From contig NZ_VCCH02000043.1 of the NCBI RefSeq assembly GCF_005938675.2, positions 1 to 64,000 of the forward strand: a stretch of DNA of 64,000 bases. The letters run 5' to 3'. The position numbers and the translations under genes were made by a program. This DNA is from Mycobacterium sp. KBS0706. GTDB taxonomy: Bacteria > Pseudomonadota > Alphaproteobacteria > DSM-16000 > Inquilinaceae. Shown piece by piece: positions 1 through 64,000 of this stretch. Each line of letters starts with the position of its first letter. Position 1 is the stretch's first letter. The notes beneath the pieces are model-generated. The model was not told where the DNA came from, ran no database searches, and saw only the letters and a list, made by a program, of their open reading frames with translations.

Positions 1-109
1 CATGGGGCCGCAATCCCGACGGAGCAGCCGGATCCTCCCGATGGCCAACGCGCCACTCGGCACGTGCGGTGCGGTCCTGGACGGCCCCAGCCTGCAGCAC
101 GACGTTCAT
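1..109 (-). CDS. Hypothetical protein, 5' end only (runs off the window)
   Basis: An open frame starts at 109 on the minus strand and stays open to the window edge (36 codons). It lies 46 nt downstream of the patatin stop codon and has an AGGAG sequence (116-120 on the plus strand) six nt before the ATG at 109, which is why that start is preferred over the ATG at 115. The visible N-terminus begins MNVVLQAGAVQDR and shows no signal peptide or recognisable motif. It would be a fourth gene of the minus-strand cluster. The call rests on the ribosome binding site and open frame alone. Confidence 0.3.
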   Translation of the reverse strand, partial: MNVVLQAGAVQDRTARAEWRVGHREDPAAPSGLRPH

Positions 110-155
110 CCGCATCTCCTGATCACGCGCTCCCGCGGGCCGGGCTCGGCGGCGG

Positions 156-1307
156 TCAGTAACCATGTCCATAAGGGAACCCCGCGGGGGCGGTGATACT
201 GACGGAATACCGGGATTGCAGCGCCGGGCCGAAATGGGTTCGCAATGCCGTGTCCGCGATCGCATAGCCCCAGTTGATCAGCTTTTCCTGAACGACATCG
301 GACAGCGCCTCGAGCCTGGTTGGCGTTTCCGCCAACGGCCTGGGATCGCGCCCTGTACATCCCAGTGGATCGGACGGGGCACCGTAGTCGGAGAATGCGG
401 TGCGGATTCCCCAATATGTCCCCGTCCGGTCATTCGCCTCGTATGCGTCGATAAGCTGACGTTTCCGGAGGCTTCGGACCTGGTTGTCGACGATGTTGAG
501 AATCCGAATGGAATGACGCATCCAGTCATGTGCTGGGGTCTCATCGGCCGCGATCTTCTGGCCGCCGTCGCTGACGAGAATTGTCTGATATCGCTTGAAT
601 GCGGCCTCCAGCCCGAGATTGTCGTACACGCCGCCGTCGCTCAACACCGCCTCGGTTTGGAATCCGGGTCCGAGATCGCCGACCGTGGACGGATCAACCG
701 GGTCACCGATCGGGACCGTCACCGGGGAGAGGACCGGCGGAAACGCGGATGAGGCCGCCACGGCGAGGGAGAGCTTCAGCGTCGGATTCCGGAACAATCC
801 AACGCGGTAATCCCCCATATACGGCCGGGAGAACCGCCACAGCGCTCCCGATTGCACATTCGTCGCGTTGATCACGAAGCGCGGGGCCTTGCCCGATCGA
901 TCATCGGGCAGATCGGAGAGCATTGCGCCCTCGAACAGCTCGTCGTCGTAGGATCGTGCAACGCGGTCGCCGATGGAGCCGGGCAGGAGAAGCCCGCCGA
1001 GGATGGCGCCGGCATCGACATCCGTGCGCGCCATCGCACGGATCTTGTCGACGACCAGATGCAGTCGCGTGGCCCGGCCGGAGGCGTCAAAGGCGAGGTC
1101 GTTCCAGCGCAGGGCAAGATAGCCCGCGGTGATCGAGCCGCCCGAGACGCTGGACACCCGTGCCAGCCGGGATAGCAATCCGGCCTCGTTCAGCCGGATC
1201 AGCGCGCCCAGATGGAAGACCATGGCGCGATAGCCGCCACCCGAAAGGCACAGCGCAATGCCCGGTTCGGGTTTGGCGTCGTCGTCGGCGAAAGAATTGT
1301 CGGTCAT
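156..1307 (-). CDS. Patatin-like phospholipase
   Basis: A 383-residue protein with the patatin layout: a glycine-rich oxyanion motif GGGYRA at residues 23-28, the nucleophile elbow SSVSGGS (Ser55) and the dyad aspartate in LSDGGVYDNLG in the second half. Patatins use a Ser-Asp dyad to hydrolyse acyl esters of membrane lipids. There is no signal peptide, so the enzyme is cytosolic or delivered by another route. It is the third gene of a minus-strand set after an M15-type peptidase and a membrane protein, with gaps of about 100 nt, so one transcript is possible but not tight coupling. No nucleotide cyclase that would mark a CBASS operon is in the window. Confidence 0.85.
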   Translation of the reverse strand: MTDNSFADDDAKPEPGIALCLSGGGYRAMVFHLGALIRLNEAGLLSRLARVSSVSGGSITAGYLALRWNDLAFDASGRATRLHLVVDKIRAMARTDVDAGAILGGLLLPGSIGDRVARSYDDELFEGAMLSDLPDDRSGKAPRFVINATNVQSGALWRFSRPYMGDYRVGLFRNPTLKLSLAVAASSAFPPVLSPVTVPIGDPVDPSTVGDLGPGFQTEAVLSDGGVYDNLGLEAAFKRYQTILVSDGGQKIAADETPAHDWMRHSIRILNIVDNQVRSLRKRQLIDAYEANDRTGTYWGIRTAFSDYGAPSDPLGCTGRDPRPLAETPTRLEALSDVVQEKLINWGYAIADTALRTHFGPALQSRYSVSITAPAGFPYGHGY

Positions 1308-1412
1308 GTTGGTGCACCCGTCAGTCGCTGGACTCGTGGGGCGATCGGCCGAGCCGCTGCGGAGCAGAGATCCGCAGCGAAGTTGATCGCGCCCGCATGG
1401 GTCGGATCCCGA

Positions 1413-2471
1413 TCAGATCACAAGCTTGAGATCGACCACCGCACCCACCGCGAAACTATGCGGTCCCCACTGTTTGGTGACTGTGACGTCGCCGGCCTTG
1501 CTGCCTTCCAGCACGACCGCGAGAGGCGTATCTATCGCGACCTCGCAACCGCCGTAATTTGGATATCGGCCGCGATCCCGCATGAAGAACCCGCGCAGGC
1601 CGGACAGCGAGGGGCCGTCGATCATGCCTGCGAGCGGTGTCTCAGGGCGAACACGCGGCAGGCCGTCGGGCCCCTGATCGATTTTATCGGGTCCGCAAAC
1701 GAAGATCTTGACTGGTCCAACCGCTCCTTCCGAGGAACGCGCCACGCTTACGGCCAGCCAGGCCTTGCCTTTCGCCGGCTGCGGCGCTGTCGTTGCCGGT
1801 GTCTTGACCTCGCGATAGCCGAGCGCGACGAGCAAATTGTTGACTCCCGCGCTGCCGCCGGCGATTACCAGCGCGGTAATGATCAGGCCCGGAACGTCTG
1901 CCGCATATGTACTGTTGGTCGAGGCATTGATCAGCGTCGTGATCAGATCCAGTTTGAATATCGAAACAATGATGTAAGCGGAGACGATCGATATCAGATG
2001 TCGGATTGCGCGGGGGTTGAATGTTTCGACAAACGGTCTCCAGTTAAATAGAACGGCCAATGCCGATTCCAGGATCACGGCCAATGCGAACAGCAAAGAA
2101 ATTGTTTCGAATGCAGAAAAATAGACTTTGCTTGATAGAGTTGTGGCGATGGGAGTGATTGATATTATAATTTCCTTTTGTGGTATATTTTCCGCTTGGT
2201 ATGTGAGTTTGTCTTCTTTGCCGGATGCAGATCTCATCGGCTGGTAGATGAGGTTAGATTTTGTGCTGTCGCTGGGGTCGGTCTGGATGGCGGTGGTGCC
2301 GAATTGTGGCGGGATCACGACCTTGATATCCTTTGCCGGACCTGCGACCACTCGTTCTTCACCCACACCGACGGAGATCTTTCCAGTCGTATTTTCCGTC
2401 TGCGCCCAAGAAGAAAGAGCATGGGATAGAACGAAGATAAATATTAATGTATTTAATATCGATTTCATCAT
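1413..2471 (-). CDS. Hypothetical signal-peptide-bearing membrane protein
   Basis: A 352-residue protein of no family I recognise. The start at 2471 gives MMKSILNTLIFIFVLSHA, a signal peptide ending near SSWAQ; the open frame extends further upstream, but that part looks untranslated. The exported N-terminal part (about residues 23-105) is rich in beta-type hydrophobic alternation. Three predicted membrane segments follow (around ETISLLFALAVILESAL, LISIVSAYIIVSIF and IITALVIAGGSAG), then a soluble C-terminal domain of about 120 residues. AT content and codon choice differ from the GC-rich catabolic genes to the right. Its position between a peptidase and a phospholipase suggests an envelope-related role. 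Confidence 0.7.
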   Translation of the reverse strand: MMKSILNTLIFIFVLSHALSSWAQTENTTGKISVGVGEERVVAGPAKDIKVVIPPQFGTTAIQTDPSDSTKSNLIYQPMRSASGKEDKLTYQAENIPQKEIIISITPIATTLSSKVYFSAFETISLLFALAVILESALAVLFNWRPFVETFNPRAIRHLISIVSAYIIVSIFKLDLITTLINASTNSTYAADVPGLIITALVIAGGSAGVNNLLVALGYREVKTPATTAPQPAKGKAWLAVSVARSSEGAVGPVKIFVCGPDKIDQGPDGLPRVRPETPLAGMIDGPSLSGLRGFFMRDRGRYPNYGGCEVAIDTPLAVVLEGSKAGDVTVTKQWGPHSFAVGAVVDLKLVI

Positions 2472-2578
2472 CACACTCTCTGTGATCTGCCGATAAAATA
2501 CTGAAAAGTTCAAAGTATCTTCACAGAGGCTGATCTTATGACGAAGTTTGGCATTTTTTTTGCTGGAAATGCCGATCG

Positions 2579-3160
2579 TCAAATCAGCCCGGATTGCTGC
2601 CATCTGGAGAGGAGGCTCCGCGAGACCTCGAAATGCATGGCGTCCTCGACGGGGAATGCCGCGCCCCAAAACCATCCCGCCGCGTTGAAATAGGCGGATA
2701 GAACGAGAAGCCCGCGCTGCGTAAATCCATCGCCCTGTGTGTCCAGACTGCCGGCGAGTTTGATATCTACGGCTGTCCCCCATGAATGATTGGACACATT
2801 GGGGCCGATCTTGATTGTCCCATTCTTCTGTTTGATCTTGGTGAATCGACAGCACAGCATCCCCTCCGTCTGCAGTATTGCATATAGAGCAGGTTGCTCG
2901 GCCTTGACCCGGAGGAAGATCGCCTCGATCGCATCAAGCGCCGGCTTGATGCCGGTCAGGGCGAATGGGCCGACGTTACGCGTCGCCAGGAGTTTCTTGA
3001 ATGGAGGGCTATTCGCGGTCGTGCATTTGCCATCCGGGCGATATTTGCCGTCGATGACCGGATGTCCGAAAAATCCGACCATGCCCTTGTTGTTGGCGGC
3101 TGTCAGGCCGAGATTGAATGTGCCGTGGGGTGGAACAGGAATTTTCTCAAGATAATTCAT
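2579..3160 (-). CDS. M15-type peptidase (D-Ala-D-Ala carboxypeptidase-like)
   Basis: A 193-residue protein with the metal-binding pattern of the M15/VanY-like superfamily: NHSWGTAVDI (His125, Asp132) and DAMHFEV (His176). Members cleave peptidoglycan cross-links or stem peptides, and many are phage or toxin-associated endolysins. No signal peptide is visible: the N-terminus reads MNYLEKIPVPPHG. The start at 3160 has AGGAA six nt upstream. It is first in the minus-strand set with the membrane protein and the patatin. A lysis, secretion or inter-bacterial role is possible but not shown. Confidence 0.75.
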   Translation of the reverse strand: MNYLEKIPVPPHGTFNLGLTAANNKGMVGFFGHPVIDGKYRPDGKCTTANSPPFKKLLATRNVGPFALTGIKPALDAIEAIFLRVKAEQPALYAILQTEGMLCCRFTKIKQKNGTIKIGPNVSNHSWGTAVDIKLAGSLDTQGDGFTQRGLLVLSAYFNAAGWFWGAAFPVEDAMHFEVSRSLLSRWQQSGLI

Positions 3161-3336
3161 AGTATTCCTACTTGATAGTCGGAAATCGCTTCAGAAAGAT
3201 CGGAAAGCTTCAATCAATCGGCCGAAAAGGCCAAGCCGGAAAAGTCGACCAGAATTCGGCCGATTATCTCATGACTGCTTATCTGTAGCAACCATAGGGA
3301 CGAATCTGTGTCGGGAGCAGCCGAATTGTCCGGTGG

Positions 3337-3356
3337 GCCGACACGTCGGTGTCGGC
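3337..3356. terminator. Hairpin in the 3161-3452 gap, possible terminator
   Basis: GCCGACAC, loop GTCG, GTGTCGGC: a perfect 8-bp stem in the 292-bp gap between the LacI stop (3453) and the M15 start (3160), downstream of the LacI gene. Neither side has a U-run, so intrinsic termination is uncertain. The rest of the gap holds a GGCC/GGCC stem near 3220 and no supportable gene; the M15 promoter should lie within 3161-3250. Confidence 0.35.
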
Positions 3357-3452
3357 AGTGAATGGAGCTATGCCGGGCCAGAGCCAGGACAGAATCGCGC
3401 CGTCGCCATCCACCTCCTCGCCGCCTTCCTCGCCAGTAAATGTCTGCGGACC

Positions 3453-4475
3453 CTAGCCTCGTTGGTCGGCACGCGGCGGCGGGCAAGGGCCCGAGGACCG
3501 GCGCTCGACGATCTTCGAGGCGATCAGGATGCGCTGCGGCGGGTCGTAGGGCGGCCGTCCCTGCCGGATCCGCTCGATCAGCAGGCGGACGGCGGCCGCG
3601 CCCATCTCGGCGCCATGGACCCGGACGGTGGTCAGCTGCGGCGAGATCTGCGTCGCCGCCACGAAGTCGCCGAAGCCGATCACGGAGACATCCTCGGGGA
3701 TGCGGTAGCCGAGCCTCAGCAGCTCCGACACCACCGTCACCGCCAGCCCGTCATGCGGGCAGAAGATGGCGGTGGGGTTGACGCCCTTGGCCTGCAGCGC
3801 CCGCAGCGCGCCGACGAAGCCGCCATTCTCCTCGAACCACATCTGGTGCAGCGACGCGTCCGGCACGACCTCGGTGACCTCGCGGATGCCGTGGTAGCGC
3901 TCCGTCCGCCCGCGATAGGCGGTCGCGCCATAGACGAAGGCGATGACGCGATGGCCGAGCCCCAGGAGATACTGCCCGATCGCCTGGCCGGCCTCGCGGT
4001 CGGTGCCCGACACCTGGTCGACCGGCTCGAGCGGCGAGATCCAGCCCATGCGCACCACCGGGATGTGCATGGCGTCGACCAGCTCGATCGTCTGCCGGTC
4101 ATGCGGCCCGACCACCAGCAGCCCGGCGCATTGCTTCGCGATCGAGGCGACGTGGTCGGGCGCGTGGGTCCATTGCAGCCGCAGCGGATAGCCCAGCCGG
4201 TGCGCCTCCTGCTGCACGCCGTTCTGCACCATCATCCGCAGCTCGCTGTTGACCAGGTCCATGTCGTAGCAGACGAAGCCGATGTCGCGCGGGCCGGCCT
4301 GCGCACCGGTATAGCCGAGCACTTCGGCCGCTTCCTCGACCCTACGGCGCGTCGCCTCGCTGACCCCGTCCTTGCCCGAGAGCGAGCGTGACACGGCGAA
4401 TTTCGACACGCCGACGCGGTCGGCGATCTGCTGCAGCGTCACCCGGCCGCCCCGTCGTTCAGCGCCCATCGCCAT
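3453..4475 (-). CDS. LacI-family transcriptional regulator
   Basis: A 340-residue LacI/GalR regulator: N-terminal helix-turn-helix (VTLQQIADRVGVSKFAVSRS, residues 12-31) with hinge helix, then a periplasmic-binding-protein-like effector domain. Family members usually repress an adjacent transport operon and are released by a sugar. It is divergent from the family-5 ABC/glycosidase operon starting at 4589, and palindromes lie between them (4532-4567). The start may be 4475 or 4469; no strong ribosome binding site separates them. The likely role is local repressor of the 4589-12636 operon; the effector is unknown. Confidence 0.9.
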   Translation of the reverse strand: MAMGAERRGGRVTLQQIADRVGVSKFAVSRSLSGKDGVSEATRRRVEEAAEVLGYTGAQAGPRDIGFVCYDMDLVNSELRMMVQNGVQQEAHRLGYPLRLQWTHAPDHVASIAKQCAGLLVVGPHDRQTIELVDAMHIPVVRMGWISPLEPVDQVSGTDREAGQAIGQYLLGLGHRVIAFVYGATAYRGRTERYHGIREVTEVVPDASLHQMWFEENGGFVGALRALQAKGVNPTAIFCPHDGLAVTVVSELLRLGYRIPEDVSVIGFGDFVAATQISPQLTTVRVHGAEMGAAAVRLLIERIRQGRPPYDPPQRILIASKIVERRSSGPCPPPRADQRG

Positions 4476-4531
4476 CCATCATCGAAAAAAGATCGAACAT
4501 AACGCTTTACCTAACAAAACCATACTGGAAC

Positions 4532-4567
4532 GCTACCGTTAGCCAAAGCAAGAGCTAATGCGTTAGC
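4532..4567. promoter_or_regulatory. Tandem palindromic LacI-type operator candidates
   Basis: Two inverted repeats share the half-site GCTA(A): GCTACCGTTAGC at 4532-4543 and GCTAATGCGTTAGC at 4554-4567, centres 22-23 bp apart. They lie between the LacI start and the transporter start at 4589; the second is only 21 bp from that ATG. Near-symmetry around a central CG-containing core is typical of LacI/GalR operators. Binding by the adjacent regulator is inferred from position. Confidence 0.6.
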
Positions 4568-4588
4568 CCTACTGGCTGGGAGGACACC

Positions 4589-6532
4589 ATGAGGGAAGAG
4601 CTGAAGGCGGCGCTGAGCCGTCGTGCCTTTCTCGCGGCCGGCTCCGCCGCGATCGCCATCCCGGTGCTGCCGGTCCGCGCCTTCGCCGGGGATGCCAAGG
4701 AAGCCGCGGTGCTGCAGGCGCTGGTCGACAAGGGCGACCTGCCGCCGCTCAAGGACCGGCTGCCGGAAAACCCGCTGGTGATCACGCCGGTCGACCGCGT
4801 CGGCACGCATGGCGGCGACTGGTCCCACGCGCTGGTCGGCGGCGGGTCGCTGTCGATGCTGGTGCGCTACCAGGGCTACGAGCCGCTGCTGCGCTACACG
4901 CCGGACTGGTCGGGGGTGACGCTGAACGTCGCCGAGGATTTTCAGGCCAGCCCGGATGCGCGCGAGTTCACGGTCCGGCTGCGCAAGGGGATGAAATGGT
5001 CGGACGGCCACCCCTTCACCACCGAGGACATCCGCTTCTGGTACGAGGACATCCTGCTGAACAAGGAGGTCGCCTTCATCGGCCAGGACCACTGGAAGTC
5101 CGGCGGCAAGCCGGCCCGGCTGGAGGTGGTGGACGCGCAGACCTTCAAGGTGATCTTCGACCGGCCGAGCGGCCTGTTCCCGCTGCAGATCGCCTGGGCC
5201 AATTCCGACCAGACCTGCAAGGCGCCGAAGCACTACCTGCAGCAGTTCCACCCCAAGCACAACCCGCAGGCCAATGAGCTGGCCAAGTCCCGCGGCTTCG
5301 AGAGCTGGATCCCGCTGTTCCAGTTCGAGGCCGGCTTCGCCAGCGACAACGACTATTTCCAGAACTCGAAGCGTCCGACCCTCACGGCCTGGAAGCTGAC
5401 CGTCGCGCCGGGGGAAAGCACCGAGCGGGCGATCGCCGAGCGCAACCCGTATTACTGGAAGGTCGACACCGCCGGGCAGCAGCTGCCCTATTTCGACCGC
5501 ATCGTCTACCAGATGGTGGCCGACCCCCAGGTCCTGCTGCTGAAGGTGCTGCAGGGCGAGATCGACATGATGGACCAGTACATCGCCACCCCGGCCAACA
5601 AGGCGGTGCTGTTCGACGGTCAGGAGAAGGGCGGCTACGGCTTCTACACGCTGACCTCGACCGAGGCCAACGAGATGGTCTTCATGCTCAACCTCAACCA
5701 TCCTGACGAAGTCAAGCGTACCCTGTTCCAGACCAAGGACTTCCGGGCGGCGCTGTCGATGGCGCTGGACCGGCAGGCGCTGATCGACACCGTCTTCATC
5801 GGCCAGGGCGCGCCGGCCCAGGCGTCGATCGAGACGGGCGATCCGCTGTATGTCGAGCGGCTGGCGACGCAGTACACCAGCTACGATCCGGATGGCGCCA
5901 ATGCGTCGCTGGACAAGATCATCCCGGACAAGGACGGCGACGGCTACCGGCTGGACAGCCAGGGCCGGCGGGTGTCGATCATCTTCGAGATCGACCAGTC
6001 GCGGACCACCTTCGTCGACATTTTCCAGCTCGCCATCCCGATGTTCCAGGCGGTCGGCATCGACGTGCAGATGAAGCCGATGGACCGGTCGCTGTGGGAG
6101 ACGCGGGTGCGGCAGGGGCGGGAGTTCGACGGCACCGCGCACAAGTTCGGCGGCAATTCCGGCATCCCGGCGATGCTCGACCCCCGCTATTTCCTGCCCT
6201 ACACGACCGAATCCTTCTACGCCAAGGGCTGGCAGCTCTGGTACCGCGACCGCACCAACCCGGATGCGATCGAGCCGCCGGAGGTGACGAAGAAGCAGTT
6301 CGATCTCTACGACCAGCTCAAGGCCACCGCGGATCCCGCGAAGCAGAACGAGCTGATGCGGCAGGTCCTCGAGCTGTGCGCCGACGCCTTCTACACCTTC
6401 GGTGTCACCTTGCCCGCCGACAGCTACGGCGTCGTCCGCAACGCCATGGTGAACGTCACCAGGTCCATGCCGAACTCCTTCGGCTGGCCGACGCCCGGCC
6501 CGACCCGGCCGGAGCAGTACTTCAAGGCCTGA
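4589..6532 (+). CDS. ABC transporter substrate-binding protein, family 5
   Basis: A 647-residue extracellular solute-binding protein of the family that captures peptides, nickel or oligosaccharides. The N-terminus carries a Tat-like signal (SRRAFLAAGSAAIAIPVLP) cleaved near RAFAGDA, implying export of a folded protein. The body has the family hallmark KWSDGHPFTTEDIRFWYEDI. At nearly 650 residues it is longer than DppA-type proteins and matches the long subgroup often found with glycoside hydrolases. The ATG at 4589 has GGGAGG at 4578-4583. It is the first gene of the operon with two permeases, a dual ATPase and a glycosidase, which points to an oligosaccharide or glycoside as ligand. Confidence 0.9.
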   Translation: MREELKAALSRRAFLAAGSAAIAIPVLPVRAFAGDAKEAAVLQALVDKGDLPPLKDRLPENPLVITPVDRVGTHGGDWSHALVGGGSLSMLVRYQGYEPLLRYTPDWSGVTLNVAEDFQASPDAREFTVRLRKGMKWSDGHPFTTEDIRFWYEDILLNKEVAFIGQDHWKSGGKPARLEVVDAQTFKVIFDRPSGLFPLQIAWANSDQTCKAPKHYLQQFHPKHNPQANELAKSRGFESWIPLFQFEAGFASDNDYFQNSKRPTLTAWKLTVAPGESTERAIAERNPYYWKVDTAGQQLPYFDRIVYQMVADPQVLLLKVLQGEIDMMDQYIATPANKAVLFDGQEKGGYGFYTLTSTEANEMVFMLNLNHPDEVKRTLFQTKDFRAALSMALDRQALIDTVFIGQGAPAQASIETGDPLYVERLATQYTSYDPDGANASLDKIIPDKDGDGYRLDSQGRRVSIIFEIDQSRTTFVDIFQLAIPMFQAVGIDVQMKPMDRSLWETRVRQGREFDGTAHKFGGNSGIPAMLDPRYFLPYTTESFYAKGWQLWYRDRTNPDAIEPPEVTKKQFDLYDQLKATADPAKQNELMRQVLELCADAFYTFGVTLPADSYGVVRNAMVNVTRSMPNSFGWPTPGPTRPEQYFKA

Positions 6533-6564
6533 TCCCCGCGCCGGCCGATCCGGGCCGGTCCCCC

Positions 6565-8688
6565 ATGACCACGCCGATGGACACGATGCCCGACACCTCG
6601 CAGCCGACCGCCCTCCGTACGTCCGACTGGTACCGGACCGCCACCCGCTGGACCCAGCTCACTCTGGCCGAGGACGACCCGGTCCGGTTCGACCCCGAGG
6701 TCTGGATCGACCTGTTCCGTCGCACCCGGTCGAACGCCACCTGCCTGTCGGCCGGCGGCTATATCGCCTATTACCCGAGCCAGGTGCCGCTGCATTATGT
6801 CAGCCGCTTCATCGGCGAGACCGATCCCTTCGGCACGCTGGTCGCCGGCGCCAGGTCGCTCGGCATGCATGTCATGGCCCGGGTCGACCCGCACGCCATC
6901 CACCAGGATGCGGCCGACGCCCATCCGGAATGGATCGCGGTCGACAAGGACGGCCGCCCGCGCCGGCACTGGGCCTATCCCGACGTCTGGGTCACCTGCG
7001 CCTATGGCGACTACAACAGCCGGTTCATGCCGCAAGTGGTCGAGGAGATCACCCGCAACTACGATATCGACGCCATCTTCGCCAATCGCTGGCAGGGCCA
7101 CGGCGTCTGCTACTGCGACAGCTGCCGCACCCGGTTCAAGGCGGAGTCCGGCCACGACCTGCCGCTGCAGCCCGACGCCAACGACCCGGTGTGGCAGGCC
7201 TGGGCGGCCTGGCGCCGCAAGGTGCTGACCGCCGTGGTGGCGCAGTGGGACGACGCGGTGAAGGCGATCCGGCCGCATGCCAGCTTCATCCCGAACATGA
7301 GCGGCTCCTCGCTGATGGAGTTCGACCTGTCGGTGATCCAGAAGCACTGCCCGTTCCTGGTGGTCGACCACCAGGGCCGGCGCGGGGTCGAGGTCGGCTG
7401 GTCGGCCGGGCGCAACGGCAAGCGCATCCGCGCCACCTTCCCGGACCGCCCGGTGCAGATGATCACTTCGATCGGGCCGGAGGAGGAGTATCGCTGGAAG
7501 GACGCGGTGACCTCGGGCGAGGAGATCGTACTGTGGATCAATGACGGCGCCGCGCACGGCATCCATCCGTGGTTCACCAAGTTCAACGGCGTCGTCTCCG
7601 ATACCCGCTGGGTCGAGCCGGTGGCCGATGCCTTCGCGGTGCATGCCGCGCTGGAGCCGGTGCTGGCGCCGATGAAGCCGGCGGCGGAGATCGCGGTGAT
7701 CGACCCGTCGACGACGCTGCGGCACTGGGCGCCGGAGAAGCGCCACGAGGCCGAGCGCCACGACCTCGGCTTCTACCATGCGCTGGTCGAGGCCCGGCTG
7801 CCCTTCGAGCTGCTGTCGGACCAGGTGATGACGGCCGAGGCGCTGGACCGGTTCAAGCTGCTGGTCCTGGCCAACGTCTCCTGCCTGTCCGACGCGCAAT
7901 GCGAGGTGATCCGCGCCTATGTCGGGCGCGGCGGCAGCATCGTCGCCGCCTATGAGACCTCGCTCAGGACCGAGACCGGCGAGAAGCGTCCGGAGTTCGG
8001 CCTGGCCGACGTGCTGGGCGTGACGCTGCAATCCGGCCCGCGCGGCATCGTCAAGAACAGCTATGTCGCCCTCAACGGCCGGCACCCGGTCAATGCCGGC
8101 TATGACGGCGCCGCCCGGGTCATCGGCGGCACCCGGCTGATCCACGTCGCCCCGGCGGCCGGCGCCGAGCAGCCCTTCCTCTATGTGCCGGACTTCCCGG
8201 ACCTGCCGATGGAGGAGGTCTATCCCCGCGAGGCGCCGCAGGGTGCCGCGGTGGTGGCGCGCGAGACCGGGGCTGGCGGCCGGTCGGTCTACATCCCCTG
8301 GAACATCGGCGAGATCTTCTGGGAGGTGCTGGCGCCCGACCATTCCCGGCTGATCGGCAACGCCGTGCGCTGGGCTTTGGGCCAGGCACCGCAGGTCACC
8401 GTCGAGGGGTCCGGCGTGGTCGACCTGGCCTTGCGCGAGGATGCCTCCGGCCTGGCGCTGACCATCGTCAACCTGACCAACCCGATGATGCTGAAGGGGC
8501 CGGTGCGGGAGGTGCTGCCGCTCGGCCCGCAGCGGGTCTCGATCGCCGTGCCGCCGGGCCGGTCGGTGGCCAGGGCGGCGCTGCTGGTGGCCGGACGGGA
8601 CGTCCCGGCGGTGCCGCAGGACGGCCGGGTGGTGATCGAGGTCCCGTCCATCGACCGGCTGGAGGTCGTGCACCTGACCTGGGGGTGA
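6565..8688 (+). CDS. GH42-like glycoside hydrolase with trimerisation-type domain
   Basis: A 707-residue protein. The N-terminal part (to about residue 330) looks like a TIM-barrel glycosidase of the hypothetical GHL6/GH42-like group: GGYIAYYPSQVPLHY, the acidic strand end NYDIDAIFANRW, and a cysteine cluster CYCDSC resembling the zinc-binding CxCxxC of GH42 beta-galactosidases. The middle (about 350-580) resembles the glutamine-amidotransferase-like trimerisation domain of GH42, and the C-terminus is a small beta domain. The ATG at 6565 is 32 nt after the binding-protein stop; the frame is open upstream but only as a shadow of that gene. No signal peptide: it probably acts on imported glycoside in the cytoplasm. 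Substrate unknown. Confidence 0.75.
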   Translation: MTTPMDTMPDTSQPTALRTSDWYRTATRWTQLTLAEDDPVRFDPEVWIDLFRRTRSNATCLSAGGYIAYYPSQVPLHYVSRFIGETDPFGTLVAGARSLGMHVMARVDPHAIHQDAADAHPEWIAVDKDGRPRRHWAYPDVWVTCAYGDYNSRFMPQVVEEITRNYDIDAIFANRWQGHGVCYCDSCRTRFKAESGHDLPLQPDANDPVWQAWAAWRRKVLTAVVAQWDDAVKAIRPHASFIPNMSGSSLMEFDLSVIQKHCPFLVVDHQGRRGVEVGWSAGRNGKRIRATFPDRPVQMITSIGPEEEYRWKDAVTSGEEIVLWINDGAAHGIHPWFTKFNGVVSDTRWVEPVADAFAVHAALEPVLAPMKPAAEIAVIDPSTTLRHWAPEKRHEAERHDLGFYHALVEARLPFELLSDQVMTAEALDRFKLLVLANVSCLSDAQCEVIRAYVGRGGSIVAAYETSLRTETGEKRPEFGLADVLGVTLQSGPRGIVKNSYVALNGRHPVNAGYDGAARVIGGTRLIHVAPAAGAEQPFLYVPDFPDLPMEEVYPREAPQGAAVVARETGAGGRSVYIPWNIGEIFWEVLAPDHSRLIGNAVRWALGQAPQVTVEGSGVVDLALREDASGLALTIVNLTNPMMLKGPVREVLPLGPQRVSIAVPPGRSVARAALLVAGRDVPAVPQDGRVVIEVPSIDRLEVVHLTWG

Positions 8689-8725
8689 GCGGAAAGGCGC
8701 CCGGCGGAGACAGGGGAGGAGACGG

Positions 8726-9712
8726 ATGCTCGGCTACATCCTCAAGCGCATTCTCTACATGGTGCCGACGCTGTTCGGCATGTCGCTGATCTCGTTCCTG
8801 ATCATCCAGTTGCCGCCGGGCGACTACCTGACCTCGCTCCTGTCCTCCTGGTCCGACAACGGCCAGCCGATCGACCCGGCGCAGATCGAGCGGTTGCGCG
8901 CGCAATACGGCTTCGACCAGCCCTTCTACGTCCAGTACTGGAAATGGATGTCCGGCATCCTGTTCCGCGGTGACTTCGGCTATTCCTTCGACTGGAACCA
9001 GCCGGTCGCCGGGCTGATCTGGGACCGCATGGGGTCGACACTGGCGATCTCGCTGGCCAGCCTGGTCTTCGTCTGGGCGGTGTCGCTGCCGATCGGCATC
9101 TATTCCGCCGTCCGCCGGCATTCGGTCGGCGATCATGTCTTCACCTTCCTAGGCTTCCTCGGCCTGGCGATCCCGAACTTCATCTTCGCTCTGACGCTGA
9201 TGTATCTCTGCTACCGCTACCTGGGGCAGAGCGTCGGCGGCCTGTACTCGCCGGAATACACCGATGCGCCGTGGAGTTGGGGCAAGGCCTGGGACCTGCT
9301 GGCCCATCTCTGGATTCCGGTCGTGGTCATCGGCACCTCCGGCACGGCGGCGCTGATCCGCATCCTGCGGGCCAACCTGACCGACGAGCTGAACAAGCCC
9401 TATGTCGTCACCGCCCGGGCCAAGGGCCTGCCGGAGCACCGGCTGGTGCTGCGCTACCCGGTGCGGATCGCGCTGAACCCCTTCATCTCGGCGATCGGCT
9501 GGGTGCTGCCCCATCTGGTCTCGGGCGTCACCATCACCGCGATCGTGCTGAACCTGCCGACCGCCGGGCCGCTGCTGCTGCGGGCGCTGGTGTCGCAGGA
9601 CATGTACCTGGCCGGCAGCTTCATCCTGCTGCTCAGCGCATTGACGCTGGTCGGCATGCTGGTCTCCGACCTGCTGCTGGCGCTGCTCGACCCCCGCATC
9701 CGGTTCAGCTGA
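8726..9712 (+). CDS. ABC transporter permease, DppB type
   Basis: A 328-residue inner-membrane permease beginning MLGYILKRILYMVPTLFGMS, the typical first helix of DppB/OppB proteins. The cytoplasmic EAA loop that contacts the ATPase is visible around VTARAKGLPEHRLVLRYPVR. A GGAGGAG-type ribosome binding site lies just upstream of 8726. It forms the translocation pore with the permease at 9723 and is energised by the dual ATPase at 10900. Usual length; nothing missing. Confidence 0.92.
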   Translation: MLGYILKRILYMVPTLFGMSLISFLIIQLPPGDYLTSLLSSWSDNGQPIDPAQIERLRAQYGFDQPFYVQYWKWMSGILFRGDFGYSFDWNQPVAGLIWDRMGSTLAISLASLVFVWAVSLPIGIYSAVRRHSVGDHVFTFLGFLGLAIPNFIFALTLMYLCYRYLGQSVGGLYSPEYTDAPWSWGKAWDLLAHLWIPVVVIGTSGTAALIRILRANLTDELNKPYVVTARAKGLPEHRLVLRYPVRIALNPFISAIGWVLPHLVSGVTITAIVLNLPTAGPLLLRALVSQDMYLAGSFILLLSALTLVGMLVSDLLLALLDPRIRFS

Positions 9713-9722
9713 GGGCCGCGCC

Positions 9723-10895
9723 ATGACCATTCAGGACCTGGCGGATCTGGACAGCGAAGGGCCGGCGACCAGCCCGCTCAAGCCCGGCCGCGGCGCCGCG
9801 GCCAGGGAGGCGGTCGGCCCCTGGCGGCTGATGCTGGGCAAGCTGCTGCGCCAGAAGGTGGCGATGGCGGCCGGGGCCGTGGTGCTGCTGCTCTACCTCG
9901 TCGGCGCCTTTGCCGAATTCCTCGCGCCCTCCAGCCCGGACCTGTCGCGGTCGCAATACACCTACGCCCCGCCGCAGGGCTTGAGCCTGTTCGCGCCGAC
10001 GAAGGACGGCGGCTGGGAGTTCAACCTGCACGTCAAGGGCTACAAGGTCGAGATCGACCCGCAGGCGCTGCGCCGCACCTTCGTCGTCGACGACAGCAAG
10101 ATCGTGCCGGTCGGCTTCTTCGTCAAAGGCCGGCCCTACAAGCTGTGGGGGCTGGTCCCGCTCGACCGGCACCTGATCGGGCCGGTCAACCCGAACGACC
10201 CGATGTACCTGCTGGGCGCCGACCGGCTCGGCCGCGACCTGCTCTCGCGGCTGGTCCACGGCACCCGGATCTCGATGTCGATCGGCCTGGTTGGCGTCGC
10301 CATGTCGCTCATCCTCGGCGTGGTGCTGGGCGCGGTTTCCGGCTTCTATGGCGGCTGGGTCGACATGCTGATCCAGCGGCTGATCGAGGTGGTCAGCGCC
10401 ATGCCGACCATCCCGCTCTGGCTCGGCCTGGCCGCCGCCATCCCGCTCAGCTGGTCGCCGCTGCAGGTCTATTTCGTCATCACCGTGATCGTCTCGCTGC
10501 TCGGCTGGACCGGGCTGGCGCGCGAGGTGCGAGGCCGGTTCCTGGCCCTGCGCGGCGAGGATTTCGTCACCGCCGCCCGGCTCGACGGGTCGGGCGAGCG
10601 GCGGCTGATCTTCCGCCACATCCTGCCGTCGCTGACCAGCCATATCCTGGCCGTGGTCACCCTCGCCGTGCCGACCATGATCGTGGCCGAGACCTCGCTG
10701 TCCTTCCTCGGCATCGGGCTGAAGCCGCCGGTGGTCAGCTGGGGCGTGCTGCTGCAGGACGCGCAGAGCATCCGCACCGTTGCAACCGCCCCCTGGCTGC
10801 TGTTCTGGCCCGGCCTCGCCGTGGTGGTCGCCGTCCTCGCCTTCAACTTCTTCGGCGACGGGCTGCGCGACGCCGCCGACCCGTATGAGAGCTGA
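9723..10895 (+). CDS. ABC transporter permease, DppC type
   Basis: A 390-residue second permease. It has a cytoplasmic N-terminus, a first membrane helix (VAMAAGAVVLLLYLVGAF), then an unusually long periplasmic stretch of about 110 residues before the TLGADRLGRD-like region (here LLGADRLGRDLLSR) and the core helices. The EAA loop reads DFVTAARLDGSGERRLIFRH. The long loop is found in permeases paired with long family-5 binding proteins and may dock the 647-residue protein. It starts 10 nt after the previous stop; the next gene overlaps it or starts within 5 nt. Confidence 0.92.
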   Translation: MTIQDLADLDSEGPATSPLKPGRGAAAREAVGPWRLMLGKLLRQKVAMAAGAVVLLLYLVGAFAEFLAPSSPDLSRSQYTYAPPQGLSLFAPTKDGGWEFNLHVKGYKVEIDPQALRRTFVVDDSKIVPVGFFVKGRPYKLWGLVPLDRHLIGPVNPNDPMYLLGADRLGRDLLSRLVHGTRISMSIGLVGVAMSLILGVVLGAVSGFYGGWVDMLIQRLIEVVSAMPTIPLWLGLAAAIPLSWSPLQVYFVITVIVSLLGWTGLAREVRGRFLALRGEDFVTAARLDGSGERRLIFRHILPSLTSHILAVVTLAVPTMIVAETSLSFLGIGLKPPVVSWGVLLQDAQSIRTVATAPWLLFWPGLAVVVAVLAFNFFGDGLRDAADPYES

Positions 10896-10899
10896 GGCA

Positions 10900-12636
10900 A
10901 TGGACGCACCCGACGACGTGGCGCTGTCGGTCCGCGACCTGTCGCTCGACTTCCACCTGCGCACCCACATCCTGCACGCGGTCCGCAACGTCGGCTTCGA
11001 CCTCCGCCGCGGCCGGACGCTGTGCCTGGTGGGCGAGAGCGGCTCGGGCAAGAGCGTCACCGCCCGCGCCCTGCTGCGCATCGTCGACAAGGCGGGCCGG
11101 ATCACCGGCGGCCGGATCCTGCTGCGGGCGGAGGGGCGCGAGATCGACGTGGCAGCGCTGGACCCGCGCGGCCGCGACATCCGGGCCATCCGCGGCCGCC
11201 GGATCGGCCTGATCTTCCAGGAGCCGATGAGCTCGCTGTCGCCGGTGCACAGCATCGGCTCGCAGATCGTCGAGGCGATCCGCCTGCACACGGCGCTGGA
11301 TCGGCGCGAGGCGAAGCAGCGGGCGATCGAGCTGCTGCGCCAGGTCGAGATCCCGGATCCGGAGCGGATGGCGGACCGCTACACCTTCGAGTTCTCCGGC
11401 GGCATGCGGCAGCGGGCGATGATCGCCATGGCGCTGGCCTGCGACCCGGACATCCTGATCGCCGACGAGCCGACCACGGCGCTGGACGTCACCACCCAGG
11501 CCGAGATCCTGGACCTGATCAAGCGGCTGCAGGTCGAGCGCGGCATGGCGATGCTGCTGATCACCCATGACATCGGCGTGGTGGCCGAGGTCGCCGACGA
11601 CGTGGCGGTGATGCGCTTCGGCCGGATCGTCGAGCAGGGCCCGGTCGACGACATCTTCCATCGGGCGCAGCACCCCTACACCCGCCGCCTGCTGGCCTCG
11701 ACCGCGAAGCTCGAGGCGGGCGGGGCGAGGCGGGCAGGGGCCGCGGCCGCCGGCGCGCCGATCCTCTCCGTGCGCGGCTTGGGCAAGGTCTATGGCGACG
11801 CCCGCCGCTGGCTTCCCGGCAGCGGCCGCTACGCGCTGCGGGCGGTCGACGACGCCAGCTTCGACCTGCATCCCGGCGAAAGCCTCGGCATCGTCGGCGA
11901 GAGCGGCTCCGGCAAGACCACGCTCGGCCGCCTGGTGCTGCGCATCGTCGAGCCCAGCGCGGGCACCGTCGCCTATCGCGACCGTGAGGGGCGCGAGGTC
12001 GAGGTGACGGGCCTGGGCAAGCGCGAGCTGCGCCGCTTCCACCGCGAGGTCCGGCTGGTGTTCCAGGACCCGTTCTCCTCGCTCAACCCGCGGATGACGG
12101 TCAAGGACATCATCGGCGACCCGCTGCGGGTCAACGGCCTGGCGCAGGGCCCGGCGCTGGAGGCGAAGGTCGCCGGACTGATGGCGCTGGTCGGGCTCGA
12201 CCCGCAGGCGATGGAGCGGCACCCGCACGCCTTCTCCGGCGGCCAGCGCCAGCGCATCGGCATCGCCCGCGCTCTGGCGCTCGACCCGCGCATCATCATC
12301 GCCGACGAGGCGACCTCGGCGCTCGACGTGTCGATCCGCAGCCAGATCCTCGACCTGCTGCTGGAGCTGCGGGCCCGGCTGGGCCTCAGCTTCCTGTTCA
12401 TCTCGCACGACATCTCGGTGGTGCGGTACTTCTGCGACCGGGTGATCGTCATGCACAAGGGCCGGATCGTGGAGACCGGCGACGCCGAGCAGATCTGCAT
12501 CCGGCCGCGCGAGCCCTACACGCAGCGACTGATCTCGGCCGTGCCCAGCCCCGACCCGCGCCGCAAGCGCATGCTGCATCGCCTGCGGGTCGACGAGCCG
12601 CCGGCAATCGCCGCGAGAAGCGGTGCCGGCGGCTGA
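10900..12636 (+). CDS. Dual ABC transporter ATPase (DppD-DppF fusion)
   Basis: A 578-residue chain with two complete ATP-binding cassettes. The first has Walker A GESGSGKS (about residue 44) and signature FSGGMRQR (about 165); the second has Walker A GESGSGKT (about 333) and signature FSGGQRQR (about 445). Each is followed by the family-5 C-terminal extension (HPYTRRLL and EPYTQRLI). It powers the importer formed by the two preceding permeases. Starts at 10900 (short GAGG spacing) or 10885 (overlapping the previous stop) are both possible. The second family-5 importer at 47377-50973 has no ATPase, so this protein could serve both. Confidence 0.92.
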
Positions 12637-12648
12637 CCGCAAGCTTCC

Positions 12649-12677
12649 AGAGCCCGATGATTTCGGGTCGGATCGCG
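12649..12677 (+). repeat. Dispersed 29-bp repeat, copy 1
   Basis: This copy matches 18040-18068 at 22 of 29 positions around a shared core GATGATTT. It lies just after the stop of the dual ATPase and includes CCCGA/TCGGG arms (12653-12657 and 12663-12667). The two copies bracket the ATP-grasp island. They look like eroded members of an intergenic repeat family. Confidence 0.45.
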
Positions 12678-12911
12678 CTGGAGGGATCGCACCGGGCGTA
12701 GCCTCTCCTCCCCGGGCTCGACCCCGGGGACCGCAGGAGAGGCAACGCGAAGACGCTCGGTATCCCGTCAGCCCCTGGCCGATGCGGTGACGTGACCCGA
12801 CCCAATTCATCCCGCTCTGGCGAGGGCGGGAAACCACGTGTGGGCGTCCTGGGCTTGTCGAGCATTCACCCTCCGATCGCCCATGTCACTCTAATTCTTC
12901 TGTCTCAGTCC

Positions 12912-13017
12912 AGGGGTGCAGTCCACCCAAGGGGTGCAGTCCATCACACGCGGCACCGGCGCTGAGAGGTGCATGTCACCATCGCCGACCTGCTGGCAAG
13001 TGCCGGTGCGAGCCCCT
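12912..13017 (+). ncRNA. Candidate structured RNA element, unassigned
   Basis: Nested pairing can be drawn: AGGGG (12912-12916 or the duplicated 12930-12934) with CCCCT (13013-13017), GCACCGGC (12953-12960) with GCCGGTGC (13002-13009), and GGTG (12968-12971) with CACC (12977-12980). The motifs GGGGTGC and CTGAGAGG recall the thiamine pyrophosphate riboswitch, but the conserved 3' part of that aptamer is absent. It may be a decayed aptamer, a different RNA or chance pairing. No gene follows it directly; the M6 operon begins about 600 bp downstream. Confidence 0.25.
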
Positions 13018-13035
13018 CTGATAACGCGTAGAAAT

Positions 13036-13063
13036 CCGCCGTCGTTGCGCCGAACGACGGCGG
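13036..13063. other. Strong hairpin, 11-bp perfect stem
   Basis: CCGCCGTCGTT, six-base loop GCGCCG, AACGACGGCGG. The stem is perfect but no T-run follows, so it is not a standard intrinsic terminator. It lies just after the candidate structured RNA and could belong to the same transcript or block read-through from the upstream operon. Confidence 0.5.
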
Positions 13064-13345
13064 GATCCCTCGCCGTCCCGTGCTGTGCTTTAGCCAAGGA
13101 GATGTTCCAGTCAGCAAGTCAACATGTTGCGAAATCGCGTGACTCTCGAATTAAAATAAGGGATAATTAACAAATGGTGGGATAAATTCTTAGAATAGGG
13201 AATTATCCATGAACGCTTCGGAAGCATAGAACCTCTTGACTGTGTCGTTGTTTGAGCTGAGCTCTGTTGAGCTACGAACGTCGATCTTCTGCGTTTTGAC
13301 TCTCAGCGTTGGCCCAGGAGCTGACGGCGCGTTCTTATGGGCATT

Positions 13346-13531
13346 TCATTGGGCGGGGTCTTTCGCATCGCTGAGCCGTTCCACGGACCTGCCGGGATGC
13401 TTGAGGAGAGCCTCGAGAGCGCCTGAGACAACCGAGGGCGCATATCGGTCCCTGTAAAAGCGGGCATGGCTCGAGAACACGCTTTTCGCAATGCGCGGCC
13501 GGCCGGGCCGGCGCTTCGTGCCGGACTTCAT
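13346..13531 (-). CDS. Small basic hypothetical protein, doubtful
   Basis: A 61-residue open frame starting MKSGTKRRPGRPRIAKSV, with a KRRPGRPR stretch like an AT-hook, then SSHARFYRDRYAPSVVSGAL. It is divergent from the M6 operon. No good ribosome binding site precedes it and another frame overlaps the same stretch, so it may be chance or the remnant of a DNA-binding protein. Confidence 0.25.
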   Translation of the reverse strand: MKSGTKRRPGRPRIAKSVFSSHARFYRDRYAPSVVSGALEALLKHPGRSVERLSDAKDPAQ

Positions 13532-13625
13532 TTTTGAATCGTCATCCGATCGCAGTCTGAAAACGACGCAACACTGGTACTGATCGAAACGATTCCGAAA
13601 ATCACGATATTGGGGAGGATGTTCT

Positions 13626-15518
13626 ATGACGAATCACGATAGTCGCAGATGCGAGCATCATCGCATCCGAACAGCCATCGCTGTGTGGTCGGATTTTTGT
13701 GCGGTGGCCCCGAGCCCAGAACTGAAGGATCGCTTGAAAGCCGACTTGGCTGACGCGAAGAAGAAGTCAAAGTCCCCGCTCGCAGCAGCCTTTGGTCTCG
13801 CCAAAGGCCCACGTCGCTTGGGCTTTGACGATGGAGTAATCGTGCCACCGGATAAATTCCCGGTTGGGACGCCTTTTTCACTAATTCGTTCTGCGGCAGC
13901 CGATCGGGCACCGCTTCACGGAACCTTGCGTGTGGTCGTCGTGCTGGTGCAGTTTTCCGATCACGCGATGGCGCAGGCCGTGGCCCATTTCGACGACATC
14001 TTCTTCTCGACCGGTGTGCTCCCGAACGGCAGCGTTAAGGAGTACTATCGGGACGTCACGGGAGGACTGGTCGATATCGTTGGCGAGGTAGTCGGACCAT
14101 ATCAGTTGCCTCAGACACTCGCCTGGTACGCCAACAACAACTTCGGCATCGGCCGCCCCTCCGGTACGCCGCGCGCAAACATTATGGCGCGGGACGCCGC
14201 TGTCGCGGCGAATCCTCATGTAAACTTTGGCTTATATGACAACGACGGCAACGGCTACATCGACGCGTTTATTGTTGTGCATGCCGGCCAGGGTGGCGAG
14301 CAGACAGGAAATCCCAATGACATCTGGTCCCACAAGTGGACGCTTCCCTCGGCTTATGCCGCAGACGGCAAGCAGATCTTTGCGTACCTGACAATCCCAG
14401 AGGACGCACGGATCGGGGTTTGCGCGCATGAACTCGGCCATCTCCTTTTTGGTTTCCCTGATCTCTATGATACCGACGACACGTCCGAGGGCATCGGCAA
14501 TTGGTGCCTGATGGCGGGCGGTTCGTGGAATGGCGGCGGCGACGTGCCTGCGCATCCCTCGGCATGGTGCAAGGTCCAGCAGGCCTGGGCGACCGTCACC
14601 AACATCTCGACCAATGGCGCGATCTCTATTCCGGACGTCAAGGTGAGCCGGAATATCCATCGCCTGTGGAAGGATGGCGCTGGGGGTTCGGAATACTTCC
14701 TGCTGGAGAATCGGCAGCGCACCGGATACGACGCGGGCCTGCCAGGCGATGGTCTACTGATTTGGCACATCGACGAAGCGCAATCGGGCAACACCGACGA
14801 GAACCATTACAAGGTCGCGCTGATGCAGGCCGACGGCCAACGCGATATGGAACTCGACAACAATCGTGGAGACGCCGGCGATCCCTACCCGGGCAACGCG
14901 GGCAACACATCATTCAATGCGACATCGACCCCAAACTCGAAGTCGTACGCAGGGCAGGACACCTGTGTATCTGTTGTCGGTATTTCGGCATCGGGCGCGA
15001 CGATGACCGCGACTGCCGCCGTGCGATGTGGAAAGTCGATCGTCAAGGACAGCAAGGACCTGAAGGACCGCATCAAGGATGGCAAGGAGCTCGCCAAAGA
15101 CCGCAAAGATCGCAAGGATCTCAGGGATCTTAAGGAACCGGTGAAGGAGGGCGCGAAAGATCGCAAAGATCTCAAAGACCGGATCGAGGGCAAGCCCATC
15201 ACCAAGGAGATTCGTGACGGGGGCGTCGGCAAGACCTCCAAGGATTTTGCCGAGGGGCCCGGTGGCGGAGGTGGCGGCTTCGGCGAGAGCGAGCCATCAC
15301 TCGATGTGCGCCAGTCAGTCGCGGAACTCGAAGCGAGGTTAACGGCCATTGAAAGCGCGCTGGGCTGGGGCGGGACCACGGAGCCATTCATCGGCAGCGA
15401 CGTGCGGCCCGATCTTGTCGGCGGCCCAGACTATACGCGGGCCGGCGACCTGCAGGAGAGGATGGCCGCCGGCGATCGCGATGCGAAGCTTGCTTTCGAC
15501 ACGTTGCCCCCGTCGTGA
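13626..15518 (+). CDS. M6-type metalloprotease with Lys/Asp-rich C-terminal tail
   Basis: A 630-residue protein. Residues about 100-450 form an M6 (immune inhibitor A-like) protease domain: VVVVLVQFSDHA at the start, a calcium-loop-like DNDGNGYIDAFIVVHAG, the zinc motif HELGH (268-272) followed by GFPDLYD, and GLLIWHID. Family relatives are usually secreted, but no signal peptide is visible. Residues about 470-541 are a low-complexity run dominated by K, D, E, R and L in KDLKD/KDRKD units, followed by a GGGGGG linker and a predicted helix. The ATG has GGGGAGG seven nt upstream. The next gene starts inside its stop codon (GTGA), so the two are translationally coupled; three downstream genes follow. 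Confidence 0.8.
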   Translation: MTNHDSRRCEHHRIRTAIAVWSDFCAVAPSPELKDRLKADLADAKKKSKSPLAAAFGLAKGPRRLGFDDGVIVPPDKFPVGTPFSLIRSAAADRAPLHGTLRVVVVLVQFSDHAMAQAVAHFDDIFFSTGVLPNGSVKEYYRDVTGGLVDIVGEVVGPYQLPQTLAWYANNNFGIGRPSGTPRANIMARDAAVAANPHVNFGLYDNDGNGYIDAFIVVHAGQGGEQTGNPNDIWSHKWTLPSAYAADGKQIFAYLTIPEDARIGVCAHELGHLLFGFPDLYDTDDTSEGIGNWCLMAGGSWNGGGDVPAHPSAWCKVQQAWATVTNISTNGAISIPDVKVSRNIHRLWKDGAGGSEYFLLENRQRTGYDAGLPGDGLLIWHIDEAQSGNTDENHYKVALMQADGQRDMELDNNRGDAGDPYPGNAGNTSFNATSTPNSKSYAGQDTCVSVVGISASGATMTATAAVRCGKSIVKDSKDLKDRIKDGKELAKDRKDRKDLRDLKEPVKEGAKDRKDLKDRIEGKPITKEIRDGGVGKTSKDFAEGPGGGGGGFGESEPSLDVRQSVAELEARLTAIESALGWGGTTEPFIGSDVRPDLVGGPDYTRAGDLQERMAAGDRDAKLAFDTLPPS

Positions 15519-16333
15519 TCCCGACGGTCCTGATCCTCGCGCACGGCTACGATACTGGTGCTATTTCGGTGGCAGGATGGCTTGCGCGCAAGCTCAGGCC
15601 CGAGGCAGTGCGAGTCATATGCCCAGAGGCGTTGAGTCTGGCTCTCTGGTCGCATCGGGTTGATGCGCGCGGCAAGGCATCAACCCGACTCGTGCTGCCA
15701 CACGCCGGGTCCTTTGCAACTTCCCAACTGGCCGCAGTGTTCAACCGTATCCAGTACCTCCCGCTCCCGCGATTCAATCGGGCAACGCCCAAGGATCGAG
15801 ATTACGCCAGCGCCGAGCTTCAAGCTGTGATGGTGAGCTGGTTAGCTGAACTGGGCGACCGCGCGGTGCATAATGTGCGGCGTCACCCTTGGCTGTCACC
15901 CTCGCTGCCTTTGCTGCATTGGGCGCGGGCCACCGCCGCTTGCGGGCTGCCGGTGGCAGCGCATGTTGTGGCGAACTCGCCGCGAGTGGGGGCGAGCCCG
16001 GGGAATCCACCACTCACCTCAGTTACCGACGGCCAATTTGCTAACTCGAGAGTCGCTCGTGATCGTCGCAACGGCCTGGACAATGGTGTCCTCATGGGTA
16101 CGGTGCTGGTCGCGGGCGAAGAGGCCGGAGGACAGCTGGCCGATCGCTGGGGCTCAAATTGCATCGAGGCGGCCAAGTCACTCGACTTCCCGCTGCTGGA
16201 GTTCCGGTTCGCACTGGAGGACCGGGAGATGGTCCTGGTTGCCGTGGACCCGTTGCCCACACTAATCGACCCCTGGGCCACAGCCCTCGCGGGTCGCCTG
16301 CTTTGCACCCTCGCAAGGGAGGCATCGCAGTGA
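15515..16333 (+). CDS. Degenerate ATP-grasp-like protein (putative pseudoenzyme)
   Basis: A 272-residue protein starting at GTG 15515, overlapping the protease stop by 4 nt. By eye it parallels the ATP-grasp ligase encoded next. An FNRIQYLP strand (77-84) matches the xxRP strand of the ligase's N-terminal domain; HNVRRHPWLSPSLPLLHWA (119-137) matches its VNRPRAMQSNASKPLQAQL. NCIEAAKSLDFPLLEFRF matches RCVALARQMDLPLAGIDLR, and AVDPLP (243-248) occupies the place of EVNPMP. The metal-binding Glu and Asn are thus Ala243 and Asp245, and most of the nucleotide-binding middle is missing. It therefore looks like a catalytically dead paralogue, perhaps a partner or scaffold subunit. This homology is my alignment, not a database result. 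Confidence 0.65.
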   Translation: MIPTVLILAHGYDTGAISVAGWLARKLRPEAVRVICPEALSLALWSHRVDARGKASTRLVLPHAGSFATSQLAAVFNRIQYLPLPRFNRATPKDRDYASAELQAVMVSWLAELGDRAVHNVRRHPWLSPSLPLLHWARATAACGLPVAAHVVANSPRVGASPGNPPLTSVTDGQFANSRVARDRRNGLDNGVLMGTVLVAGEEAGGQLADRWGSNCIEAAKSLDFPLLEFRFALEDREMVLVAVDPLPTLIDPWATALAGRLLCTLAREASQ

Positions 16334-17334
16334 TCCTCATCTATGGACGAATCGATGATCCCCCCTTGGCAGGTGCCATTGAGGCGTTGCAGGAGGCCGG
16401 CGCGCCGTATGTTCTCCTCGAGCAAACTGCGCTCGATCGAGAGGGGCTTCGAATCGAAGTGGGACAGAAAGGCGTCGATGGCGTTCTCGTTGCCGCCGGA
16501 GAGGTGATTGCCCTCGAACGCTTCCATAGCATCTATGCCCGGCCGCTCGAATTGCAACCGCCCGTATTCGATCCGGCGGGAGCATCGCGGGCGCGGCTGC
16601 TTCATGAGCAGTTGTTCGAATGGCTGGATGTGGCCAACGCGCTGGTGGTGAATCGGCCTCGAGCAATGCAGTCCAACGCCTCCAAGCCGCTGCAGGCGCA
16701 GCTGATCGGCGCAGCAGGATTCGAAGTCCCAGAGACATTGGTAACAAGTAACCCTGAAGAGGTTCGCGCCTTCTGGCAGGAGCATGGTCGCGTCGTATAC
16801 AAATCCGCCTCCGGCGTACGCTCGATCGTGCAGGAATTCCAAGAGCGCGACGTTGCACGCCTGGCGCGTCTAGCCGCCCTGCCAGTGCAGTTTCAAGCCT
16901 ACGTGCCTGGCGTGGATGTGCGGGTGCATGTGGTCGGTCGTCGCGCGTTCGCCGCGACGATCGATAGCCCCGTGATCGACTATCGGTATGCGGCGCGCGA
17001 GGGCGCAATGGCTACACTGGAGCGAACCGATCTGCCTCGATCGGTCGCCGCGCGATGCGTTGCACTGGCGCGGCAGATGGACCTACCACTCGCCGGTATC
17101 GATCTGCGGCGGCGGCCGGACGGGCAATACATCTGCTTTGAGGTGAATCCAATGCCGGCCTATACTTATTTTGAGGCCCATACCGGGCTACCAATCGGCC
17201 GTGCGCTCGCTCAACTCCTGATCTCGGGTGAGGGCAAGGAAAGTGCGGGGCTCCACCGTGGTGCAGGCAGTCGAAAATCTTACCGAAATTCACGGGAGGG
17301 TCATCTCGCGGCGACCTCATCCCAGGCTCGGTGA
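16330..17334 (+). CDS. ATP-grasp ligase (RimK/MvdD-like)
   Basis: A 334-residue ATP-grasp protein starting at GTG 16330 within the preceding stop (GTGA overlap). It has an N-terminal pre-ATP-grasp domain with SIYARPLEL, then VVNRPRAMQSNASKPLQ and FEVPETLVTSNPEE at the substrate-lid position. The phosphate-contacting YKSASGVRS (Lys158) follows, then YVPGVDVRVHVVG, and the metal-binding AGIDLRRR (Asp258) and FEVNPMP (Glu271, Asn273). The order is that of MvdC/MvdD-like ligases, which join side chains through acyl-phosphate intermediates, and of RimK. The real domain ends near LLISG (residue 300); the last 34 residues look out of frame, and the next gene overlaps them. The substrate is probably encoded in the same operon. 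Confidence 0.8.
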   Translation: MILIYGRIDDPPLAGAIEALQEAGAPYVLLEQTALDREGLRIEVGQKGVDGVLVAAGEVIALERFHSIYARPLELQPPVFDPAGASRARLLHEQLFEWLDVANALVVNRPRAMQSNASKPLQAQLIGAAGFEVPETLVTSNPEEVRAFWQEHGRVVYKSASGVRSIVQEFQERDVARLARLAALPVQFQAYVPGVDVRVHVVGRRAFAATIDSPVIDYRYAAREGAMATLERTDLPRSVAARCVALARQMDLPLAGIDLRRRPDGQYICFEVNPMPAYTYFEAHTGLPIGRALAQLLISGEGKESAGLHRGAGSRKSYRNSREGHLAATSSQAR

Positions 17335-17557
17335 CTATGACATAGTCATGCTTCACCTTGACCGTGCTGATGCGGTGCCGGGCAAGGCGAACCTGCTTGA
17401 GTCGCTGCTGGGCGGCTCCGTCGAGGTTGCGGTTCGTCGCGAGCTGCTTGGCGCGTCCGCGTCCGGCGCGCATATGCGTTGCCGTGCGAAGCGCACGCCG
17501 GATGGCGCGATGTGCGAGGCCCATCCCGCTCCGGGAAATTTTGAAGTCTCTCAATAG
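17228..17557 (+). CDS. Small conserved-looking protein, fourth gene of the ATP-grasp operon
   Basis: Up to 109 residues, overlapping the 3' end of the ATP-grasp gene by 107 nt in another frame. In-frame GTG starts lie at 17228, 17243, 17258 and 17261; the one at 17243 has AAGGA two nt upstream, and the one at 17228 sits in a GTGA like the two earlier junctions. The sequence looks genuine: AVENLTEIHGRVISRRPHP, DYDIVMLHLDRADAVPGKA, AVRRELLG, CRAKRTPDGAMCEAHPAPG. No known domain is recognised. It has no signal peptide or membrane segment and ends with a His/Pro/Gly-rich loop. Its position suggests an accessory factor or substrate of the ligase. Confidence 0.6.
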   Translation: MRARKVRGSTVVQAVENLTEIHGRVISRRPHPRLGDYDIVMLHLDRADAVPGKANLLESLLGGSVEVAVRRELLGASASGAHMRCRAKRTPDGAMCEAHPAPGNFEVSQ

Positions 17558-17785
17558 CCACTACTTGGTCTCGATGAAGCGTGAGATCTGCTAGTCGGGT
17601 AGAGCGCAGATAAATGAGCTGTGCCATCATTCGAATAATTTCATCGAGGGAGGCCGTATTGAAATTAATGCCTCCTCACATACTGTGACGCCTGTTTCTC
17701 TGATCATGTATTGAATTATCTTCTTCGATCTTCTGCGGGATGAAGCGGATAGCTCGATATACTCCCTGAGCGAGGCCCGGTTTCG

Positions 17786-18029
17786 ATGCCAGCTCGGCCG
17801 AAGCGGATGTTCGCTCTGGACGAGCTCAAGGGGCATCCAAGCGTCAGCGGAGGGGACGAGCCGGACTCCGCACGATAGGCCGTCCGGCTGCAGGAGCGCG
17901 ACATCGACACGCTGCTCGACACCGCGAGCACCGAGAAGGCCATGGTCCGCCTCTGCCGCTCCCTCGCCATCGACTCCGACATCCGCCTCGAGAACGGCCC
18001 CGCCGCCCTGCTCGACAGCAGCCGAGCGC
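17786..18029 (+). pseudogene. Gene remnant interrupted by a stop codon
   Basis: Reading from the ATG at 17786 gives MPARPKRMFALDELKG and continues to a TAG at 17876-17878. The same frame resumes with AVRLQERDIDTLLDTAS and LCRSLAIDSDIRLENGPAA to about 18029, with coding-like GC-rich third positions. The remnant is about 80 codons with one in-frame stop. The family is not recognised; a decayed regulator or transposon-borne gene is possible. Confidence 0.3.
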
Positions 18030-18039
18030 CGTCGCCGTT

Positions 18040-18068
18040 GGAGCCAGATGATTTTGGATCAGGTCACG
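18040..18068 (+). repeat. Dispersed 29-bp repeat, copy 2
   Basis: The counterpart of 12649-12677 (22 of 29 identical, core GATGATTT), in the same orientation. It sits at the downstream border of the gene-poor stretch after the ATP-grasp operon. Confidence 0.45.
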
Positions 18069-18130
18069 GGGATCGCAGCGGGCGTCGCCTCTCCCGTTTG
18101 CGAGACCTTTTCAAAACCTCCATTCCCTCA

Positions 18131-18219
18131 CCGTCATTGCGAGCGCAGCGAAGCAATCCAGGGGCCGCTCGCCGTGACCCCTGGATTGCTTCGTCGGCTT
18201 CGCCTCCTCGCAATGACGG
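18131..18219. repeat. REP-like palindromic element
   Basis: An 89-bp element with perfect 13-bp ends, CCGTCATTGCGAG and CTCGCAATGACGG, and further pairing inside (GCGAAGCAATCCAGGGG against CCCCTGGATTGCTTCG). The central loop is about CCGCTCGCCGTGA. The CATTGCGAG...CTCGCAATG family is common between genes in alphaproteobacteria. It lies just past the stop of the minus-strand oxidoreductase (18264) and is followed on the plus strand by TTTTT, so it could also end transcription from the left. Confidence 0.85.
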
Positions 18220-18263
18220 TTTTTCGTAGGCGAAGGAAGTGTCTGATCACAAGCTCGCCAGCA

Positions 18264-19262
18264 TTACCCCTCGATCTGCCGCCGCAGCGTCTCCAGATGG
18301 CGCATGGCGGTGACGCCGTCGCGGATGGTGGGGGCGTCGGCCGCCTCGCCGCGGAAGGCCTTCAGCGTCACCTCCAGCAAAGCGTGGTAGCCCTTCACGT
18401 CCTCGTTGGCGGCGGCGGTGAAGTTGGGCGACCAGGTCAGGGCGTCCTGGGTGTCGGACAGGGTGGCGCCGAGGTCCTGGGTCTTGAAGGCCGGGTCGCG
18501 GTAGTAGGTCACGTCGATGACGTTGCGCACCTCCAGCCGGCGGTGGTCGCCCATGACCTGGACGAACTCCATCGGCGTGCCGCGCGACTGCACCGTACCC
18601 ATGACGATGGTGCCGATGGCGCCGCTGTCGAAGCCCAGCGCGATGTGCATCAGCAGGCGGCCGGGTCCGTTCTCGACCTTGCGGGCAGAAATCTCGCGGA
18701 TCGGCGAGGCCGCCAGGAAGGCCGGCAGGTCCATGTAGTGGACGCAGTGATGCAGGAAGAAGCCGGAATAGTCGACCGCGCCGCGGAAATAGGTCGGCGC
18801 CGTCATGTAGGAGCCGTAGAAGCCCAGCACCGGGCCGAACTCGCCGCCGCGGACGATGTTGCCGGCGATGCGGTTGCCGATCGACCAGCGCTTCATGAAG
18901 CCGAGCACCAGCGGCTTGCCGGCACGCTCGGACGCCGCCAGCAGCTCCTCGGCCTTGGCGGCGGTGCCGCCGGGCGGCTTCTCCATGAACACCGGTAGCC
19001 CCTTGGCCAGCGCGGCGAGGCCGATGGCGTGGTGCGCCGCCGGGCCGACCGCCATGCCGACCGCGTCCAGCCCGGGATGGGCCAGCAGGTCGCGGTGGTC
19101 GGCATAGGTGGCGCGGACGCCGAACTGGCGGGCGGCGCGGGCCAGGTTGGCGCCGTCGACATCGCACAGCGCCGCCAGCTCGACGTCGTGGCGCGTCAGC
19201 TGCGGCAGCAGCATCTGGGTGGCATGGGTGCCGCAGCCGATCCAGCCGATCTTCAGCGTCAT
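18264..19262 (-). CDS. Gfo/Idh/MocA-family oxidoreductase
   Basis: A 332-residue NAD(P)-dependent sugar or inositol dehydrogenase-type protein. It has the N-terminal Rossmann motif IGWIGCGTHATQ, acidic strand end LCDVD, the family signature EKP at residues 94-96 and a histidine-rich active-site region (FLHHCVHYMDLP). Such enzymes oxidise or epimerise sugar hydroxyls. Its start overlaps the stop of the upstream isomerase by 4 nt (ATGA), so it is the last gene of the minus-strand sugar-uptake operon. Substrate unknown. Confidence 0.9.
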   Translation of the reverse strand: MTLKIGWIGCGTHATQMLLPQLTRHDVELAALCDVDGANLARAARQFGVRATYADHRDLLAHPGLDAVGMAVGPAAHHAIGLAALAKGLPVFMEKPPGGTAAKAEELLAASERAGKPLVLGFMKRWSIGNRIAGNIVRGGEFGPVLGFYGSYMTAPTYFRGAVDYSGFFLHHCVHYMDLPAFLAASPIREISARKVENGPGRLLMHIALGFDSGAIGTIVMGTVQSRGTPMEFVQVMGDHRRLEVRNVIDVTYYRDPAFKTQDLGATLSDTQDALTWSPNFTAAANEDVKGYHALLEVTLKAFRGEAADAPTIRDGVTAMRHLETLRRQIEG

Positions 19263-20176
19263 CGCCGGTGTCCTCCCATCGCCAGCGCGCCGCGCAGCAG
19301 GGCCAGGCTCTGCGTCAGCTTCTCCGTCTCGTCCTCATGCGGCGGCCGCCACTGCGCGATCGGCACGCCGAAGCGGTCGTCGTCGCGGCGGAACGGCTCG
19401 ACCGAGATCGGCCCGTCATAGCCGACATCGGCCAGCGCCCGCGCCACCGCCACCCAGTCGGTGGCGCCGGTGCCGACGAAGCCGCGATGGTTCTCATTGG
19501 CCTGGAAATGCACGAAGCGGTCGCCGGCCTGGCGGATCGCCTCGGCGATGTCGGCCTCCTCCATATGCATGTGGAAGGTGTCGAGCATCAGCCGCACCTC
19601 CGGCCGGCCGACCCGGTCGATCAGTTCCAGCCCCTGGCGGGTGGTGCACAGGATGTCGGTCTCGAACCGGTTCAGCGGCTCCACCGCCAGCGTCACCCCA
19701 TGGTCGCGGGTGGCGTCAGCGGCCCGGCGCAGCCCGTCGACGCACCAATCCTGCCGGCGCAGGCGCAGATCCTCCGGCACCGGCGCCGGCGGCCGCCCGG
19801 CGAAGACCAGCGGGTTGCCGTAGAGCGGGCCGCCGATGATGCGGGCGCCCAACGCCTCGGCGCAGCCGGCGGCATAGCGCAGATAGTCGACGCCGGCCTC
19901 GCGCGCGGCGGCCTCGTCGCCGGTCAGGTTGCGCTGCAGGTTGACCCGGGCGGCCAGCACGACGGACAGGCCGGCGCCTTCGATCGCCCGGCGGGTCTCG
20001 GCGAGGTCCAATTCGCCCGGCTCCGGCACCAGCAGCTCGATGAAGTCGTAGCCCATCGCACGGATCCGCTCGAACCAGCCGAAATGCTCGGCGGTAAAGG
20101 GGCGCGCGACTTGCATGGAGATCAGGCCGATCGGGTTCGGCATGGAGGGGGTCACTTTCGGTCGAGGGTCGGTCAT
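19259..20176 (-). CDS. Sugar phosphate isomerase/epimerase-like TIM-barrel protein
   Basis: A 305-residue xylose-isomerase-like TIM barrel. Metal-binding candidates are the glutamate in TLAVEPLNRFETD, the aspartate and histidine in RLMLDTFHMHMEEAD and the glutamate in GPISVEPF. The start at 20176 overlaps the permease stop by 4 nt (ATGA) and its own stop overlaps the next gene by 4 nt. Relatives isomerise or epimerise ketoses or act as inositol catabolic enzymes. Co-transcription with a CUT1 importer and a Gfo/Idh/MocA enzyme supports a sugar-oxidation/epimerisation pathway. Confidence 0.88.
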   Translation of the reverse strand: MTDPRPKVTPSMPNPIGLISMQVARPFTAEHFGWFERIRAMGYDFIELLVPEPGELDLAETRRAIEGAGLSVVLAARVNLQRNLTGDEAAAREAGVDYLRYAAGCAEALGARIIGGPLYGNPLVFAGRPPAPVPEDLRLRRQDWCVDGLRRAADATRDHGVTLAVEPLNRFETDILCTTRQGLELIDRVGRPEVRLMLDTFHMHMEEADIAEAIRQAGDRFVHFQANENHRGFVGTGATDWVAVARALADVGYDGPISVEPFRRDDDRFGVPIAQWRPPHEDETEKLTQSLALLRGALAMGGHRR

Positions 20177-21009
20177 CCCTTCACGGCGCCTTGGGTCAGG
20201 CCGCCGATCAGGCGTTTCTGGACGAGCAGGAACAGGATGGTGGCGGGCAGGGCGCCGACCACGCCGCCGGCGGTCAAGAGGCCCCATTCGATCTGGTATT
20301 CGCCGATCAGGGTCTGGATCGCGACGGTCATGGTGCGGACGGTGCGGCCGCCCAGCGTCAGGGCGTAGAGGTATTCGTTCCAGGCGGTGATGAAGATGTA
20401 GATCCCGGTCGCCACCAGCCCGGGGACGCACAGCGGCAGGATCACCCGCCACAGCGCGCCGAGCCGCGAGCAGCCATCGGTCATCGCCGCCTCGTCGAGG
20501 CTCTTCGGGATGGCGTCGATGTAGCTCGTCATCATCCAGATGGCGAAGGGGATGGCGACGGTGGCGTTGGCGATGATCAGCGCGACATGGGTGTCGATCA
20601 GGCCCAGCCGCCGCATCAGCACGAACAGCGGCAGGATCAGCAGCACGACCGGGAACATGTTGATGACCAGGAACTGGACCATCAGCAGCCGACGCCCGGC
20701 GAAGCGGAAGCGCGAGAAGGCATAGGCGGCGGTGACGCTCAGCGTCAGCCCGACTGCGACCGTGCCCAACGCCACGATCAGGCTGTGGCCCATGTTCAGC
20801 AGGAAGCTGGTGCGGCCGAACAGCCGCTCATAGCTGGCGCTGGTCCAGGCCGACGGGTCGACGGCGACGCCGCGGCCGACGATGTCGTCCGGCGGCGTCA
20901 GCGAGGTCAGCGCCATCCACAGATAGGGGCCCAGCGCGAAGCCCGCGATCAGCAGCATCGGCAGGTGGATCAGGCCGATGCGCTGCCAGGGAGAGCTGCG
21001 GGTGACCAT
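20173..21009 (-). CDS. CUT1 sugar ABC transporter permease, MalG type
   Basis: A 278-residue permease with six expected membrane segments, beginning [19 protein letters not shown]. The EAA loop is visible at [20 protein letters not shown]. The protein ends with [13 protein letters not shown], the usual C-terminal signature of MalG-type permeases. The start shares one base with the MalF-type stop (TGATG). No ATPase gene is in this operon, so a shared MsmX/UgpC-like ATPase elsewhere is implied. Confidence 0.93.
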
Positions 21010-21926
21010 CAGTCCATCGCCCTCGTGGTGCGCCGTAGATAGACCAGGACGAAGCCGGCCAGCAGCAGGGTGAAGATCACCGCCAGGGCCGAGCCGTAGC
21101 CGAAGTCGAGATTGGTCCTGGCCTTGATGAAGGCGTAGAGCGGCAGGGTGTGGGTGGCGTAGCCCGGGCCGCCGCCGGTCATGACGAAGATGACGTCGAT
21201 CGAGTTGGCGACCCAGATCAGCCGCAGCAGCGCCGCGGTCGCGATCACCCCGGCGATCGAGGGCAGGGTGATCCGCCAGAACTGCTGCCAGGGCGTGGCG
21301 CCGTCGATCGCTGCCGCCTCGTACAGGTCGCGCGGCACCGCCTGCAGCCCGGCCAGGATCATCACCGCGAAGAACGGGAAGCCCTGCCAGGTCAGGGTCA
21401 GGATGATGGCGTAGAGCGAGGTGCCGGGATCGGCCAGCCAAGGGAAGGCGCCCTGCAGCATGCCGAGGCGCACCAGCACGTCGTTCAGCACCCCGGCGTT
21501 CGGGTCGTAGATCCAGCGCCACATCAGGGCGATGACGACGCTGGGCAGCGCCCAGGGGATGATGACCACGGCCCGCGCCAGCGGCCGCCACCAGAAGCGC
21601 TGGTTCAGCAGCAGCGCGGTGACGAGGCCGAGCAGCAGCTGGGCCGGGACCGTGATCCCGACCCAGAGCGCGGTGTGCTGCAGCGAGGTCCAGAACACCG
21701 GGTCAGCCAGCGCCTTGGCGAAGTTGCCGAGCCCGGCGAAGGGCATCTGGTTCGGCCGGAACAGCACGAAGTCGTGCAGGCTCAGGACCAGCGCCTGCAG
21801 CATCGGCAGGAACACGATCAGCAGCGTGACCAGCACCGCCGGGCTCAGCAGCACATAGGGCAGGATCCGGGTCCGCGCCTTGCCGCGGACCGGGGCCCTC
21901 CGTGCCGTCGCTAGGGTCATCGACAT
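21009..21926 (-). CDS. CUT1 sugar ABC transporter permease, MalF type
   Basis: A 305-residue permease starting MSMTLATARRAPVRGKARTR with a first helix around VLLSPAVLVTLLIVFLP. The EAA loop reads DLYEAAAIDGATPWQQFWRI, a textbook MalF/UgpA motif. It pairs with the MalG-type permease whose gene overlaps its stop. It starts 17 nt after the stop of the binding-protein gene. Confidence 0.93.
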   Translation of the reverse strand: MSMTLATARRAPVRGKARTRILPYVLLSPAVLVTLLIVFLPMLQALVLSLHDFVLFRPNQMPFAGLGNFAKALADPVFWTSLQHTALWVGITVPAQLLLGLVTALLLNQRFWWRPLARAVVIIPWALPSVVIALMWRWIYDPNAGVLNDVLVRLGMLQGAFPWLADPGTSLYAIILTLTWQGFPFFAVMILAGLQAVPRDLYEAAAIDGATPWQQFWRITLPSIAGVIATAALLRLIWVANSIDVIFVMTGGGPGYATHTLPLYAFIKARTNLDFGYGSALAVIFTLLLAGFVLVYLRRTTRAMD

Positions 21927-21942
21927 AAGCCTCGTCCTCGCC

Positions 21943-23157
21943 TTACGGGGCGTAGAGCTGCTCGATCTCCTGCATCATCTGCTCCGGCGTGATCTCGCCG
22001 GTCAGGGCCCGCTGCATCGCCGCCGGCCACACCGTGTTGACGAAATCCGCGGTCTGCGAGACGGCCGGCAGGCTGTGGGCGAAGGGCAGGGACTGCACCG
22101 TGGCGTCGACGAAGCGCTTCTCGTGCAGCGTCCAGCTGGCCGCGCCGCTCTTGGTCACGGGCAGCTGGCCGGTCGCCTTGTTGAACTCGACATTGGCGTC
22201 GCCGCTGGCCAGGAAGGCGATCCATTTCCAGGCCGCGTCCTTGTCCTCGGCCGAGGACAGCACGGCCAGGGATTCGTCGCCATAGGAGGTCCAGCGGCCG
22301 CCATTGCATTCCGGCACCGGCACGGCGGAGACCTTGTCGCCCAGCGCCTTCACCATGCCGGCGGAGGAGCCGATATGGTGGATCGTCATCGCCGTGCGGC
22401 CCTGCTGGAAGGCGGCGATGATCTCCTGGAACCCGTCATTCGGGGCCGAGGGCGGGAACAGCTTCTGGTTGCGGAAGAGATCGACCAGCCAGGTGTTGGC
22501 GGCGACCACCGGCTGGCTGGTCAGCCCGCCCTTCTCGAATTTGGCGCCAGCCGACAGGACGAACGGCCCCCAATGGTCATAGCCGCCCTTGCCGCCGCGG
22601 AAGCCGAAGCCCCAGATGTCCGGCTGGCCGTCGCCATTGGTGTCGCGGGTCAGCGCCTTGGCCGCTTTGGCGAAGTCGTCGCAGGTCTTCGGCGGCTGCA
22701 GCCCGGCCTCGGCGAACAGGTCGGCGCGGTAGTAGAGGTAGGAGACGACGTACTGGACCGGCAGGTAGTACTGCTTGCCGTCCGGCCCGCCATTGATCTT
22801 CAGCAGGTCGTCCTGCAGGTCGGCCTTGCCGTCCCAGCCGGCGACCCGGTCGTCGATCGGCTCCAGCGCCCCCATCTCCACCAGCCGCGGCTGGGCGAAC
22901 AGCTTCACCATCGCCGCATCCGGCGCGTTGCCGCCGGCGATCGCGGTGTAGAGGTTGTCGTAATAGCTGTTCCAGGGGATGTTCTCGGCCTCGACCTTGA
23001 TCCCCGGATTGGCCGCCTCGAACTTGGCGACCAGATCGGCCACCGGATTGTCCGGATTGTCGAAATGGTACCAGAAGCGGACTGTGCTCTCGGCCTGCGC
23101 CGACCCGGCGGCCAGCGCCAGCAGCGCGGCGAGCGCCGCGCCCTGCATCTTCCTCAT
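21943..23157 (-). CDS. CUT1 extracellular sugar-binding protein, family 1
   Basis: A 404-residue periplasmic binding protein with a Sec signal peptide (MRKMQGAALAALLALAAGS, cleaved near AQAES). It has family-1 hallmarks: FWYHFDNPDNPV, FEAANPGIKVE and TAIAGGNAPDAAMV. The start at 23157 has GGAGGAGG upstream. It delivers a sugar or sugar derivative to the MalF/MalG-type pair encoded directly downstream. It is second in the operon, after the alpha/beta hydrolase. Confidence 0.92.
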   Translation of the reverse strand: MRKMQGAALAALLALAAGSAQAESTVRFWYHFDNPDNPVADLVAKFEAANPGIKVEAENIPWNSYYDNLYTAIAGGNAPDAAMVKLFAQPRLVEMGALEPIDDRVAGWDGKADLQDDLLKINGGPDGKQYYLPVQYVVSYLYYRADLFAEAGLQPPKTCDDFAKAAKALTRDTNGDGQPDIWGFGFRGGKGGYDHWGPFVLSAGAKFEKGGLTSQPVVAANTWLVDLFRNQKLFPPSAPNDGFQEIIAAFQQGRTAMTIHHIGSSAGMVKALGDKVSAVPVPECNGGRWTSYGDESLAVLSSAEDKDAAWKWIAFLASGDANVEFNKATGQLPVTKSGAASWTLHEKRFVDATVQSLPFAHSLPAVSQTADFVNTVWPAAMQRALTGEITPEQMMQEIEQLYAP

Positions 23158-23174
23158 GACGTATCCTCCTCCGT

Positions 23175-24137
23175 TTATGCGTTTTCGTTGAAGCGCCGGG
23201 CCCAGGCCCCGGCTTCGGCGAAGGCCGTTCGGGCCTCCGCCAGCGCGCTCGTCATCTGCATGAAGCCGTGGATGACGCCGCGATGGGCCCGCACCGGATC
23301 GGACCGGCTGAGCGCCTGCAGCCGCGCCCCGAGCATCAGCGTGTCGCCGAGCAGCGGGTCCAGCCCGGCGGCGTTGAGATAGAGGGGCGGCAGCGCCCGC
23401 AGCGCGGCGTCCGGGGCGGTGAGGGGAGAGACCGCCGGCTCTCCCCATGTGGCGGGATCGGGCGCGTACCAGTCCCGGTACCGTATCATCTTCGCGGTGG
23501 TCAGCCCGTAGCCGCCGGGGCCGAAGCGCCGGTGGGAGTCGGTGTCGTGGTCAACGGCATAGACGCCGTAGAACAGCAGCCCGAACTCCGGCAGCCGCCG
23601 GCCGGATTCCTGCTCGCGCAGCATCAGCGCCAGCGCCAGGTTGGCGCCGGCGGAATCGCCCGAGATGCCAGCCGGACCTGTGAGTCTATGCTCCGCCAGC
23701 ACCTCCGGCAGCGCCCGCCAGGCCGCCACGGAATCGTCCAGCCCGGCGGGGTAGGGATGCTCCGGCGCCAGGCGGTAATCGACGCCGATCACGGCCATGC
23801 CCGTCGCCTCGGCCAGGCAGCGCATCGCCCGGTCATGGGTGTCGAGGCTGCAGAAGGCCCAGCCGCCGCCATGGATATAGAGGATCGCGCCGCGCGCCGA
23901 TGGTGGCCGGAACAGCCGGGCAGGGCGGGGGCCTGCGCCGCCCGGCAACGTCAGCGTCGCCGTCTCCATCGGCGGCAGGTCCCGGTTCCAGCGCCGGTTG
24001 CCCGCTTCCGCCTGGGCCCGGCCTTCGGCGGCCGGCAGAGTCATCGGGTCCGGCAGGTGCCCGTCCTCAGCTGCGAGGCGCGCCATGATCGCCGCCATCT
24101 CGGGGTTCGGGGCGTCGTTCGGGTCGAAACCGCTCAT
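23175..24137 (-). CDS. Alpha/beta hydrolase, HSL/acetyl-esterase family
   Basis: A 320-residue esterase of the hormone-sensitive-lipase family: oxyanion motif ILYIHGGGWAF, nucleophile elbow GISGDSAGANLAL, acid in LDPLLGD and the late histidine in HGFMQM. There is no signal peptide. It could remove acyl groups from an imported sugar ester. Its start overlaps the GntR stop by 4 nt (ATGA), and the binding-protein gene follows 17 nt after its own stop, so it is the second gene of the operon. Confidence 0.9.
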   Translation of the reverse strand: MSGFDPNDAPNPEMAAIMARLAAEDGHLPDPMTLPAAEGRAQAEAGNRRWNRDLPPMETATLTLPGGAGPRPARLFRPPSARGAILYIHGGGWAFCSLDTHDRAMRCLAEATGMAVIGVDYRLAPEHPYPAGLDDSVAAWRALPEVLAEHRLTGPAGISGDSAGANLALALMLREQESGRRLPEFGLLFYGVYAVDHDTDSHRRFGPGGYGLTTAKMIRYRDWYAPDPATWGEPAVSPLTAPDAALRALPPLYLNAAGLDPLLGDTLMLGARLQALSRSDPVRAHRGVIHGFMQMTSALAEARTAFAEAGAWARRFNENA

Positions 24138-24817
24138 GCCTTGGGTCCCTCGGGTGCGGCGCCGAAGATCGACGGGCCAACATCGACGATGGTCTCGATG
24201 TGATGGCCGATGGCGGCAACGGCCGCGGCCTCGTCCCGCGCCGCCAGCGCCTCGACGATGGTCCAGTGCCGCTTGGCCGTGGCCGTCAGGTCGCGCCGCT
24301 CGCCGCTGCGGGTGATCTTGAAGCGGTGGTTGTGCAGGATGCAGCGGTGCAGCAGCGGCTCCACCGCCGGCAGGCCGGCGGCCCGGAACAATCGCCGGTG
24401 GAAGGCGCGGTCCAGCTCGGTCTGGCCGTATTCGTCGCCGGCCAGCGCCTTCGCCTCCATGCCCTCGATCAGGGCGGTGAGGTCCGGCAGCAAGGTGGGG
24501 TCGGGATGGCGCAGGGCGCGGGCGATGCCGCGGGTCTCGATGCCGTGGCGCAGCCGGAACATCTCGACCGCCTCGTCCTCGGTGCAGTCGGCGACCCGCG
24601 TTCCCCGGTGCGGCAGGCGATGCACCAGCCCTTCCTCCTGCAGCGCCAGCAGCGCCTCGCGCACCGTGCCCTGGCTGCACTGGAAGCGCTGCGCCAGCTC
24701 GAGCTCCAGCAGGGCGATCCCGGGCGCGACCTCACCCAGCATGATCATGCGCTTGAGGCCGTCGAAGACCTCCGCGCTCTTGCCGGGCCGCATGCCGTCC
24801 TGCGCGATGGCGAGCAT
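24134..24817 (-). CDS. GntR-family regulator, FCD type
   Basis: A 227-residue regulator with an N-terminal winged helix (LAQRFQCSQGTVREALLALQ) and an all-helical FCD effector domain with metal-type histidines (RAFHRRLF, IGHHIETI). It leads the minus-strand operon and is coupled to the esterase gene by a 4-nt overlap, so it probably autoregulates the whole operon through the palindrome at 24833-24866, about 16 bp upstream of its start. FCD regulators usually respond to sugar acids or carboxylates. Confidence 0.9.
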   Translation of the reverse strand: MLAIAQDGMRPGKSAEVFDGLKRMIMLGEVAPGIALLELELAQRFQCSQGTVREALLALQEEGLVHRLPHRGTRVADCTEDEAVEMFRLRHGIETRGIARALRHPDPTLLPDLTALIEGMEAKALAGDEYGQTELDRAFHRRLFRAAGLPAVEPLLHRCILHNHRFKITRSGERRDLTATAKRHWTIVEALAARDEAAAVAAIGHHIETIVDVGPSIFGAAPEGPKA

Positions 24818-24832
24818 CTCCGTCCCTGACTC

Positions 24833-24866
24833 GAATTATCGATATTGATAACGATATCGATAATTC
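24833..24866. promoter_or_regulatory. Palindromic operator with perfect 13-bp arms
   Basis: GAATTATCGATAT (24833-24845), an 8-bp spacer (TGATAACG), then ATATCGATAATTC (24854-24866). Each arm contains TATCGATA, itself a palindrome, so this may be two adjacent dimer sites. It is strikingly AT-rich within GC-rich DNA and lies just upstream of the GntR gene. The GntR protein is the most likely binder; the IclR gene ends on its other side at 24909. Confidence 0.75.
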
Positions 24867-24908
24867 GGCAATGCGCAAGCCTGTATCACGCCGCCGCGCC
24901 GGCCGCCC

Positions 24909-25667
24909 TCAGGCGGCGGCCTGACTGATAACAGTGCAGGCGCGCTTCAGGGCATCGAGGGCGTCCATCAGCCGGGCCTCCTGGCCGTGCCGCTTGATGC
25001 AGGTGATGATGATGCTGGCGACGGCATGGCCGCCGCGGTCCAGGATCGGGCAGCAGATGTCGGTGAGGCCGACGAAGTCCCGGCTCTCATGCAGCTCGAA
25101 GCCGCGGCCGCGGATGCCGTCCAGCGACGCCCGGAGCTCCTCCTCCGTCACCCGGCCCTGGGCCTGGGGCAGGCTTTCGCGGATCAGGCGCTGCTGCACC
25201 TCCGGCGGCTGGAAGGCGACGATCACCTGGCCCGAGGTCGCGTCCACCGCCGGCCGGTTGAAGCCGAGATTGAGGGTGAAGCTGATGTCCGGCTCGCCGG
25301 AGACCGAGGCCAGCACGACCGTCCGGCCGCGATACAGCACCACCAGATGGGCGGAATGGCCGGTCTCGGCCGCCAGCGCGTTCATCACCGGCACGGCCTC
25401 GGTCACCAGGTTGCGCACCCGCGGCGTGCGCAGCCCCAGCGAGAACAGCCGGTTGGTCAGGGTCAGGTCGTCGCTGGCCGGGTCGCGGGCGAGGTAGTCC
25501 CGCTCCAGCAGCACCATGACCATGCGGAAGATCTCGCTCTTCGACCGGCCCAGCTCGTCGGCGATGCGGGTCAGCGACAGCGGCTCGTCCCGGCTGGCCA
25601 GCAGCTCCAGGATGTCCAGGCCCTTCTCCAGCGCCGGCGCCGAATAGGCCGCCTTCTTCTCCGTCAC
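24909..25667 (-). CDS. IclR-family transcriptional regulator
   Basis: A 252-residue IclR regulator: N-terminal winged helix (LSLTRIADELGRSKSEIFRM) and C-terminal GAF-like effector domain (ILDRGGHAVASIIITCI). The GTG at 25667 is preferred over upstream ATGs because GGGGG lies six nt before it and the resulting length fits the family. It is divergent from the deacylase/dehydratase/CUT2 operon beginning at 25810 and probably controls it through the inverted repeats at 25737-25776. Confidence 0.88.
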   Translation of the reverse strand: MTEKKAAYSAPALEKGLDILELLASRDEPLSLTRIADELGRSKSEIFRMVMVLLERDYLARDPASDDLTLTNRLFSLGLRTPRVRNLVTEAVPVMNALAAETGHSAHLVVLYRGRTVVLASVSGEPDISFTLNLGFNRPAVDATSGQVIVAFQPPEVQQRLIRESLPQAQGRVTEEELRASLDGIRGRGFELHESRDFVGLTDICCPILDRGGHAVASIIITCIKRHGQEARLMDALDALKRACTVISQAAA

Positions 25668-25736
25668 CTTTGACCCCCAAGCGATTCCGGCCGGACTGTA
25701 TCGCTGCAACCGGCGCTCTGATGAATGTTTTATATA

Positions 25737-25776
25737 TGATGTTGACATCACCAATGAAACAACCCTAGCGTTTCAT
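25737..25776. promoter_or_regulatory. Inverted repeats in the IclR/deacylase divergent region
   Basis: Two inverted repeats lie side by side: TGATGT-TG-ACATCA (25737-25750) and ATGAAAC-N9-GTTTCAT (25754-25760 with 25770-25776). The block sits between the IclR start (25667) and the GTG of the deacylase (25810), where an IclR regulator would act on both promoters. The AT-rich TTTTATATATGAT just before it may include the -10 region of a promoter. Confidence 0.55.
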
Positions 25777-25809
25777 CACAGGCGGCAGCGACCGCCGAAG
25801 GAGGCGCTG

Positions 25810-26874
25810 GTGGAAAGCATCGAGACCGTGGCGGTGGGGTCGAGCAGGGGCGGGGCGGCCGTGCGTCGCAGCACCGCCTTCACCGACATCGATTTCGATA
25901 AGCCGGGTCGGCAGGTCGGCTTCTTCCACATCCCGCAATCGCCGGACGACGACGCCTGGGGCACGGTGCGCATCCCGCTGGCGGTGATCGCCAACGGCAC
26001 CGGGCCGACCGTGATCCTCGAGGGCGGCAACCACGGCGACGAATATGAGGGGCCGATCACCCTCGGCGAGATCATCCGCGACCTCGACCCCGGCACGATC
26101 CAGGGCCGGCTGATCCTGATCCCGGCGATCAACCTGCCGGCGGTGGTGGCGGGCAAGCGCACCTCGCCGGTCGACGGGCTGAACTTCAACCGCACCTTCC
26201 CGGGCGACCCGGCCGGCACCATCACCCGGCAGATCTCGGCCTATGTGCAGGATGTGCTGCTGCCGCGCGGCGACGCCTTCCTCGACCTGCATTCCGGCGG
26301 CTCGTCCCTCGACATCCTGCCCAGCGCCATCGTCGAGCCGGCGCCCGATCCCGCGCATCAGCGGCGCAACATCGACGCCGTGCTGGCCTTCGGCGCGCCG
26401 ATCACCGTCGTGGTCGACAATCTGGGCGAGCCGCGCACCGCCACCGCCGCCGCCGTCGCCGCCGGGCTGACCGTGGTCGGCACCGAGATGGCGGGGGCGG
26501 GGACGGTGTCGCTCGATGCGCTCGACATCTGCCGCCGCGGCGTGCGCAGCGTGCTGGCCCATCTCGGCGTGCTCGACCCATCCTTCGCCGCGCCGCGACG
26601 TGCCGATCCGAAGGTCTATGAGGTGGCGGGCGCGTCCTCCTATGTCCTCGCCGGCGACGACGGGGTGTTCGAGCCCTATCACCGCGACGGCGCGGAGGTG
26701 CAGGCCGGACAGCCCGCCGGGCGTATCCATTTCCTGCATGATCCCGGCCGCGCGCCGGCTGAGCTGCGCTACGGCGCCGACGGCATCGTCTATGCCCGCC
26801 GCCAGCCCGGCCGGGTGCGGCCCGGCAATTGCTGCCTGGTCGTCGCCTCGCCCTATGGCGGGAGCCTCGGATGA
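25810..26874 (+). CDS. Succinylglutamate desuccinylase/aspartoacylase-family deacylase
   Basis: A 354-residue zinc deacylase. The motif GGNHGDEYEGP supplies the His and Glu zinc ligands, FLDLHSGG the second histidine, and LNFNRTFPG the substrate-binding Arg region. Relatives include the N-acetyl-diaminobutyrate deacetylases of ectoine catabolism (DoeB/EutE) and aspartoacylase; they remove an acyl group from an amino acid. The GTG start at 25810 has AAGGAGG five nt upstream. The next gene overlaps by 4 nt. The acylated amino-acid substrate is unknown. Confidence 0.85.
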   Translation: MESIETVAVGSSRGGAAVRRSTAFTDIDFDKPGRQVGFFHIPQSPDDDAWGTVRIPLAVIANGTGPTVILEGGNHGDEYEGPITLGEIIRDLDPGTIQGRLILIPAINLPAVVAGKRTSPVDGLNFNRTFPGDPAGTITRQISAYVQDVLLPRGDAFLDLHSGGSSLDILPSAIVEPAPDPAHQRRNIDAVLAFGAPITVVVDNLGEPRTATAAAVAAGLTVVGTEMAGAGTVSLDALDICRRGVRSVLAHLGVLDPSFAAPRRADPKVYEVAGASSYVLAGDDGVFEPYHRDGAEVQAGQPAGRIHFLHDPGRAPAELRYGADGIVYARRQPGRVRPGNCCLVVASPYGGSLG

Positions 26875-27812
26875 TCGGCTTCCGCGACATCGAGGCCGCG
26901 GCCGGCCGGATCCGCGGCCATGTCCGGCGCACCCCGCTGGTCCGGGCCGATCAGCTGCTGCAGGCGCCGACGGCGGCGCCGCTGTGGCTCAAGCTGGAAT
27001 GCCTGCAGGTCACCGGCTCGTTCAAGGCGCGCGGGGCGACCAACCGGCTCTTGGCCGCCGACCCGGCGTCGCTGGCCCGCGGCATCGTCACCGCCTCCGG
27101 CGGCAATCACGGTCTGGCGGTGGCCCGGGCCGGGCATCTCGCCCGGGTGACGACCACCGTGTTCCTGCCCGGCAACGCCTCGCCGGCCAAGCGCACCAAG
27201 CTGGCCGGCTGGGGCGCGGAGGTCCGGATCGAGGGCACGGTGTGGGACGAATCCGATCGCGCCGCCCGCGCCTTCGCCGAGCAGACCGGCGCGGTCTACT
27301 TCCACCCCTTCGCAGATCCCGAGGTGGTGGCGGGGCAGGGCACGGTGGCGCTGGAGATCGCCGAGGACCTGCCGGAGGCCAGCCTGTTCCTGATCGCGAT
27401 CGGCGGCGGCGGCCTCGCCGCCGGCATGGCCACGGCGATCCGCGCGCTGCAGCCGAAGGCGCGGATCATCGGCATCGAGCCGGTCGGCTCCCCGACCCTG
27501 CAGGCAAGCCTTCAGGCGGGGCAGGTGGTGACGCTCGGCGCCGTCACCACCGCGGTGCCGACCATGGCCTGCGGCCGCACCGACCCGCGCGTCTTCGACA
27601 TCATCCGCCGAACCGTCGACGAGGTGGTGCTGATCGAGGACCGCGACATGGAGCGGGCGGCACGCTGGCTATGGTTCGAGCTCGGCCTCGCCGCCGATCT
27701 CAGCGGCGCCGCCTCGGTCGCGGCGCTGCAATCCGGCCGGGTGGTGCCGCGCGACGGCGACGTCGTCTGCGGCCTGGTCTGCGGCGCGGGGTCGGACGGC
27801 CTCGCCGCCTGA
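26871..27812 (+). CDS. PLP-dependent threonine/serine dehydratase-like enzyme
   Basis: A 313-residue fold-type II PLP enzyme. The lysine motif is GSFKARGATN, the substrate motif is TASGGNHGLAVA and the phosphate-binding glycine loop is IAIGGGGLAAGMA. Related to threonine dehydratase and to EutB of hydroxyectoine use. The ATG at 26871 overlaps the deacylase stop (ATGA), so the two act together: deacylation could be followed by beta-elimination of the freed hydroxy-amino acid. It is shorter than biosynthetic IlvA because it lacks the C-terminal regulatory domain. Confidence 0.88.
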   Translation: MIGFRDIEAAAGRIRGHVRRTPLVRADQLLQAPTAAPLWLKLECLQVTGSFKARGATNRLLAADPASLARGIVTASGGNHGLAVARAGHLARVTTTVFLPGNASPAKRTKLAGWGAEVRIEGTVWDESDRAARAFAEQTGAVYFHPFADPEVVAGQGTVALEIAEDLPEASLFLIAIGGGGLAAGMATAIRALQPKARIIGIEPVGSPTLQASLQAGQVVTLGAVTTAVPTMACGRTDPRVFDIIRRTVDEVVLIEDRDMERAARWLWFELGLAADLSGAASVAALQSGRVVPRDGDVVCGLVCGAGSDGLAA

Positions 27813-27886
27813 ACGCGGCGCCCGGAGGGCAAAGCCTTCCCAACAACAAGCAAGTGCAACCGAGGCTTCACAGGAGGACGAGAACC

Positions 27887-28909
27887 ATGATGAAACATGT
27901 GCTGTCGGGCGTGGCCCTCACCGCGGTCCTGGCCCTGTCGGGCCTCGCATCCGCCGCCGAGCCGGTGCTCGGCCTCGCCGCCATCGACCTGCAGAACTCC
28001 TTCTTCGTGCGGATGAAGGAGGCGGGCGACACCGCAGCCACGGATTACGGCGTCAAGACGACCTGGCAAAGCGCCGAGGGCAGCCTGGAGAAGCAGGTCG
28101 CCATCATCGAGAACTTCATCAACCAGAAGGTCGACGCCATCCTGGTCGACCCGCTGGACAAGAACGCCCTGCTGCCGGTGATCAAGAAGGCCGAGGCGGC
28201 CAAGATCCCGGTCATCACCATGGGCAACAAGGTCGAGGGCGGCTGGAACACCTCGACCCTGTATCCGGACCAGGAGAACATGTCGATGGTGGCCCGCGCG
28301 CTGGGCCAGACCCTCGGCGGCGAGGGCGAGGTCGGCCTGCTGGTCGGCACCCGCGGCAACTTCGTGTCCGACACCCGCGAGAAGGCCTTCACCGAGACCC
28401 TGGCCAAGGAGTTCCCGAACATCAAGCTGGTCGGCATCCAGCCCACCGGCTGGGATTCGGCCAAGGCCACGGATGCGGCCCAGACCTGGCTGACCACCTA
28501 TCCCGACCTGAAGGCCGTCGGCTGCATCTCGGATTCGATGTGCCTCGCCGCCAGCGCCGTGGCCCAGGCGATGGACCGCAAGCTGCTCTATGCCGGCTAT
28601 GACGGCGACGAGGAGATGCACCCGCTGCTCGATGACGGGTCGATGGTGATGGACGTCCTGACCGGCGCCTACCGGGTCGGCTACTGGAACATCGCGGTGG
28701 CGGCGCGGCTGGCCAAGGGCGAGAGCATGCCCAAGGACCTGTACATGCCGACCTATTTCGTCACCTCCGACGCCGCCGCCCAGGCGCTGGCCGGCAAGGG
28801 GCTAAAATTCGAGCACATCACGCCGGAGGCCGCGACCAAAGCGGCCAAGGCCTATACCGAGCAGCTGGGGCCGAAGCAGCCGACCTCCGCCATGACCGTC
28901 GCGAAGTGA
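27887..28909 (+). CDS. CUT2 sugar-type periplasmic binding protein (RbsB-like)
   Basis: A 340-residue protein with a Sec signal (MMKHVLSGVALTAVLALS, cleaved near ASAAE). It has the type-1 periplasmic-binding fold pattern: NSFFVRMKEAGD, VDAILVDPLDKNALLPVI and YAGYDGDEEM. AGGAGG lies upstream at 27872-27877. It feeds the fused permease-ATPase encoded next. Most CUT2 ligands are ribose-like sugars or polyols, but the operon context (deacylase, dehydratase, creatininase-like enzyme) leaves open an amino-sugar or amide ligand. Confidence 0.9.
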   Translation: MMKHVLSGVALTAVLALSGLASAAEPVLGLAAIDLQNSFFVRMKEAGDTAATDYGVKTTWQSAEGSLEKQVAIIENFINQKVDAILVDPLDKNALLPVIKKAEAAKIPVITMGNKVEGGWNTSTLYPDQENMSMVARALGQTLGGEGEVGLLVGTRGNFVSDTREKAFTETLAKEFPNIKLVGIQPTGWDSAKATDAAQTWLTTYPDLKAVGCISDSMCLAASAVAQAMDRKLLYAGYDGDEEMHPLLDDGSMVMDVLTGAYRVGYWNIAVAARLAKGESMPKDLYMPTYFVTSDAAAQALAGKGLKFEHITPEAATKAAKAYTEQLGPKQPTSAMTVAK

Positions 28910-28938
28910 GGGGAGGGGCGAAGGACGGGGAGCGGGCG

Positions 28939-31502
<2,564 letters not shown>

Positions 31503-31506
<4 letters not shown>

Positions 31507-32522
31507 GCAGGATGAGATTGGCCATCGTCGGCGCCGGCTTCATGGGGCAGTTCCACGCCCAGGCGATCGCCGGGCTGGAGACGGCGACCCTGTCGGCGGT
31601 CGTCGACCTGTCGGCGGAACTCGGCCGCAAGACCGCCGACCAGTATGGCGCCCGACATTTCAGCGACGTCCAGGCGGCGCTGGCCGCCGATGCCGCCGAC
31701 GCCTATGTCGTGGCGCTGCCGGACACGCTGCACCAGGACGTCACCTGCGCCCTGCTCGAGGCCGGCAAGCCGGTGCTGGTCGAGAAGCCGATGGCGCACA
31801 CGCTGGAGGCGGCGAAGGCCATGGCGGCGGCGGAGAAGAAGGGTGGGGGCCGGCTGCTGGTGGCCCATATCCTGCGCCACGACCCGCGCTACGTGCAGGC
31901 GGCGGAGGCAGTGCGCGCCGGCAGGATCGGCGACCCGATCCATGCCAGCTCCGGCCGGTTCACCGTGCGCGACATCGGCACCCGCATGAACGGCTCCTCC
32001 AGCGTCTGCTTCTATCTCGGCGTGCACGACGTCGACGCGCTGCAATGGATCAGCGGCGCCGACGTCACCCGGGTGTATTCCCGCGCCGTCTCCAAGCTGA
32101 TGCCCAGCCTCGGCGTCCAGTCCGAGGACGCAATCTTCACCACCTGCGACATGTCGAACGGCATGGTCGGCCAGCTCTATTTCGGCTGGTCGCTGCCGAG
32201 CGACATCCCGACCGGGATTTGGGCCCGGACCGAGGTGATCGGCACCAAGGGCGTGGTCGACCTCGACGTCCGCGACCACGGCCTGCGCGTGCTGTCCAGC
32301 GGCGCCTGGAGCCTGCCGGACGGGCTGCACTGGCCGACGGTCAACGGCCGGATCATGGGCGACCTGTATGAGGAGTTGCGCCACTTCGTCCAGGCGGTGC
32401 GCGAGGACAAGCCCTTCGTCATGTCGGTGCCCGAGGCGCTGCGCGCCGTCGCGGTCAACGACGCGATCCGGCGCAGCGTCGCCAGCGGCCAGCCCGAAAC
32501 GGTCGCCGACTGGCGCGGCTGA
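31503..32522 (+). CDS. Gfo/Idh/MocA-family oxidoreductase
   Basis: A 339-residue dehydrogenase-type protein: Rossmann motif LAIVGAGFMGQFHAQ, signature EKP at 94-96 and active-site region YLGVHDVDALQWI with the family histidine. The start overlaps the transporter stop by 4 nt (ATGA). It lies between the fused transporter gene and the second permease gene, so it belongs to the same uptake-oxidation operon. Substrate unknown. Confidence 0.9.
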
Positions 32523-32536
32523 CCGGGGCCCGGCCG

Positions 32537-33505
32537 ATGCACAGCCGCTGGCTCCGCCGCGCCCTCGACCTCGCGCCGCTGCTGCTGTTGATCCTGCTGG
32601 TGGCGGCGTTCGGCCTGATCGATGCGCGGGTGGTGACGCCCGACAGCCTGCGCAATGTGCTGGCCCAGGCCACGCCGGTGGCGCTGCTGGGGCTCGGCGC
32701 CTTCGTGGTGCTGCTGACCGGGGGCATCGACCTCTCGGCCGGGGTGGCGGTGGCCTTTTGCAGCGTGGTGATGGCGGGTCGGCTGGACGCCGGCGATCCG
32801 CTGGCCCTGGCCCTGCTGGCCGGCCTCGCCACCATGGCGCTGCTGGGGCTGCTGAACGGCCTCCTGGTCGGCTATCTGCGCGTGCCGCCCTTCGTCGTCA
32901 CCCTCGCCACCATGGTGGCGGTGCAGGGCGCGACCTTGTGGGTGGCGCAGAAGGGCGTGCTGATCCTGAAGAGCCCGACCCTGAAGGATATCGGCGTCGG
33001 GCAGACGGCCGGGGCGCCGAACTCCGTGCTGCTGGTCGGGCTGATCGCCATCGGCGCCTGGGCACTGATGCGCTGGACCCGCTTCGGCCTGCGCACCTAC
33101 GCCATCGGCTCCGACCCCGCCGCGGCGCAACTGGCCGGGGTGCCGCTGCCGCGGCAGCAGCTGCTGACCTATGTCGTCGCCGCCATCTTCACCTTCCTGA
33201 CCGCGGTGCTGATGATCAGCCGGGTGCCGGTCGTCACCCCCAATCTCGGGGGCACGCCGCTGCTGCTCGACGCCATCGCCGCGGCGGTGCTGGGCGGCAC
33301 CAGCATCTTCGGCGGCCGCGGCACGGTGGCCGGGGTGGTGATCGGCGCCGTGATCGTCAGCCTCCTGACCAATGCCCTGCGCGTCTTCGGCGTGGATCCG
33401 TCCAGCATCGATCTGTTCAAGGGCGCGATCATCGTCCTGGCGCTGATCGCCGACGCCGGGATCCGGATGCTGCGCCTGCGCCTCGATGAAGGACGTATCG
33501 GATGA
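32537..33505 (+). CDS. CUT2 sugar-type ABC transporter permease (RbsC-like)
   Basis: A 322-residue RbsC-like permease: helix-rich, with the family motif LLTGGIDLSAGVAVAF and AAVLGGTSIFGGRGTVAG. It is the second permease of this importer; the first is fused to the ATPase at 28939. CUT2 importers can use two different permeases, so a heteromeric channel is possible. The creatininase-family gene overlaps its stop by 4 nt. Confidence 0.92.
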   Translation: MHSRWLRRALDLAPLLLLILLVAAFGLIDARVVTPDSLRNVLAQATPVALLGLGAFVVLLTGGIDLSAGVAVAFCSVVMAGRLDAGDPLALALLAGLATMALLGLLNGLLVGYLRVPPFVVTLATMVAVQGATLWVAQKGVLILKSPTLKDIGVGQTAGAPNSVLLVGLIAIGAWALMRWTRFGLRTYAIGSDPAAAQLAGVPLPRQQLLTYVVAAIFTFLTAVLMISRVPVVTPNLGGTPLLLDAIAAAVLGGTSIFGGRGTVAGVVIGAVIVSLLTNALRVFGVDPSSIDLFKGAIIVLALIADAGIRMLRLRLDEGRIG

Positions 33506-34284
33506 GTTCGCCCCCCTTCGCTCCCGGCCCCGGCCGCCTGGCCTGGAGCCCGTCGCCGGAGCTCGGCGCCCTCGGCAAGGGCCGCGGCGCCGTGCTGGTG
33601 CCGACCGGCGCCGTGGAGCAGCACGGGCCGCATCTCGCCACCGGCGTCGACATCTGGCTGGCGACGGCGGTGGCGCTCGGCGTCGCCGGTCGCGACCCCT
33701 CGGTCCGGGTGGCGGAGCCGATCTCCTACGGCTCCTCGGCGCATCACCTGGCCTTCCCGGGCACGATCAGCCTGCGGCCCTCGACCTTCATCGCCATCGT
33801 CGTCGATGTCTGCCGGTCGCTCGCCCGCGACCGCTTCTTCCCGATCGTGCTGAACGGCCATGGCGGCAACCGCGGCGCGCTGCAGGTGGCGGTGTCGGAA
33901 CTCGGCGCCGACGGGGTGCGCAGCGCCGCCTTCTCCTATTTCGACCTGATCCGTGAGGATGCGGCGGCGATCCTGCCCGATGCCGACCAGGGCTGCGGCC
34001 ATGCCTGCGCGCTGGAGACCTCGCTGATGCTGCACCTGTTCCCGGGCTCGGCGCGGGCGGAGGCGATCCCGGCGGGCGGCACGCCGTCCTGCTGGCCCGA
34101 TCCGCATCTCTATTCCCCCAGCCCGATCACGGTCTGGCGCGGCTTCGAGGAGATCAACCCGACCGGGGTGATCGGCCGCCCCGCCGACGCCACCGCCGAG
34201 GCCGGGGCGAAGCTCTATGACGCCGCCGTCTCCCGGTCGCTGGAGGCGGTGCTGCGCCTGAGAGACGGCTTCGCCAAGGTCTGA
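33502..34284 (+). CDS. Creatininase-family amidohydrolase
   Basis: A 260-residue metal-dependent amidohydrolase. The signature VPTGAVEQHGPHL (Glu39, His41) and a following Asp50 give one metal site; NGHGGNRG (His120) and the ALETS glutamate give the rest. Relatives include creatininase, MftE and FAPy deformylase, which cleave cyclic amides or formyl-amides. The start overlaps the permease stop by 4 nt. Together with the deacylase at 25810 it suggests an amide-bearing nutrient. Confidence 0.88.
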   Translation: MSSPPFAPGPGRLAWSPSPELGALGKGRGAVLVPTGAVEQHGPHLATGVDIWLATAVALGVAGRDPSVRVAEPISYGSSAHHLAFPGTISLRPSTFIAIVVDVCRSLARDRFFPIVLNGHGGNRGALQVAVSELGADGVRSAAFSYFDLIREDAAAILPDADQGCGHACALETSLMLHLFPGSARAEAIPAGGTPSCWPDPHLYSPSPITVWRGFEEINPTGVIGRPADATAEAGAKLYDAAVSRSLEAVLRLRDGFAKV

Positions 34285-34303
34285 TCCTTCCCCTCCAACC
34301 GAG

Positions 34304-35806
34304 ATGGTTCCCATGAAGACGATCAAGGGCCTGAAGGTCACCACCGCGCCCTCCGGCGCCACGGTCAGCCGCATGCGCATCGGTGGGCGCTGGGAGGAGG
34401 GCGGCTCCGGCGAGTTCCTCGAGGTCACCAGCCCGGCCACCGGGGCGGTGGTCGGCTTCGTGCCGCTCGGCACCCGCACGGACGCGCAGCGGGCGATCGC
34501 CGCGGCCCAGGCGGCGAAGCTGAAGATCGCCGGCCTGTCGGTGTGGGAGCGGTCGAAGCTGTGCTTCGCCGTCGCCGACGCCATCGAGAAGCGCAAGGAG
34601 GCGCTGGCCCGCACCCTGTGCCTGGAGCAGGGCAAGCCCTACCACGCCGAGGCGCTGGGCGAGGCCGGCGCTGCGGTCGCCGCCTTCCGCAACGCCGGCG
34701 AGCAGATCAAGTGGCTGGAGACGGCGTGCTTCCCGGTCGAGGACCGCAACAAGCGCGCCTTCAGCTTCCTGCAGCCCAAGGGGGTGTTCGGCATCGTCAC
34801 GCCCTGGAACTTCCCGTTGGCGCTGCCGTCGATCTATTACCTCGCCCCCGGCCTGGCCACCGGCAACGCCATGGTCTGGGTGCCGGCGCCGACCACCTCG
34901 ATCATCGCCGAGAAGCTGATGGAATGCCTGATCGAGGCCGGCGTGCCGGATGGTGTCGTCAACCTCGTGATCGGCGACGGGCCGGAGGTCGGGGACGAGG
35001 TGGTGTCCAACCCCGGCACCGACGCGATCGCCTTCACCGGCAGCTCCGAGACCGGGCGGATCATCGCGTCCCGCGGCGCCGGCAAGCCGCTGATGGTGGA
35101 GCTGGGCGGCAACGGCCCGACCATCGTCCTGGCCGACGCCGATCTCGACACTGCCGCGGCGCGGGCGGCGGCGGGCTGCTTCGCCAATGCCGGCCAGATC
35201 TGCACCTCGACCGAGCGCATCCTGGTGGCCGACGCCGTGCACGACGCCTTCGTCGAGAAGCTGGTCGCGGCGGCCCGGGCGGTGCGGATGGGCGACCCGT
35301 TCGACCCCGCCACCACCATGGGCCCGCTGAACAACGAGCCGAACGCGCAGAAGGTCGACGCCCATCTCGCCGACGCCCGGCAGCGCGGCGCCTCGATCCT
35401 GTTCGGCGGCGGCCGGGCCGAAGGACTGGCGACCCGGCTGTACTACCAGCCGACGGTGATCGCCGACCTGTCGCCGGACAGTCTGCTGAATGTCGACGAG
35501 ACCTTCGGCCCGGTGGTGCCGGTGCTGCGCTTCCGCGACGAGGAGGAGGCGCACCGCATTGTCAGCAAGAGCCGGCTCGGCCTGTCCGCCGCGGTCTTCA
35601 CCCAGACCATCCGCCACGCCTTCCGCTGGGCGGAGGCGCTGAAGGTCGGCATCGTCAATGTCAACGAGATGAGCCCGTATTGGGAGACGCATATCCCGGC
35701 CGGCGGCGCGGCCGGGACCAGCAGCGGCATCGGCCGCACCGGCGGCCGTCACACGCTGCTGGAGATGTCGGACCTGAAGACGGTGACGATCGATATCAGC
35801 CGGTAG
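34304..35806 (+). CDS. NAD(P)-dependent aldehyde dehydrogenase
   Basis: A 500-residue aldehyde dehydrogenase: TPWNFPLALPSIY at the Rossmann entry, FTGSSETGRII for cofactor binding, the general base in ELGGNGPTIV and the catalytic cysteine in NAGQICTSTERIL. Resembles the succinate-semialdehyde or alpha-ketoglutarate-semialdehyde subgroup. It is the last gene of the operon and probably oxidises the aldehyde made from the imported compound. The start may be 34304 or 34313; neither has a strong ribosome binding site. It converges on the gene ending at 35816, nine nt away. Confidence 0.9.
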   Translation: MVPMKTIKGLKVTTAPSGATVSRMRIGGRWEEGGSGEFLEVTSPATGAVVGFVPLGTRTDAQRAIAAAQAAKLKIAGLSVWERSKLCFAVADAIEKRKEALARTLCLEQGKPYHAEALGEAGAAVAAFRNAGEQIKWLETACFPVEDRNKRAFSFLQPKGVFGIVTPWNFPLALPSIYYLAPGLATGNAMVWVPAPTTSIIAEKLMECLIEAGVPDGVVNLVIGDGPEVGDEVVSNPGTDAIAFTGSSETGRIIASRGAGKPLMVELGGNGPTIVLADADLDTAAARAAAGCFANAGQICTSTERILVADAVHDAFVEKLVAAARAVRMGDPFDPATTMGPLNNEPNAQKVDAHLADARQRGASILFGGGRAEGLATRLYYQPTVIADLSPDSLLNVDETFGPVVPVLRFRDEEEAHRIVSKSRLGLSAAVFTQTIRHAFRWAEALKVGIVNVNEMSPYWETHIPAGGAAGTSSGIGRTGGRHTLLEMSDLKTVTIDISR

Positions 35807-35815
35807 CTCCTGCCG

Positions 35816-36646
35816 TCAGAACGAAACCTGTTTGAAAGCCCTGGTCTGGGCGGTGAGGGCCTGTTCGGTCGGCAGCCGCTCCATCGAGCTGGCGCCGTAG
35901 AAGCCGTGGCAGTGGTGGCAACGCTGCAGGACATAGGCGGCGTCCTCCGGCATCGCGATCGGGCCGCCATGGCACAGCACGATGAGATCCGGGCGCACCG
36001 CCAGCGCCGCCGCGGCCCAGTCGTCGACCAGGGCGACGCAGTCGTCCAGCGTCTTGGCCGTCTCGGCACCGATCGCACCGCCGGTGGTCAGGCCCATATG
36101 CGGCACGATGATGTCAGCGCCGGCCTGTGCCATCGCCACCGCCTCCTGGGCCGAGAACACATAGGGCGTGGTCAAGAGGTCGAGAGCGCGGGCGCGGGCG
36201 ATCATCTCGACCTCGAGACCATAGCCCATGCCGGTCTCCTCCAGGTTCTGGCGGAACACCCCGTCGATCAGGCCGACGGTCGGGAAGTTCTGCACCCCGG
36301 CGAAGCCCATGGCCTTGAGCTGGGACAGGAAGTGGTCGGTGAGCATGAACGGGTCGGTGCCGTTGACTCCGGCCAGCACCGGCGTCTGCTTCACCACCGG
36401 CAGCACCTCGCGCGCCATCTCGACCACGATCTCGTTGGCGTTGCCATAGGCGAGCAGCCCGGCGAGCGAGCCGCGGCCAGCCATGCGGTAGCGGCCGGAG
36501 TTGTAGATCACGATCAGGTCGATGCCGCCGGCCTCCTCGCATTTGGCGGACAGGCCGGTGCCGGCGCCGCCGCCGACGATCGGCTCGCGGCGTTCGACCA
36601 TGCCACGGAACTTGGCCAGGAGGTCGGCGCGGGTGAAACGGGTCAT
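35816..36646 (-). CDS. Phosphoenolpyruvate hydrolase-family TIM-barrel protein
   Basis: A 276-residue TIM-barrel protein of the PEP mutase/hydrolase-like family. Characteristic strands include [43 protein letters not shown] and [12 protein letters not shown]. The start at 36646 is 17 nt after the stop of the Tm-1-like gene, a pairing frequently seen in bacteria and some plant proteins where the two are fused. Its exact reaction is not established; a C-C or P-O lyase on a small carboxylate is the family expectation. Confidence 0.85.
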
Positions 36647-36663
36647 GATATCGGTCCTTCGGA

Positions 36664-37860
36664 TCACGGGGTGACGATCGCCCGGAACTCGCGCACGAGG
36701 GCGGCTGCGAATTCCGGGTCGTTGATATGCAGCGGCAGCTCGATCAGCTGCCGGTCGGCGGTCTGCCGCAGGTCGCGGCGCAGGGCCTGGAACAGGGCCT
36801 CGTCCGCGGCCGGGTCGTGGAACGGCTGGCCCGGCGCGTCGATGGCCGAGACGCCGCCGAGCGGCAGCAGGAAGCGCACCGGCCCGGGGCACAGGTTGAG
36901 CCGCGCGGCGATCCAGGCGCCGATCGCCGCATTCTCCTCCAGCGTCGTCCGCATCAGCGTCACCTGGGCGTTGTGGACATGCAGGCGCCGGCCGCGGAAT
37001 TTCTCCGGCACCGTGTCCATCGCGCCGAAATTCACCATGTCGATGGCGCCGGTCGAGCCGACATAGGGCAGGCCGGTCCGGGCGATGGCGCCGAAGCGGT
37101 CCTCGCTGCAGGCGAAGACGCCGCCGACCAGGAAATCCGCGACCTCGGTGGTGGTGGCGTCGATCACGCCGCGCAGGAAGCCACCATCGGCCAGCTTCTC
37201 CATCGACTGGCCGCCGGTGCCGGTGGCGTGGAACACCAGGCAGTCATGGTCCTGCTCCAGCAGGCGGCGGATCTCGGTCACGCAGGGCGTGGTGACGCCG
37301 AACATGGTCATGCCGATCGCCGGCCGGTCGCCCGAGCCGGCAGGGGCCCGCCATGTCGCCATGCCGGCGACGGCATGGGCGGCATTGGCGATCACCCGAC
37401 GGCTGATGGCGTTCAGCCCGGCGATGTCGACCACCGAATGCATCATCGTCAGGTCCGTCGCCCCGACATAGGGCGCGACATTGCCCGAGGCGACGGTCGA
37501 CACCATCAGCTTCGGCAGACCGACCGGCAGGGCGCGCAGCGCCGCCGTCACCAGCGCCGTGTTGCCGGTGCCGCCCAGGCCCAGCACGGCGTCGATGTCA
37601 TCGCGCGTCGCCAGATAGCGCGTCAGCGCGGCCGCCATCGCCGTCACCGCAACGCCACGGTCGGTGGCGCCGAGCACCGCGGCGGCGCCGTCCGGATGAT
37701 GGCCGGCGACCTCGGCCGCGGTCACATCGGCCTCATCCCCGACGCTACGTGTGCCGACATCGACCAGCTGTGCCGCCACGCCGGCGGCCCGGATGCAGTC
37801 GCGGGCATAGGCCAGTTCCGCCGCCTTCGTGTCGCAGGTCCCGATCACCAGCACCGCCAT
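36664..37860 (-). CDS. Tm-1-like ATP-binding protein (UPF0261 family)
   Basis: A 398-residue protein starting [20 protein letters not shown], the hallmark of the UPF0261/Tm-1 N-terminal domain. It also has [18 protein letters not shown] and [19 protein letters not shown]. The plant homologue Tm-1 binds ATP. The start at 37860 has an AGGGAGGG ribosome binding site; the in-frame ATG further upstream does not. It is paired with the PEP-hydrolase-like gene and divergent from a GntR regulator. The biochemical role in bacteria is unclear. Confidence 0.88.
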
Positions 37861-37892
37861 GTCTTCCCTCCCTGTCTCCTGGCTTTCAAAAA

Positions 37893-37914
37893 GCATATTG
37901 CATATTGTGTATTC
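37893..37914. promoter_or_regulatory. AT-rich tandem heptamer in a divergent promoter
   Basis: CATATTG occurs twice head to tail (37894-37900 and 37901-37907), followed by TGTATTC, in the 80-bp gap between the Tm-1-like gene and the GntR gene. This is the only AT-rich patch there, so it is the likely binding site of the GntR regulator and overlaps both promoters. Confidence 0.45.
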
Positions 37915-37940
37915 TTCACAAGCCGGATAGGGTGCTGCCC

Positions 37941-38600
37941 ATGAGCGCTGAAAAACACCTCACCCTCCGCGAGCGGATCCGCGACGAGCTGGTCCGGATG
38001 ATCGTCAGCGGCGAGCTGCCGGCCGGGGCCGCGATCGACGAGAAGAAGCTGGTCGAGCGGCTGTCGACCAGCCGCACCCCGTTCCGCGAGGCGATCGGCA
38101 CGCTGGAGCGGGAAGGGCTGATCGAGATCCGCCCCTATCGCGGCTTCTTCGTGCGCCAGCTGTCGCGCAAGGATGTCGAGGACCTGTACGACCTGCGCGA
38201 GACGCTGGAGGCGATGGCCGCGAAGCGGGCCGTCGAGCGCGCGTCGGACGCCGACATCGACCGGCTGTCCGCGATGCTCGACCGCGCCGTCCAGGCGCTG
38301 CGGTCGGACGACATGGCCGCCTATGCCGCCGAGGACCGGCGCTTCCACGAATTCATCGCCGAGCTGTCGGACAACCACGCGCTGGTCGACACGCTGTCGC
38401 GCCTGGCGCTGCAGATCCAGATGTGCCGGGTGATCGCCAATCGCAGCCGGGATTTCGCCGAGCGCGCGGCGGATGAGCGCGACCGCATCCTCGGCGCCTT
38501 CCGCCAGCGCGACGCCGGGCTCGCCGCCCGGCTGATGGCCGAGCACATCGCCGATGTCCGCCAGTCGGTGATGGCGCAGCTGATGGCGGAGGCCGGCTGA
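37941..38600 (+). CDS. GntR-family regulator, FCD type
   Basis: A 219-residue regulator: winged helix ([20 protein letters not shown]), the strand-wing IRPYRGFFV, and a helical FCD domain with [17 protein letters not shown] and [13 protein letters not shown]. The start at 37941 has AGGGTG upstream. It is divergent from the Tm-1-like pair and 54 nt upstream of the CUT1 importer at 38655, so it may regulate either. The start is fixed by the family N-terminus. Confidence 0.9.
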
Positions 38601-38654
38601 TCACCGGGCCGGCCCGCCAAGAGGTACGGCCCATCCAACAGGGAGGATCTGGGA

Positions 38655-39917
38655 ATGCTGAGACGTCTCGGCCTGGGGCTGGCTGTCGCCGCCGCCGGTA
38701 TCGCCGCGGGCTTCGCGCCGGCGAAAGCCGAAGTCCTCAAGATCTGGGGGCCGGAGCAGATCACCGACCCGGTGATCGCCGATCTCTGGAACGGCCTGAA
38801 GGCCGATTTCGAGACGGCCAATCCCGGCGTCACCGTGGAGTTCATGGTGCCGACCGGCACCATCTCGAACGGCGCCGTCCAGGCGGCGATCCAGTCCGAT
38901 GCCGGGCCCGACCTGGTGCTGACCAATTCCGGCGTTGGCCGGGTCGGCATCGTCGCCAAGGCCGGGCTGGTGGTGCCTCTGACCCGCTACTATGACGAGC
39001 GCGGCTGGAAGGCGCAGCTGTATCCCTGGCTGTACGACACGCTGAGGGGGCAGTTCGGCGGCGAGATCTACGAGATCCCGGACGGGCTCGACGTCATCGG
39101 CGTGTTCTACCACAAGGACATGTTCGCCGAGCACGGCTGGACCATGCCGCACAACTACGAGGGCTTCCTCAAGCTGCTCGGCGAGATCAAGCAGGCGGGC
39201 ATCCAGCCGCTGACCGTCGGCCCGCGCAACAACGCCAATGGCGGCCATCTGTTCGGCAACCTGCTGCAGGTGACGGCCGGCCGGCAGGTGGTCGGCGAGG
39301 TGCTGTCGGGCAAGCGGCCCTGGACCGATCCGGCCATGGTCAAGGGCGCGCAGCGCCTGGTCGACCTGGTCGCCTCGGATTATGTCCAGCCGCAGATGGT
39401 GGGCCTCGACCTCGACGCCGCCGCCCGGCTCTGGTTCACCAGGCGCGCGGCGATGATGGTGGCCGGCCCCTGGTTCACCAACAACGCCCGCAAGGCCGGC
39501 TTCGACATGGCCAATGCCGGCTATGCGACGATGCCGTCGGACATCGCCGGCGAATCCCTCGCCACCGGCGGCGTGGGCTGGAGCTGGATGCTGCCGAAGA
39601 CTTCGCGCCATCCCGACCTCGCCCTGAAATGGCTCGACTACATCCTGTCGGATGCGGTGATGACCCGGCGGGCCTCGCATGCCAGCAGCTGGATGGTCTA
39701 TCCGCGGGCCTTGTCCGGCCTGACGCCGAGCCAGCCGGTGCTGGCCAGCGTCTTCGCCGCAGCCGACAGGGGCGTCGGCTACAACCCCAGCGTCTACATG
39801 CCCGGCAACGTCCTCGAGGCCTATATGCAGGTCATCCAGGGCCTGATCGGCGGCCAGATCGGGGCCGAGGCGGGCATGGCGCAGATCGACGGCCAGATGC
39901 AGCAGGCGGCGAAGTGA
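38655..39917 (+). CDS. CUT1 extracellular sugar-binding protein, family 1
   Basis: A 420-residue periplasmic protein with a Sec signal peptide (MLRRLGLGLAVAAAGIAAG, cleaved near PAKAE). It shows the family-1 patterns FETANPGVTVEFMVP, IYEIPDGLDVIGVFYHKDMF and GGVGWSWMLPKTSRHPDLA. GGGAGGAT lies upstream. It is the first gene of a second CUT1 importer, unrelated in detail to the one at 21943. The MalF-type permease gene starts inside its stop codon (GTGA). Confidence 0.92.
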   Translation: MLRRLGLGLAVAAAGIAAGFAPAKAEVLKIWGPEQITDPVIADLWNGLKADFETANPGVTVEFMVPTGTISNGAVQAAIQSDAGPDLVLTNSGVGRVGIVAKAGLVVPLTRYYDERGWKAQLYPWLYDTLRGQFGGEIYEIPDGLDVIGVFYHKDMFAEHGWTMPHNYEGFLKLLGEIKQAGIQPLTVGPRNNANGGHLFGNLLQVTAGRQVVGEVLSGKRPWTDPAMVKGAQRLVDLVASDYVQPQMVGLDLDAAARLWFTRRAAMMVAGPWFTNNARKAGFDMANAGYATMPSDIAGESLATGGVGWSWMLPKTSRHPDLALKWLDYILSDAVMTRRASHASSWMVYPRALSGLTPSQPVLASVFAAADRGVGYNPSVYMPGNVLEAYMQVIQGLIGGQIGAEAGMAQIDGQMQQAAK

Positions 39918-40855
39918 CGGTGCTGCCCGATAGCGCGGCGCGGCGGGTGCGAGGCGGGCGGCGGTTTCTGACCAAGACCGCCCGGCCGGGCGGGGAGGGG
40001 CTGCGGGCCGCCATCCCCTTCCTGCTGCCCGCAGTCGGCCTCTACGCCCTGTTCACCCTGCTGCCGATCGCCGACACGCTGCGCCTCAGCGTCACCGCGG
40101 CGGACACCGGTGCCGGAGCGGCCGCGGGCGGAGGCTTGCAGAACTACGCCCGGTTGGCCGGCGACCCGATCTTCTGGCAGGCGCTGCGCCAGACATTGGT
40201 CTGGCTGGTGCTGCACCTGGTCTTCGCCGGGGGCTTGGGCTTCGCCCTGGCCCTCGCGATCTCCGGGCTCAAGGCCGGGCGGATCTTCTACCGCTGCGCC
40301 TTCTTCCTGCCGCATGTGGTGTCGCTGGCGGTGGTCGGTGTGATCTGGAGCAAGATCTACGACCCCTATTTCGGCCTGATCAACGGCGCCTTCTACACCC
40401 TCGGCCTCGACAGCCTGGCCCGGGGCTGGCTGTCGGAGCCGTTCCTGGTGCTGTTCTCGATCAACATCGCCAGCAGCTGGCAGGGCTTCGGCCTGTACAT
40501 GCTGCTGTTCATCGCCGGGCTGCAGGGCATCGACCGCACCCTTTACGACGCGGCGGAGGTGGACGGTGCCACCGCGGTCCAGAAGCTGCGCCACGTCACC
40601 ATCCCGGGGCTGCGCGAGGTCATGACCTTCGTCGCCTCGCTGGCCCTGATCAACGGGCTGAAGGGCTTCGCCACGATCTGGGTGATGACCCAGGGCGGGC
40701 CGTTCTACCGCAGCGAGCTGCTGACCACCTACATCTACAAGCTGGCCTTCCAGCTGCAGGACCATGGCCGCGCCGCGGCGCTGTGCGTCGTGCTCAGCCT
40801 GATGGCGATCGCCATCACCGTCGGCTTCAACCGCTGGCGGGAGCGGGTGCGATGA
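39914..40855 (+). CDS. CUT1 sugar ABC transporter permease, MalF type
   Basis: A 313-residue permease. The GTG at 39914 overlaps the binding-protein stop by 4 nt, and another in-frame GTG follows at 39920; the frame is open upstream but only as a shadow. The first helix is around AIPFLLPAVGLYALFTLLP. The EAA loop is TLYDAAEVDGATAVQKLRHV. The MalG-type gene overlaps its stop (ATGA). Confidence 0.9.
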   Translation: MTVLPDSAARRVRGGRRFLTKTARPGGEGLRAAIPFLLPAVGLYALFTLLPIADTLRLSVTAADTGAGAAAGGGLQNYARLAGDPIFWQALRQTLVWLVLHLVFAGGLGFALALAISGLKAGRIFYRCAFFLPHVVSLAVVGVIWSKIYDPYFGLINGAFYTLGLDSLARGWLSEPFLVLFSINIASSWQGFGLYMLLFIAGLQGIDRTLYDAAEVDGATAVQKLRHVTIPGLREVMTFVASLALINGLKGFATIWVMTQGGPFYRSELLTTYIYKLAFQLQDHGRAAALCVVLSLMAIAITVGFNRWRERVR

Positions 40856-41682
40856 GCGCCCGCCGCCGCTCCGACCGCTGGCGGGCGCTCGGCCTGCTGC
40901 CGCCGCTCGCCTTCCTGCTGGGGCCGTTCCTGTGGCTGCTCGCCTCCAGCCTGAAGACCGAGGCCGAGATCGCGACCGCCGATCCCTTCTCCGCGCCGGA
41001 CCGGCTGATGTGGGCGAACTATGTCGACGCCTGGCGGATCGGGTCGTTCGGCGAGCTGATCCTGAACAGCCTGGCCAATGTCGCGGCGGTCGTGGTGCTG
41101 ATGATCCTGGTCTGCGCCCCCGCCGGCTACGCCTTCGCCAAGATGCGGTTCCGCGGCGGCGAGGCGCTGTTCTACCTCCTGATCCTCGGCCTGACCGTGC
41201 CGATCCAGGCGATCGTCATTCCGCTGTACCAGCTGCTCTCCGGCCTCGGGCTGCTCGACAGCCTCACGGGCATCACCCTGGCCCAGGTCGGCAACGGCAT
41301 CCCCTTCGGCGTCTTCCTGATGCGCAACTTCTTCCGCAACGTGCCGCATGAGCTCTTGGAGGCGGCGCGGGTCGACGGCTGCGGCCACGGCCGCATCCTG
41401 CTGCGGATCTTCCTGCCGATCTCGGCCCCCGCCGTCCTGGCCCTGGTCGTGATCAGCGCGCTCGGCACCTGGAACGACTTCTTCCTGCCGCTGGTGGTGC
41501 TGATCTCGCCCGAGGTGCAGACCCTGCCACTCGGCCTGGTCCGCTTCGCCGGGACCTATTCGACCGATCACCGCCTGGTTTTCGCCGGCACGGTGATCTC
41601 CTTCCTGCCGATCGTACTCCTCTACATCGCCACCCAGCGCCGCTTCACCGAAGGGCTGACCCAGGGTGCCCTCAAGGGATGA
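40852..41682 (+). CDS. CUT1 sugar ABC transporter permease, MalG type
   Basis: A 276-residue permease beginning MSARRRSDRWRALGLLPPLA. The EAA loop is ELLEAARVDGCGHGRILLRI and the C-terminus FTEGLTQGALKG is the MalG signature. The start overlaps the MalF-type stop by 4 nt. As with the other CUT1 system here, no ATPase gene is present, so a shared ATPase must energise it. Confidence 0.92.
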   Translation: MSARRRSDRWRALGLLPPLAFLLGPFLWLLASSLKTEAEIATADPFSAPDRLMWANYVDAWRIGSFGELILNSLANVAAVVVLMILVCAPAGYAFAKMRFRGGEALFYLLILGLTVPIQAIVIPLYQLLSGLGLLDSLTGITLAQVGNGIPFGVFLMRNFFRNVPHELLEAARVDGCGHGRILLRIFLPISAPAVLALVVISALGTWNDFFLPLVVLISPEVQTLPLGLVRFAGTYSTDHRLVFAGTVISFLPIVLLYIATQRRFTEGLTQGALKG

Positions 41683-41686
41683 CCGC

Positions 41687-42760
41687 ATGACCATCACCTA
41701 CAACTTCGAATATGAGCGGCGCCTCAAGGCCTGCTTCATCGGCGCCGGCGGCCATTCCTACCGCAACATCTACCCGTCGCTGCGCTACGCCCCGGTCGAT
41801 CTCGCCGCAATCTGCGACGTCGATGGCGGCCGGGCGGCGGACTACGCCCGGCTGTTCGGGGCCGGCCGCAGCTACACCGACCATCGCGAGATGCTGGCGA
41901 CCGAGAAGCCGGAGGTGGTGTTCATCGTCACCAGCTACCATCCGGACGGGCGGGTGCAGGCGACCGACCTGGCGCAGGACGTGCTGGCCGCCGGCGCCCA
42001 TGTCTGGATGGAGAAGCCGACCGCCGCCAGCCTGGCCGAGGTGCGCGACCTGGAGGCGGCGAGCGAACGGCATGGCCGCTTCGTCATGACCGGGCTGAAG
42101 AAGGTCTTCTTCCCGACCATCGAGAAGCTGAAATCGATCATCGACAGCCCGGAATTCGGCCGGGTCTCCTCGATCGCCGTGCGCTACCCGCAGGCGCTGC
42201 CGCCCCCGGAGCAACGGGGCGACCTGGTGGCGATGCGCAGCTTCCTCGACCACATCTACCATCCGGCCGCGATCCTCCTGCACCTGATGGGGCCGGTCGA
42301 CCGGATGAGCTATGAGTGGGAGCCGGCGAACGGCGCCGCCGTTGTGTCGCTGCGGTTCAAGGGCGGCGCCATCGGCAGCCTGCATTTCGCCGCCGGCCAG
42401 TCCGGCACCAGCCCGCTGGAGCGGGTCGAGGTGATCGGCGACCGCGCCAATGCGGTGGTCGAGAACGGCGTCCGGCTGACCTACTACCGGCGGGCGGCGC
42501 TGCCCGCCTATGGCCGTGCCGCGTCCTTCATCCAGGGCGACCACGAGGCCCCGATCGTGTGGGAGCCGGAATGCTCGCTGGGCCAGCTCTACAACAACAA
42601 TCTCTTCTATCTCGGCTATGTGCCGGAGATCCTGCATTTCTGCGACAGCGTCCTGGCCGGCACGCCGCCGACCAAGGGCACGCTGCAGGACGCCGGCCAG
42701 ATCATGGCCCTGTTCGAAGTCTTCCAGCGCACGCCGGCGGGCGTGACCGTCAGCCTCTGA
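41687..42760 (+). CDS. Gfo/Idh/MocA-family oxidoreductase
   Basis: A 357-residue dehydrogenase-type protein: Rossmann motif ACFIGAGGHSYRN, LAAICDVDGGR and signature EKP at 109-111. The active-site region reads FLDHIYHPAAILLHLMG. The N-terminus begins MTITYNFEYERRLKA, about ten residues longer than usual. The ATG at 41687 has AAGGGA upstream and begins 5 nt after the permease stop. A cupin gene follows, so the pair probably processes the sugar imported by this operon. Confidence 0.9.
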   Translation: MTITYNFEYERRLKACFIGAGGHSYRNIYPSLRYAPVDLAAICDVDGGRAADYARLFGAGRSYTDHREMLATEKPEVVFIVTSYHPDGRVQATDLAQDVLAAGAHVWMEKPTAASLAEVRDLEAASERHGRFVMTGLKKVFFPTIEKLKSIIDSPEFGRVSSIAVRYPQALPPPEQRGDLVAMRSFLDHIYHPAAILLHLMGPVDRMSYEWEPANGAAVVSLRFKGGAIGSLHFAAGQSGTSPLERVEVIGDRANAVVENGVRLTYYRRAALPAYGRAASFIQGDHEAPIVWEPECSLGQLYNNNLFYLGYVPEILHFCDSVLAGTPPTKGTLQDAGQIMALFEVFQRTPAGVTVSL

Positions 42761-42783
42761 TCCCGATCGCGGAGTACGACCCT

Positions 42784-43164
42784 ATGACCACCCATCCCTG
42801 CGTGGCCGACGCCGCCCGCCGCGAGACCGCGATCCTCGACTGGGGTCGGCTCGACTGGCTGGTGACCGGCGCCGCCATGCCCGGCGCCGAGCTGACCTTC
42901 GGCCTGGTGACGATCAAGCCCGGCGAGCGCAACCCGCTGCACTCGCACCCGAATTGCGAGGAGGTTCTGTACGTCGTCTCCGGCCGCTGCGAGCACCGGC
43001 TGGGCGACGAGATCCTGGCGCTCGAGCCCGGCTGCGCCATACGCATCCCGCGCGGCGTGCCGCACTGGGCGCGCTGCGTCGGCGAACAGCCTCTGCAGGC
43101 GATCATCGCCTTCTCCTCCGGCGACCGGCGGGCCGACATGCACGAGGAGCAGGGAGTGGCCTGA
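42784..43164 (+). CDS. Cupin-domain protein
   Basis: A 126-residue single-domain cupin. Motif 1 is LHSHPNCEEVLYVVSG (His53, His55, Glu59 or Glu60) and motif 2 is IRIPRGVPHWAR, together giving a complete metal site. Small cupins near sugar operons are often isomerases, lyases or auxiliary proteins. It is the last gene of the operon; the convergent LacI gene ends one base away (43166). Confidence 0.88.
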   Translation: MTTHPCVADAARRETAILDWGRLDWLVTGAAMPGAELTFGLVTIKPGERNPLHSHPNCEEVLYVVSGRCEHRLGDEILALEPGCAIRIPRGVPHWARCVGEQPLQAIIAFSSGDRRADMHEEQGVA

Positions 43165-43165
43165 T

Positions 43166-44200
43166 TTACGGACGCCGGGTCAGGAAGCGCGAGGATTCCC
43201 GGACCACGATGTTGACCGGGACGGCGACGTCCTTCGGCTCGGCCCGGTCTTCCTCCATCAGGTGCACCAGCTCGGACACCGCGATCTCGGCGCGGTCGCG
43301 CACCCGGATGTCGATCGTGGTCAGCGACGGGATGCTGTAGGCGCCATCCAGCATGTTGTCGACGCTGACCAGGATCAGGTCGCCCGGCACCTTCACGCCG
43401 CGCTCATGCAGCAGGCGCAGCGCCCCAATGGCGGCGTTGTCGCTGGCCACGAACAGGCCGTCGACGCGGTCGTTGCGGGCCAGGACCGCGCCCATCGCGG
43501 CATAGCCGCCATCGAAGGTCCAGCTGTTCGCCGCCTCGGTCAGGATGCCGTCGCGCGGCTGGCCCAGCGCGGCGACGGCATCCAGGAACGCCTTCTGCCG
43601 CGCGGTGCTGACGGTGGCGTCCTGCGGGCCCGCGATCATGGCGATGCTGCGGGCGCCGGCGCTGACCAGATGGGTCGCGGCCAGCCGGCCGACCTGGCCC
43701 TCGTCGACCAGCACATAGAAGCCGCGCTTGCGCCGCAGGTCGATGCAGAACGACCCGCGGCCGTGATGCTGCGGGTCAGGGATGCCCAGCTGGTCCAGGA
43801 TCGCGGTGTAGGTCTCGCCATGCGGGCTGTAGAAGATCGCCCCGTCGACCTGGCCCTCGACGATCAGCCGGGTGCAGTGCTGCCGCACCGCCGACCCGCC
43901 CTCCGAGGCGGTGACGATGGCGTTGTAGCCGAAGCCGGCCATGGCGCGGTGCGCCGCCGACAGCCATTCCGGGATGATCGGCCAGTCGAGATGGTTCAGC
44001 ACCAGCGCGATGGTACCGGTCTGGCGGCCCCCGGCGCGGCCACGGTCGGCGACATTGACCTGCAGCGCCTCGGCCGCCGCCTCGACCCTCCGCCGCATCT
44101 CCTCGCTGACCGGCCCGCGGCCGGTGATCACCCGCGACACCGTCGCGGTGGAGACGCCGGCGGCCTGGGCGATGTCGAAAAGCGTGACGCGGTCGGTCAT
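43166..44200 (-). CDS. LacI-family transcriptional regulator
   Basis: A 344-residue LacI/GalR regulator with helix-turn-helix LFDIAQAAGVSTATVSRVIT near the N-terminus and a sugar-binding-like effector domain (LVSVDNMLDGAYSIPSLTTI). The start at 44200 matches the family N-terminus (MTDRVTLFDI). It is divergent from the isomerase/oxidoreductase/family-5 transporter operon starting at 44421, with a palindrome between them at 44267-44281, so it is the likely repressor of that operon. It could also act on the convergent cupin operon. Confidence 0.9.
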   Translation of the reverse strand: MTDRVTLFDIAQAAGVSTATVSRVITGRGPVSEEMRRRVEAAAEALQVNVADRGRAGGRQTGTIALVLNHLDWPIIPEWLSAAHRAMAGFGYNAIVTASEGGSAVRQHCTRLIVEGQVDGAIFYSPHGETYTAILDQLGIPDPQHHGRGSFCIDLRRKRGFYVLVDEGQVGRLAATHLVSAGARSIAMIAGPQDATVSTARQKAFLDAVAALGQPRDGILTEAANSWTFDGGYAAMGAVLARNDRVDGLFVASDNAAIGALRLLHERGVKVPGDLILVSVDNMLDGAYSIPSLTTIDIRVRDRAEIAVSELVHLMEEDRAEPKDVAVPVNIVVRESSRFLTRRP

Positions 44201-44266
44201 TCCTGAGTCCAGAGGGGCGAAAGCCTGCCGCACCAGATCATGGAAGCCCCGGTTCCTGCAAGCTTT

Positions 44267-44281
44267 CTGCAACGCTTGCAG
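44267..44281. promoter_or_regulatory. LacI-type operator candidate
   Basis: CTGCAA-CGC-TTGCAG, 6-bp inverted arms around a 3-bp CG-containing centre, with a partial copy just before it (CTGCAAGCTTTCTGCA). A perfect 10-bp palindrome TTTCATGAAA lies downstream at 44372-44381, about 40 bp before the isomerase ATG. The region is the 220-bp gap between the LacI gene and the operon at 44421. Confidence 0.6.
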
Positions 44282-44420
44282 CAGCGCGTCTCGCGAAAAG
44301 CTACAGCTACGCGAGAATCCGGTTGACGGCAAATCGGACTCGCGGCAGCGTTGTGAAAATCTTGCAGTTCGTTTCATGAAATTGCAGCGCCGGCTGCGGC
44401 AGGCGTCGGAAGGGGAGGGC

Positions 44421-45371
44421 ATGATGAAGCTCGGCCTGTACAGCGTGTCCTATGCCGGCATCTGGTACCGCGGCGAGGCGCTGTCGCTGCCCGACCTGAT
44501 CCGCAAGGCGCGGCAGCTCGGCTTCGCCGGCATCGAGCTCGATGGCAAGCGGCCGCATGGCAACCCGATGGATCTCGACGCCGCGGCGCGGCAGGAGATC
44601 CGGCGGGTCGCGGCGGGGGAGGGGATCGAGATCGCCGCCGTCGCCTCCAACAACGACTTCACCACCCCGGTGCCGGACCATCTCGAGCCGCAGATCCTGA
44701 TGGTGCGCGAGCAGATCCGCCTGACCGCCGATCTGGGGTCGAAGATCCTGCGCGTGTTCCTGGCCTGGCCCGGCGTCACCACCCGTGCCGACGGCCTGGC
44801 CCATTACGACGTGGCCCGGCGGCGCTGGGAGGAGATCTGGCGCGACACCACGCGGCTGGAGATCTGGCAGCAGGCCCGCGCCGCCTTCCGCGAGCTGGCC
44901 CGCTTCGCCGAGGGCCAGGGCGTGGTGCTGGCGCTGCAGAATCACGGGCCGGTGATCCGCCACCACCAGGATGTGATCGACATGGTGCGCGAGGTCGGCT
45001 CGCCGGCCTTCATGGCCTGCCTCGACGCGCCGCTGATGACCCGGCAGGACGACGACTACATGCGCCAGGCCTGCCTCGCCGGCCGCGGCCTGCAGGTGCA
45101 TTCGCACGCCTCGGGCGAGTTCAAGCGCGACGCCAAGGGCCGGGTGGTGCAGTACCCGTACCGCTTCGGCGAGGACGTGCCGAACTATCCGGCCTTCGTC
45201 CGGGCGATGAAGGAGATCGGCTATGATGGCTATGTGTGCTTCGAATACTGCCACCTGGCGCTGAACGAGCGGAACGAGATCCAGGGCCGCGACTTCGTCG
45301 ACTCCCAGGCCGTTCTGTTCCTCGAATATTTCGGCGAGTTGCTGCGCCAGGCCGAGCGCGCCGCCGCCTGA
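44421..45371 (+). CDS. Sugar phosphate isomerase/epimerase-like TIM-barrel protein
   Basis: A 316-residue xylose-isomerase-like TIM barrel: GLYSVSYAGIWYRGEALSLP, GFAGIELDGKRPHG, ALQNHGPVIRHHQDV (metal/His region), LQVHSHASGEFKRD and DGYVCFEYCH at the final glutamate. GGGGAGG precedes the ATG at 44421; an alternative ATG is the second codon. It is the first gene of the operon under the divergent LacI regulator. Likely an isomerase or epimerase of the compound brought in by the downstream family-5 importer. Confidence 0.87.
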   Translation: MMKLGLYSVSYAGIWYRGEALSLPDLIRKARQLGFAGIELDGKRPHGNPMDLDAAARQEIRRVAAGEGIEIAAVASNNDFTTPVPDHLEPQILMVREQIRLTADLGSKILRVFLAWPGVTTRADGLAHYDVARRRWEEIWRDTTRLEIWQQARAAFRELARFAEGQGVVLALQNHGPVIRHHQDVIDMVREVGSPAFMACLDAPLMTRQDDDYMRQACLAGRGLQVHSHASGEFKRDAKGRVVQYPYRFGEDVPNYPAFVRAMKEIGYDGYVCFEYCHLALNERNEIQGRDFVDSQAVLFLEYFGELLRQAERAAA

Positions 45372-45397
45372 TCCTTGCTGTCGAACGGAGAGATGCC

Positions 45398-46516
45398 GTG
45401 ACCGATCGCGTTCTGCGTGCCGGGATCCTGGGGGCGGGGACCATCGCCACCGCCTCGGGCGGCTTCCTGCCCGGGATGACGCTGATCCCCGAGCTGGTCG
45501 CCACGGTCGCGATCGCCGACCCGGTGCCCGGCCGCGCGGCCCACGTGGCGCGCGACCACGGCATCCCGCACGCCCATGAATCGCTGGACGAGATGCTGGA
45601 GCGGACGGATCTCGACCTGGTCGTGAACCTGACGCCGATCCCGCTGCATTACGCGACCTCGAAGCGGATCCTGGAGACCGGCAAGCACCTGGTGCTGGAG
45701 AAGCCGCTGGCGAGCACGCTGGAGGAGGCGGACGAGCTGGTCGAGATCGCGACAGCGCGGGGCCTGAAATGCGTCGTCGCCCCGCCCAACCTGCTGTACC
45801 AGAACCGGGTCGAGGCCAAGCGCCTGATCGCCGAGGGCGCGATCGGCAAGCCCTGCTTCGCCCGGGTCCGCGGCTCGCATGGCGGGCCGGCCTCCGGCGC
45901 CTGGCCGCTGGACCCGACCTGGTTCTACCAGAAGGGCTCCGGCCCGCTGCTCGACATGGGCGTCTACGGCATCCACGACATCACCGGGCTGCTCGGCCCA
46001 GCCAAGCGGGTGGTTGCCTTCTCCGGCATCACCGAGCCGCTGCGCAAGGTTCGCGCCGGCCCCTTCGCCGGCTTGGACATCGAGGTCACGGCCGACGACA
46101 ACACGCTGATGATGCTCGATTTCGGCGGGTCGACCTTTGCCGTGGTCGACGGCAGCTACAACGTCAACGCCGCCCGCAGCCCGCATGTCGAGATCTTCGG
46201 CCGGGCCGGGACGCTGAACCTCTACAACTATCACTCCAACCCGGCGCTGCCGCCGCTGGAGCTGTTCCGCCTCGGCGCCGCCCCGGCGGAGGATGGCTGG
46301 ACCATGCCCAAGCCGGATCCGGCCGAGGGCGACCTGGACGACCAGTGGCAGCGGCTGAAGCGCGCCATCCTGGTCAAGCACCTGGCGGAATGTGTGCGCG
46401 ACGGCACCCAGCCAGTGCTCAGCGCCGAACACGCCCGCCATGCACTCGAGATCATGGTGCGCAGCATCGACTCCGCCCGCACCGGCGCGGCGGTGGAGCT
46501 GCGCACGACCTTCTGA
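45398..46516 (+). CDS. Gfo/Idh/MocA-family oxidoreductase
   Basis: A 372-residue dehydrogenase-type protein. The start is GTG 45398 with GGAGAG upstream; the longer open frame overlaps the isomerase and is not coding. It has the Rossmann motif AGILGAGTIATA, LVLEKPLAST (EKP 101-103) and the active-site region LLDMGVYGIHDITGLLG. Between two isomerase genes in one operon, it fits an oxidation-epimerisation-reduction scheme for an uncommon sugar. Confidence 0.9.
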   Translation: MTDRVLRAGILGAGTIATASGGFLPGMTLIPELVATVAIADPVPGRAAHVARDHGIPHAHESLDEMLERTDLDLVVNLTPIPLHYATSKRILETGKHLVLEKPLASTLEEADELVEIATARGLKCVVAPPNLLYQNRVEAKRLIAEGAIGKPCFARVRGSHGGPASGAWPLDPTWFYQKGSGPLLDMGVYGIHDITGLLGPAKRVVAFSGITEPLRKVRAGPFAGLDIEVTADDNTLMMLDFGGSTFAVVDGSYNVNAARSPHVEIFGRAGTLNLYNYHSNPALPPLELFRLGAAPAEDGWTMPKPDPAEGDLDDQWQRLKRAILVKHLAECVRDGTQPVLSAEHARHALEIMVRSIDSARTGAAVELRTTF

Positions 46517-46530
46517 CGGAGAGGACACCG

Positions 46531-47340
46531 ATGGACACCTTCGGCATCGCCGGCTGGCTCTACCACCAGCCGATCCTGCACCAGAAGACGATGACCCAGC
46601 TCGAGCTGCCGGCCGCCGGCAAGGCGCTCGGCGTCGGGGTGATCGAGCTCTGCTCCGCCTTCTTCCCGAGCCAGGGCGCCGCCTATCTCAACGAGCTGCG
46701 GCAGGCGATCAGGGCGGCGGGCGTCAGCGTCCGCAACATCGCCGTCGACATGGGCGACATCTCCGCGGCCGACCCCGATCGCCGGCGCACCGACCTGGAG
46801 GCGCTGAAGCAGTGGTTCCATGTCGCCCGCGCCGTGGGGTCGGAGGCGATCCGCGTCAACAGCGGCGGCAGCGAGCCGACCACGGCCGAGGAGCTTGGCC
46901 GCATCGTCGAGAGCTACCAGGAGCTCGCGGCCGAGGCCGAGCATACCGGCGTGCATCTGCTGATCGAGAACCACGGCGGCGCTTCCTTCGACCCCGGCCA
47001 TGTCCAGGGGCTGCTCAAGACGGTCGGGTCGACCTGGTTCCGCACCTGCCCGGACACCGGAAATTTCGTCGGCGGCACCTGGCGCGACGGCATCCGGGTG
47101 ATGGCGCCCACCGCCTTCACCTGCCACGTCAAGGTCACCGCCTATGACGGCGCCGGCCAGCAGCCGCGCACCGGCCATGACGGCCGCGACCGCAGCGCCG
47201 ACCTCAAGGAGATCCTGCGCACGCTGAAGGCGGCCGACTATCGCGGCCCGCTGTGCATCGAGGCCGGCATCGGCACCGACGAGGCCGACAGCGCCCGCGG
47301 CGCCATCCGCTATGTGCGGGAGCTCCTGGAGGCGATCTGA
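46531..47340 (+). CDS. Sugar phosphate isomerase/epimerase-like TIM-barrel protein
   Basis: A 269-residue xylose-isomerase-like protein, shorter than and different from the one at 44421. Metal-site candidates: HLLIENHGGASFDPGHV (Glu), TCPDTGNFVGG (Asp), TCHVKVTAYDG (His) and PLCIEAGIGTDEAD (Glu). It starts 14 nt after the oxidoreductase stop. The second isomerase of this operon probably acts at another step of the same pathway. Confidence 0.87.
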   Translation: MDTFGIAGWLYHQPILHQKTMTQLELPAAGKALGVGVIELCSAFFPSQGAAYLNELRQAIRAAGVSVRNIAVDMGDISAADPDRRRTDLEALKQWFHVARAVGSEAIRVNSGGSEPTTAEELGRIVESYQELAAEAEHTGVHLLIENHGGASFDPGHVQGLLKTVGSTWFRTCPDTGNFVGGTWRDGIRVMAPTAFTCHVKVTAYDGAGQQPRTGHDGRDRSADLKEILRTLKAADYRGPLCIEAGIGTDEADSARGAIRYVRELLEAI

Positions 47341-47376
47341 CCTCACAAAACCTCAACCAGAGCGAAAGGGACCGCG

Positions 47377-49083
47377 ATGAAGACGATCTCTCGCCATCAC
47401 AAACAGGGACTGACCCGGCGCGGCCTGCTGCAGGCGGCGGCCGCCACCGGGATCGCCGGCGCCATGGCCGGCACCGCGCCCTTCGTCCGGGCGCAGGACG
47501 GCTCCGGCGCGCCGCTGCTTCGGATCGGCGCCGGCCAGGCGGCATCCTGGGTGCGCAACTTCAACCCACTGGTGCCGGATTCGCTGTTCCCGACCCAGTA
47601 CGCGATCCATGAGCCGATGCTTGTGTTCTGCACCGCCACCGGCAAGACCACGCCCTGGCTGGCCACCGGCTGGGGCTTCAGCGACGACGGCAAGCGGCTG
47701 AGCTTCACCCTGCGCGACGGGGTGAAATGGTCCGACGGCCAGCCCTTCACTGCCCGCGACGTCGCCTTCACCCTGAACCTTCTGAAGAAGAACCCGGGCC
47801 TGTCCGGCTCCGGCGGCATCCGCGGCGTGATGGACACGATGACCGGCGCCGCGGCCACGGACGACCACACATGCACGGTCGATTTCAGCCGCGCCTTCAC
47901 CCCGGCGCTCTACGCCATCGGCCAGCAGTCGATCGTGCCGGAGCATGTCTGGAAGGACGTCGCCGACCCGGTGACCCATGCCAATGAGAACCCGGTCGGC
48001 ACCGGCCCCTTCACCCAGGTCACGGTGTTCAAGCCGCAATATTGGGAGCTGCACCGCAACCCGAATTACTGGCAGGCAGGCAAGCCGGGGATCGAGGGGC
48101 TGGCCTTCCCGTCCTACGCCTCCAACGACGCCGGCACGCTCGGGCTGATCAATGGCGACTTCGAGTGGATGCAGCTGTTCATCCCCGATGTCGAGAACAC
48201 CTTCGTCGCCCGCAACCCCGACCATTTCCGCTACTGGTACCCGCTGATCGGCGAGATGGTGATGCTCTACGCCAACACGGCGACCAAGCCGCTCGATGAC
48301 ATCGTCCTGCGCAAGGCGATCGGCATGGGCGTCAACCGGCAGCAGATCTGCACCGTCGCGGTCTATGACTACACCAGGCCGGCCGACGCCACCGGCATGA
48401 GCGACCTCTACGCCCAGTGGAAGGACCCGGCGGTGGTCGAGGCCGGCAAGGACCTGGTCTCGTATAACCCGGCCAAGGCCAACGAGATGCTCGACGCCGC
48501 CGGCTACGCCCGTGACGGCGATGTCCGCAAGGCGCCGGACGGCACGCCGCTGGAGTTCGAGTTGGTGATGCCCTCGGGCTGGTCCGACTGGGTCCAGGGC
48601 GGGCAGATCATCGCCCAGAACCTGAAGGAGATCGGCATCCGGGTGAAGCTGCGCGGGGTCGAGGTCACGGCCTGGTATGACGCCACTTATAAGGGCTCGT
48701 TCCAGCTCTCGCTCGGCAGCACCAGCATCAACCCGACGCCGTTCGACCATTTCCAGTCGATGATGTCCGGCAAGGTGACGCGGCCGGTGGGGGAGGTGGC
48801 CGCCGTCAACTGGCACCGCTACGGCAGCCCCAGGATCGATGAGCTGCTGGAAAAATTCGCGGCGACCGCCGACGAGGCCCAGCAGAAGGGCCTCGCCCGA
48901 GAGATGCAGCAGGCCTTCCTCGACGAATGGCCGGCCATCCCGCTGTATCCCGGCCCGCAATGGGGCGAATGCAGCACGGCCAAGTTCAAGGGCTTCCCGT
49001 CGGCCGATGCGCCCTATGCGCTGCTGGGCCCGAACATCTCCTCGGAATCGCTGCTGGTCCTGACCGCGCTGACCCCGGCCTGA
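47377..49083 (+). CDS. ABC transporter substrate-binding protein, family 5
   Basis: A 568-residue extracellular binding protein with a Tat-type signal (TRRGLLQAAAATGIAGAMA, cleaved near VRAQD). Family-5 pattern: FTLRDGVKWSDGQPFTARD and YSF-type middle regions. It begins 36 nt after the isomerase stop. It works with the two permeases that follow. Compared with the 647-residue protein at 4589 it is shorter and clearly a different subtype. The ligand is unknown; the upstream sugar genes suggest an oligosaccharide. Confidence 0.9.
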   Translation: MKTISRHHKQGLTRRGLLQAAAATGIAGAMAGTAPFVRAQDGSGAPLLRIGAGQAASWVRNFNPLVPDSLFPTQYAIHEPMLVFCTATGKTTPWLATGWGFSDDGKRLSFTLRDGVKWSDGQPFTARDVAFTLNLLKKNPGLSGSGGIRGVMDTMTGAAATDDHTCTVDFSRAFTPALYAIGQQSIVPEHVWKDVADPVTHANENPVGTGPFTQVTVFKPQYWELHRNPNYWQAGKPGIEGLAFPSYASNDAGTLGLINGDFEWMQLFIPDVENTFVARNPDHFRYWYPLIGEMVMLYANTATKPLDDIVLRKAIGMGVNRQQICTVAVYDYTRPADATGMSDLYAQWKDPAVVEAGKDLVSYNPAKANEMLDAAGYARDGDVRKAPDGTPLEFELVMPSGWSDWVQGGQIIAQNLKEIGIRVKLRGVEVTAWYDATYKGSFQLSLGSTSINPTPFDHFQSMMSGKVTRPVGEVAAVNWHRYGSPRIDELLEKFAATADEAQQKGLAREMQQAFLDEWPAIPLYPGPQWGECSTAKFKGFPSADAPYALLGPNISSESLLVLTALTPA

Positions 49084-49084
49084 G

Positions 49085-50062
49085 ATGTCCTATATCGCGC
49101 GGCGCCTGGGCTTCTACCTGGTGGCGGCCTGGGCGTCGCTGACCCTGAACTTCTTCCTGCCGCGGCTGATGCCCGGCGACCCGTCGATCGCGATCTTCGC
49201 CCGCTTCCACGGCCAGCTGAACCCGGCCGCGCTGACGGCGATGAAGACCGCCTACGGCCTGTCGGACGACCCGCTGCCGGTGCAGTACGTGACCTATCTG
49301 GCGCATGCGCTGCGCGGCGATTTCGGCACCTCGATCAGCTATTTCCCGGCGCCGGTGCTCGACGTCATCGGCTCGGCCCTGTCCTGGACCCTGCTGCTCG
49401 GCCTCACCGCGCTGCTGCTCAGCTTCGCCATCGGCAGCCTGCTCGGCGTGCTGTCGGCCTGGCATCGCGGCCGGCTGGCCGATGCCGTGCTGCCGCCGGT
49501 GACCATGCTGCTGCACTCCTTCCCCTATTTCTGGCTGGCGACGCTGGCGCTCTATCTGCTCGGCTTCCGCTCCGGCTGGTTCCCGCTGCGGCACGGCTAC
49601 GACAACACGCTGCAGCCGGGGCTGACGGCCGAGTTCCTGCTCAGCGTCGCCCACCACCTGGCGCTGCCGGCCCTGACCATCGTCGCCGTGTCGATCGGCG
49701 GCTGGCTGCTCGGCATGCGCAACTCGATGATCGGCGTGCTGGCCGAGGACTATGTCACCATGGCCGAGGCCAAGGGGCTGACCATGCGCCGGGTAATGCT
49801 GTCCTACGCCGCGCGCAACGCCCTCCTGCCCAACGTCACCGCCTTCGGCATGTCGCTCGGCTTCATCCTCAGCGGCTCGCTGCTGACCGAGGTGGTGTTC
49901 TCCTATCCCGGCATGGGTTTCCTGCTGCTGACCGCAGTGCGCAGCAGCGACTACCCGCTGATCCAGGGGCTGTTCCTGCTGATCACCGCGGCGGTGCTGA
50001 CTGCCAACCTGGTGGTCGACCTGCTCTATATCCGGCTCGACCCGCGGGTGCGGCTGCAATGA
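49085..50062 (+). CDS. ABC transporter permease, DppB type
   Basis: A 325-residue permease starting MSYIARRLGFYLVAAWASLT one base after the binding-protein stop. The EAA loop is DYVTMAEAKGLTMRRVMLSY, and the usual late helix LSGSLLTEVVFSYPGMGFL is present. The stop overlaps the next permease by 4 nt. Confidence 0.92.
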   Translation: MSYIARRLGFYLVAAWASLTLNFFLPRLMPGDPSIAIFARFHGQLNPAALTAMKTAYGLSDDPLPVQYVTYLAHALRGDFGTSISYFPAPVLDVIGSALSWTLLLGLTALLLSFAIGSLLGVLSAWHRGRLADAVLPPVTMLLHSFPYFWLATLALYLLGFRSGWFPLRHGYDNTLQPGLTAEFLLSVAHHLALPALTIVAVSIGGWLLGMRNSMIGVLAEDYVTMAEAKGLTMRRVMLSYAARNALLPNVTAFGMSLGFILSGSLLTEVVFSYPGMGFLLLTAVRSSDYPLIQGLFLLITAAVLTANLVVDLLYIRLDPRVRLQ

Positions 50063-50973
50063 CCGATTCCGCGATCCCCTCGGCCGCGCCGCGCTCCGAC
50101 CGTCGGCCGTTGGCCCTGTTCTCCGACCGCAAGGCGCTGGCAGGCGCGATCATCCTGCTGCTGGCCGCCGCGATCGCGCTGCTGGCGCCGGTGATTGCGC
50201 CGGGCGACCCGAACGATTTCGTCGGCCGACCGAACCAGTCGCCCTCCGCCGCCTTCTGGTTCGGCACCACCAGCTCCGGCCAGGACGTGCTGGCGCAGAC
50301 GGTGTGGGGCTCGCGCATCTCGCTCAGCGCCGGCGTGCTGGTCGGCATCCTGACCACGGCGCTCGGCACCCTGGTCGGCATGACCGCCGGCTATCTCCGC
50401 GGCCGGACCGACGACCTGCTGTCGCTGGTGGTCAACGTGTTCCTGATCATGCCCAGCCTGCCGCTGCTGATCGTGCTGGCCGCCTTCCTGCCGCCGGGCC
50501 ACGCCACCATCGTGCTGGTGCTGACGGTCACGGGCTGGGCCTGGCCGGCGCGGGTGCTGCGGGCCCAGACCCTGGCCCTGCGCGAGAAGGATTTCGTCAT
50601 CGCGGCGGAGATGCTGGGCGAAAGCCGCCTGCGCATCGTCTTCGTCGAGATCCTGCCGAACATGCTGTCGATCGTCGCCGCCAGCTTCGTCGGCTCGGTG
50701 GTCTACGGCATCGGCGCCCAGGCGGGGCTGGAGTTCATCGGCCTCGGCGACACCAGCGCCGTCAGCTGGGGCACCAACCTGTACTGGGCGGCGAACAACT
50801 CCAGCCTGCTGACCGGGGCGTGGTGGACCTTCGTGCCCTCCGGCGCCTGCATCGCCATCGTCGCCTTCGCCTTCTCGCTCTTGAACTACGCGATCGACGA
50901 GCTGACCAATCCGCGCCTCAGGTCGCAGCGCAGCCTGCGCCGGGCGATGCGCCGGCGGAGGCGCCGAGCCTGA
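50059..50973 (+). CDS. ABC transporter permease, DppC type
   Basis: A 304-residue permease with a first helix at LAGAIILLLAAAIALLAPVI, the motif FGTTSSGQDVLAQTVWGSRI and EAA loop DFVIAAEMLGESRLRIVFVE. It ends with a basic tail (RRAMRRRRRRA). The ATG overlaps the previous stop (ATGA). No ATP-binding gene follows; the next gene encodes a GFA protein, so this importer lacks its own ATPase here. Confidence 0.92.
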   Translation: MTDSAIPSAAPRSDRRPLALFSDRKALAGAIILLLAAAIALLAPVIAPGDPNDFVGRPNQSPSAAFWFGTTSSGQDVLAQTVWGSRISLSAGVLVGILTTALGTLVGMTAGYLRGRTDDLLSLVVNVFLIMPSLPLLIVLAAFLPPGHATIVLVLTVTGWAWPARVLRAQTLALREKDFVIAAEMLGESRLRIVFVEILPNMLSIVAASFVGSVVYGIGAQAGLEFIGLGDTSAVSWGTNLYWAANNSSLLTGAWWTFVPSGACIAIVAFAFSLLNYAIDELTNPRLRSQRSLRRAMRRRRRRA

Positions 50974-51044
50974 CCGGGCCGGAACCGGCGGCCGAGCCTG
51001 CTCATTGTCACCGAGAGTGGGAACCGCGTGGGAAGGGATCGCGG

Positions 51045-51452
51045 ATGGAGCCGATCACGGGCGGGTGCCTCTGCGGCCGGGTGCGGTACCAGGCATCGGC
51101 CCGGCCCCGGGTCCATTACTGCCATTGCACGATGTGCCGGCGCGCGACCGGCAGTGCCTTCGCGGTGCTGGCCTGGATTCCGCAAGACAGCCTGCGCTGG
51201 GGCGGGGAGGGGCTCCCGCGGGAACGCCGCTCCTCGCCGATCGCGCGGCGCAGCTTCTGCGACCGTTGCGGTACCCCGATCAGCCTGAGCTATGACGGGC
51301 ACGACGAGGTGGCGCTGCATGCCGGCACCCTCGACCACGCCGACGCCTTCGCGCCGGGGTACCATTATGGCGTGGAAAGCCGCCTGGCTTGGGCGGATTG
51401 CGGCGCCGCGCTGCCGTCCCGACCGACGGAGGAACACTGGGGCGACGCCTGA
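51045..51452 (+). CDS. GFA-family zinc-binding protein (CENP-V/GFA type)
   Basis: A 135-residue protein with the family cysteine pattern GGCLCGRVRY, HYCHCTMCRRATGSAF and FCDRCGTPIS, enough ligands for two zinc ions. The family includes the glutathione-dependent formaldehyde-activating enzyme Gfa, but most members have no proven reaction. The ATG at 51045 has AAGGGA upstream. It converges on the small membrane protein ending at 51457. Confidence 0.88.
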   Translation: MEPITGGCLCGRVRYQASARPRVHYCHCTMCRRATGSAFAVLAWIPQDSLRWGGEGLPRERRSSPIARRSFCDRCGTPISLSYDGHDEVALHAGTLDHADAFAPGYHYGVESRLAWADCGAALPSRPTEEHWGDA

Positions 51453-51456
51453 CCGG

Positions 51457-51663
51457 TCAGGTCAGGGCCAGGACCAGCAGGATCAGGACGATGACCAGCA
51501 GCCCGACCAGGATCGGCAGCGTCCAGCGCGAGCCCTCCTGCTCCGGCCCGCGCGCCAGGCTGACATCCTGTGCGCGTTCGATGACCCGCTCGCCCTCGGG
51601 CTCTTTGACGGGCGGCGGCTCGGCGGGATCTGGCGTGCGGCGGCCCGGCACTTCTGAAACCAT
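51457..51663 (-). CDS. Small single-pass membrane protein
   Basis: A 68-residue protein with a charged, proline-rich N-terminus (MVSEVPGRRTPDPAEPPP) and one C-terminal helix (LPILVGLLVIVLILLVLALT), a tail-anchored layout. The ATG at 51663 is preferred because AGGAGGCGG lies just before it; the ATG at 51684 has none. It follows the efflux transporter gene on the same strand after 68 nt and could be a small accessory subunit of the pump. No family recognised. Confidence 0.65.
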   Translation of the reverse strand: MVSEVPGRRTPDPAEPPPVKEPEGERVIERAQDVSLARGPEQEGSRWTLPILVGLLVIVLILLVLALT

Positions 51664-51731
51664 CTCCGCCTCCTCGGCGGCCATTGCGCTGACAAAGCAA
51701 TGGCCGCCGGTGCGCCCGGGTTCCGCAATCC

Positions 51732-53318
51732 TCAATGCGCCGCGGCAGCGGACCGGCCTCGGCGCAGCAGCAGCGCCACCGGGATCATCAGCAGGGCCAC
51801 GACCGCGAGCGCCTGGAACACGTCGATATAGGACAGCAGCGAGGCCTGGTCCTGCACCAGTTGCCCGATCCAGTCGAAGGCCTGCTGCCGCGCCGTGGCC
51901 TCGGTCGCGCCCTGGGTCATGAAATGCGCCGTCGCCTGGTCCAGCCCCAGCTGATAGGGCAGCGACGAGGGCGAGGCATGGCCGGCGAGATAGTTCTGAT
52001 GCACCTGTGCGTTCTGGGCCAGCAGCGCGGTCGACAGCGCCACGCCGATCGAGCCGCCGAGATTGCGCGCCACGTTGATCAGCGCCGCCGCCTGGCCGGT
52101 CTTGTCCGGCGGCAGGTCGGCGTAGGAGGCGGTGGTGATCGGCAGGAACAGGAAGGGCAGGCCGATCATCTGGAACACCCGCGACCACGCGAAGTAGCCG
52201 AAATCCGCGCCGGGCGAGAGGGTGGTGAAGTGCCACATCGCCGCCGCCACCACCGCCATCCCGCCCATGATCAGGTATCGCGGCGACACCAGGTTGGTCA
52301 GGCGGGAGGAGATCGGCATCAGCACGAACATCACCAGCCCGCCGGGCATCAGCGCCAGCCCGGCCCAGGTGGCGGTGTAGCCGTACTGCTCCTGCAGCAG
52401 TTGCGGCAGGATCTGGGTCGAGCTGTACAGGATGGCGCCGACCGCCAGCATCACCAGGCAGGTGGTGCCGAACTGCCGGCGCAGCACCAGCCGGATGTCG
52501 ACGATCGGGTCCTTGCGCGACAGCTCCCACGGCACCAGCAGGACCAGCGACACGAAGGAGATGCCGGCGAAGATCGTGATGAAGGTGGAATCGAACCAGT
52601 CCTCGCGCTGGCCCTTGTCGAGCATGACCTCGAGGCAGCCGAGCCACAGCGCGACCAGCAGCAGCCCGACCCAGTCGACCTTCAGCCCGCCGGCCAGCGC
52701 CTGGCGGCGCTCGCGCTGCAGCACCTCGGGCTCGACCAGCAGCCACTGCACCAGGACCAGCGAGGCGATGCCCATCGGCACGTTGATCAGGAAGATCCAG
52801 TGCCAGGAGAAGTTGTCGGTGATCCAGCCGCCGATGGTCGGGCCGAAGGTCGGGGCGACGATCACGGCGATGGCGTAGACGCCGAAGGCCTGGGCCCGCT
52901 TCTCCGGCGGGAAGGTGTCGGCCAGGATCGACTGCTCGCTCGGCGCCAGCCCGCCGCCGCCGATCCCCTGCAGCACCCGGCAGAAAATCAGCATCTCCAG
53001 GCTGCTCGCCAGGCCGCACAGCAGCGAGCTGACGGTGAACAGGGCGACGCAGATCATGTAGAAGCGCTTGCGCCCGACCACGCCGGACAGCCAGCCGCTG
53101 ATCGGCAGCACCACGGCATTGGCGACGAGGTAGCTGGTGATCACCCAGGTGCTCTCGTCCTGCCCCGCGGCCAGCCCGCCGGCGATGTGGCGTAGCGCGA
53201 CATTGGCGATCGAAGTGTCCAGCACCTCCATGAAGGTGGCGATCGAGACCACGCCGGCGATCACCCACGGGTTGCGGCCGCCGGCGGCGGACCGGCTGCC
53301 GGCAGCCTCGGCGCTCAT
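51732..53318 (-). CDS. DHA2-family MFS efflux transporter (EmrB-like)
   Basis: A 528-residue, 14-helix drug:proton antiporter: VVSIATFMEVLDTSIANVAL (helix-1 motif D1), ITSYLVANAVVLPISGWLSG, GRKRF (loop 2-3 motif A) and FCRVLQGIGGGGLAPSEQSI (motif C region). The ATG overlaps the HlyD-type gene's stop (ATGA), so the two are co-translated. Together they form an EmrAB-type export system that needs an outer-membrane TolC-like partner not encoded here. Confidence 0.93.
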   Translation of the reverse strand: MSAEAAGSRSAAGGRNPWVIAGVVSIATFMEVLDTSIANVALRHIAGGLAAGQDESTWVITSYLVANAVVLPISGWLSGVVGRKRFYMICVALFTVSSLLCGLASSLEMLIFCRVLQGIGGGGLAPSEQSILADTFPPEKRAQAFGVYAIAVIVAPTFGPTIGGWITDNFSWHWIFLINVPMGIASLVLVQWLLVEPEVLQRERRQALAGGLKVDWVGLLLVALWLGCLEVMLDKGQREDWFDSTFITIFAGISFVSLVLLVPWELSRKDPIVDIRLVLRRQFGTTCLVMLAVGAILYSSTQILPQLLQEQYGYTATWAGLALMPGGLVMFVLMPISSRLTNLVSPRYLIMGGMAVVAAAMWHFTTLSPGADFGYFAWSRVFQMIGLPFLFLPITTASYADLPPDKTGQAAALINVARNLGGSIGVALSTALLAQNAQVHQNYLAGHASPSSLPYQLGLDQATAHFMTQGATEATARQQAFDWIGQLVQDQASLLSYIDVFQALAVVALLMIPVALLLRRGRSAAAAH

Positions 53319-54415
53319 CGCACCGTCACGGTCGGCACGACGGACATGCCGGGGCCCAGCGGCAAGTCCGGCGGTTGGTCGAACACGATCTTCACTGGCA
53401 CCCGCTGCACCACCTTGACGTAGTTGCCGGTCGCGTTCTCGGCCGGCAGCAGGGCGAAGGCGGTGCCGCTGCCGAATTGCTGGCTGTCGACATGGCCGGG
53501 GAAGTCCCGGCCGGGATAGGCGTCGATCGAGATCGAGACCGGCTGGCCCGCCCGCATCAGGTCCAGCTGCGTCTCCTTGAAATTGGCGGTGACCCAGATC
53601 TCGCGCGGCACCAGCATCATCAGGCTCTGGCCGGGCGAGGCATAGGCGCCGTTGGCGGCCGACAGCTTGGCCACGCGGCCGGCGACCGGCGCCGTCAGCA
53701 CGGTGCGGTCCTGGTTCGCCTGGGCCTGCAGCAGCGAGGCCTGCGCCTGCTCCAGCGCGGCCGCGGCGCCCTGCGCCTGGGCCCGCAGCACGCCCAGCTG
53801 CTTGTCGGCGGAGGTCTGTCCGGACCGGGCGCCGTCGAGATCGGCCTGGCGCTGGCGCAGGTCGGTCCCGGCCTGGTCGGCCCGCTGCTGCGTGCCGGCG
53901 CCGGTCTTCACCAGGTCCTGCGCCCGCTGGTTCTCATCCTGGGCGAATTGCAGCGCGGCCTGGGCGGCGGTGACCTGCACCCGCGCCTGGTCGAGCCTGG
54001 CCTGCTGCGCTTCGATCTGAGCCGCGAAATTGGCGATATCGGCCTGGGACTGGTCGGCCTTGGCATGGGCCTGGGCCAGGGCGGCGGCATAGTCGCGGTC
54101 GTCGATCCGGGCCAGCACGGCGCCGGCCTCGACCAGCTGGTTGTCGGTCACCGGCACGTCGACGAGCGCGCCGCTGACCTGCGGGCTGACCGACACGCTG
54201 CGGGCATCGATGAAGGCGTCGTCGGTGCTTTCGTAATTCCGGGCGTGCAGCCACCAGCCGACGGCGCCGGCCAGCAGCACCACGGCCGCGACCGCGCCGA
54301 TCAGCACCGCCCGTCCGTGTCGGGCGAGAAAGCCTCGGCGGTCCTCCTCCGGTGCGGCCGGCTTCCGGTCTTCGCCCGCTTCGGTATCGGTGCGGGCGGC
54401 ATCGTCTGGCGTCAT
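53315..54415 (-). CDS. HlyD-family membrane-fusion protein (EmrA-like)
   Basis: A 366-residue periplasmic adaptor. It has one N-terminal membrane anchor (AVLIGAVAAVVLLAGAVGWW), the first lipoyl half around FIDARSVSVSPQVSG, a long coiled-coil hairpin (about residues 105-230) rich in AQ and QA repeats, and the second half at LTAPVAGRVAKL. GAGGG lies upstream of the ATG at 54415. It is divergent from the thiamine-diphosphate enzyme gene and coupled to the EmrB-like gene. Confidence 0.93.
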   Translation of the reverse strand: MTPDDAARTDTEAGEDRKPAAPEEDRRGFLARHGRAVLIGAVAAVVLLAGAVGWWLHARNYESTDDAFIDARSVSVSPQVSGALVDVPVTDNQLVEAGAVLARIDDRDYAAALAQAHAKADQSQADIANFAAQIEAQQARLDQARVQVTAAQAALQFAQDENQRAQDLVKTGAGTQQRADQAGTDLRQRQADLDGARSGQTSADKQLGVLRAQAQGAAAALEQAQASLLQAQANQDRTVLTAPVAGRVAKLSAANGAYASPGQSLMMLVPREIWVTANFKETQLDLMRAGQPVSISIDAYPGRDFPGHVDSQQFGSGTAFALLPAENATGNYVKVVQRVPVKIVFDQPPDLPLGPGMSVVPTVTVR

Positions 54416-54584
54416 GGCAAGCCCTCGCGATCGGCTGCGATCGGTGCGTGGTCCCGACCCAGCAACGCGGGCAGGCCCCGGTCCGGCTCAAGCCGTGCGA
54501 CGAAATTTCCCGCCGCCGCCGGCCGGAACGGCCCGTCGCCGGCTGCCGTTGCCCAGGCGAACCCCGAACCTCAGGAGAAGCGAG

Positions 54585-56342
54585 ATGGCCCGCCCCACCG
54601 CCGGCGACGTCCTGGTCGAAACCCTGGTCGACTGGGGGGTCGACACCATCTTCGGCATCCCCGGCGACGGCATCAACGGCGTCATCGAAGCGCTGCGGAT
54701 TCGGCAGGACAGGATCCGCTTCATCCAGGTGCGGCACGAGGAATCGGCGGCCTTCGCCGCCTGCGCCTATGCCAAATGGACCGGCAAGCTGGGCGTCTGC
54801 CTCGCCACCTCCGGCCCCGGCGGCATCCATCTGCTGAACGGGCTCTACGATGCCAAGCTGGACGGCCAGCCGGTGCTGGCGATCACCGGGCTGCAATTCC
54901 ACGACCTGGTGCACACCTTCACCCAGCAGGATGTCGAGCTGGACAAGCTCTTCGCCGACGTCGCGACCTACAACGTCCGGATCATGGGGCCGAACCATGT
55001 CGAGAACGCGGTCGATCTGGCCTGCCGCACGGCGCTGGCCCGCCGCGGCGTCGCCCATGTGACCATCCCGGTCGACATGCAGTCGCAGCCGGTCGAGGCG
55101 CGGACGCGGTCGGAACGCAACGTGCCCGGCCATGTCTCCGACGTCATGGCCCCTCCGGCCCAGATGCCGGGCGAGGACCAGATCGCGCGCGCCGCCGCGA
55201 TCCTGAATTCCGGGAAGAAGACCGCGATCCTGGCCGGCCGCGGCGCGCTGGGCTCCCGCGAGGTGCTGGAGGCGGTGGCGGAGCGGCTGGGCGCGCCGGT
55301 GATCAAGCCGCTGCTCGGCAAGGGCGCGCTGCCGGACGACAGCTCGTATTCGACCGGCGGCATCGGGCTGCTCGGCACCCTGCCGTCGCAGGAGGCGCTG
55401 GAGGAATGCGACACGCTGCTGATCGCCGGCAGCGCCTTCCCTTATATCGAGTACTACCCGAAGCTGGGGCAGGCGAGGGCGGTGCAGATCGACCTCGACC
55501 CGCAGCGCATCGGCCTGCGGTGCCCGGTCGGGGCCGGCCTGGTCGGCGACGCGCGCAAGGTGCTGGAGGCGCTGCTGCCGCGCCTGACCCATCGCGACGA
55601 CCGCTCCTTCCTGGCCAAGGCCCGGAAGGGGATGAAGGACTGGAACGCGCTGATGGTCGAGCGCGGCACTCGCCGGGACACGCCGATGAAGCCGCAGGTG
55701 GTGGCGCATGAGCTGGACCGGCTGCTGCGGCACGACGCCATCGTCGCCACCGATTCCGGCACCATCACCACCTGGGCGGCGCGGCACCTGACGATGCGCG
55801 ACGGCATGATGTTCTCCTGCTCCGGCAACCTCGCCTCGATGGCCTGCGGGCTGCCCTATGCCATCGCCGCGGCGGTGGCCTATCCGGACCGGCAGGTGGT
55901 GTGCTTCATCGGCGACGGCGGCCTGACCATGCTGATCGGCGAGCTGGCCACCTGCGTGAAGTACAACCTCGACATCAAGATCGTGGTGATCAAGAACAAC
56001 GCCCTGGGCCAGATCAAATGGGAGCAGATGGTGTTCCTGGGCAACCCGGAATATGTCTGCGAGTTGCAGCCGATCGACTTCGCCACCGTGGCGCGCGGCT
56101 TCGGCGTCGCCGGCTGGACGGTGGACGACCCGGCGCAATGCGGCGAGGTGCTGCGCGAGGCTTTGGCGGCGCCGGGCCCGGCCCTGGTCGAGGCGGTGGT
56201 CGACCCGCATGAGCCGCCGATGCCGGCCAAGGCGACGCTGAAACAGGCGGTTCATCTGGCGGAGTCGCTGGCGCGCGGCACCCCGGCCCGGCGCAAGATC
56301 GCCCTGACCGTCGCCTCCGACACGGTGCGGGAGCTGGTCTAG
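54585..56342 (+). CDS. Thiamine-diphosphate-dependent enzyme (pyruvate oxidase/acetolactate synthase-like)
   Basis: A 585-residue ThDP enzyme with the three-domain layout of the POX/AHAS family: pyrimidine-binding domain with the catalytic glutamate in RHEESAAFAACAYAKW, a central FAD/CoA-like domain (AILAGRGALGSREVLEAV), and a pyrophosphate domain with GDGGLTM (about residue 442) leading to NNALGQIKWEQ (about 472). The ATG at 54585 has AGGAGAAG upstream. It probably decarboxylates pyruvate or another 2-keto acid; the exact reaction cannot be told. It is transcribed alone and is followed by a structured repeat. Confidence 0.88.
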   Translation: MARPTAGDVLVETLVDWGVDTIFGIPGDGINGVIEALRIRQDRIRFIQVRHEESAAFAACAYAKWTGKLGVCLATSGPGGIHLLNGLYDAKLDGQPVLAITGLQFHDLVHTFTQQDVELDKLFADVATYNVRIMGPNHVENAVDLACRTALARRGVAHVTIPVDMQSQPVEARTRSERNVPGHVSDVMAPPAQMPGEDQIARAAAILNSGKKTAILAGRGALGSREVLEAVAERLGAPVIKPLLGKGALPDDSSYSTGGIGLLGTLPSQEALEECDTLLIAGSAFPYIEYYPKLGQARAVQIDLDPQRIGLRCPVGAGLVGDARKVLEALLPRLTHRDDRSFLAKARKGMKDWNALMVERGTRRDTPMKPQVVAHELDRLLRHDAIVATDSGTITTWAARHLTMRDGMMFSCSGNLASMACGLPYAIAAAVAYPDRQVVCFIGDGGLTMLIGELATCVKYNLDIKIVVIKNNALGQIKWEQMVFLGNPEYVCELQPIDFATVARGFGVAGWTVDDPAQCGEVLREALAAPGPALVEAVVDPHEPPMPAKATLKQAVHLAESLARGTPARRKIALTVASDTVRELV

Positions 56343-56344
56343 GG

Positions 56345-56425
56345 GCGAAATCCTGACGCTTGGTACCCGAGACGAGCTTCCGCTTCGGGCGGGAAGCGGT
56401 GGAGGCCCGGCATCGCCGAGCCTCC
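56345..56425 (-). repeat. Structured repeat, copy A (inverted relative to 60590-60676)
   Basis: On the minus strand this reads GGCGATGCCGGGCCT..., a GCTTCCCGCC/GGCGGGAAGC-type stem region, then CTCGGGTACCAAG and CGTCAGGATTTC. The copy at 60590-60676 on the plus strand has the same order: GGCGAGAATGCCGCGCCT..., a CCTTCT/AGAAGG stem, CTCGGGTACCGAG and TGTCAGGATTTC. The last 26 bp match at 23 positions. It begins right after the ThDP stop codon. Confidence 0.6.
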
Positions 56426-56844
56426 TGACCGCAAAGGGTGAATATCGGACCTTCGGACCACGACCGATGGACGTCCGCAAAGCGGCGGTAATGAGACTTG
56501 TTGGTGGATGCTCTCCGACCCGAAGCGTCCGGCCGGCCACTAGGGTCGAAAATTCGGCAAACCATCGCTGGCTGGGGACGTTCGCAACCAATCCCGGCTT
56601 CGTTCCTCACTTGGGGGCGGTCGCGCTCAACGTTCGGTAGCTTGTCGCTGCCATCTTGGACCGGCTGCGTCGGCACATAGGCCCGCACGATGAGGGCGAA
56701 TTGAGCGTCTGGCGCAGGCAGCCAGTTGGCACGAGCGATTGACCTACACCGCGATAGAGAAGCGGTCATTCGATGCGTGCGATTGGATGGCCGCCTTAAC
56801 TGATTAGCGAACCTTGATGCAGCAGAATAACCTGGACATAGCAG

Positions 56845-56867
56845 TTCGAATCCCTCGCGACCCGCCA
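56845..56867 (+). other. tRNA 3'-end fragment, possible attachment-site remnant
   Basis: TTCGAAT followed by CCCTC, GCGACCC, G and CCA reads as the T-loop, 3' T-stem, 3' acceptor strand, discriminator and CCA of a tRNA. The 5' T-stem that should pair (GAGGG) is absent: the preceding bases are AGCAG, and no GGGTCGC acceptor start lies within the preceding 100 bp. Integrases often use tRNA 3' ends and leave such fragments at the far border of an island. It may also be chance. Confidence 0.4.
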
Positions 56868-56926
56868 TCCTGCTTCGCGCTCTGCGCCACGCAGGACTGG
56901 CCCTACGCCTGGATCGAAGCAGGATG
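56866..56926. repeat. Inverted repeat, 12-bp perfect arms
   Basis: CATCCTGCTTCG (56866-56877) and CGAAGCAGGATG (56915-56926) with a 37-base loop, directly abutting the tRNA fragment. It could be an integrase arm-type site, a terminator-like structure or part of a decayed element. Confidence 0.6.
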
Positions 56927-57078
56927 CCCTCCGACGCCTCAGCGTAGCAGGGCCGGCTCCATGGCGCCGATGCCGGCGAGGTCTAACCAGGATGCTGGAT
57001 GTGAGCGCTCGTTGACTTTGCTGTCGCCCTGCGCAGAGCGACATTCTCCTGACCAGACGCGACGACTTCGATTCTCAA

Positions 57079-57333
57079 CTACCGCTGCTTTACCTGCGCG
57101 TGGGCATTCGCCTGCGGGGTGTCGGTCGCAGGGGTCTGGGTGTTTTCACCGACCTTGGGATCGCCCTGGCCGGGCGCCAAGTCGCCGCTATGGCCCGCTG
57201 GATTGGTGGCGAAGGCGTGGCTGTCTGTCGTCAGGCCATGCTGTTGCGCCGTGACAAGATGATCGGCGGCCTTGGCGGTCCCGCCGAAGGCGAGCACGGA
57301 CGCGGCAAGAATGAGCATCATGCGGCTGGTCAT
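57079..57333 (-). CDS. Small secreted hypothetical protein
   Basis: An 84-residue protein with a Sec signal peptide (MTSRMMLILAASVLAFGG, cleaved near AKAAD) and a short polar mature part rich in H, T, Q, G and A (LVTAQQHGLTTDSHAF, GENTQTPATD). No domain recognised. GAGAGGA lies upstream of the ATG at 57333. It is divergent from the COG4315-type protein and ECF sigma genes, so it may belong to the same envelope-stress group. Confidence 0.65.
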   Translation of the reverse strand: MTSRMMLILAASVLAFGGTAKAADHLVTAQQHGLTTDSHAFATNPAGHSGDLAPGQGDPKVGENTQTPATDTPQANAHAQVKQR

Positions 57334-57717
57334 GACTCATGTCCTCTCGTTGTCCAACACCCGTATTCCAGAGTACAGCGGCACCTCCGTGCGCCGGCGG
57401 CTGCCCGGCGCCACGATAGGTTTCATGGTGTTCTCCAAAAAGCACTTGATTTTTGGAGGGTCGCTCGGGCCTTGGTAGGCTCCGGCGAATTCGATATCAC
57501 ACCACGGGCGCTGCTTGGGACCACGTTCTTTGCGAGCCGTGAATCTATGATGTCGAGCGACACTGGCGTGACTTGCCCAAGCATTCACTCGAAGCCTCTC
57601 CATATTCGCGCCACGGCACGATGTTTTCAAGCCGCATTAAAAAAATGTAATGATGAAATAAATTGGCCCCGCCGGTGTCTCCTTGGTCACCGGACGCAGA
57701 CGTTGGACGCCCAACTG
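57334..57717. other. Gene-free divergent stretch with an inverted repeat
   Basis: 384 bp between the small secreted protein and the COG4315-type gene. It contains a perfect inverted repeat, CTCCAAAAA (57433-57441), loop GCACTTGA, TTTTTGGAG (57450-57458), and an AT-rich section at 57637-57662 that may hold the promoter of the gene at 57718. No gene is supportable. Confidence 0.55.
57433..57458. repeat. Perfect 9-bp inverted repeat in a divergent promoter region
   Basis: CTCCAAAAA, 8-base spacer, TTTTTGGAG. It lies 100 bp upstream of the small secreted gene (minus strand) and 260 bp upstream of the COG4315-type gene. It could be an operator for a dimeric regulator or a weak terminator. Confidence 0.5.
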
Positions 57718-58104
57718 ATGAAAGCCGCCAACCTGGCCGGACTGCTGCTCGGCGCCATCACGGGCGCTTGCGGTTCGGTCGCACCCACGGTGGAGCCGCC
57801 CAAGATGGCCGCGATCGAGAGGGCCCCCGGCTTTGTCGACGCTCGGGGCATGACCTTGTACGTATACGACCGCGATGCCCCAAACCAGTCGAACTGCGAC
57901 GGCCTGTGCGCTGTCTTCTGGCCGCCACTGACCGCCAGCGCCAGCAGCCGGCCACCGGCTGGCTGGAGCTTGGCGGCACGGAACGACGGCTCGAAGCAAT
58001 GGGCCTACCAGGGTCGGCCGCTATACACTTGGACCGGGGACCGCAAGCCCGGTGAGGGGACGGGCGACGGGGTCGATGGTGTCTGGCAGATCGCCCGTCC
58101 CTAG
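57718..58104 (+). CDS. COG4315-type secreted/lipoprotein-like protein
   Basis: A 128-residue protein with an N-terminal signal (MKAANLAGLLLGAITGAC) whose cysteine may be a lipidation site, although the -3 residue is Thr rather than the usual Leu. The body has the family pattern GMTLYVYDRDAPNQSNCDG, CAVFWPPLTA and DGSKQWAYQGRPLYTW, ending GDGVDGVWQIARP. The function of the family is unknown; members often lie next to ECF sigma/anti-sigma pairs, as here (68 nt upstream of the sigma gene). The start is the ATG at 57718; no strong ribosome binding site is visible. Confidence 0.75.
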   Translation: MKAANLAGLLLGAITGACGSVAPTVEPPKMAAIERAPGFVDARGMTLYVYDRDAPNQSNCDGLCAVFWPPLTASASSRPPAGWSLAARNDGSKQWAYQGRPLYTWTGDRKPGEGTGDGVDGVWQIARP

Positions 58105-58172
58105 GACTTTCGCCGCGCCGGCGGCGAACGACGGCCGGAGGCCGTCGCTGCCCGCCCCAGGATGCCCGGCCG

Positions 58173-58682
58173 ATGGATGAAATCGCGGTCCTGATCGAGC
58201 CTCATATACCGGCCCTTCGCCGGTATGCCTGGGCGCTGCTGCGGGATGATGATGCCGCGGATGATCTCGTGCAGGATTGTCTGGAGCGGGCGCTCGACCG
58301 CTGGCACCTGCAGCGCCGCGACGGCGATCTCAGGGCGTGGCTCTTCGCAATCCAACGGAATCTCTTCCTTAATGGCCTCCGCCAGCAGGCGCGCCGTGGC
58401 CGCCACATCAGCATGGCAGTGCTCGCGGATCAGCCTTCCCGCGAGCAGAGCCAGGACAGTCGGCTGGCGATGCGCGACATCCTTGCGGCGCTCGACAGCT
58501 TGCCGGAGGAGCAGCGTTCGGCCCTGTTGCTGATCGGGGTCGAGGATCTCTCCTACGAGGCCGCGGCCAGGATATTGGGCGTCCCGGTCGGCACGATCAT
58601 GTCCCGGCTCAGCCGTGGGAGGGAGAAGCTGCGGCGCTTGCTTGGGAGTGAGCCTCGTGCGGCTTTGAGGAGCGTAAAATGA
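58173..58682 (+). CDS. ECF-type RNA polymerase sigma factor
   Basis: A 169-residue group-4 sigma factor. Region 2 reads RYAWALLRDDDAADDLVQDC with RAWLFAIQRNLFLN; region 4 reads LPEEQRSALLLIGVEDLSYE, then AARILGVPVGTIMSRLSRGR. There is no extra C-terminal domain. The next gene, a membrane anti-sigma factor, overlaps by 4 nt (ATGA), the normal arrangement for a sequestered sigma. Likely targets include its own operon and the neighbouring secreted proteins. Confidence 0.92.
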   Translation: MDEIAVLIEPHIPALRRYAWALLRDDDAADDLVQDCLERALDRWHLQRRDGDLRAWLFAIQRNLFLNGLRQQARRGRHISMAVLADQPSREQSQDSRLAMRDILAALDSLPEEQRSALLLIGVEDLSYEAAARILGVPVGTIMSRLSRGREKLRRLLGSEPRAALRSVK

Positions 58683-59470
58683 CGAGCGACGGCGCCACCA
58701 TTGGCGAGGATGATCTGCAGGCCTATGTCGACGGTCGTCTCACTGCCGATCGCCACGCTGCGGTGGAACAATTCTTGTCGCGTCAGCCCGACATGGAGGC
58801 GAAGGTCGCCGCCTACCGCGAGCAACGCGACATCTTGCGCGCACGTCTGGCCTTCAAGGCCGAAGAGGCGATCCCCACTCGGCTCCGGATCACAACCATC
58901 ACAGCGCAGCGGATGCGGTTGAAGCGACGCCGCCTTTCGTCCGCTGCTGCCGTCGTCGCATGGATCGCATTGGGCGGCATCGCGGGCTGGATCGGCCACC
59001 GCGTCGTCACGACCGACGGAGAAGCCGCTACCTCGACGGATTGGGCGGCGGCGGTCGAGGATGCGGTCGCTGCGCATCGTCTCTTCGCCAGCGAGACGGC
59101 GCATGCTGTCGAAGTGCCGGCCGAGAACGATAGGCAGCTTTTGCAATGGCTTTCGGCGCGGCTGGGCCGTCCCCTGATTGCGCCGGATCTCACGACCTTC
59201 GACTTCCGGCTTCTGGGGGGACGTCTGCTGCCTGCGCCGCAAGGCGCCGCCGCTCAACTGATGTACGAGGACGTGAGTGGGCGGCGCCTCACGCTGTATT
59301 TCCAGGCCGATACGGATATTCGCAGCGACCCGCAGATTGTGCAGCGTGGAGACATCGCGGCGCTTTATTGGGCCGATGACGGACTCAACTGTGTCGTGTC
59401 CGGAGAACTTGGGCCGGATCGCATCGCAGCCATCGGTCGGTCGATCTATCAGCAATTCGAACGGTTATGA
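58679..59470 (+). CDS. Membrane-anchored anti-sigma factor
   Basis: A 263-residue protein. The N-terminal cytoplasmic part resembles an anti-sigma domain (DDLQAYVDGRLTADRHAAVE, residues about 11-30) without a clear zinc motif. A membrane helix follows (AAVVAWIALGGIAGWIG, about residue 90-106), then a periplasmic domain (VEVPAENDRQLLQWLSARLG, FRLLGGRLLP, YWADDGLNCVVSGEL). This matches RskA/YlaD-like transmembrane anti-sigmas that release the sigma in response to envelope signals. Confidence 0.85.
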   Translation: MTSDGATIGEDDLQAYVDGRLTADRHAAVEQFLSRQPDMEAKVAAYREQRDILRARLAFKAEEAIPTRLRITTITAQRMRLKRRRLSSAAAVVAWIALGGIAGWIGHRVVTTDGEAATSTDWAAAVEDAVAAHRLFASETAHAVEVPAENDRQLLQWLSARLGRPLIAPDLTTFDFRLLGGRLLPAPQGAAAQLMYEDVSGRRLTLYFQADTDIRSDPQIVQRGDIAALYWADDGLNCVVSGELGPDRIAAIGRSIYQQFERL

Positions 59471-59575
59471 GACCAGACGCCAGGCGGTGCGCCGCCTGGC
59501 AAGGCACACGCGACCAACAGCGGACGCAGTCACGGCGCTGCATGTCCGCTTCGACCCGAAACAGCCATTTGGGTG

Positions 59576-60159
59576 ATGGAAGACTCGGTCCCGAAGGACA
59601 AGGTCGACGGAGCAAAGGCTTGGACGCTTCGCAGCGGCATTCCTCTTGGCTTCCGCAGCCTGCCTGCCTGTGCCGGCTGGCGACGACGTCCCTCTGGTGA
59701 AGGCGGTTCTCACCGACATGTCGGTCTCGATCGGCATGGAGCCTGCGGGACACGGGATGATGGGGGCTGGCACGATGGGCCAGGATCCCGTCGGCGGAGG
59801 GCAGATGGGGCTGGGCATGATGCGGCCCGGCAATATGACGGGAGTGTTGGCGGTCCGCATCGATCGCCCCGGTGTGAAGGCCGGTTCCGTGCGCTTCGAC
59901 GTCACGAACCGGTCCCGAGCGATGCCGCATGAGGTGCTGATCGTGGCGGTCGACGATCCTTGGTCCGCTGCCCTACGACTACTCGCAGGCGAAGGTTGCG
60001 GATGAGCAGGTCAAGGTCCTGGGTGACACCGACGATCTCCAGCCCGGCGCATCCGGCACCATCGATGTCACACTCGCGCCCGGGTCATATCTGCTGATCT
60101 GCAATGAGCCCGGGCACTATGCTGCGGGGATGGTGACCCCATTCACGGTCACACCATGA
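59576..60159 (+). pseudogene. Frameshifted cupredoxin-like secreted protein
   Basis: The plus strand encodes a signal-peptide-like stretch (RFAAAFLLASAACLPVPAG) and then a Met/Gly-rich segment (MEPAGHGMMGAGTMGQ). A cupredoxin core with PHEVLIVAVDD follows; around 59965-59980 the frame changes, and LPYDYSQAKVADEQ continues in the next frame to LICNEPGHYAAGMVTPFTV and the stop at 60159. The type-1 copper ligands His (PHE), Cys, His and Met (CNEPGHYAAGM) are all present but split between two frames. No clear start codon lies in frame with the signal sequence; the ATG at 59576 is in another frame. Either a decayed copper protein or a sequencing error. Confidence 0.7.
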
Positions 60160-60276
60160 GTGCGCAGGAGCCGACAGCGCAGCCTCATATCCGCTGATCG
60201 GCTTCTTTCTCGGCACTTTTCGACCTTTGCGCAAGTTCGATGCAGTTGGCCGAACAATGGGCCGCCAGGGCATTGA

Positions 60277-60516
60277 TCAGCCCTCGCCGGCGAGAGCTTC
60301 GATGACCCGGCATCCGGCGACACGGCCATTGCAGCACGCCTCGATCATCGGGGCCAGTTCGTTCCGGAGAACGAGGAGCCGTGCGATCCGGCCCACGCCG
60401 GAGACCGCGCTGATCTCCTCTCCGCCGCGACACCACTCCCCAGGGACATGACCGCTCGCTAGGGCGGCGCGAAGGGCCCGGTCCGGAGGAGACTGGAAGT
60501 CCCCTGGATGTCAGCA
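60277..60516 (-). pseudogene. Startless minus-strand coding remnant
   Basis: A minus-strand frame open from about 60516 to a TGA at 60277-60279 reads SGHVPGEWCRGGEEISAV, then GVGRIARLLVLRNELAPM and EACCNGRVAGCRVIEALAG. The composition looks coding, but there is no ATG or GTG in a plausible place, and a stop lies just upstream. Probably the 3' end of a lost gene; family not recognised. Confidence 0.3.
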
Positions 60517-60589
60517 ATGGGGGACAGAACAGACGCTCAACTGCTCTCCTGGAAGCGTCCGCAACGAGCCGGATGCGGACCATGGGAGG

Positions 60590-60676
60590 GGCGCGGCGAG
60601 AATGCCGCGCCTTCTGTCCCTCCGGGTAGAAGGTCGAAGCATCTCTCGGGTACCGAGTGTCAGGATTTCAACACCA
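60590..60676 (+). repeat. Structured repeat, copy B
   Basis: The partner of 56345-56425 in opposite orientation. It contains the stem CCTTCT...AGAAGG (about 60610-60633), the perfect hairpin CTCGG-GTA-CCGAG and the end TGTCAGGATTTC. It lies immediately before the AGGGAGG ribosome binding site of the hydrolase at 60688, so it will be part of that gene's leader. Confidence 0.6.
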
Positions 60677-60687
60677 GGGAGGTCGCG

Positions 60688-61548
60688 ATGTTCGACGGCT
60701 TCATCCTCGAGACGGTCGACTTGCCCGAGGCCACGCTGCGGGTGCGCCATGGCGGGTCCGGGCCGCCGGTGCTGCTGCTGCACGGCCATCCCCGCACCCA
60801 CGCGACCTGGCACCGGGTGGCGCCGCTGCTGGCCGCGGACCACACCGTGGTCTGCCCGGACCTGCGCGGCTTCGGCCGGTCCTCCAAGCCGGCCGACACG
60901 CCGGACCACGCCGGGTCCTCCAAGCGGGCCAAGGCGCGGGACTGCGTCGCGCTGATGCAGCGGCTGGGCTTCGACCGCTTCGCCATCGTCGGCCATGACC
61001 GCGGCGCCTACACCGCCTTCCGCGCCGCCCTGGACCATCCGGACCGGATCAGCCGCCTCGCCGTGCTCGACGCGGTGCCGATCCTGGAGGCGCTGGAGCG
61101 CCGCGACGCCCGCTTCGCCCGGGCCTGGTGGCACTGGTTCTTCTTCGGCCAGCCCGCCAAGCCGGAGCGCGCCATCCTGGCCGATCCGGACGCCTGGTAC
61201 AGCGCCACCGCCGACCAGATGGGCGCCGAGGCCTATGCCGATTACCGCGAGGCGATCCGCGATCCGGAGACCGTGCACGGCATGATCGAGGACTATCGCG
61301 CCGGGCTCGGCATCGACCGCGAGCACGATGCCGAGGACCGCCGCGCCGGGCGGCGGGTCGAATGCCCGGCGCTGGTGCTGTGGGCGCTGCGCGACGATCT
61401 CGAGGAGTTCTATGGCGACGTGCTGTCGGTGTGGCGGCCCTGGGCCCGCGATCTGCGCGGCCATGGCCTCGACTGCGGCCACCACATGGCGGAGGAAGCG
61501 CCGGAATTGCTGGCCGACGAGCTGCGCCGGTTCCTGCGTCCGCGCTGA
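60688..61548 (+). CDS. Alpha/beta hydrolase, haloacetate dehalogenase-like
   Basis: A 286-residue hydrolase: oxyanion motif LLLHGHPRTHATWH, CPDLRGFGRSSKP, the nucleophile elbow IVGHDRGAYTAFR (Asp nucleophile as in dehalogenases and epoxide hydrolases rather than Ser), and the late histidine in DCGHHMAEEAP. The GHDRGA motif and the WWHWFFFGQP cap match fluoroacetate dehalogenase-like enzymes, but true defluorinating activity cannot be claimed. AGGGAGG precedes the ATG at 60688. Its leader contains repeat copy B. Confidence 0.85.
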   Translation: MFDGFILETVDLPEATLRVRHGGSGPPVLLLHGHPRTHATWHRVAPLLAADHTVVCPDLRGFGRSSKPADTPDHAGSSKRAKARDCVALMQRLGFDRFAIVGHDRGAYTAFRAALDHPDRISRLAVLDAVPILEALERRDARFARAWWHWFFFGQPAKPERAILADPDAWYSATADQMGAEAYADYREAIRDPETVHGMIEDYRAGLGIDREHDAEDRRAGRRVECPALVLWALRDDLEEFYGDVLSVWRPWARDLRGHGLDCGHHMAEEAPELLADELRRFLRPR

Positions 61549-61554
61549 CCGCGG

Positions 61555-62634
61555 CTATTTCTGGCGCGGCTCCTGCAGCGCGGAGCCCGCCGCGACCTGC
61601 CGCCCGGCACGCTGGGCCAGGACCGCTTCCAGCAGGGTGCGGGCGGCGTTGCGCACCTCCTCCTGGATCGCCGTGTCGGCGTCGAGCGCGGCATGGCTGG
61701 TGGCGTAGGGCTCCCAGTAGCCGATGTAGCGGTCGACCTCCGCCAGCGGCCCGGCGGGGATGAGATGCATCGAGGTCAGCCAGTCCGCCAGGCTGCGGCG
61801 CACACCCTCCGCGCCTTCGACATCGCCATGCACGACGACCGAGAAGTGGCGGCCCGCCAGGTGCCGGGGATAGTCCCAACCGGCCATCTCGATCTCCTTG
61901 GCCCGCCGGGCGTCCTTGCCGTGGGTCGAGGTCGGGTCCGGGTTGCCGCCGTCGGCGCAGACCAGCCGGTCCATCATCAGCTTCACCGGCGAGGTGACCT
62001 GGTACCAGTTCACCGGCGTCACGATCATCACGCCATGCGCAGCGACCCACAGCGGATAGATCTCGTTCATCCAGTCATCGACCTGGCCGAGCGAATGGTT
62101 CGGGTAGCAGGAGCAGGGCCAATGGCAGAGGGCGGGGGAGGTCGAGAAGCACGCTTTGCAGGGATGGATCTGCCGCCCGTACTCCGAGGCCAGCCGGCTG
62201 AGGTCGAGCACATCCGCCTCGACGCCGTCCGCCGCGGCGAAGACCTCGCGCGCCAGCTCGATCAGCCGGAAGCTCTTGGACATTTCGCCCGGGCAGCTGT
62301 GCTCGCTGCGCGGGGAGCCGCAGACCAGCAGGATCCGGGCGGGCAGGGCCGGGTCGGCATGGCGGTGCCCGGCCGCGCGGATGGCCTCGCTGGCGGCGAT
62401 CCAGTCGACCGACAGGTTATAATCCGGATCGGCGAAGCTGGAGCCGGCCTTCCGGGTATGCGGGCTCTTGCGGGAATGGCTGTAGGCGTCCCAGGCCGCA
62501 GCCGCGATCCGGTCGAGCTCCGCCTGCAGCGGATCATAGGCAGGGTCCTGGAACCGGCCCAGGAACCGCCGCCGGAATTCCTCCTCGCTCAATCGCGGGC
62601 TCGGCATGCCCTTGCGTGGGTCTAGATCGGACAA
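61555..62634 (-). CDS. NADPH-dependent FMN reductase/flavodoxin-fold protein
   Basis: A 359-residue protein whose central part is a flavodoxin-like fold: ILLVCGSPRSEHSCPGEMSK (phosphate loop), HGVMIVTPVNWYQVTSPVKL and MDRLVCADGG (FMN-side loops). An unusual cysteine-rich insert CKACFSTSPALCHWPCSCYP lies between them and could bind a metal or cluster. The N-terminal 95 residues are an extra helical region. The start is either TTG 62634 (GGAG upstream) or ATG 62607. It is convergent with the hydrolase at 60688. Confidence 0.8.
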   Translation of the reverse strand: MSDLDPRKGMPSPRLSEEEFRRRFLGRFQDPAYDPLQAELDRIAAAAWDAYSHSRKSPHTRKAGSSFADPDYNLSVDWIAASEAIRAAGHRHADPALPARILLVCGSPRSEHSCPGEMSKSFRLIELAREVFAAADGVEADVLDLSRLASEYGRQIHPCKACFSTSPALCHWPCSCYPNHSLGQVDDWMNEIYPLWVAAHGVMIVTPVNWYQVTSPVKLMMDRLVCADGGNPDPTSTHGKDARRAKEIEMAGWDYPRHLAGRHFSVVVHGDVEGAEGVRRSLADWLTSMHLIPAGPLAEVDRYIGYWEPYATSHAALDADTAIQEEVRNAARTLLEAVLAQRAGRQVAAGSALQEPRQK

Positions 62635-62702
62635 GGACGGCTCCGGCGCTGCTGCTTCGCTCGCTGGAATGACGGCCCGCCGGCAGATCGGGTTCCCGGC
62701 CT

Positions 62703-63341
62703 CTAGCGCCAGGCGTCGATGATCTGGTCGATCCAGGCCACCTCGATCTGCTGCGAGAAGCGGTTGCGACAGAGATGCAGCAGGGAATCATGGGTGGCGT
62801 CCGAGGTGCTGCAGACCCCGTCCGCCGCCAGCACCACCCGGTAGCCGCGGTCGATCGCGCCGATCACCGTGGCCCAGACGCAGATGTCGGTCTCGCCGCC
62901 GGTGACGATCAGCGTGTCGACGCCGCCCTCCCGCAGGCGCCGGCCGAGATCCGGCGCGGTGAAGGCCGAATAGCCGTGCTTGTCGAAGACCGAGGCAGGG
63001 GGCACGAACTCCGCCAGCATCGGCACCAGCTCGAGCAGCGCCGGCTCGATCGCGCCGCGGGTCATCTCCGCCCATCGGGTGTAGAAACGCCGCCAGGACC
63101 CCGGCATGTCATCCGGCCGTTCGGGCGGCAGGAAGCGGGTGAACACCGTGCGCTCGGGCCGATGCCGGACGAGGTGCCGGATCGACGGCGCTGTGCGGTG
63201 AGCCCAGGGCACATGCCACGGGGTCTCGCGGGCGAACAGCTCCTGCATGTCGATGCAGAGATGGATGGCGGCGTCCCCGATGGGGCCGAACCGCAGCCCG
63301 TCCCCGTCGAGCGTGTCGATGATCCCGTCCTCCGTTACCAC
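62703..63341 (-). CDS. Isochorismatase-like cysteine hydrolase
   Basis: A 212-residue hydrolase with the family triad: Asp in HLCIDMQELF, Lys in VFDKHGYSAF and Cys in GGETDICVWATVIGAIDRGY. Relatives hydrolyse isochorismate, nicotinamide or N-carbamoyl compounds. It starts at GTG 63341, overlapping the upstream small gene by 7 nt, so the two are coupled. The specific substrate is unknown. Confidence 0.88.
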   Translation of the reverse strand: MVTEDGIIDTLDGDGLRFGPIGDAAIHLCIDMQELFARETPWHVPWAHRTAPSIRHLVRHRPERTVFTRFLPPERPDDMPGSWRRFYTRWAEMTRGAIEPALLELVPMLAEFVPPASVFDKHGYSAFTAPDLGRRLREGGVDTLIVTGGETDICVWATVIGAIDRGYRVVLAADGVCSTSDATHDSLLHLCRNRFSQQIEVAWIDQIIDAWR

Positions 63342-63595
63342 GGGCCGGCTTCGAGCACCTGGCCCTCGACATGACCGGCCCGGCGGATGGCGTCGAGCCT
63401 CGCCTCCGCATCCTGCTCGTCATAAGCCCAGACCGTCGCGGTCCAGACCCGCTCCCGGCCCGACGGCGTCGTCAGATGCGGATACTCGACGACGAAGCGG
63501 AACATCGGCCGTCCCCATTGATCGCACGAGACGTGCTCGGCCTCGGGAGGCTGGCGGTCGCGGAGGCGGATGACGGTCATGGCGCTGCGATCCAT
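63335..63595 (-). CDS. Small hypothetical protein
   Basis: An 86-residue soluble protein (EAEHVSCDQWGRPMFRFVVE, RERVWTATVWAYDEQDAEAR, AIRRAGHVEGQVLEAGPW) of no recognised family. Its compact alternating hydrophobic pattern suggests a small alpha/beta fold. Starts are possible at 63595 and 63580. The overlap with the isochorismatase-like gene suggests a joint function. Confidence 0.65.
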   Translation of the reverse strand: MDRSAMTVIRLRDRQPPEAEHVSCDQWGRPMFRFVVEYPHLTTPSGRERVWTATVWAYDEQDAEARLDAIRRAGHVEGQVLEAGPW

Positions 63596-63745
63596 CGGGC
63601 AGTGGGCGACATCATCCTGAATGGCGCGCCGCCGCCCATGGTTCCTCCGAATTGAAGATGCCGGAGAATCGTTTACTTGATTGGTTCTAGGAAAACATTT
63701 GTTAATCGAGAATTAAAGTTAACTTTTGATATGAAATTTGCCAAA

Positions 63746-63770
63746 GGAACGATGCATTCGAGGCGAAGTT
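63746..63770 (+). promoter_or_regulatory. Possible EcfG-type (general stress) promoter
   Basis: GGAAC (63746-63750), 16-17 bp, then AGTT. This matches the alphaproteobacterial general-stress promoter pattern GGAAC-N16-17-cGTT with one mismatch. It lies about 80 bp upstream of the partial ECF sigma gene, in the otherwise gene-free, AT-rich stretch 63596-63848. Confidence 0.35.
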
Positions 63771-63848
63771 ATTTCTTGTGTTCCTTGCAGAATATTGTCG
63801 CCTCGAAGCGTTTCGTTCAGGCGACCGTCAGCCTTGAAGGGAAGACCG

Positions 63849-64000
63849 ATGCCGGACCAAAATCGTGCCGCGGACTGCGCCGAATTCACCGCTGTCGTCG
63901 CCCCGGTCATATGCGAGCTCCGCCGCTATGCGCGATCGCTGACCCGCAACCGCGCGGATGCGGAGGATTTGCTGCAGGACACGCTGCTGCGCGCCTACAA
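63849..64000 (+). CDS. ECF-type sigma factor, 5' end only
   Basis: The first 50 codons of a sigma factor: MPDQNRAADCAEFTAVVAP, ELRRYARSLTRNRADAEDLL and QDTLLRAY, which is sigma region 2 of the ECF type. AAGGGAAG precedes the ATG at 63849. The gene runs off the window. The start pattern resembles the EcfG general-stress sigma factors of alphaproteobacteria, which fits the GGAAC promoter upstream, but the diagnostic region 4 is not visible. Confidence 0.8.
   Translation, partial: MPDQNRAADCAEFTAVVAPVICELRRYARSLTRNRADAEDLLQDTLLRAY

Follow-up and report, generated by a model that had tools for sequence, protein, structure and literature searches.

A candidate graspetide-type operon predicted to cross-link the C-terminal tail of an M6 protease

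Graspetides are known as small peptides, and PsnB, CdnC, MdnB/MdnC and PruB act on small peptides with N-terminal leaders. For ThfB, a leader moved to the C-terminus is still functional, according to the available text of PMC13003496. In corallotide biosynthesis (CorA-D), as described in the accessible part of PMC13097080, KxxxD isopeptides are formed by a TIGR04187 enzyme, which is fully active only together with a partner protein. The same part of that source describes group 32 graspetide clusters, in which the neighbouring proteases belong to diverse families. Finally, branch 8 in the available text of PMC8939145 combines peptidases of unrelated families with a truncated, inactive ATP-grasp protein beside an active one.

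The locus described here lies in a 64,000-nucleotide stretch of DNA (the window). A sequence-only reading had proposed four head-to-tail genes, with GTGA overlaps at junctions 1/2 and 2/3, in AT-richer and repeat-bordered surroundings, and each of these points was borne out. The four genes are real, lie on the + strand and span 13626-17557, and both GTGA overlaps are present. The G+C content of the operon is 61.5%, as compared to 68.0% for the window; values as low occur in 17 of 241 sliding windows of operon size, a count that includes those overlapping the operon. The operon is placed between the two copies of a 26-bp direct repeat (12683..12708 and 18069..18094, both on the + strand), which are identical at 24 of 26 positions. 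No further copy of this pattern, allowing up to two mismatches, was found in the whole 8.97-Mb genome, and the region 9000-22000 contains no tRNA that could serve as an integration site. None of the four proteins matched a PADLOC defence model at E 0.001, and the four genes include neither the 2OG oxygenase nor the β-lactamase of corallotide-type clusters.

Gene 3 (P0003; 16330..17334, + strand; 334 aa) encodes an ATP-grasp ligase of the graspetide-synthetase type, as indicated by HMM and structure matches. It scores 136.1 bits against TIGR04187 (below the cut-off of 350) and 82.7 and 82.5 bits against the MvdD and MvdC models (below the cut-offs of 475 and 425, respectively), while its best Pfam match is the broad RimK model, with 25.8 bits. 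The nearest structures in both sequence and fold are PsnB, CdnC, MdnC, PruB, MdnB and AMdnB, with E-values from 5e-44 to 7e-28, as compared to 7e-12 and weaker for RimK. K158, R198, E271 and N273 align with conserved residues of PsnB and do not vary among the 24 sequences of A6. The enzyme combines an MvdD/PsnB-type ATP-grasp fold with an intact set of ATP/Mg residues. Conservation is lost over some 35 residues at the 3' end. These results agree with the initial view of gene 3 as an intact MvdD/RimK-like ligase, and graspetide synthetases are closer to it than RimK or glutathione synthetase, which argues against a known stand-alone ligase. RimK-group ATP-grasp ligases add glutamates, and gene 3 does match RimK, although more weakly; in principle, it could add amino acids to the tail in a RimK-like glutamylation, or attach the tail to a different molecule, for example a polymer of the cell surface, in place of internal cross-linking. 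Given its greater closeness to the graspetide synthetases in both sequence and fold, we regard this as quite improbable.

Gene 2 (P0002; 15515..16333, + strand; 272 aa) encodes the partner, a degenerate graspetide synthetase, or pseudo-ATP-grasp. No sequence family matched it with an E-value of 0.05 or lower. In profile-profile comparison, on the other hand, hhalign aligned it with the ATP-grasp profile nearly over its full length (prob 98.8, E 8e-17), and the fold of its AF2 model matches AMdnB, PsnB, MdnB and CdnC. As modelled, gene 2 is a degenerate graspetide-synthetase fold. The solved structures of PsnB, CdnC, MdnB/MdnC and PruB, which are nearest to gene 3 by sequence and fold, are nearest to the partner by fold. 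The partner is shorter than the ligase and has lost the active-site residues, as the earlier description of a dead-looking ligase paralogue had implied, and it is probably catalytically inactive, as judged from its sequence. With gene 2 alone as the query, no relative was confirmed in genome contigs or in plasmids, and a search of 61 genomes returned a single weak match, full of stops.

Gene 1 (P0001; 13626..15518, + strand; 630 aa) encodes a tail-bearing M6 metalloprotease, the presumed substrate. It matches TIGR03296 with 240.6 bits (cut-off 110.8; E 3e-71) and PF05547 with E 4e-23. The M6 domain occupies residues 105-381 by HMM coordinates (13938..14768, + strand) and contains HELGH, seen by eye, as its HExxH motif. 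An orthologue in G397 is 73% identical over 624 aligned columns, and phmmer found no PDB relative of P0001 at E 0.01. The first reading correctly recognized a metalloprotease with a Lys/Asp-rich tail. The repeat, the presumed core, covers residues 474-528 (15045..15209, + strand) and contains eight copies of K[DE]x[KR][DE], against a shuffle mean of 0.5, and nine of Kxxx[DE], with none of [DE]xxxK. What that reading missed is the central feature of the system, a conserved motif that follows the repeat. This motif belongs to a conserved C-terminal module (residues 563-630; 15312..15515, + strand), which contains PFIGSDVRPDL and presumably has a recognition role. Close to the C-terminus, KLAFD (15486..15500, + strand) conforms to the KxxxD pattern and is KVAFD in the G397 orthologue.

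A locus scan with A1 revealed 23 related loci in seven phyla. In all 23, the partner ORF directly precedes the ATP-grasp gene (it is cut at its start in L025), and in 20 a + strand ORF upstream of the pair carries the tail motif. The shared module consists of a K/E/D-rich repeat, missing in one of the 20, and RLxxLExxIxxLxHFIxxxLRPDL. The tail is of a variant type in L037 and L047. In L025, the closest relative, the upstream gene is lost at the contig end, and a blind tail search found an M6 orthologue at the end of another contig. An adjacent candidate precursor with the C-terminal motif and with donor and acceptor residues is present in 20 of the 23 loci, together with the two variants. The tail motif is probably what the synthetase recognizes. 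The co-occurrence of genes 1-3 and the proximity of the ATP-grasp to graspetide synthetases favor, at the sequence level, the graspetide-like or self-modifying protease system first suggested for this operon.

The association of tail and ligase was also apparent at the genome scale. When a tail HMM was built from 21 tails, that of the window excluded, it recovered the window protease (E 7e-5) and a 41-aa Megaera ORF (E 0.006) among 4261 ORFs, and missed the G094 variant. The tail of the window is divergent, with E 0.01 in its own genome, yet it is the best tail match there. On a different contig of this genome, C444, a candidate second system was rejected: its ligase is a glutathione-synthetase-like gene, and the tail-like match lies in a YraN-like ORF (both named by eye). 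Genome-wide, the tail is present in 18 of 20 host genomes and in 17 of the 18 is confined to the ATP-grasp locus (in G407, two genes at one locus); the remaining match is the M6 orthologue, which lies on a contig end of the L025 genome. In a phylum sample of 247 genomes, ATP-grasps above 400 bits occur in two, one of them the seed, and the tail was found in the same two, adjacent to the ligase. The class sample gave weak tail matches (0.002-0.01) in three genomes without this type of ATP-grasp. Neither partner nor tail was found in the examined stretches beside the more distant ATP-grasps of L005, L007-L009, L012-L016 and L079-L081; L005, L007, L008, L079, L080 and one gene of L081 served as tree outgroups. 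Among viral contigs, none of the 13 candidate stretches obtained with the ATP-grasp profile was confirmed. Megaera has another ATP-grasp-like ORF, judged to be degenerate on the basis of an alignment with 16% identity; at E 0.01, the partner HMM did not find this ORF, nor did the A5 HMM find the Megaera tail. Two 2OG oxygenases lie downstream of the Megaera ATP-grasp pair.

The tail is preceded by different domains (M6, M43, S8, trypsin-like, mostly below the cut-offs, kelch or lectin) or by none. In L029 (Methylocapsa) and L031 (Sphingopyxis), small proteins of 175 and 138 aa, respectively, carry the repeat and the tail. Most of the tail-bearing proteins with a recognized domain are proteases of unrelated families. 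This would be expected if the fusion were a precursor containing the very protease that processes it, by cutting off the cross-linked tail as the real product, a graspetide. For proteases beside groups 26, 30, 32 and 40, the available text of PMC13097080 likewise suggests a role in product maturation or in resistance. On the other hand, the repeat and tail occur without any recognized enzyme domain in six of the 23 loci, L018, L037 and L047 have a kelch/oxidase-like domain in place of the protease, and no cleavage site between domain and repeat is evident by eye. Taken together, such self-processing seems rather doubtful.

Instead, the tail itself is best read as the substrate, since the domain in front of it changes and since two M43 proteases, of G559 and Burkholderia, that are 72% identical over 301 residues pair unlike tails with unlike ATP-grasps. 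One has K/E/D repeats and RPDV and lies beside a partner and this type of ATP-grasp, whereas the other has Thr/Asp repeats and lies beside an MvdD-type enzyme, without a partner. We consider it likely that the locus encodes a graspetide-type system for protein modification, in which a complex of the gene 2 and gene 3 products acts on a whole enzyme and cross-links its C-terminal tail, the substrate. The ligase would act with its degenerate paralogue as a bound partner, and the pair would recognize the M6 protease by its C-terminal RLxxLE...FIxxxxRPDL module. In the K/D-rich repeat next to this module, gene 3 would then convert Asp/Glu side chains to acyl phosphates, and attack by Lys side chains would yield successive isopeptide (lactam) cross-links, which most likely run from a Lys to the Asp/Glu at i+4. 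The preceding enzyme domain would be cargo, exchanged repeatedly in evolution, and the product would be a secreted or released enzyme whose stapled tail resists proteases.

By analogy with corallotide, the tail probably receives Lys-Asp/Glu isopeptide cross-links. As far as the available text of PMC13097080 describes that system, the two share a TIGR04187-type synthetase, a large repeat substrate, the KxxxD pattern and a partner protein. However, the corallotide substrate is a repeat peptide (His-tagged, ~22 kDa) for which that text mentions no enzyme domain, its enzymes bind the N-terminal domain of the substrate while the recognition module here is C-terminal, and its partner is a 2OG oxygenase rather than a degenerate ATP-grasp. 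The group 32 clusters resemble our loci in their neighbouring proteases, but these are read in the same text as possible maturation or resistance genes.

The initial statement that no described pathway has this composition was only partly correct, as unrelated peptidases with a truncated ATP-grasp appear in the available text of PMC8939145; the shared tail is not described there. Like branch 8 of that source, the present loci combine peptidases (M6, M43, S8 and trypsin-like) beside the ATP-grasp with a shorter paralogue that has lost active-site residues, and they may represent this branch. They differ in that the partner comprises more than two N-terminal domains, its profile aligning nearly end to end, and in that the peptidase carries a conserved core-plus-recognition tail, where the available text placed the precursor elsewhere. 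On that account, which covers branches 7 and 8, the peptidase would cut other cell proteins and the ATP-grasp would modify the resulting peptides; the available text found no precursor in such loci. As the same operon encodes a shared tail with donor and acceptor residues, and as the tail is kept in loci without a recognized peptidase, we judge a precursor encoded elsewhere to be very unlikely. In the open-licence PMC literature, supplements aside and including the accessible part of PMC12291112, we found no description of the shared tail, which may nevertheless be described elsewhere.

The composition of the repeat was compared across 26 cores, leaving out the near-copy L034, Megaera (L006) and L017 (on the same contig as L038). 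A separate tally of the repeats, which likewise omits Megaera and L017, includes L034. K[DE]x[KR][DE] occurs 157 times in the 26 cores, against a shuffle mean of 19, although the shuffles ignore kinship. The motif is absent from L018, L037, L038, L047 and L078, and is at shuffle level or below in L029, L035 and L039. The core comprises only 18-19 residues in L037 and L047, and none precedes the motif in L038. K/E-rich segments form single helices, and that of the tail could be no more than a charged helix. The repeat would then be a helical spacer, the RPDL module a docking tag and the ATP-grasp pair a chaperone or an export adaptor. No signal peptide stood out in the 27 tail proteins by a crude hydropathy check, which is compatible with such an adaptor. 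However, the invariant K158, R198, E271 and N273 argue against a non-catalytic ligase. The usual helix-stabilizing order is E to K at i+4, opposite to the bias in the window, while [DE]xxxK outnumbers Kxxx[DE] in six other cores (L018, L029, L033, L034, L039 and the second gene of L036). We therefore hold a purely structural role of the tail to be unlikely.

Returning to cross-linking, unrelated enzymes, many proteases among them, share one type of lysine- and acid-rich tail in the neighbourhood of a presumed cross-linking synthetase and a degenerate counterpart of it. This points to a chemical stapling of the tails of entire enzymes in bacteria. Here, the element that is modified seems to be a portable tail carried by complete enzymes and common to unrelated domains across phyla. 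In its broadest form, for which we see an even chance, complexes of an ATP-grasp and its degenerate twin would install a ladder of Lys-Asp/Glu isopeptides on K/E/D-rich helical tails of whole proteins (proteases, oxidase-like, lectin-like and others), and the recognition module would be portable, any protein becoming a substrate by tail fusion, as repeatedly done in evolution. If the reading is correct, it explains peptidase-associated ATP-grasp loci without a visible precursor, gives the degenerate ATP-grasp a role, and provides a ready-made tag system for protein stapling. If the match to branch 8 holds, it also supplies the precursor missing from the available account in PMC8939145.

Co-occurrence of all four genes had also been proposed as a check; it holds for homologues of genes 1-3, but gene 4 was found, among the loci compared, only in the window and its closest relative. 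Gene 4 (P0004; 17228..17557, + strand) encodes a small protein of 109 aa, whose homologue in L025 (98 aa, 49% identity, E 4e-29) follows the ATP-grasp gene; the next best match among the loci compared has E 0.24. This homologue rules out a chance ORF. Since it begins at residue 11 of the ORF, the true start of gene 4 is probably the GTG at 17258, rather than 17228.

The operon opens with a protease gene (13626–15518; all four genes lie on the forward strand), whose product carries HELGH, as judged by eye, and an M6 domain matching TIGR03296 (240.6 bits, cut-off 110.8) and PF05547 (82.5 bits, cut-off 22). Gene 2 (15515–16333; 272 residues), which encodes the partner, precedes the ATP-grasp gene (16330–17334), and the small gene 4 follows (17228–17557). 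Neither gene 2 nor gene 4 found a Pfam or NCBIfam family at an E-value of 0.05 or better. The ATP-grasp is best matched by TIGR04187 (136 bits, below the cut-off of 350) and then by MvdD/MvdC, with RimK and glutathione synthetase matching more poorly. Both GTGA overlaps described in the sequence-only reading are present, and its AT-richer, repeat-bordered island was borne out: the operon has 61.5% G+C against 68.0% for the window and is bracketed by a 26-bp direct repeat (12683–12708 and 18069–18094) that, allowing up to 2 mismatches, occurs at just these two places in the genome. No tRNA was found within 9000–22000.

The partner profile aligns nearly end to end with the ATP-grasp profile (hhalign 98.8, E = 8e-17), and the structures closest to the AF2 model of the partner (pLDDT 81.9) are AMdnB, PsnB, MdnB and CdnC. 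PsnB is also closest to the ATP-grasp itself, both by sequence (5e-44) and by fold. K158, R198, E271 and N273 are invariant across 24 aligned ATP-grasps, a set without those of L025, the closest relative of the window locus, and G559, a genome found later. In the profile alignment, the window partner has a gap at K158 and a Thr opposite R198. Its LVAVDPLP stands opposite CFEVNPMP of the ligase, and therefore both the Glu and the Asn are lost.

The first leads to related loci came from plasmids, in the form of a Megaera locus with a 53-residue ORF containing KDKKDGKD, a 41-residue ORF containing SFISFDLRPDL, an ATP-grasp and a second ATP-grasp of degenerate appearance. There (L006, 5465–8965), two 2OG-Fe(II) oxygenases follow the ATP-grasp pair, bringing to mind the hydroxylated isopeptides of corallotide. 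In a class sample of 385 genomes, an ATP-grasp was detected at E ≤ 1e-10 in eight and was close in three (the window, G086 and G094). Scanning genome contigs with an alignment of four ATP-grasps yielded 23 loci, 37–72% identical, from Acidobacteriota, Pseudomonadota, Bacteroidota, Nitrospirota, Actinomycetota, Chloroflexota and WOR-3; the L038 contig is identical to the one found for G086.

All 23 loci have a partner ORF immediately 5′ of the ATP-grasp, frequently with a 4-base overlap; it is 223–253 residues long (starts picked by eye; the L025 partner is cut), as compared to 272 in the window. The proposed co-occurrence of the four genes held for the partner at every one of these loci but not for gene 4, which among them was matched in L025 only. 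The ORF before the partner bears an RPDL motif near its C-terminus in 20 of the 23 loci, with the consensus RLxxLExxIxxLxHFIxxxLRPDLxxGALxxExD; L037 and L047 (FIVPDERP, FIGPEERP) and G094 have variant tails. Elsewhere in 27 stretches, a loose form of the pattern matched seven times, six on the opposite strand and once in a frame that overlaps the L035 ATP-grasp. A tail HMM trained on 21 tails, excluding those of the window and G094, recovered the window protease (E = 7e-5) and the 41-residue Megaera ORF (0.006) but not the G094 variant among 4261 ORFs, a set that includes part of the window twice. G559, which lies outside every alignment, scored 266 bits with the partner profile and 43 with the tail profile. 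In a Nitrospira locus (L036, 3637–7177), two tail-bearing genes, one for a subtilase and one for a relative of lectin-like bacteriocins, precede a single ATP-grasp pair.

Genome-wide, the tail was detected at E ≤ 0.001 in 18 of 20 host genomes, the other two being those of the kelch variants L037 and L047. By coordinates against the scan, 17 of the 18 have it at the ATP-grasp locus only, one Nitrospira locus contributing two genes. The contig carrying L025 breaks off before the substrate gene; the 18th match, in the same genome, is located at the end of another contig, within an M6 protease that has a similar K/D repeat and tail and is 73% identical to the window protease over 624 columns. In the phylum to which L028 belongs, Acidobacteria per record, 247 genomes were covered; two, one of them the seed, have the ATP-grasp with a score of at least 413 bits, and the tail is in the same two, on the same contigs. 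Three further ATP-grasp genomes of this phylum (148–190 bits) yielded no tail match, nor a partner in the stretches examined. The class sample gave G086 (2e-21) and three weak matches (0.002–0.01) in genomes without this ATP-grasp; 16 of the window's 105 candidates were scored in that search, which did not recover the window. Searched alone, the window tail was the top match of its own genome (E = 0.01). In L025 (715–1618), the ATP-grasp is broken into two frames, by an assembly error or a real break. Its record is labelled Acidobacteria, the class of the window genome is that of a Rhodospirillales-labelled record, and the window genome has a contamination score of 9.8%; the host of the window may therefore merit a check.

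Ahead of the RPDL module, 26 of 27 proteins have a core of 25–37% Lys with Asp/Glu, short in L037 and L047. The exception is L038 (1769–3109), a 446-residue S8 relative, shorter than its kin, which retains the module and a C-terminal KDQKD but lacks the K/E core. K[DE]x[KR][DE] occurs 157 times over 26 cores, whereas 300 shuffles gave 19 on average and 33 at most, and Kxxx[DE] outnumbers [DE]xxxK by 290 to 187; these sums exclude L034, and the shuffles ignore kinship. Kxxx[DE] dominates in the window (9 versus 0) and in G397, the source of the M6 orthologue (10 versus 0). Running counter to this, [DE]xxxK is the commoner order in L018, L029, L033, L034, L039 and the second L036 gene, and K[DE]x[KR][DE] is absent from L018, L037, L038, L047 and L078 and at shuffle level in L029, L035 and L039. 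Beyond the RPDL motif, nine tails carry KDxKD; the window and G397 end in KLAFD and KVAFD.

We propose that the RPDL module would most likely dock onto the ATP-grasp/partner pair, that Asp/Glu of the repeat would be phosphorylated by the ATP-grasp, and that its Lys would close lactams. Corallotide provides a precedent for the chemistry and the partner dependence, the Lys and Asp of its KxxxD motif becoming joined (PMC13097080), and ThfB one for a leader functional from the C-terminus (PMC13003496), as well as for such an enzyme cyclising constructs of up to 258 residues. Our first choice is that the stapled tail would act as a rigid, protease-resistant spacer or anchor for an enzyme that is released; our second is that it would be cut off as the product. 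A crude hydropathy check revealed no obvious signal peptide; several of the starts used are uncertain.

The cargo ahead of the tail, assigned by Pfam and NCBIfam, is M6 (window, G397), M43 (G559), S8 subtilase (L036, L038 below cut-off, L040, L041, L044, L045), trypsin-like/NAL1-like, nearly all below cut-offs (L026, L027, L030, L032, L033, L034, L042, L046), kelch/oxidase-like (L018, L037, L047) or lectin-like bacteriocin, below cut-off (second L036 gene); no cargo domain was found by these families in L028, L029, L031, L035, L039 and L043. In the ATP-grasp tree, a 100/100 branch sets apart all partner-and-tail rows plus Megaera (27 of 33). With seven labels (six cargo types and outgroups), 12 changes are needed, the minimum being 6 and the shuffled mean 21.3; cargo is both clustered and exchanged on the tree. 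Among the cargo types, well-supported branches alone force more than one change just for S8.

The clearest example comes from M43: the proteases of G559 and Burkholderia stagnalis share 72% identity across 301 residues. The former ends in (KKxEPD)n repeats and HFIQQSQRPDV and adjoins a partner and ATP-grasp, whereas the latter ends in Thr/Asp repeats and APFVLSTP and adjoins an MvdD-type enzyme, and no partner was found at its locus. The tail tracks the ATP-grasp type rather than the protease. Two loci without a partner are sister architectures: L007 (4115–6624), an M43 protease carrying a tail of Thr/Asp repeats beside an MvdD-type ATP-grasp, and L079 (3401–5510, reverse strand), a 375-residue (DPKx)n protein ending in GPFILTTNWPY beside another. 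In L078 and L079, large genes with like starts (NMPFAA) lie 3′ of the ATP-grasp; that of L078 matches radical SAM and, below cut-off, a B12-binding domain, and is a possible further tailoring enzyme.

Published branch 8 loci combine peptidases with a truncated ATP-grasp, and their authors could predict no precursor (PMC8939145); group 32 has diverse proteases as neighbours (PMC13097080). Both are probably the same loci as these. So far as literature searches show, the shared tail and its being borne by the peptidase itself are new, as, within the same scope, are the cargo exchange and the tail's tracking of the ATP-grasp type.

A 98-residue homologue of gene 4 lies immediately 3′ of the L025 ATP-grasp; the second-best match among related loci has E = 0.24. 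At a guess, gene 4 may encode a dedicated inhibitor of the M6 enzyme or a chaperone for it, which would parallel the small genes 5′ of other tail proteins. In 9 of 16 cases (L027, L032, L033, L034, L038, L041, L042, L044 and L045; blastp E ≤ 0.01), counting a weak match in L041 and the near copies L033 and L034, the small gene just upstream of a tail protease resembles the N-terminal (pro-)domain of such proteases, as if this domain were also supplied in trans to restrain the protease.
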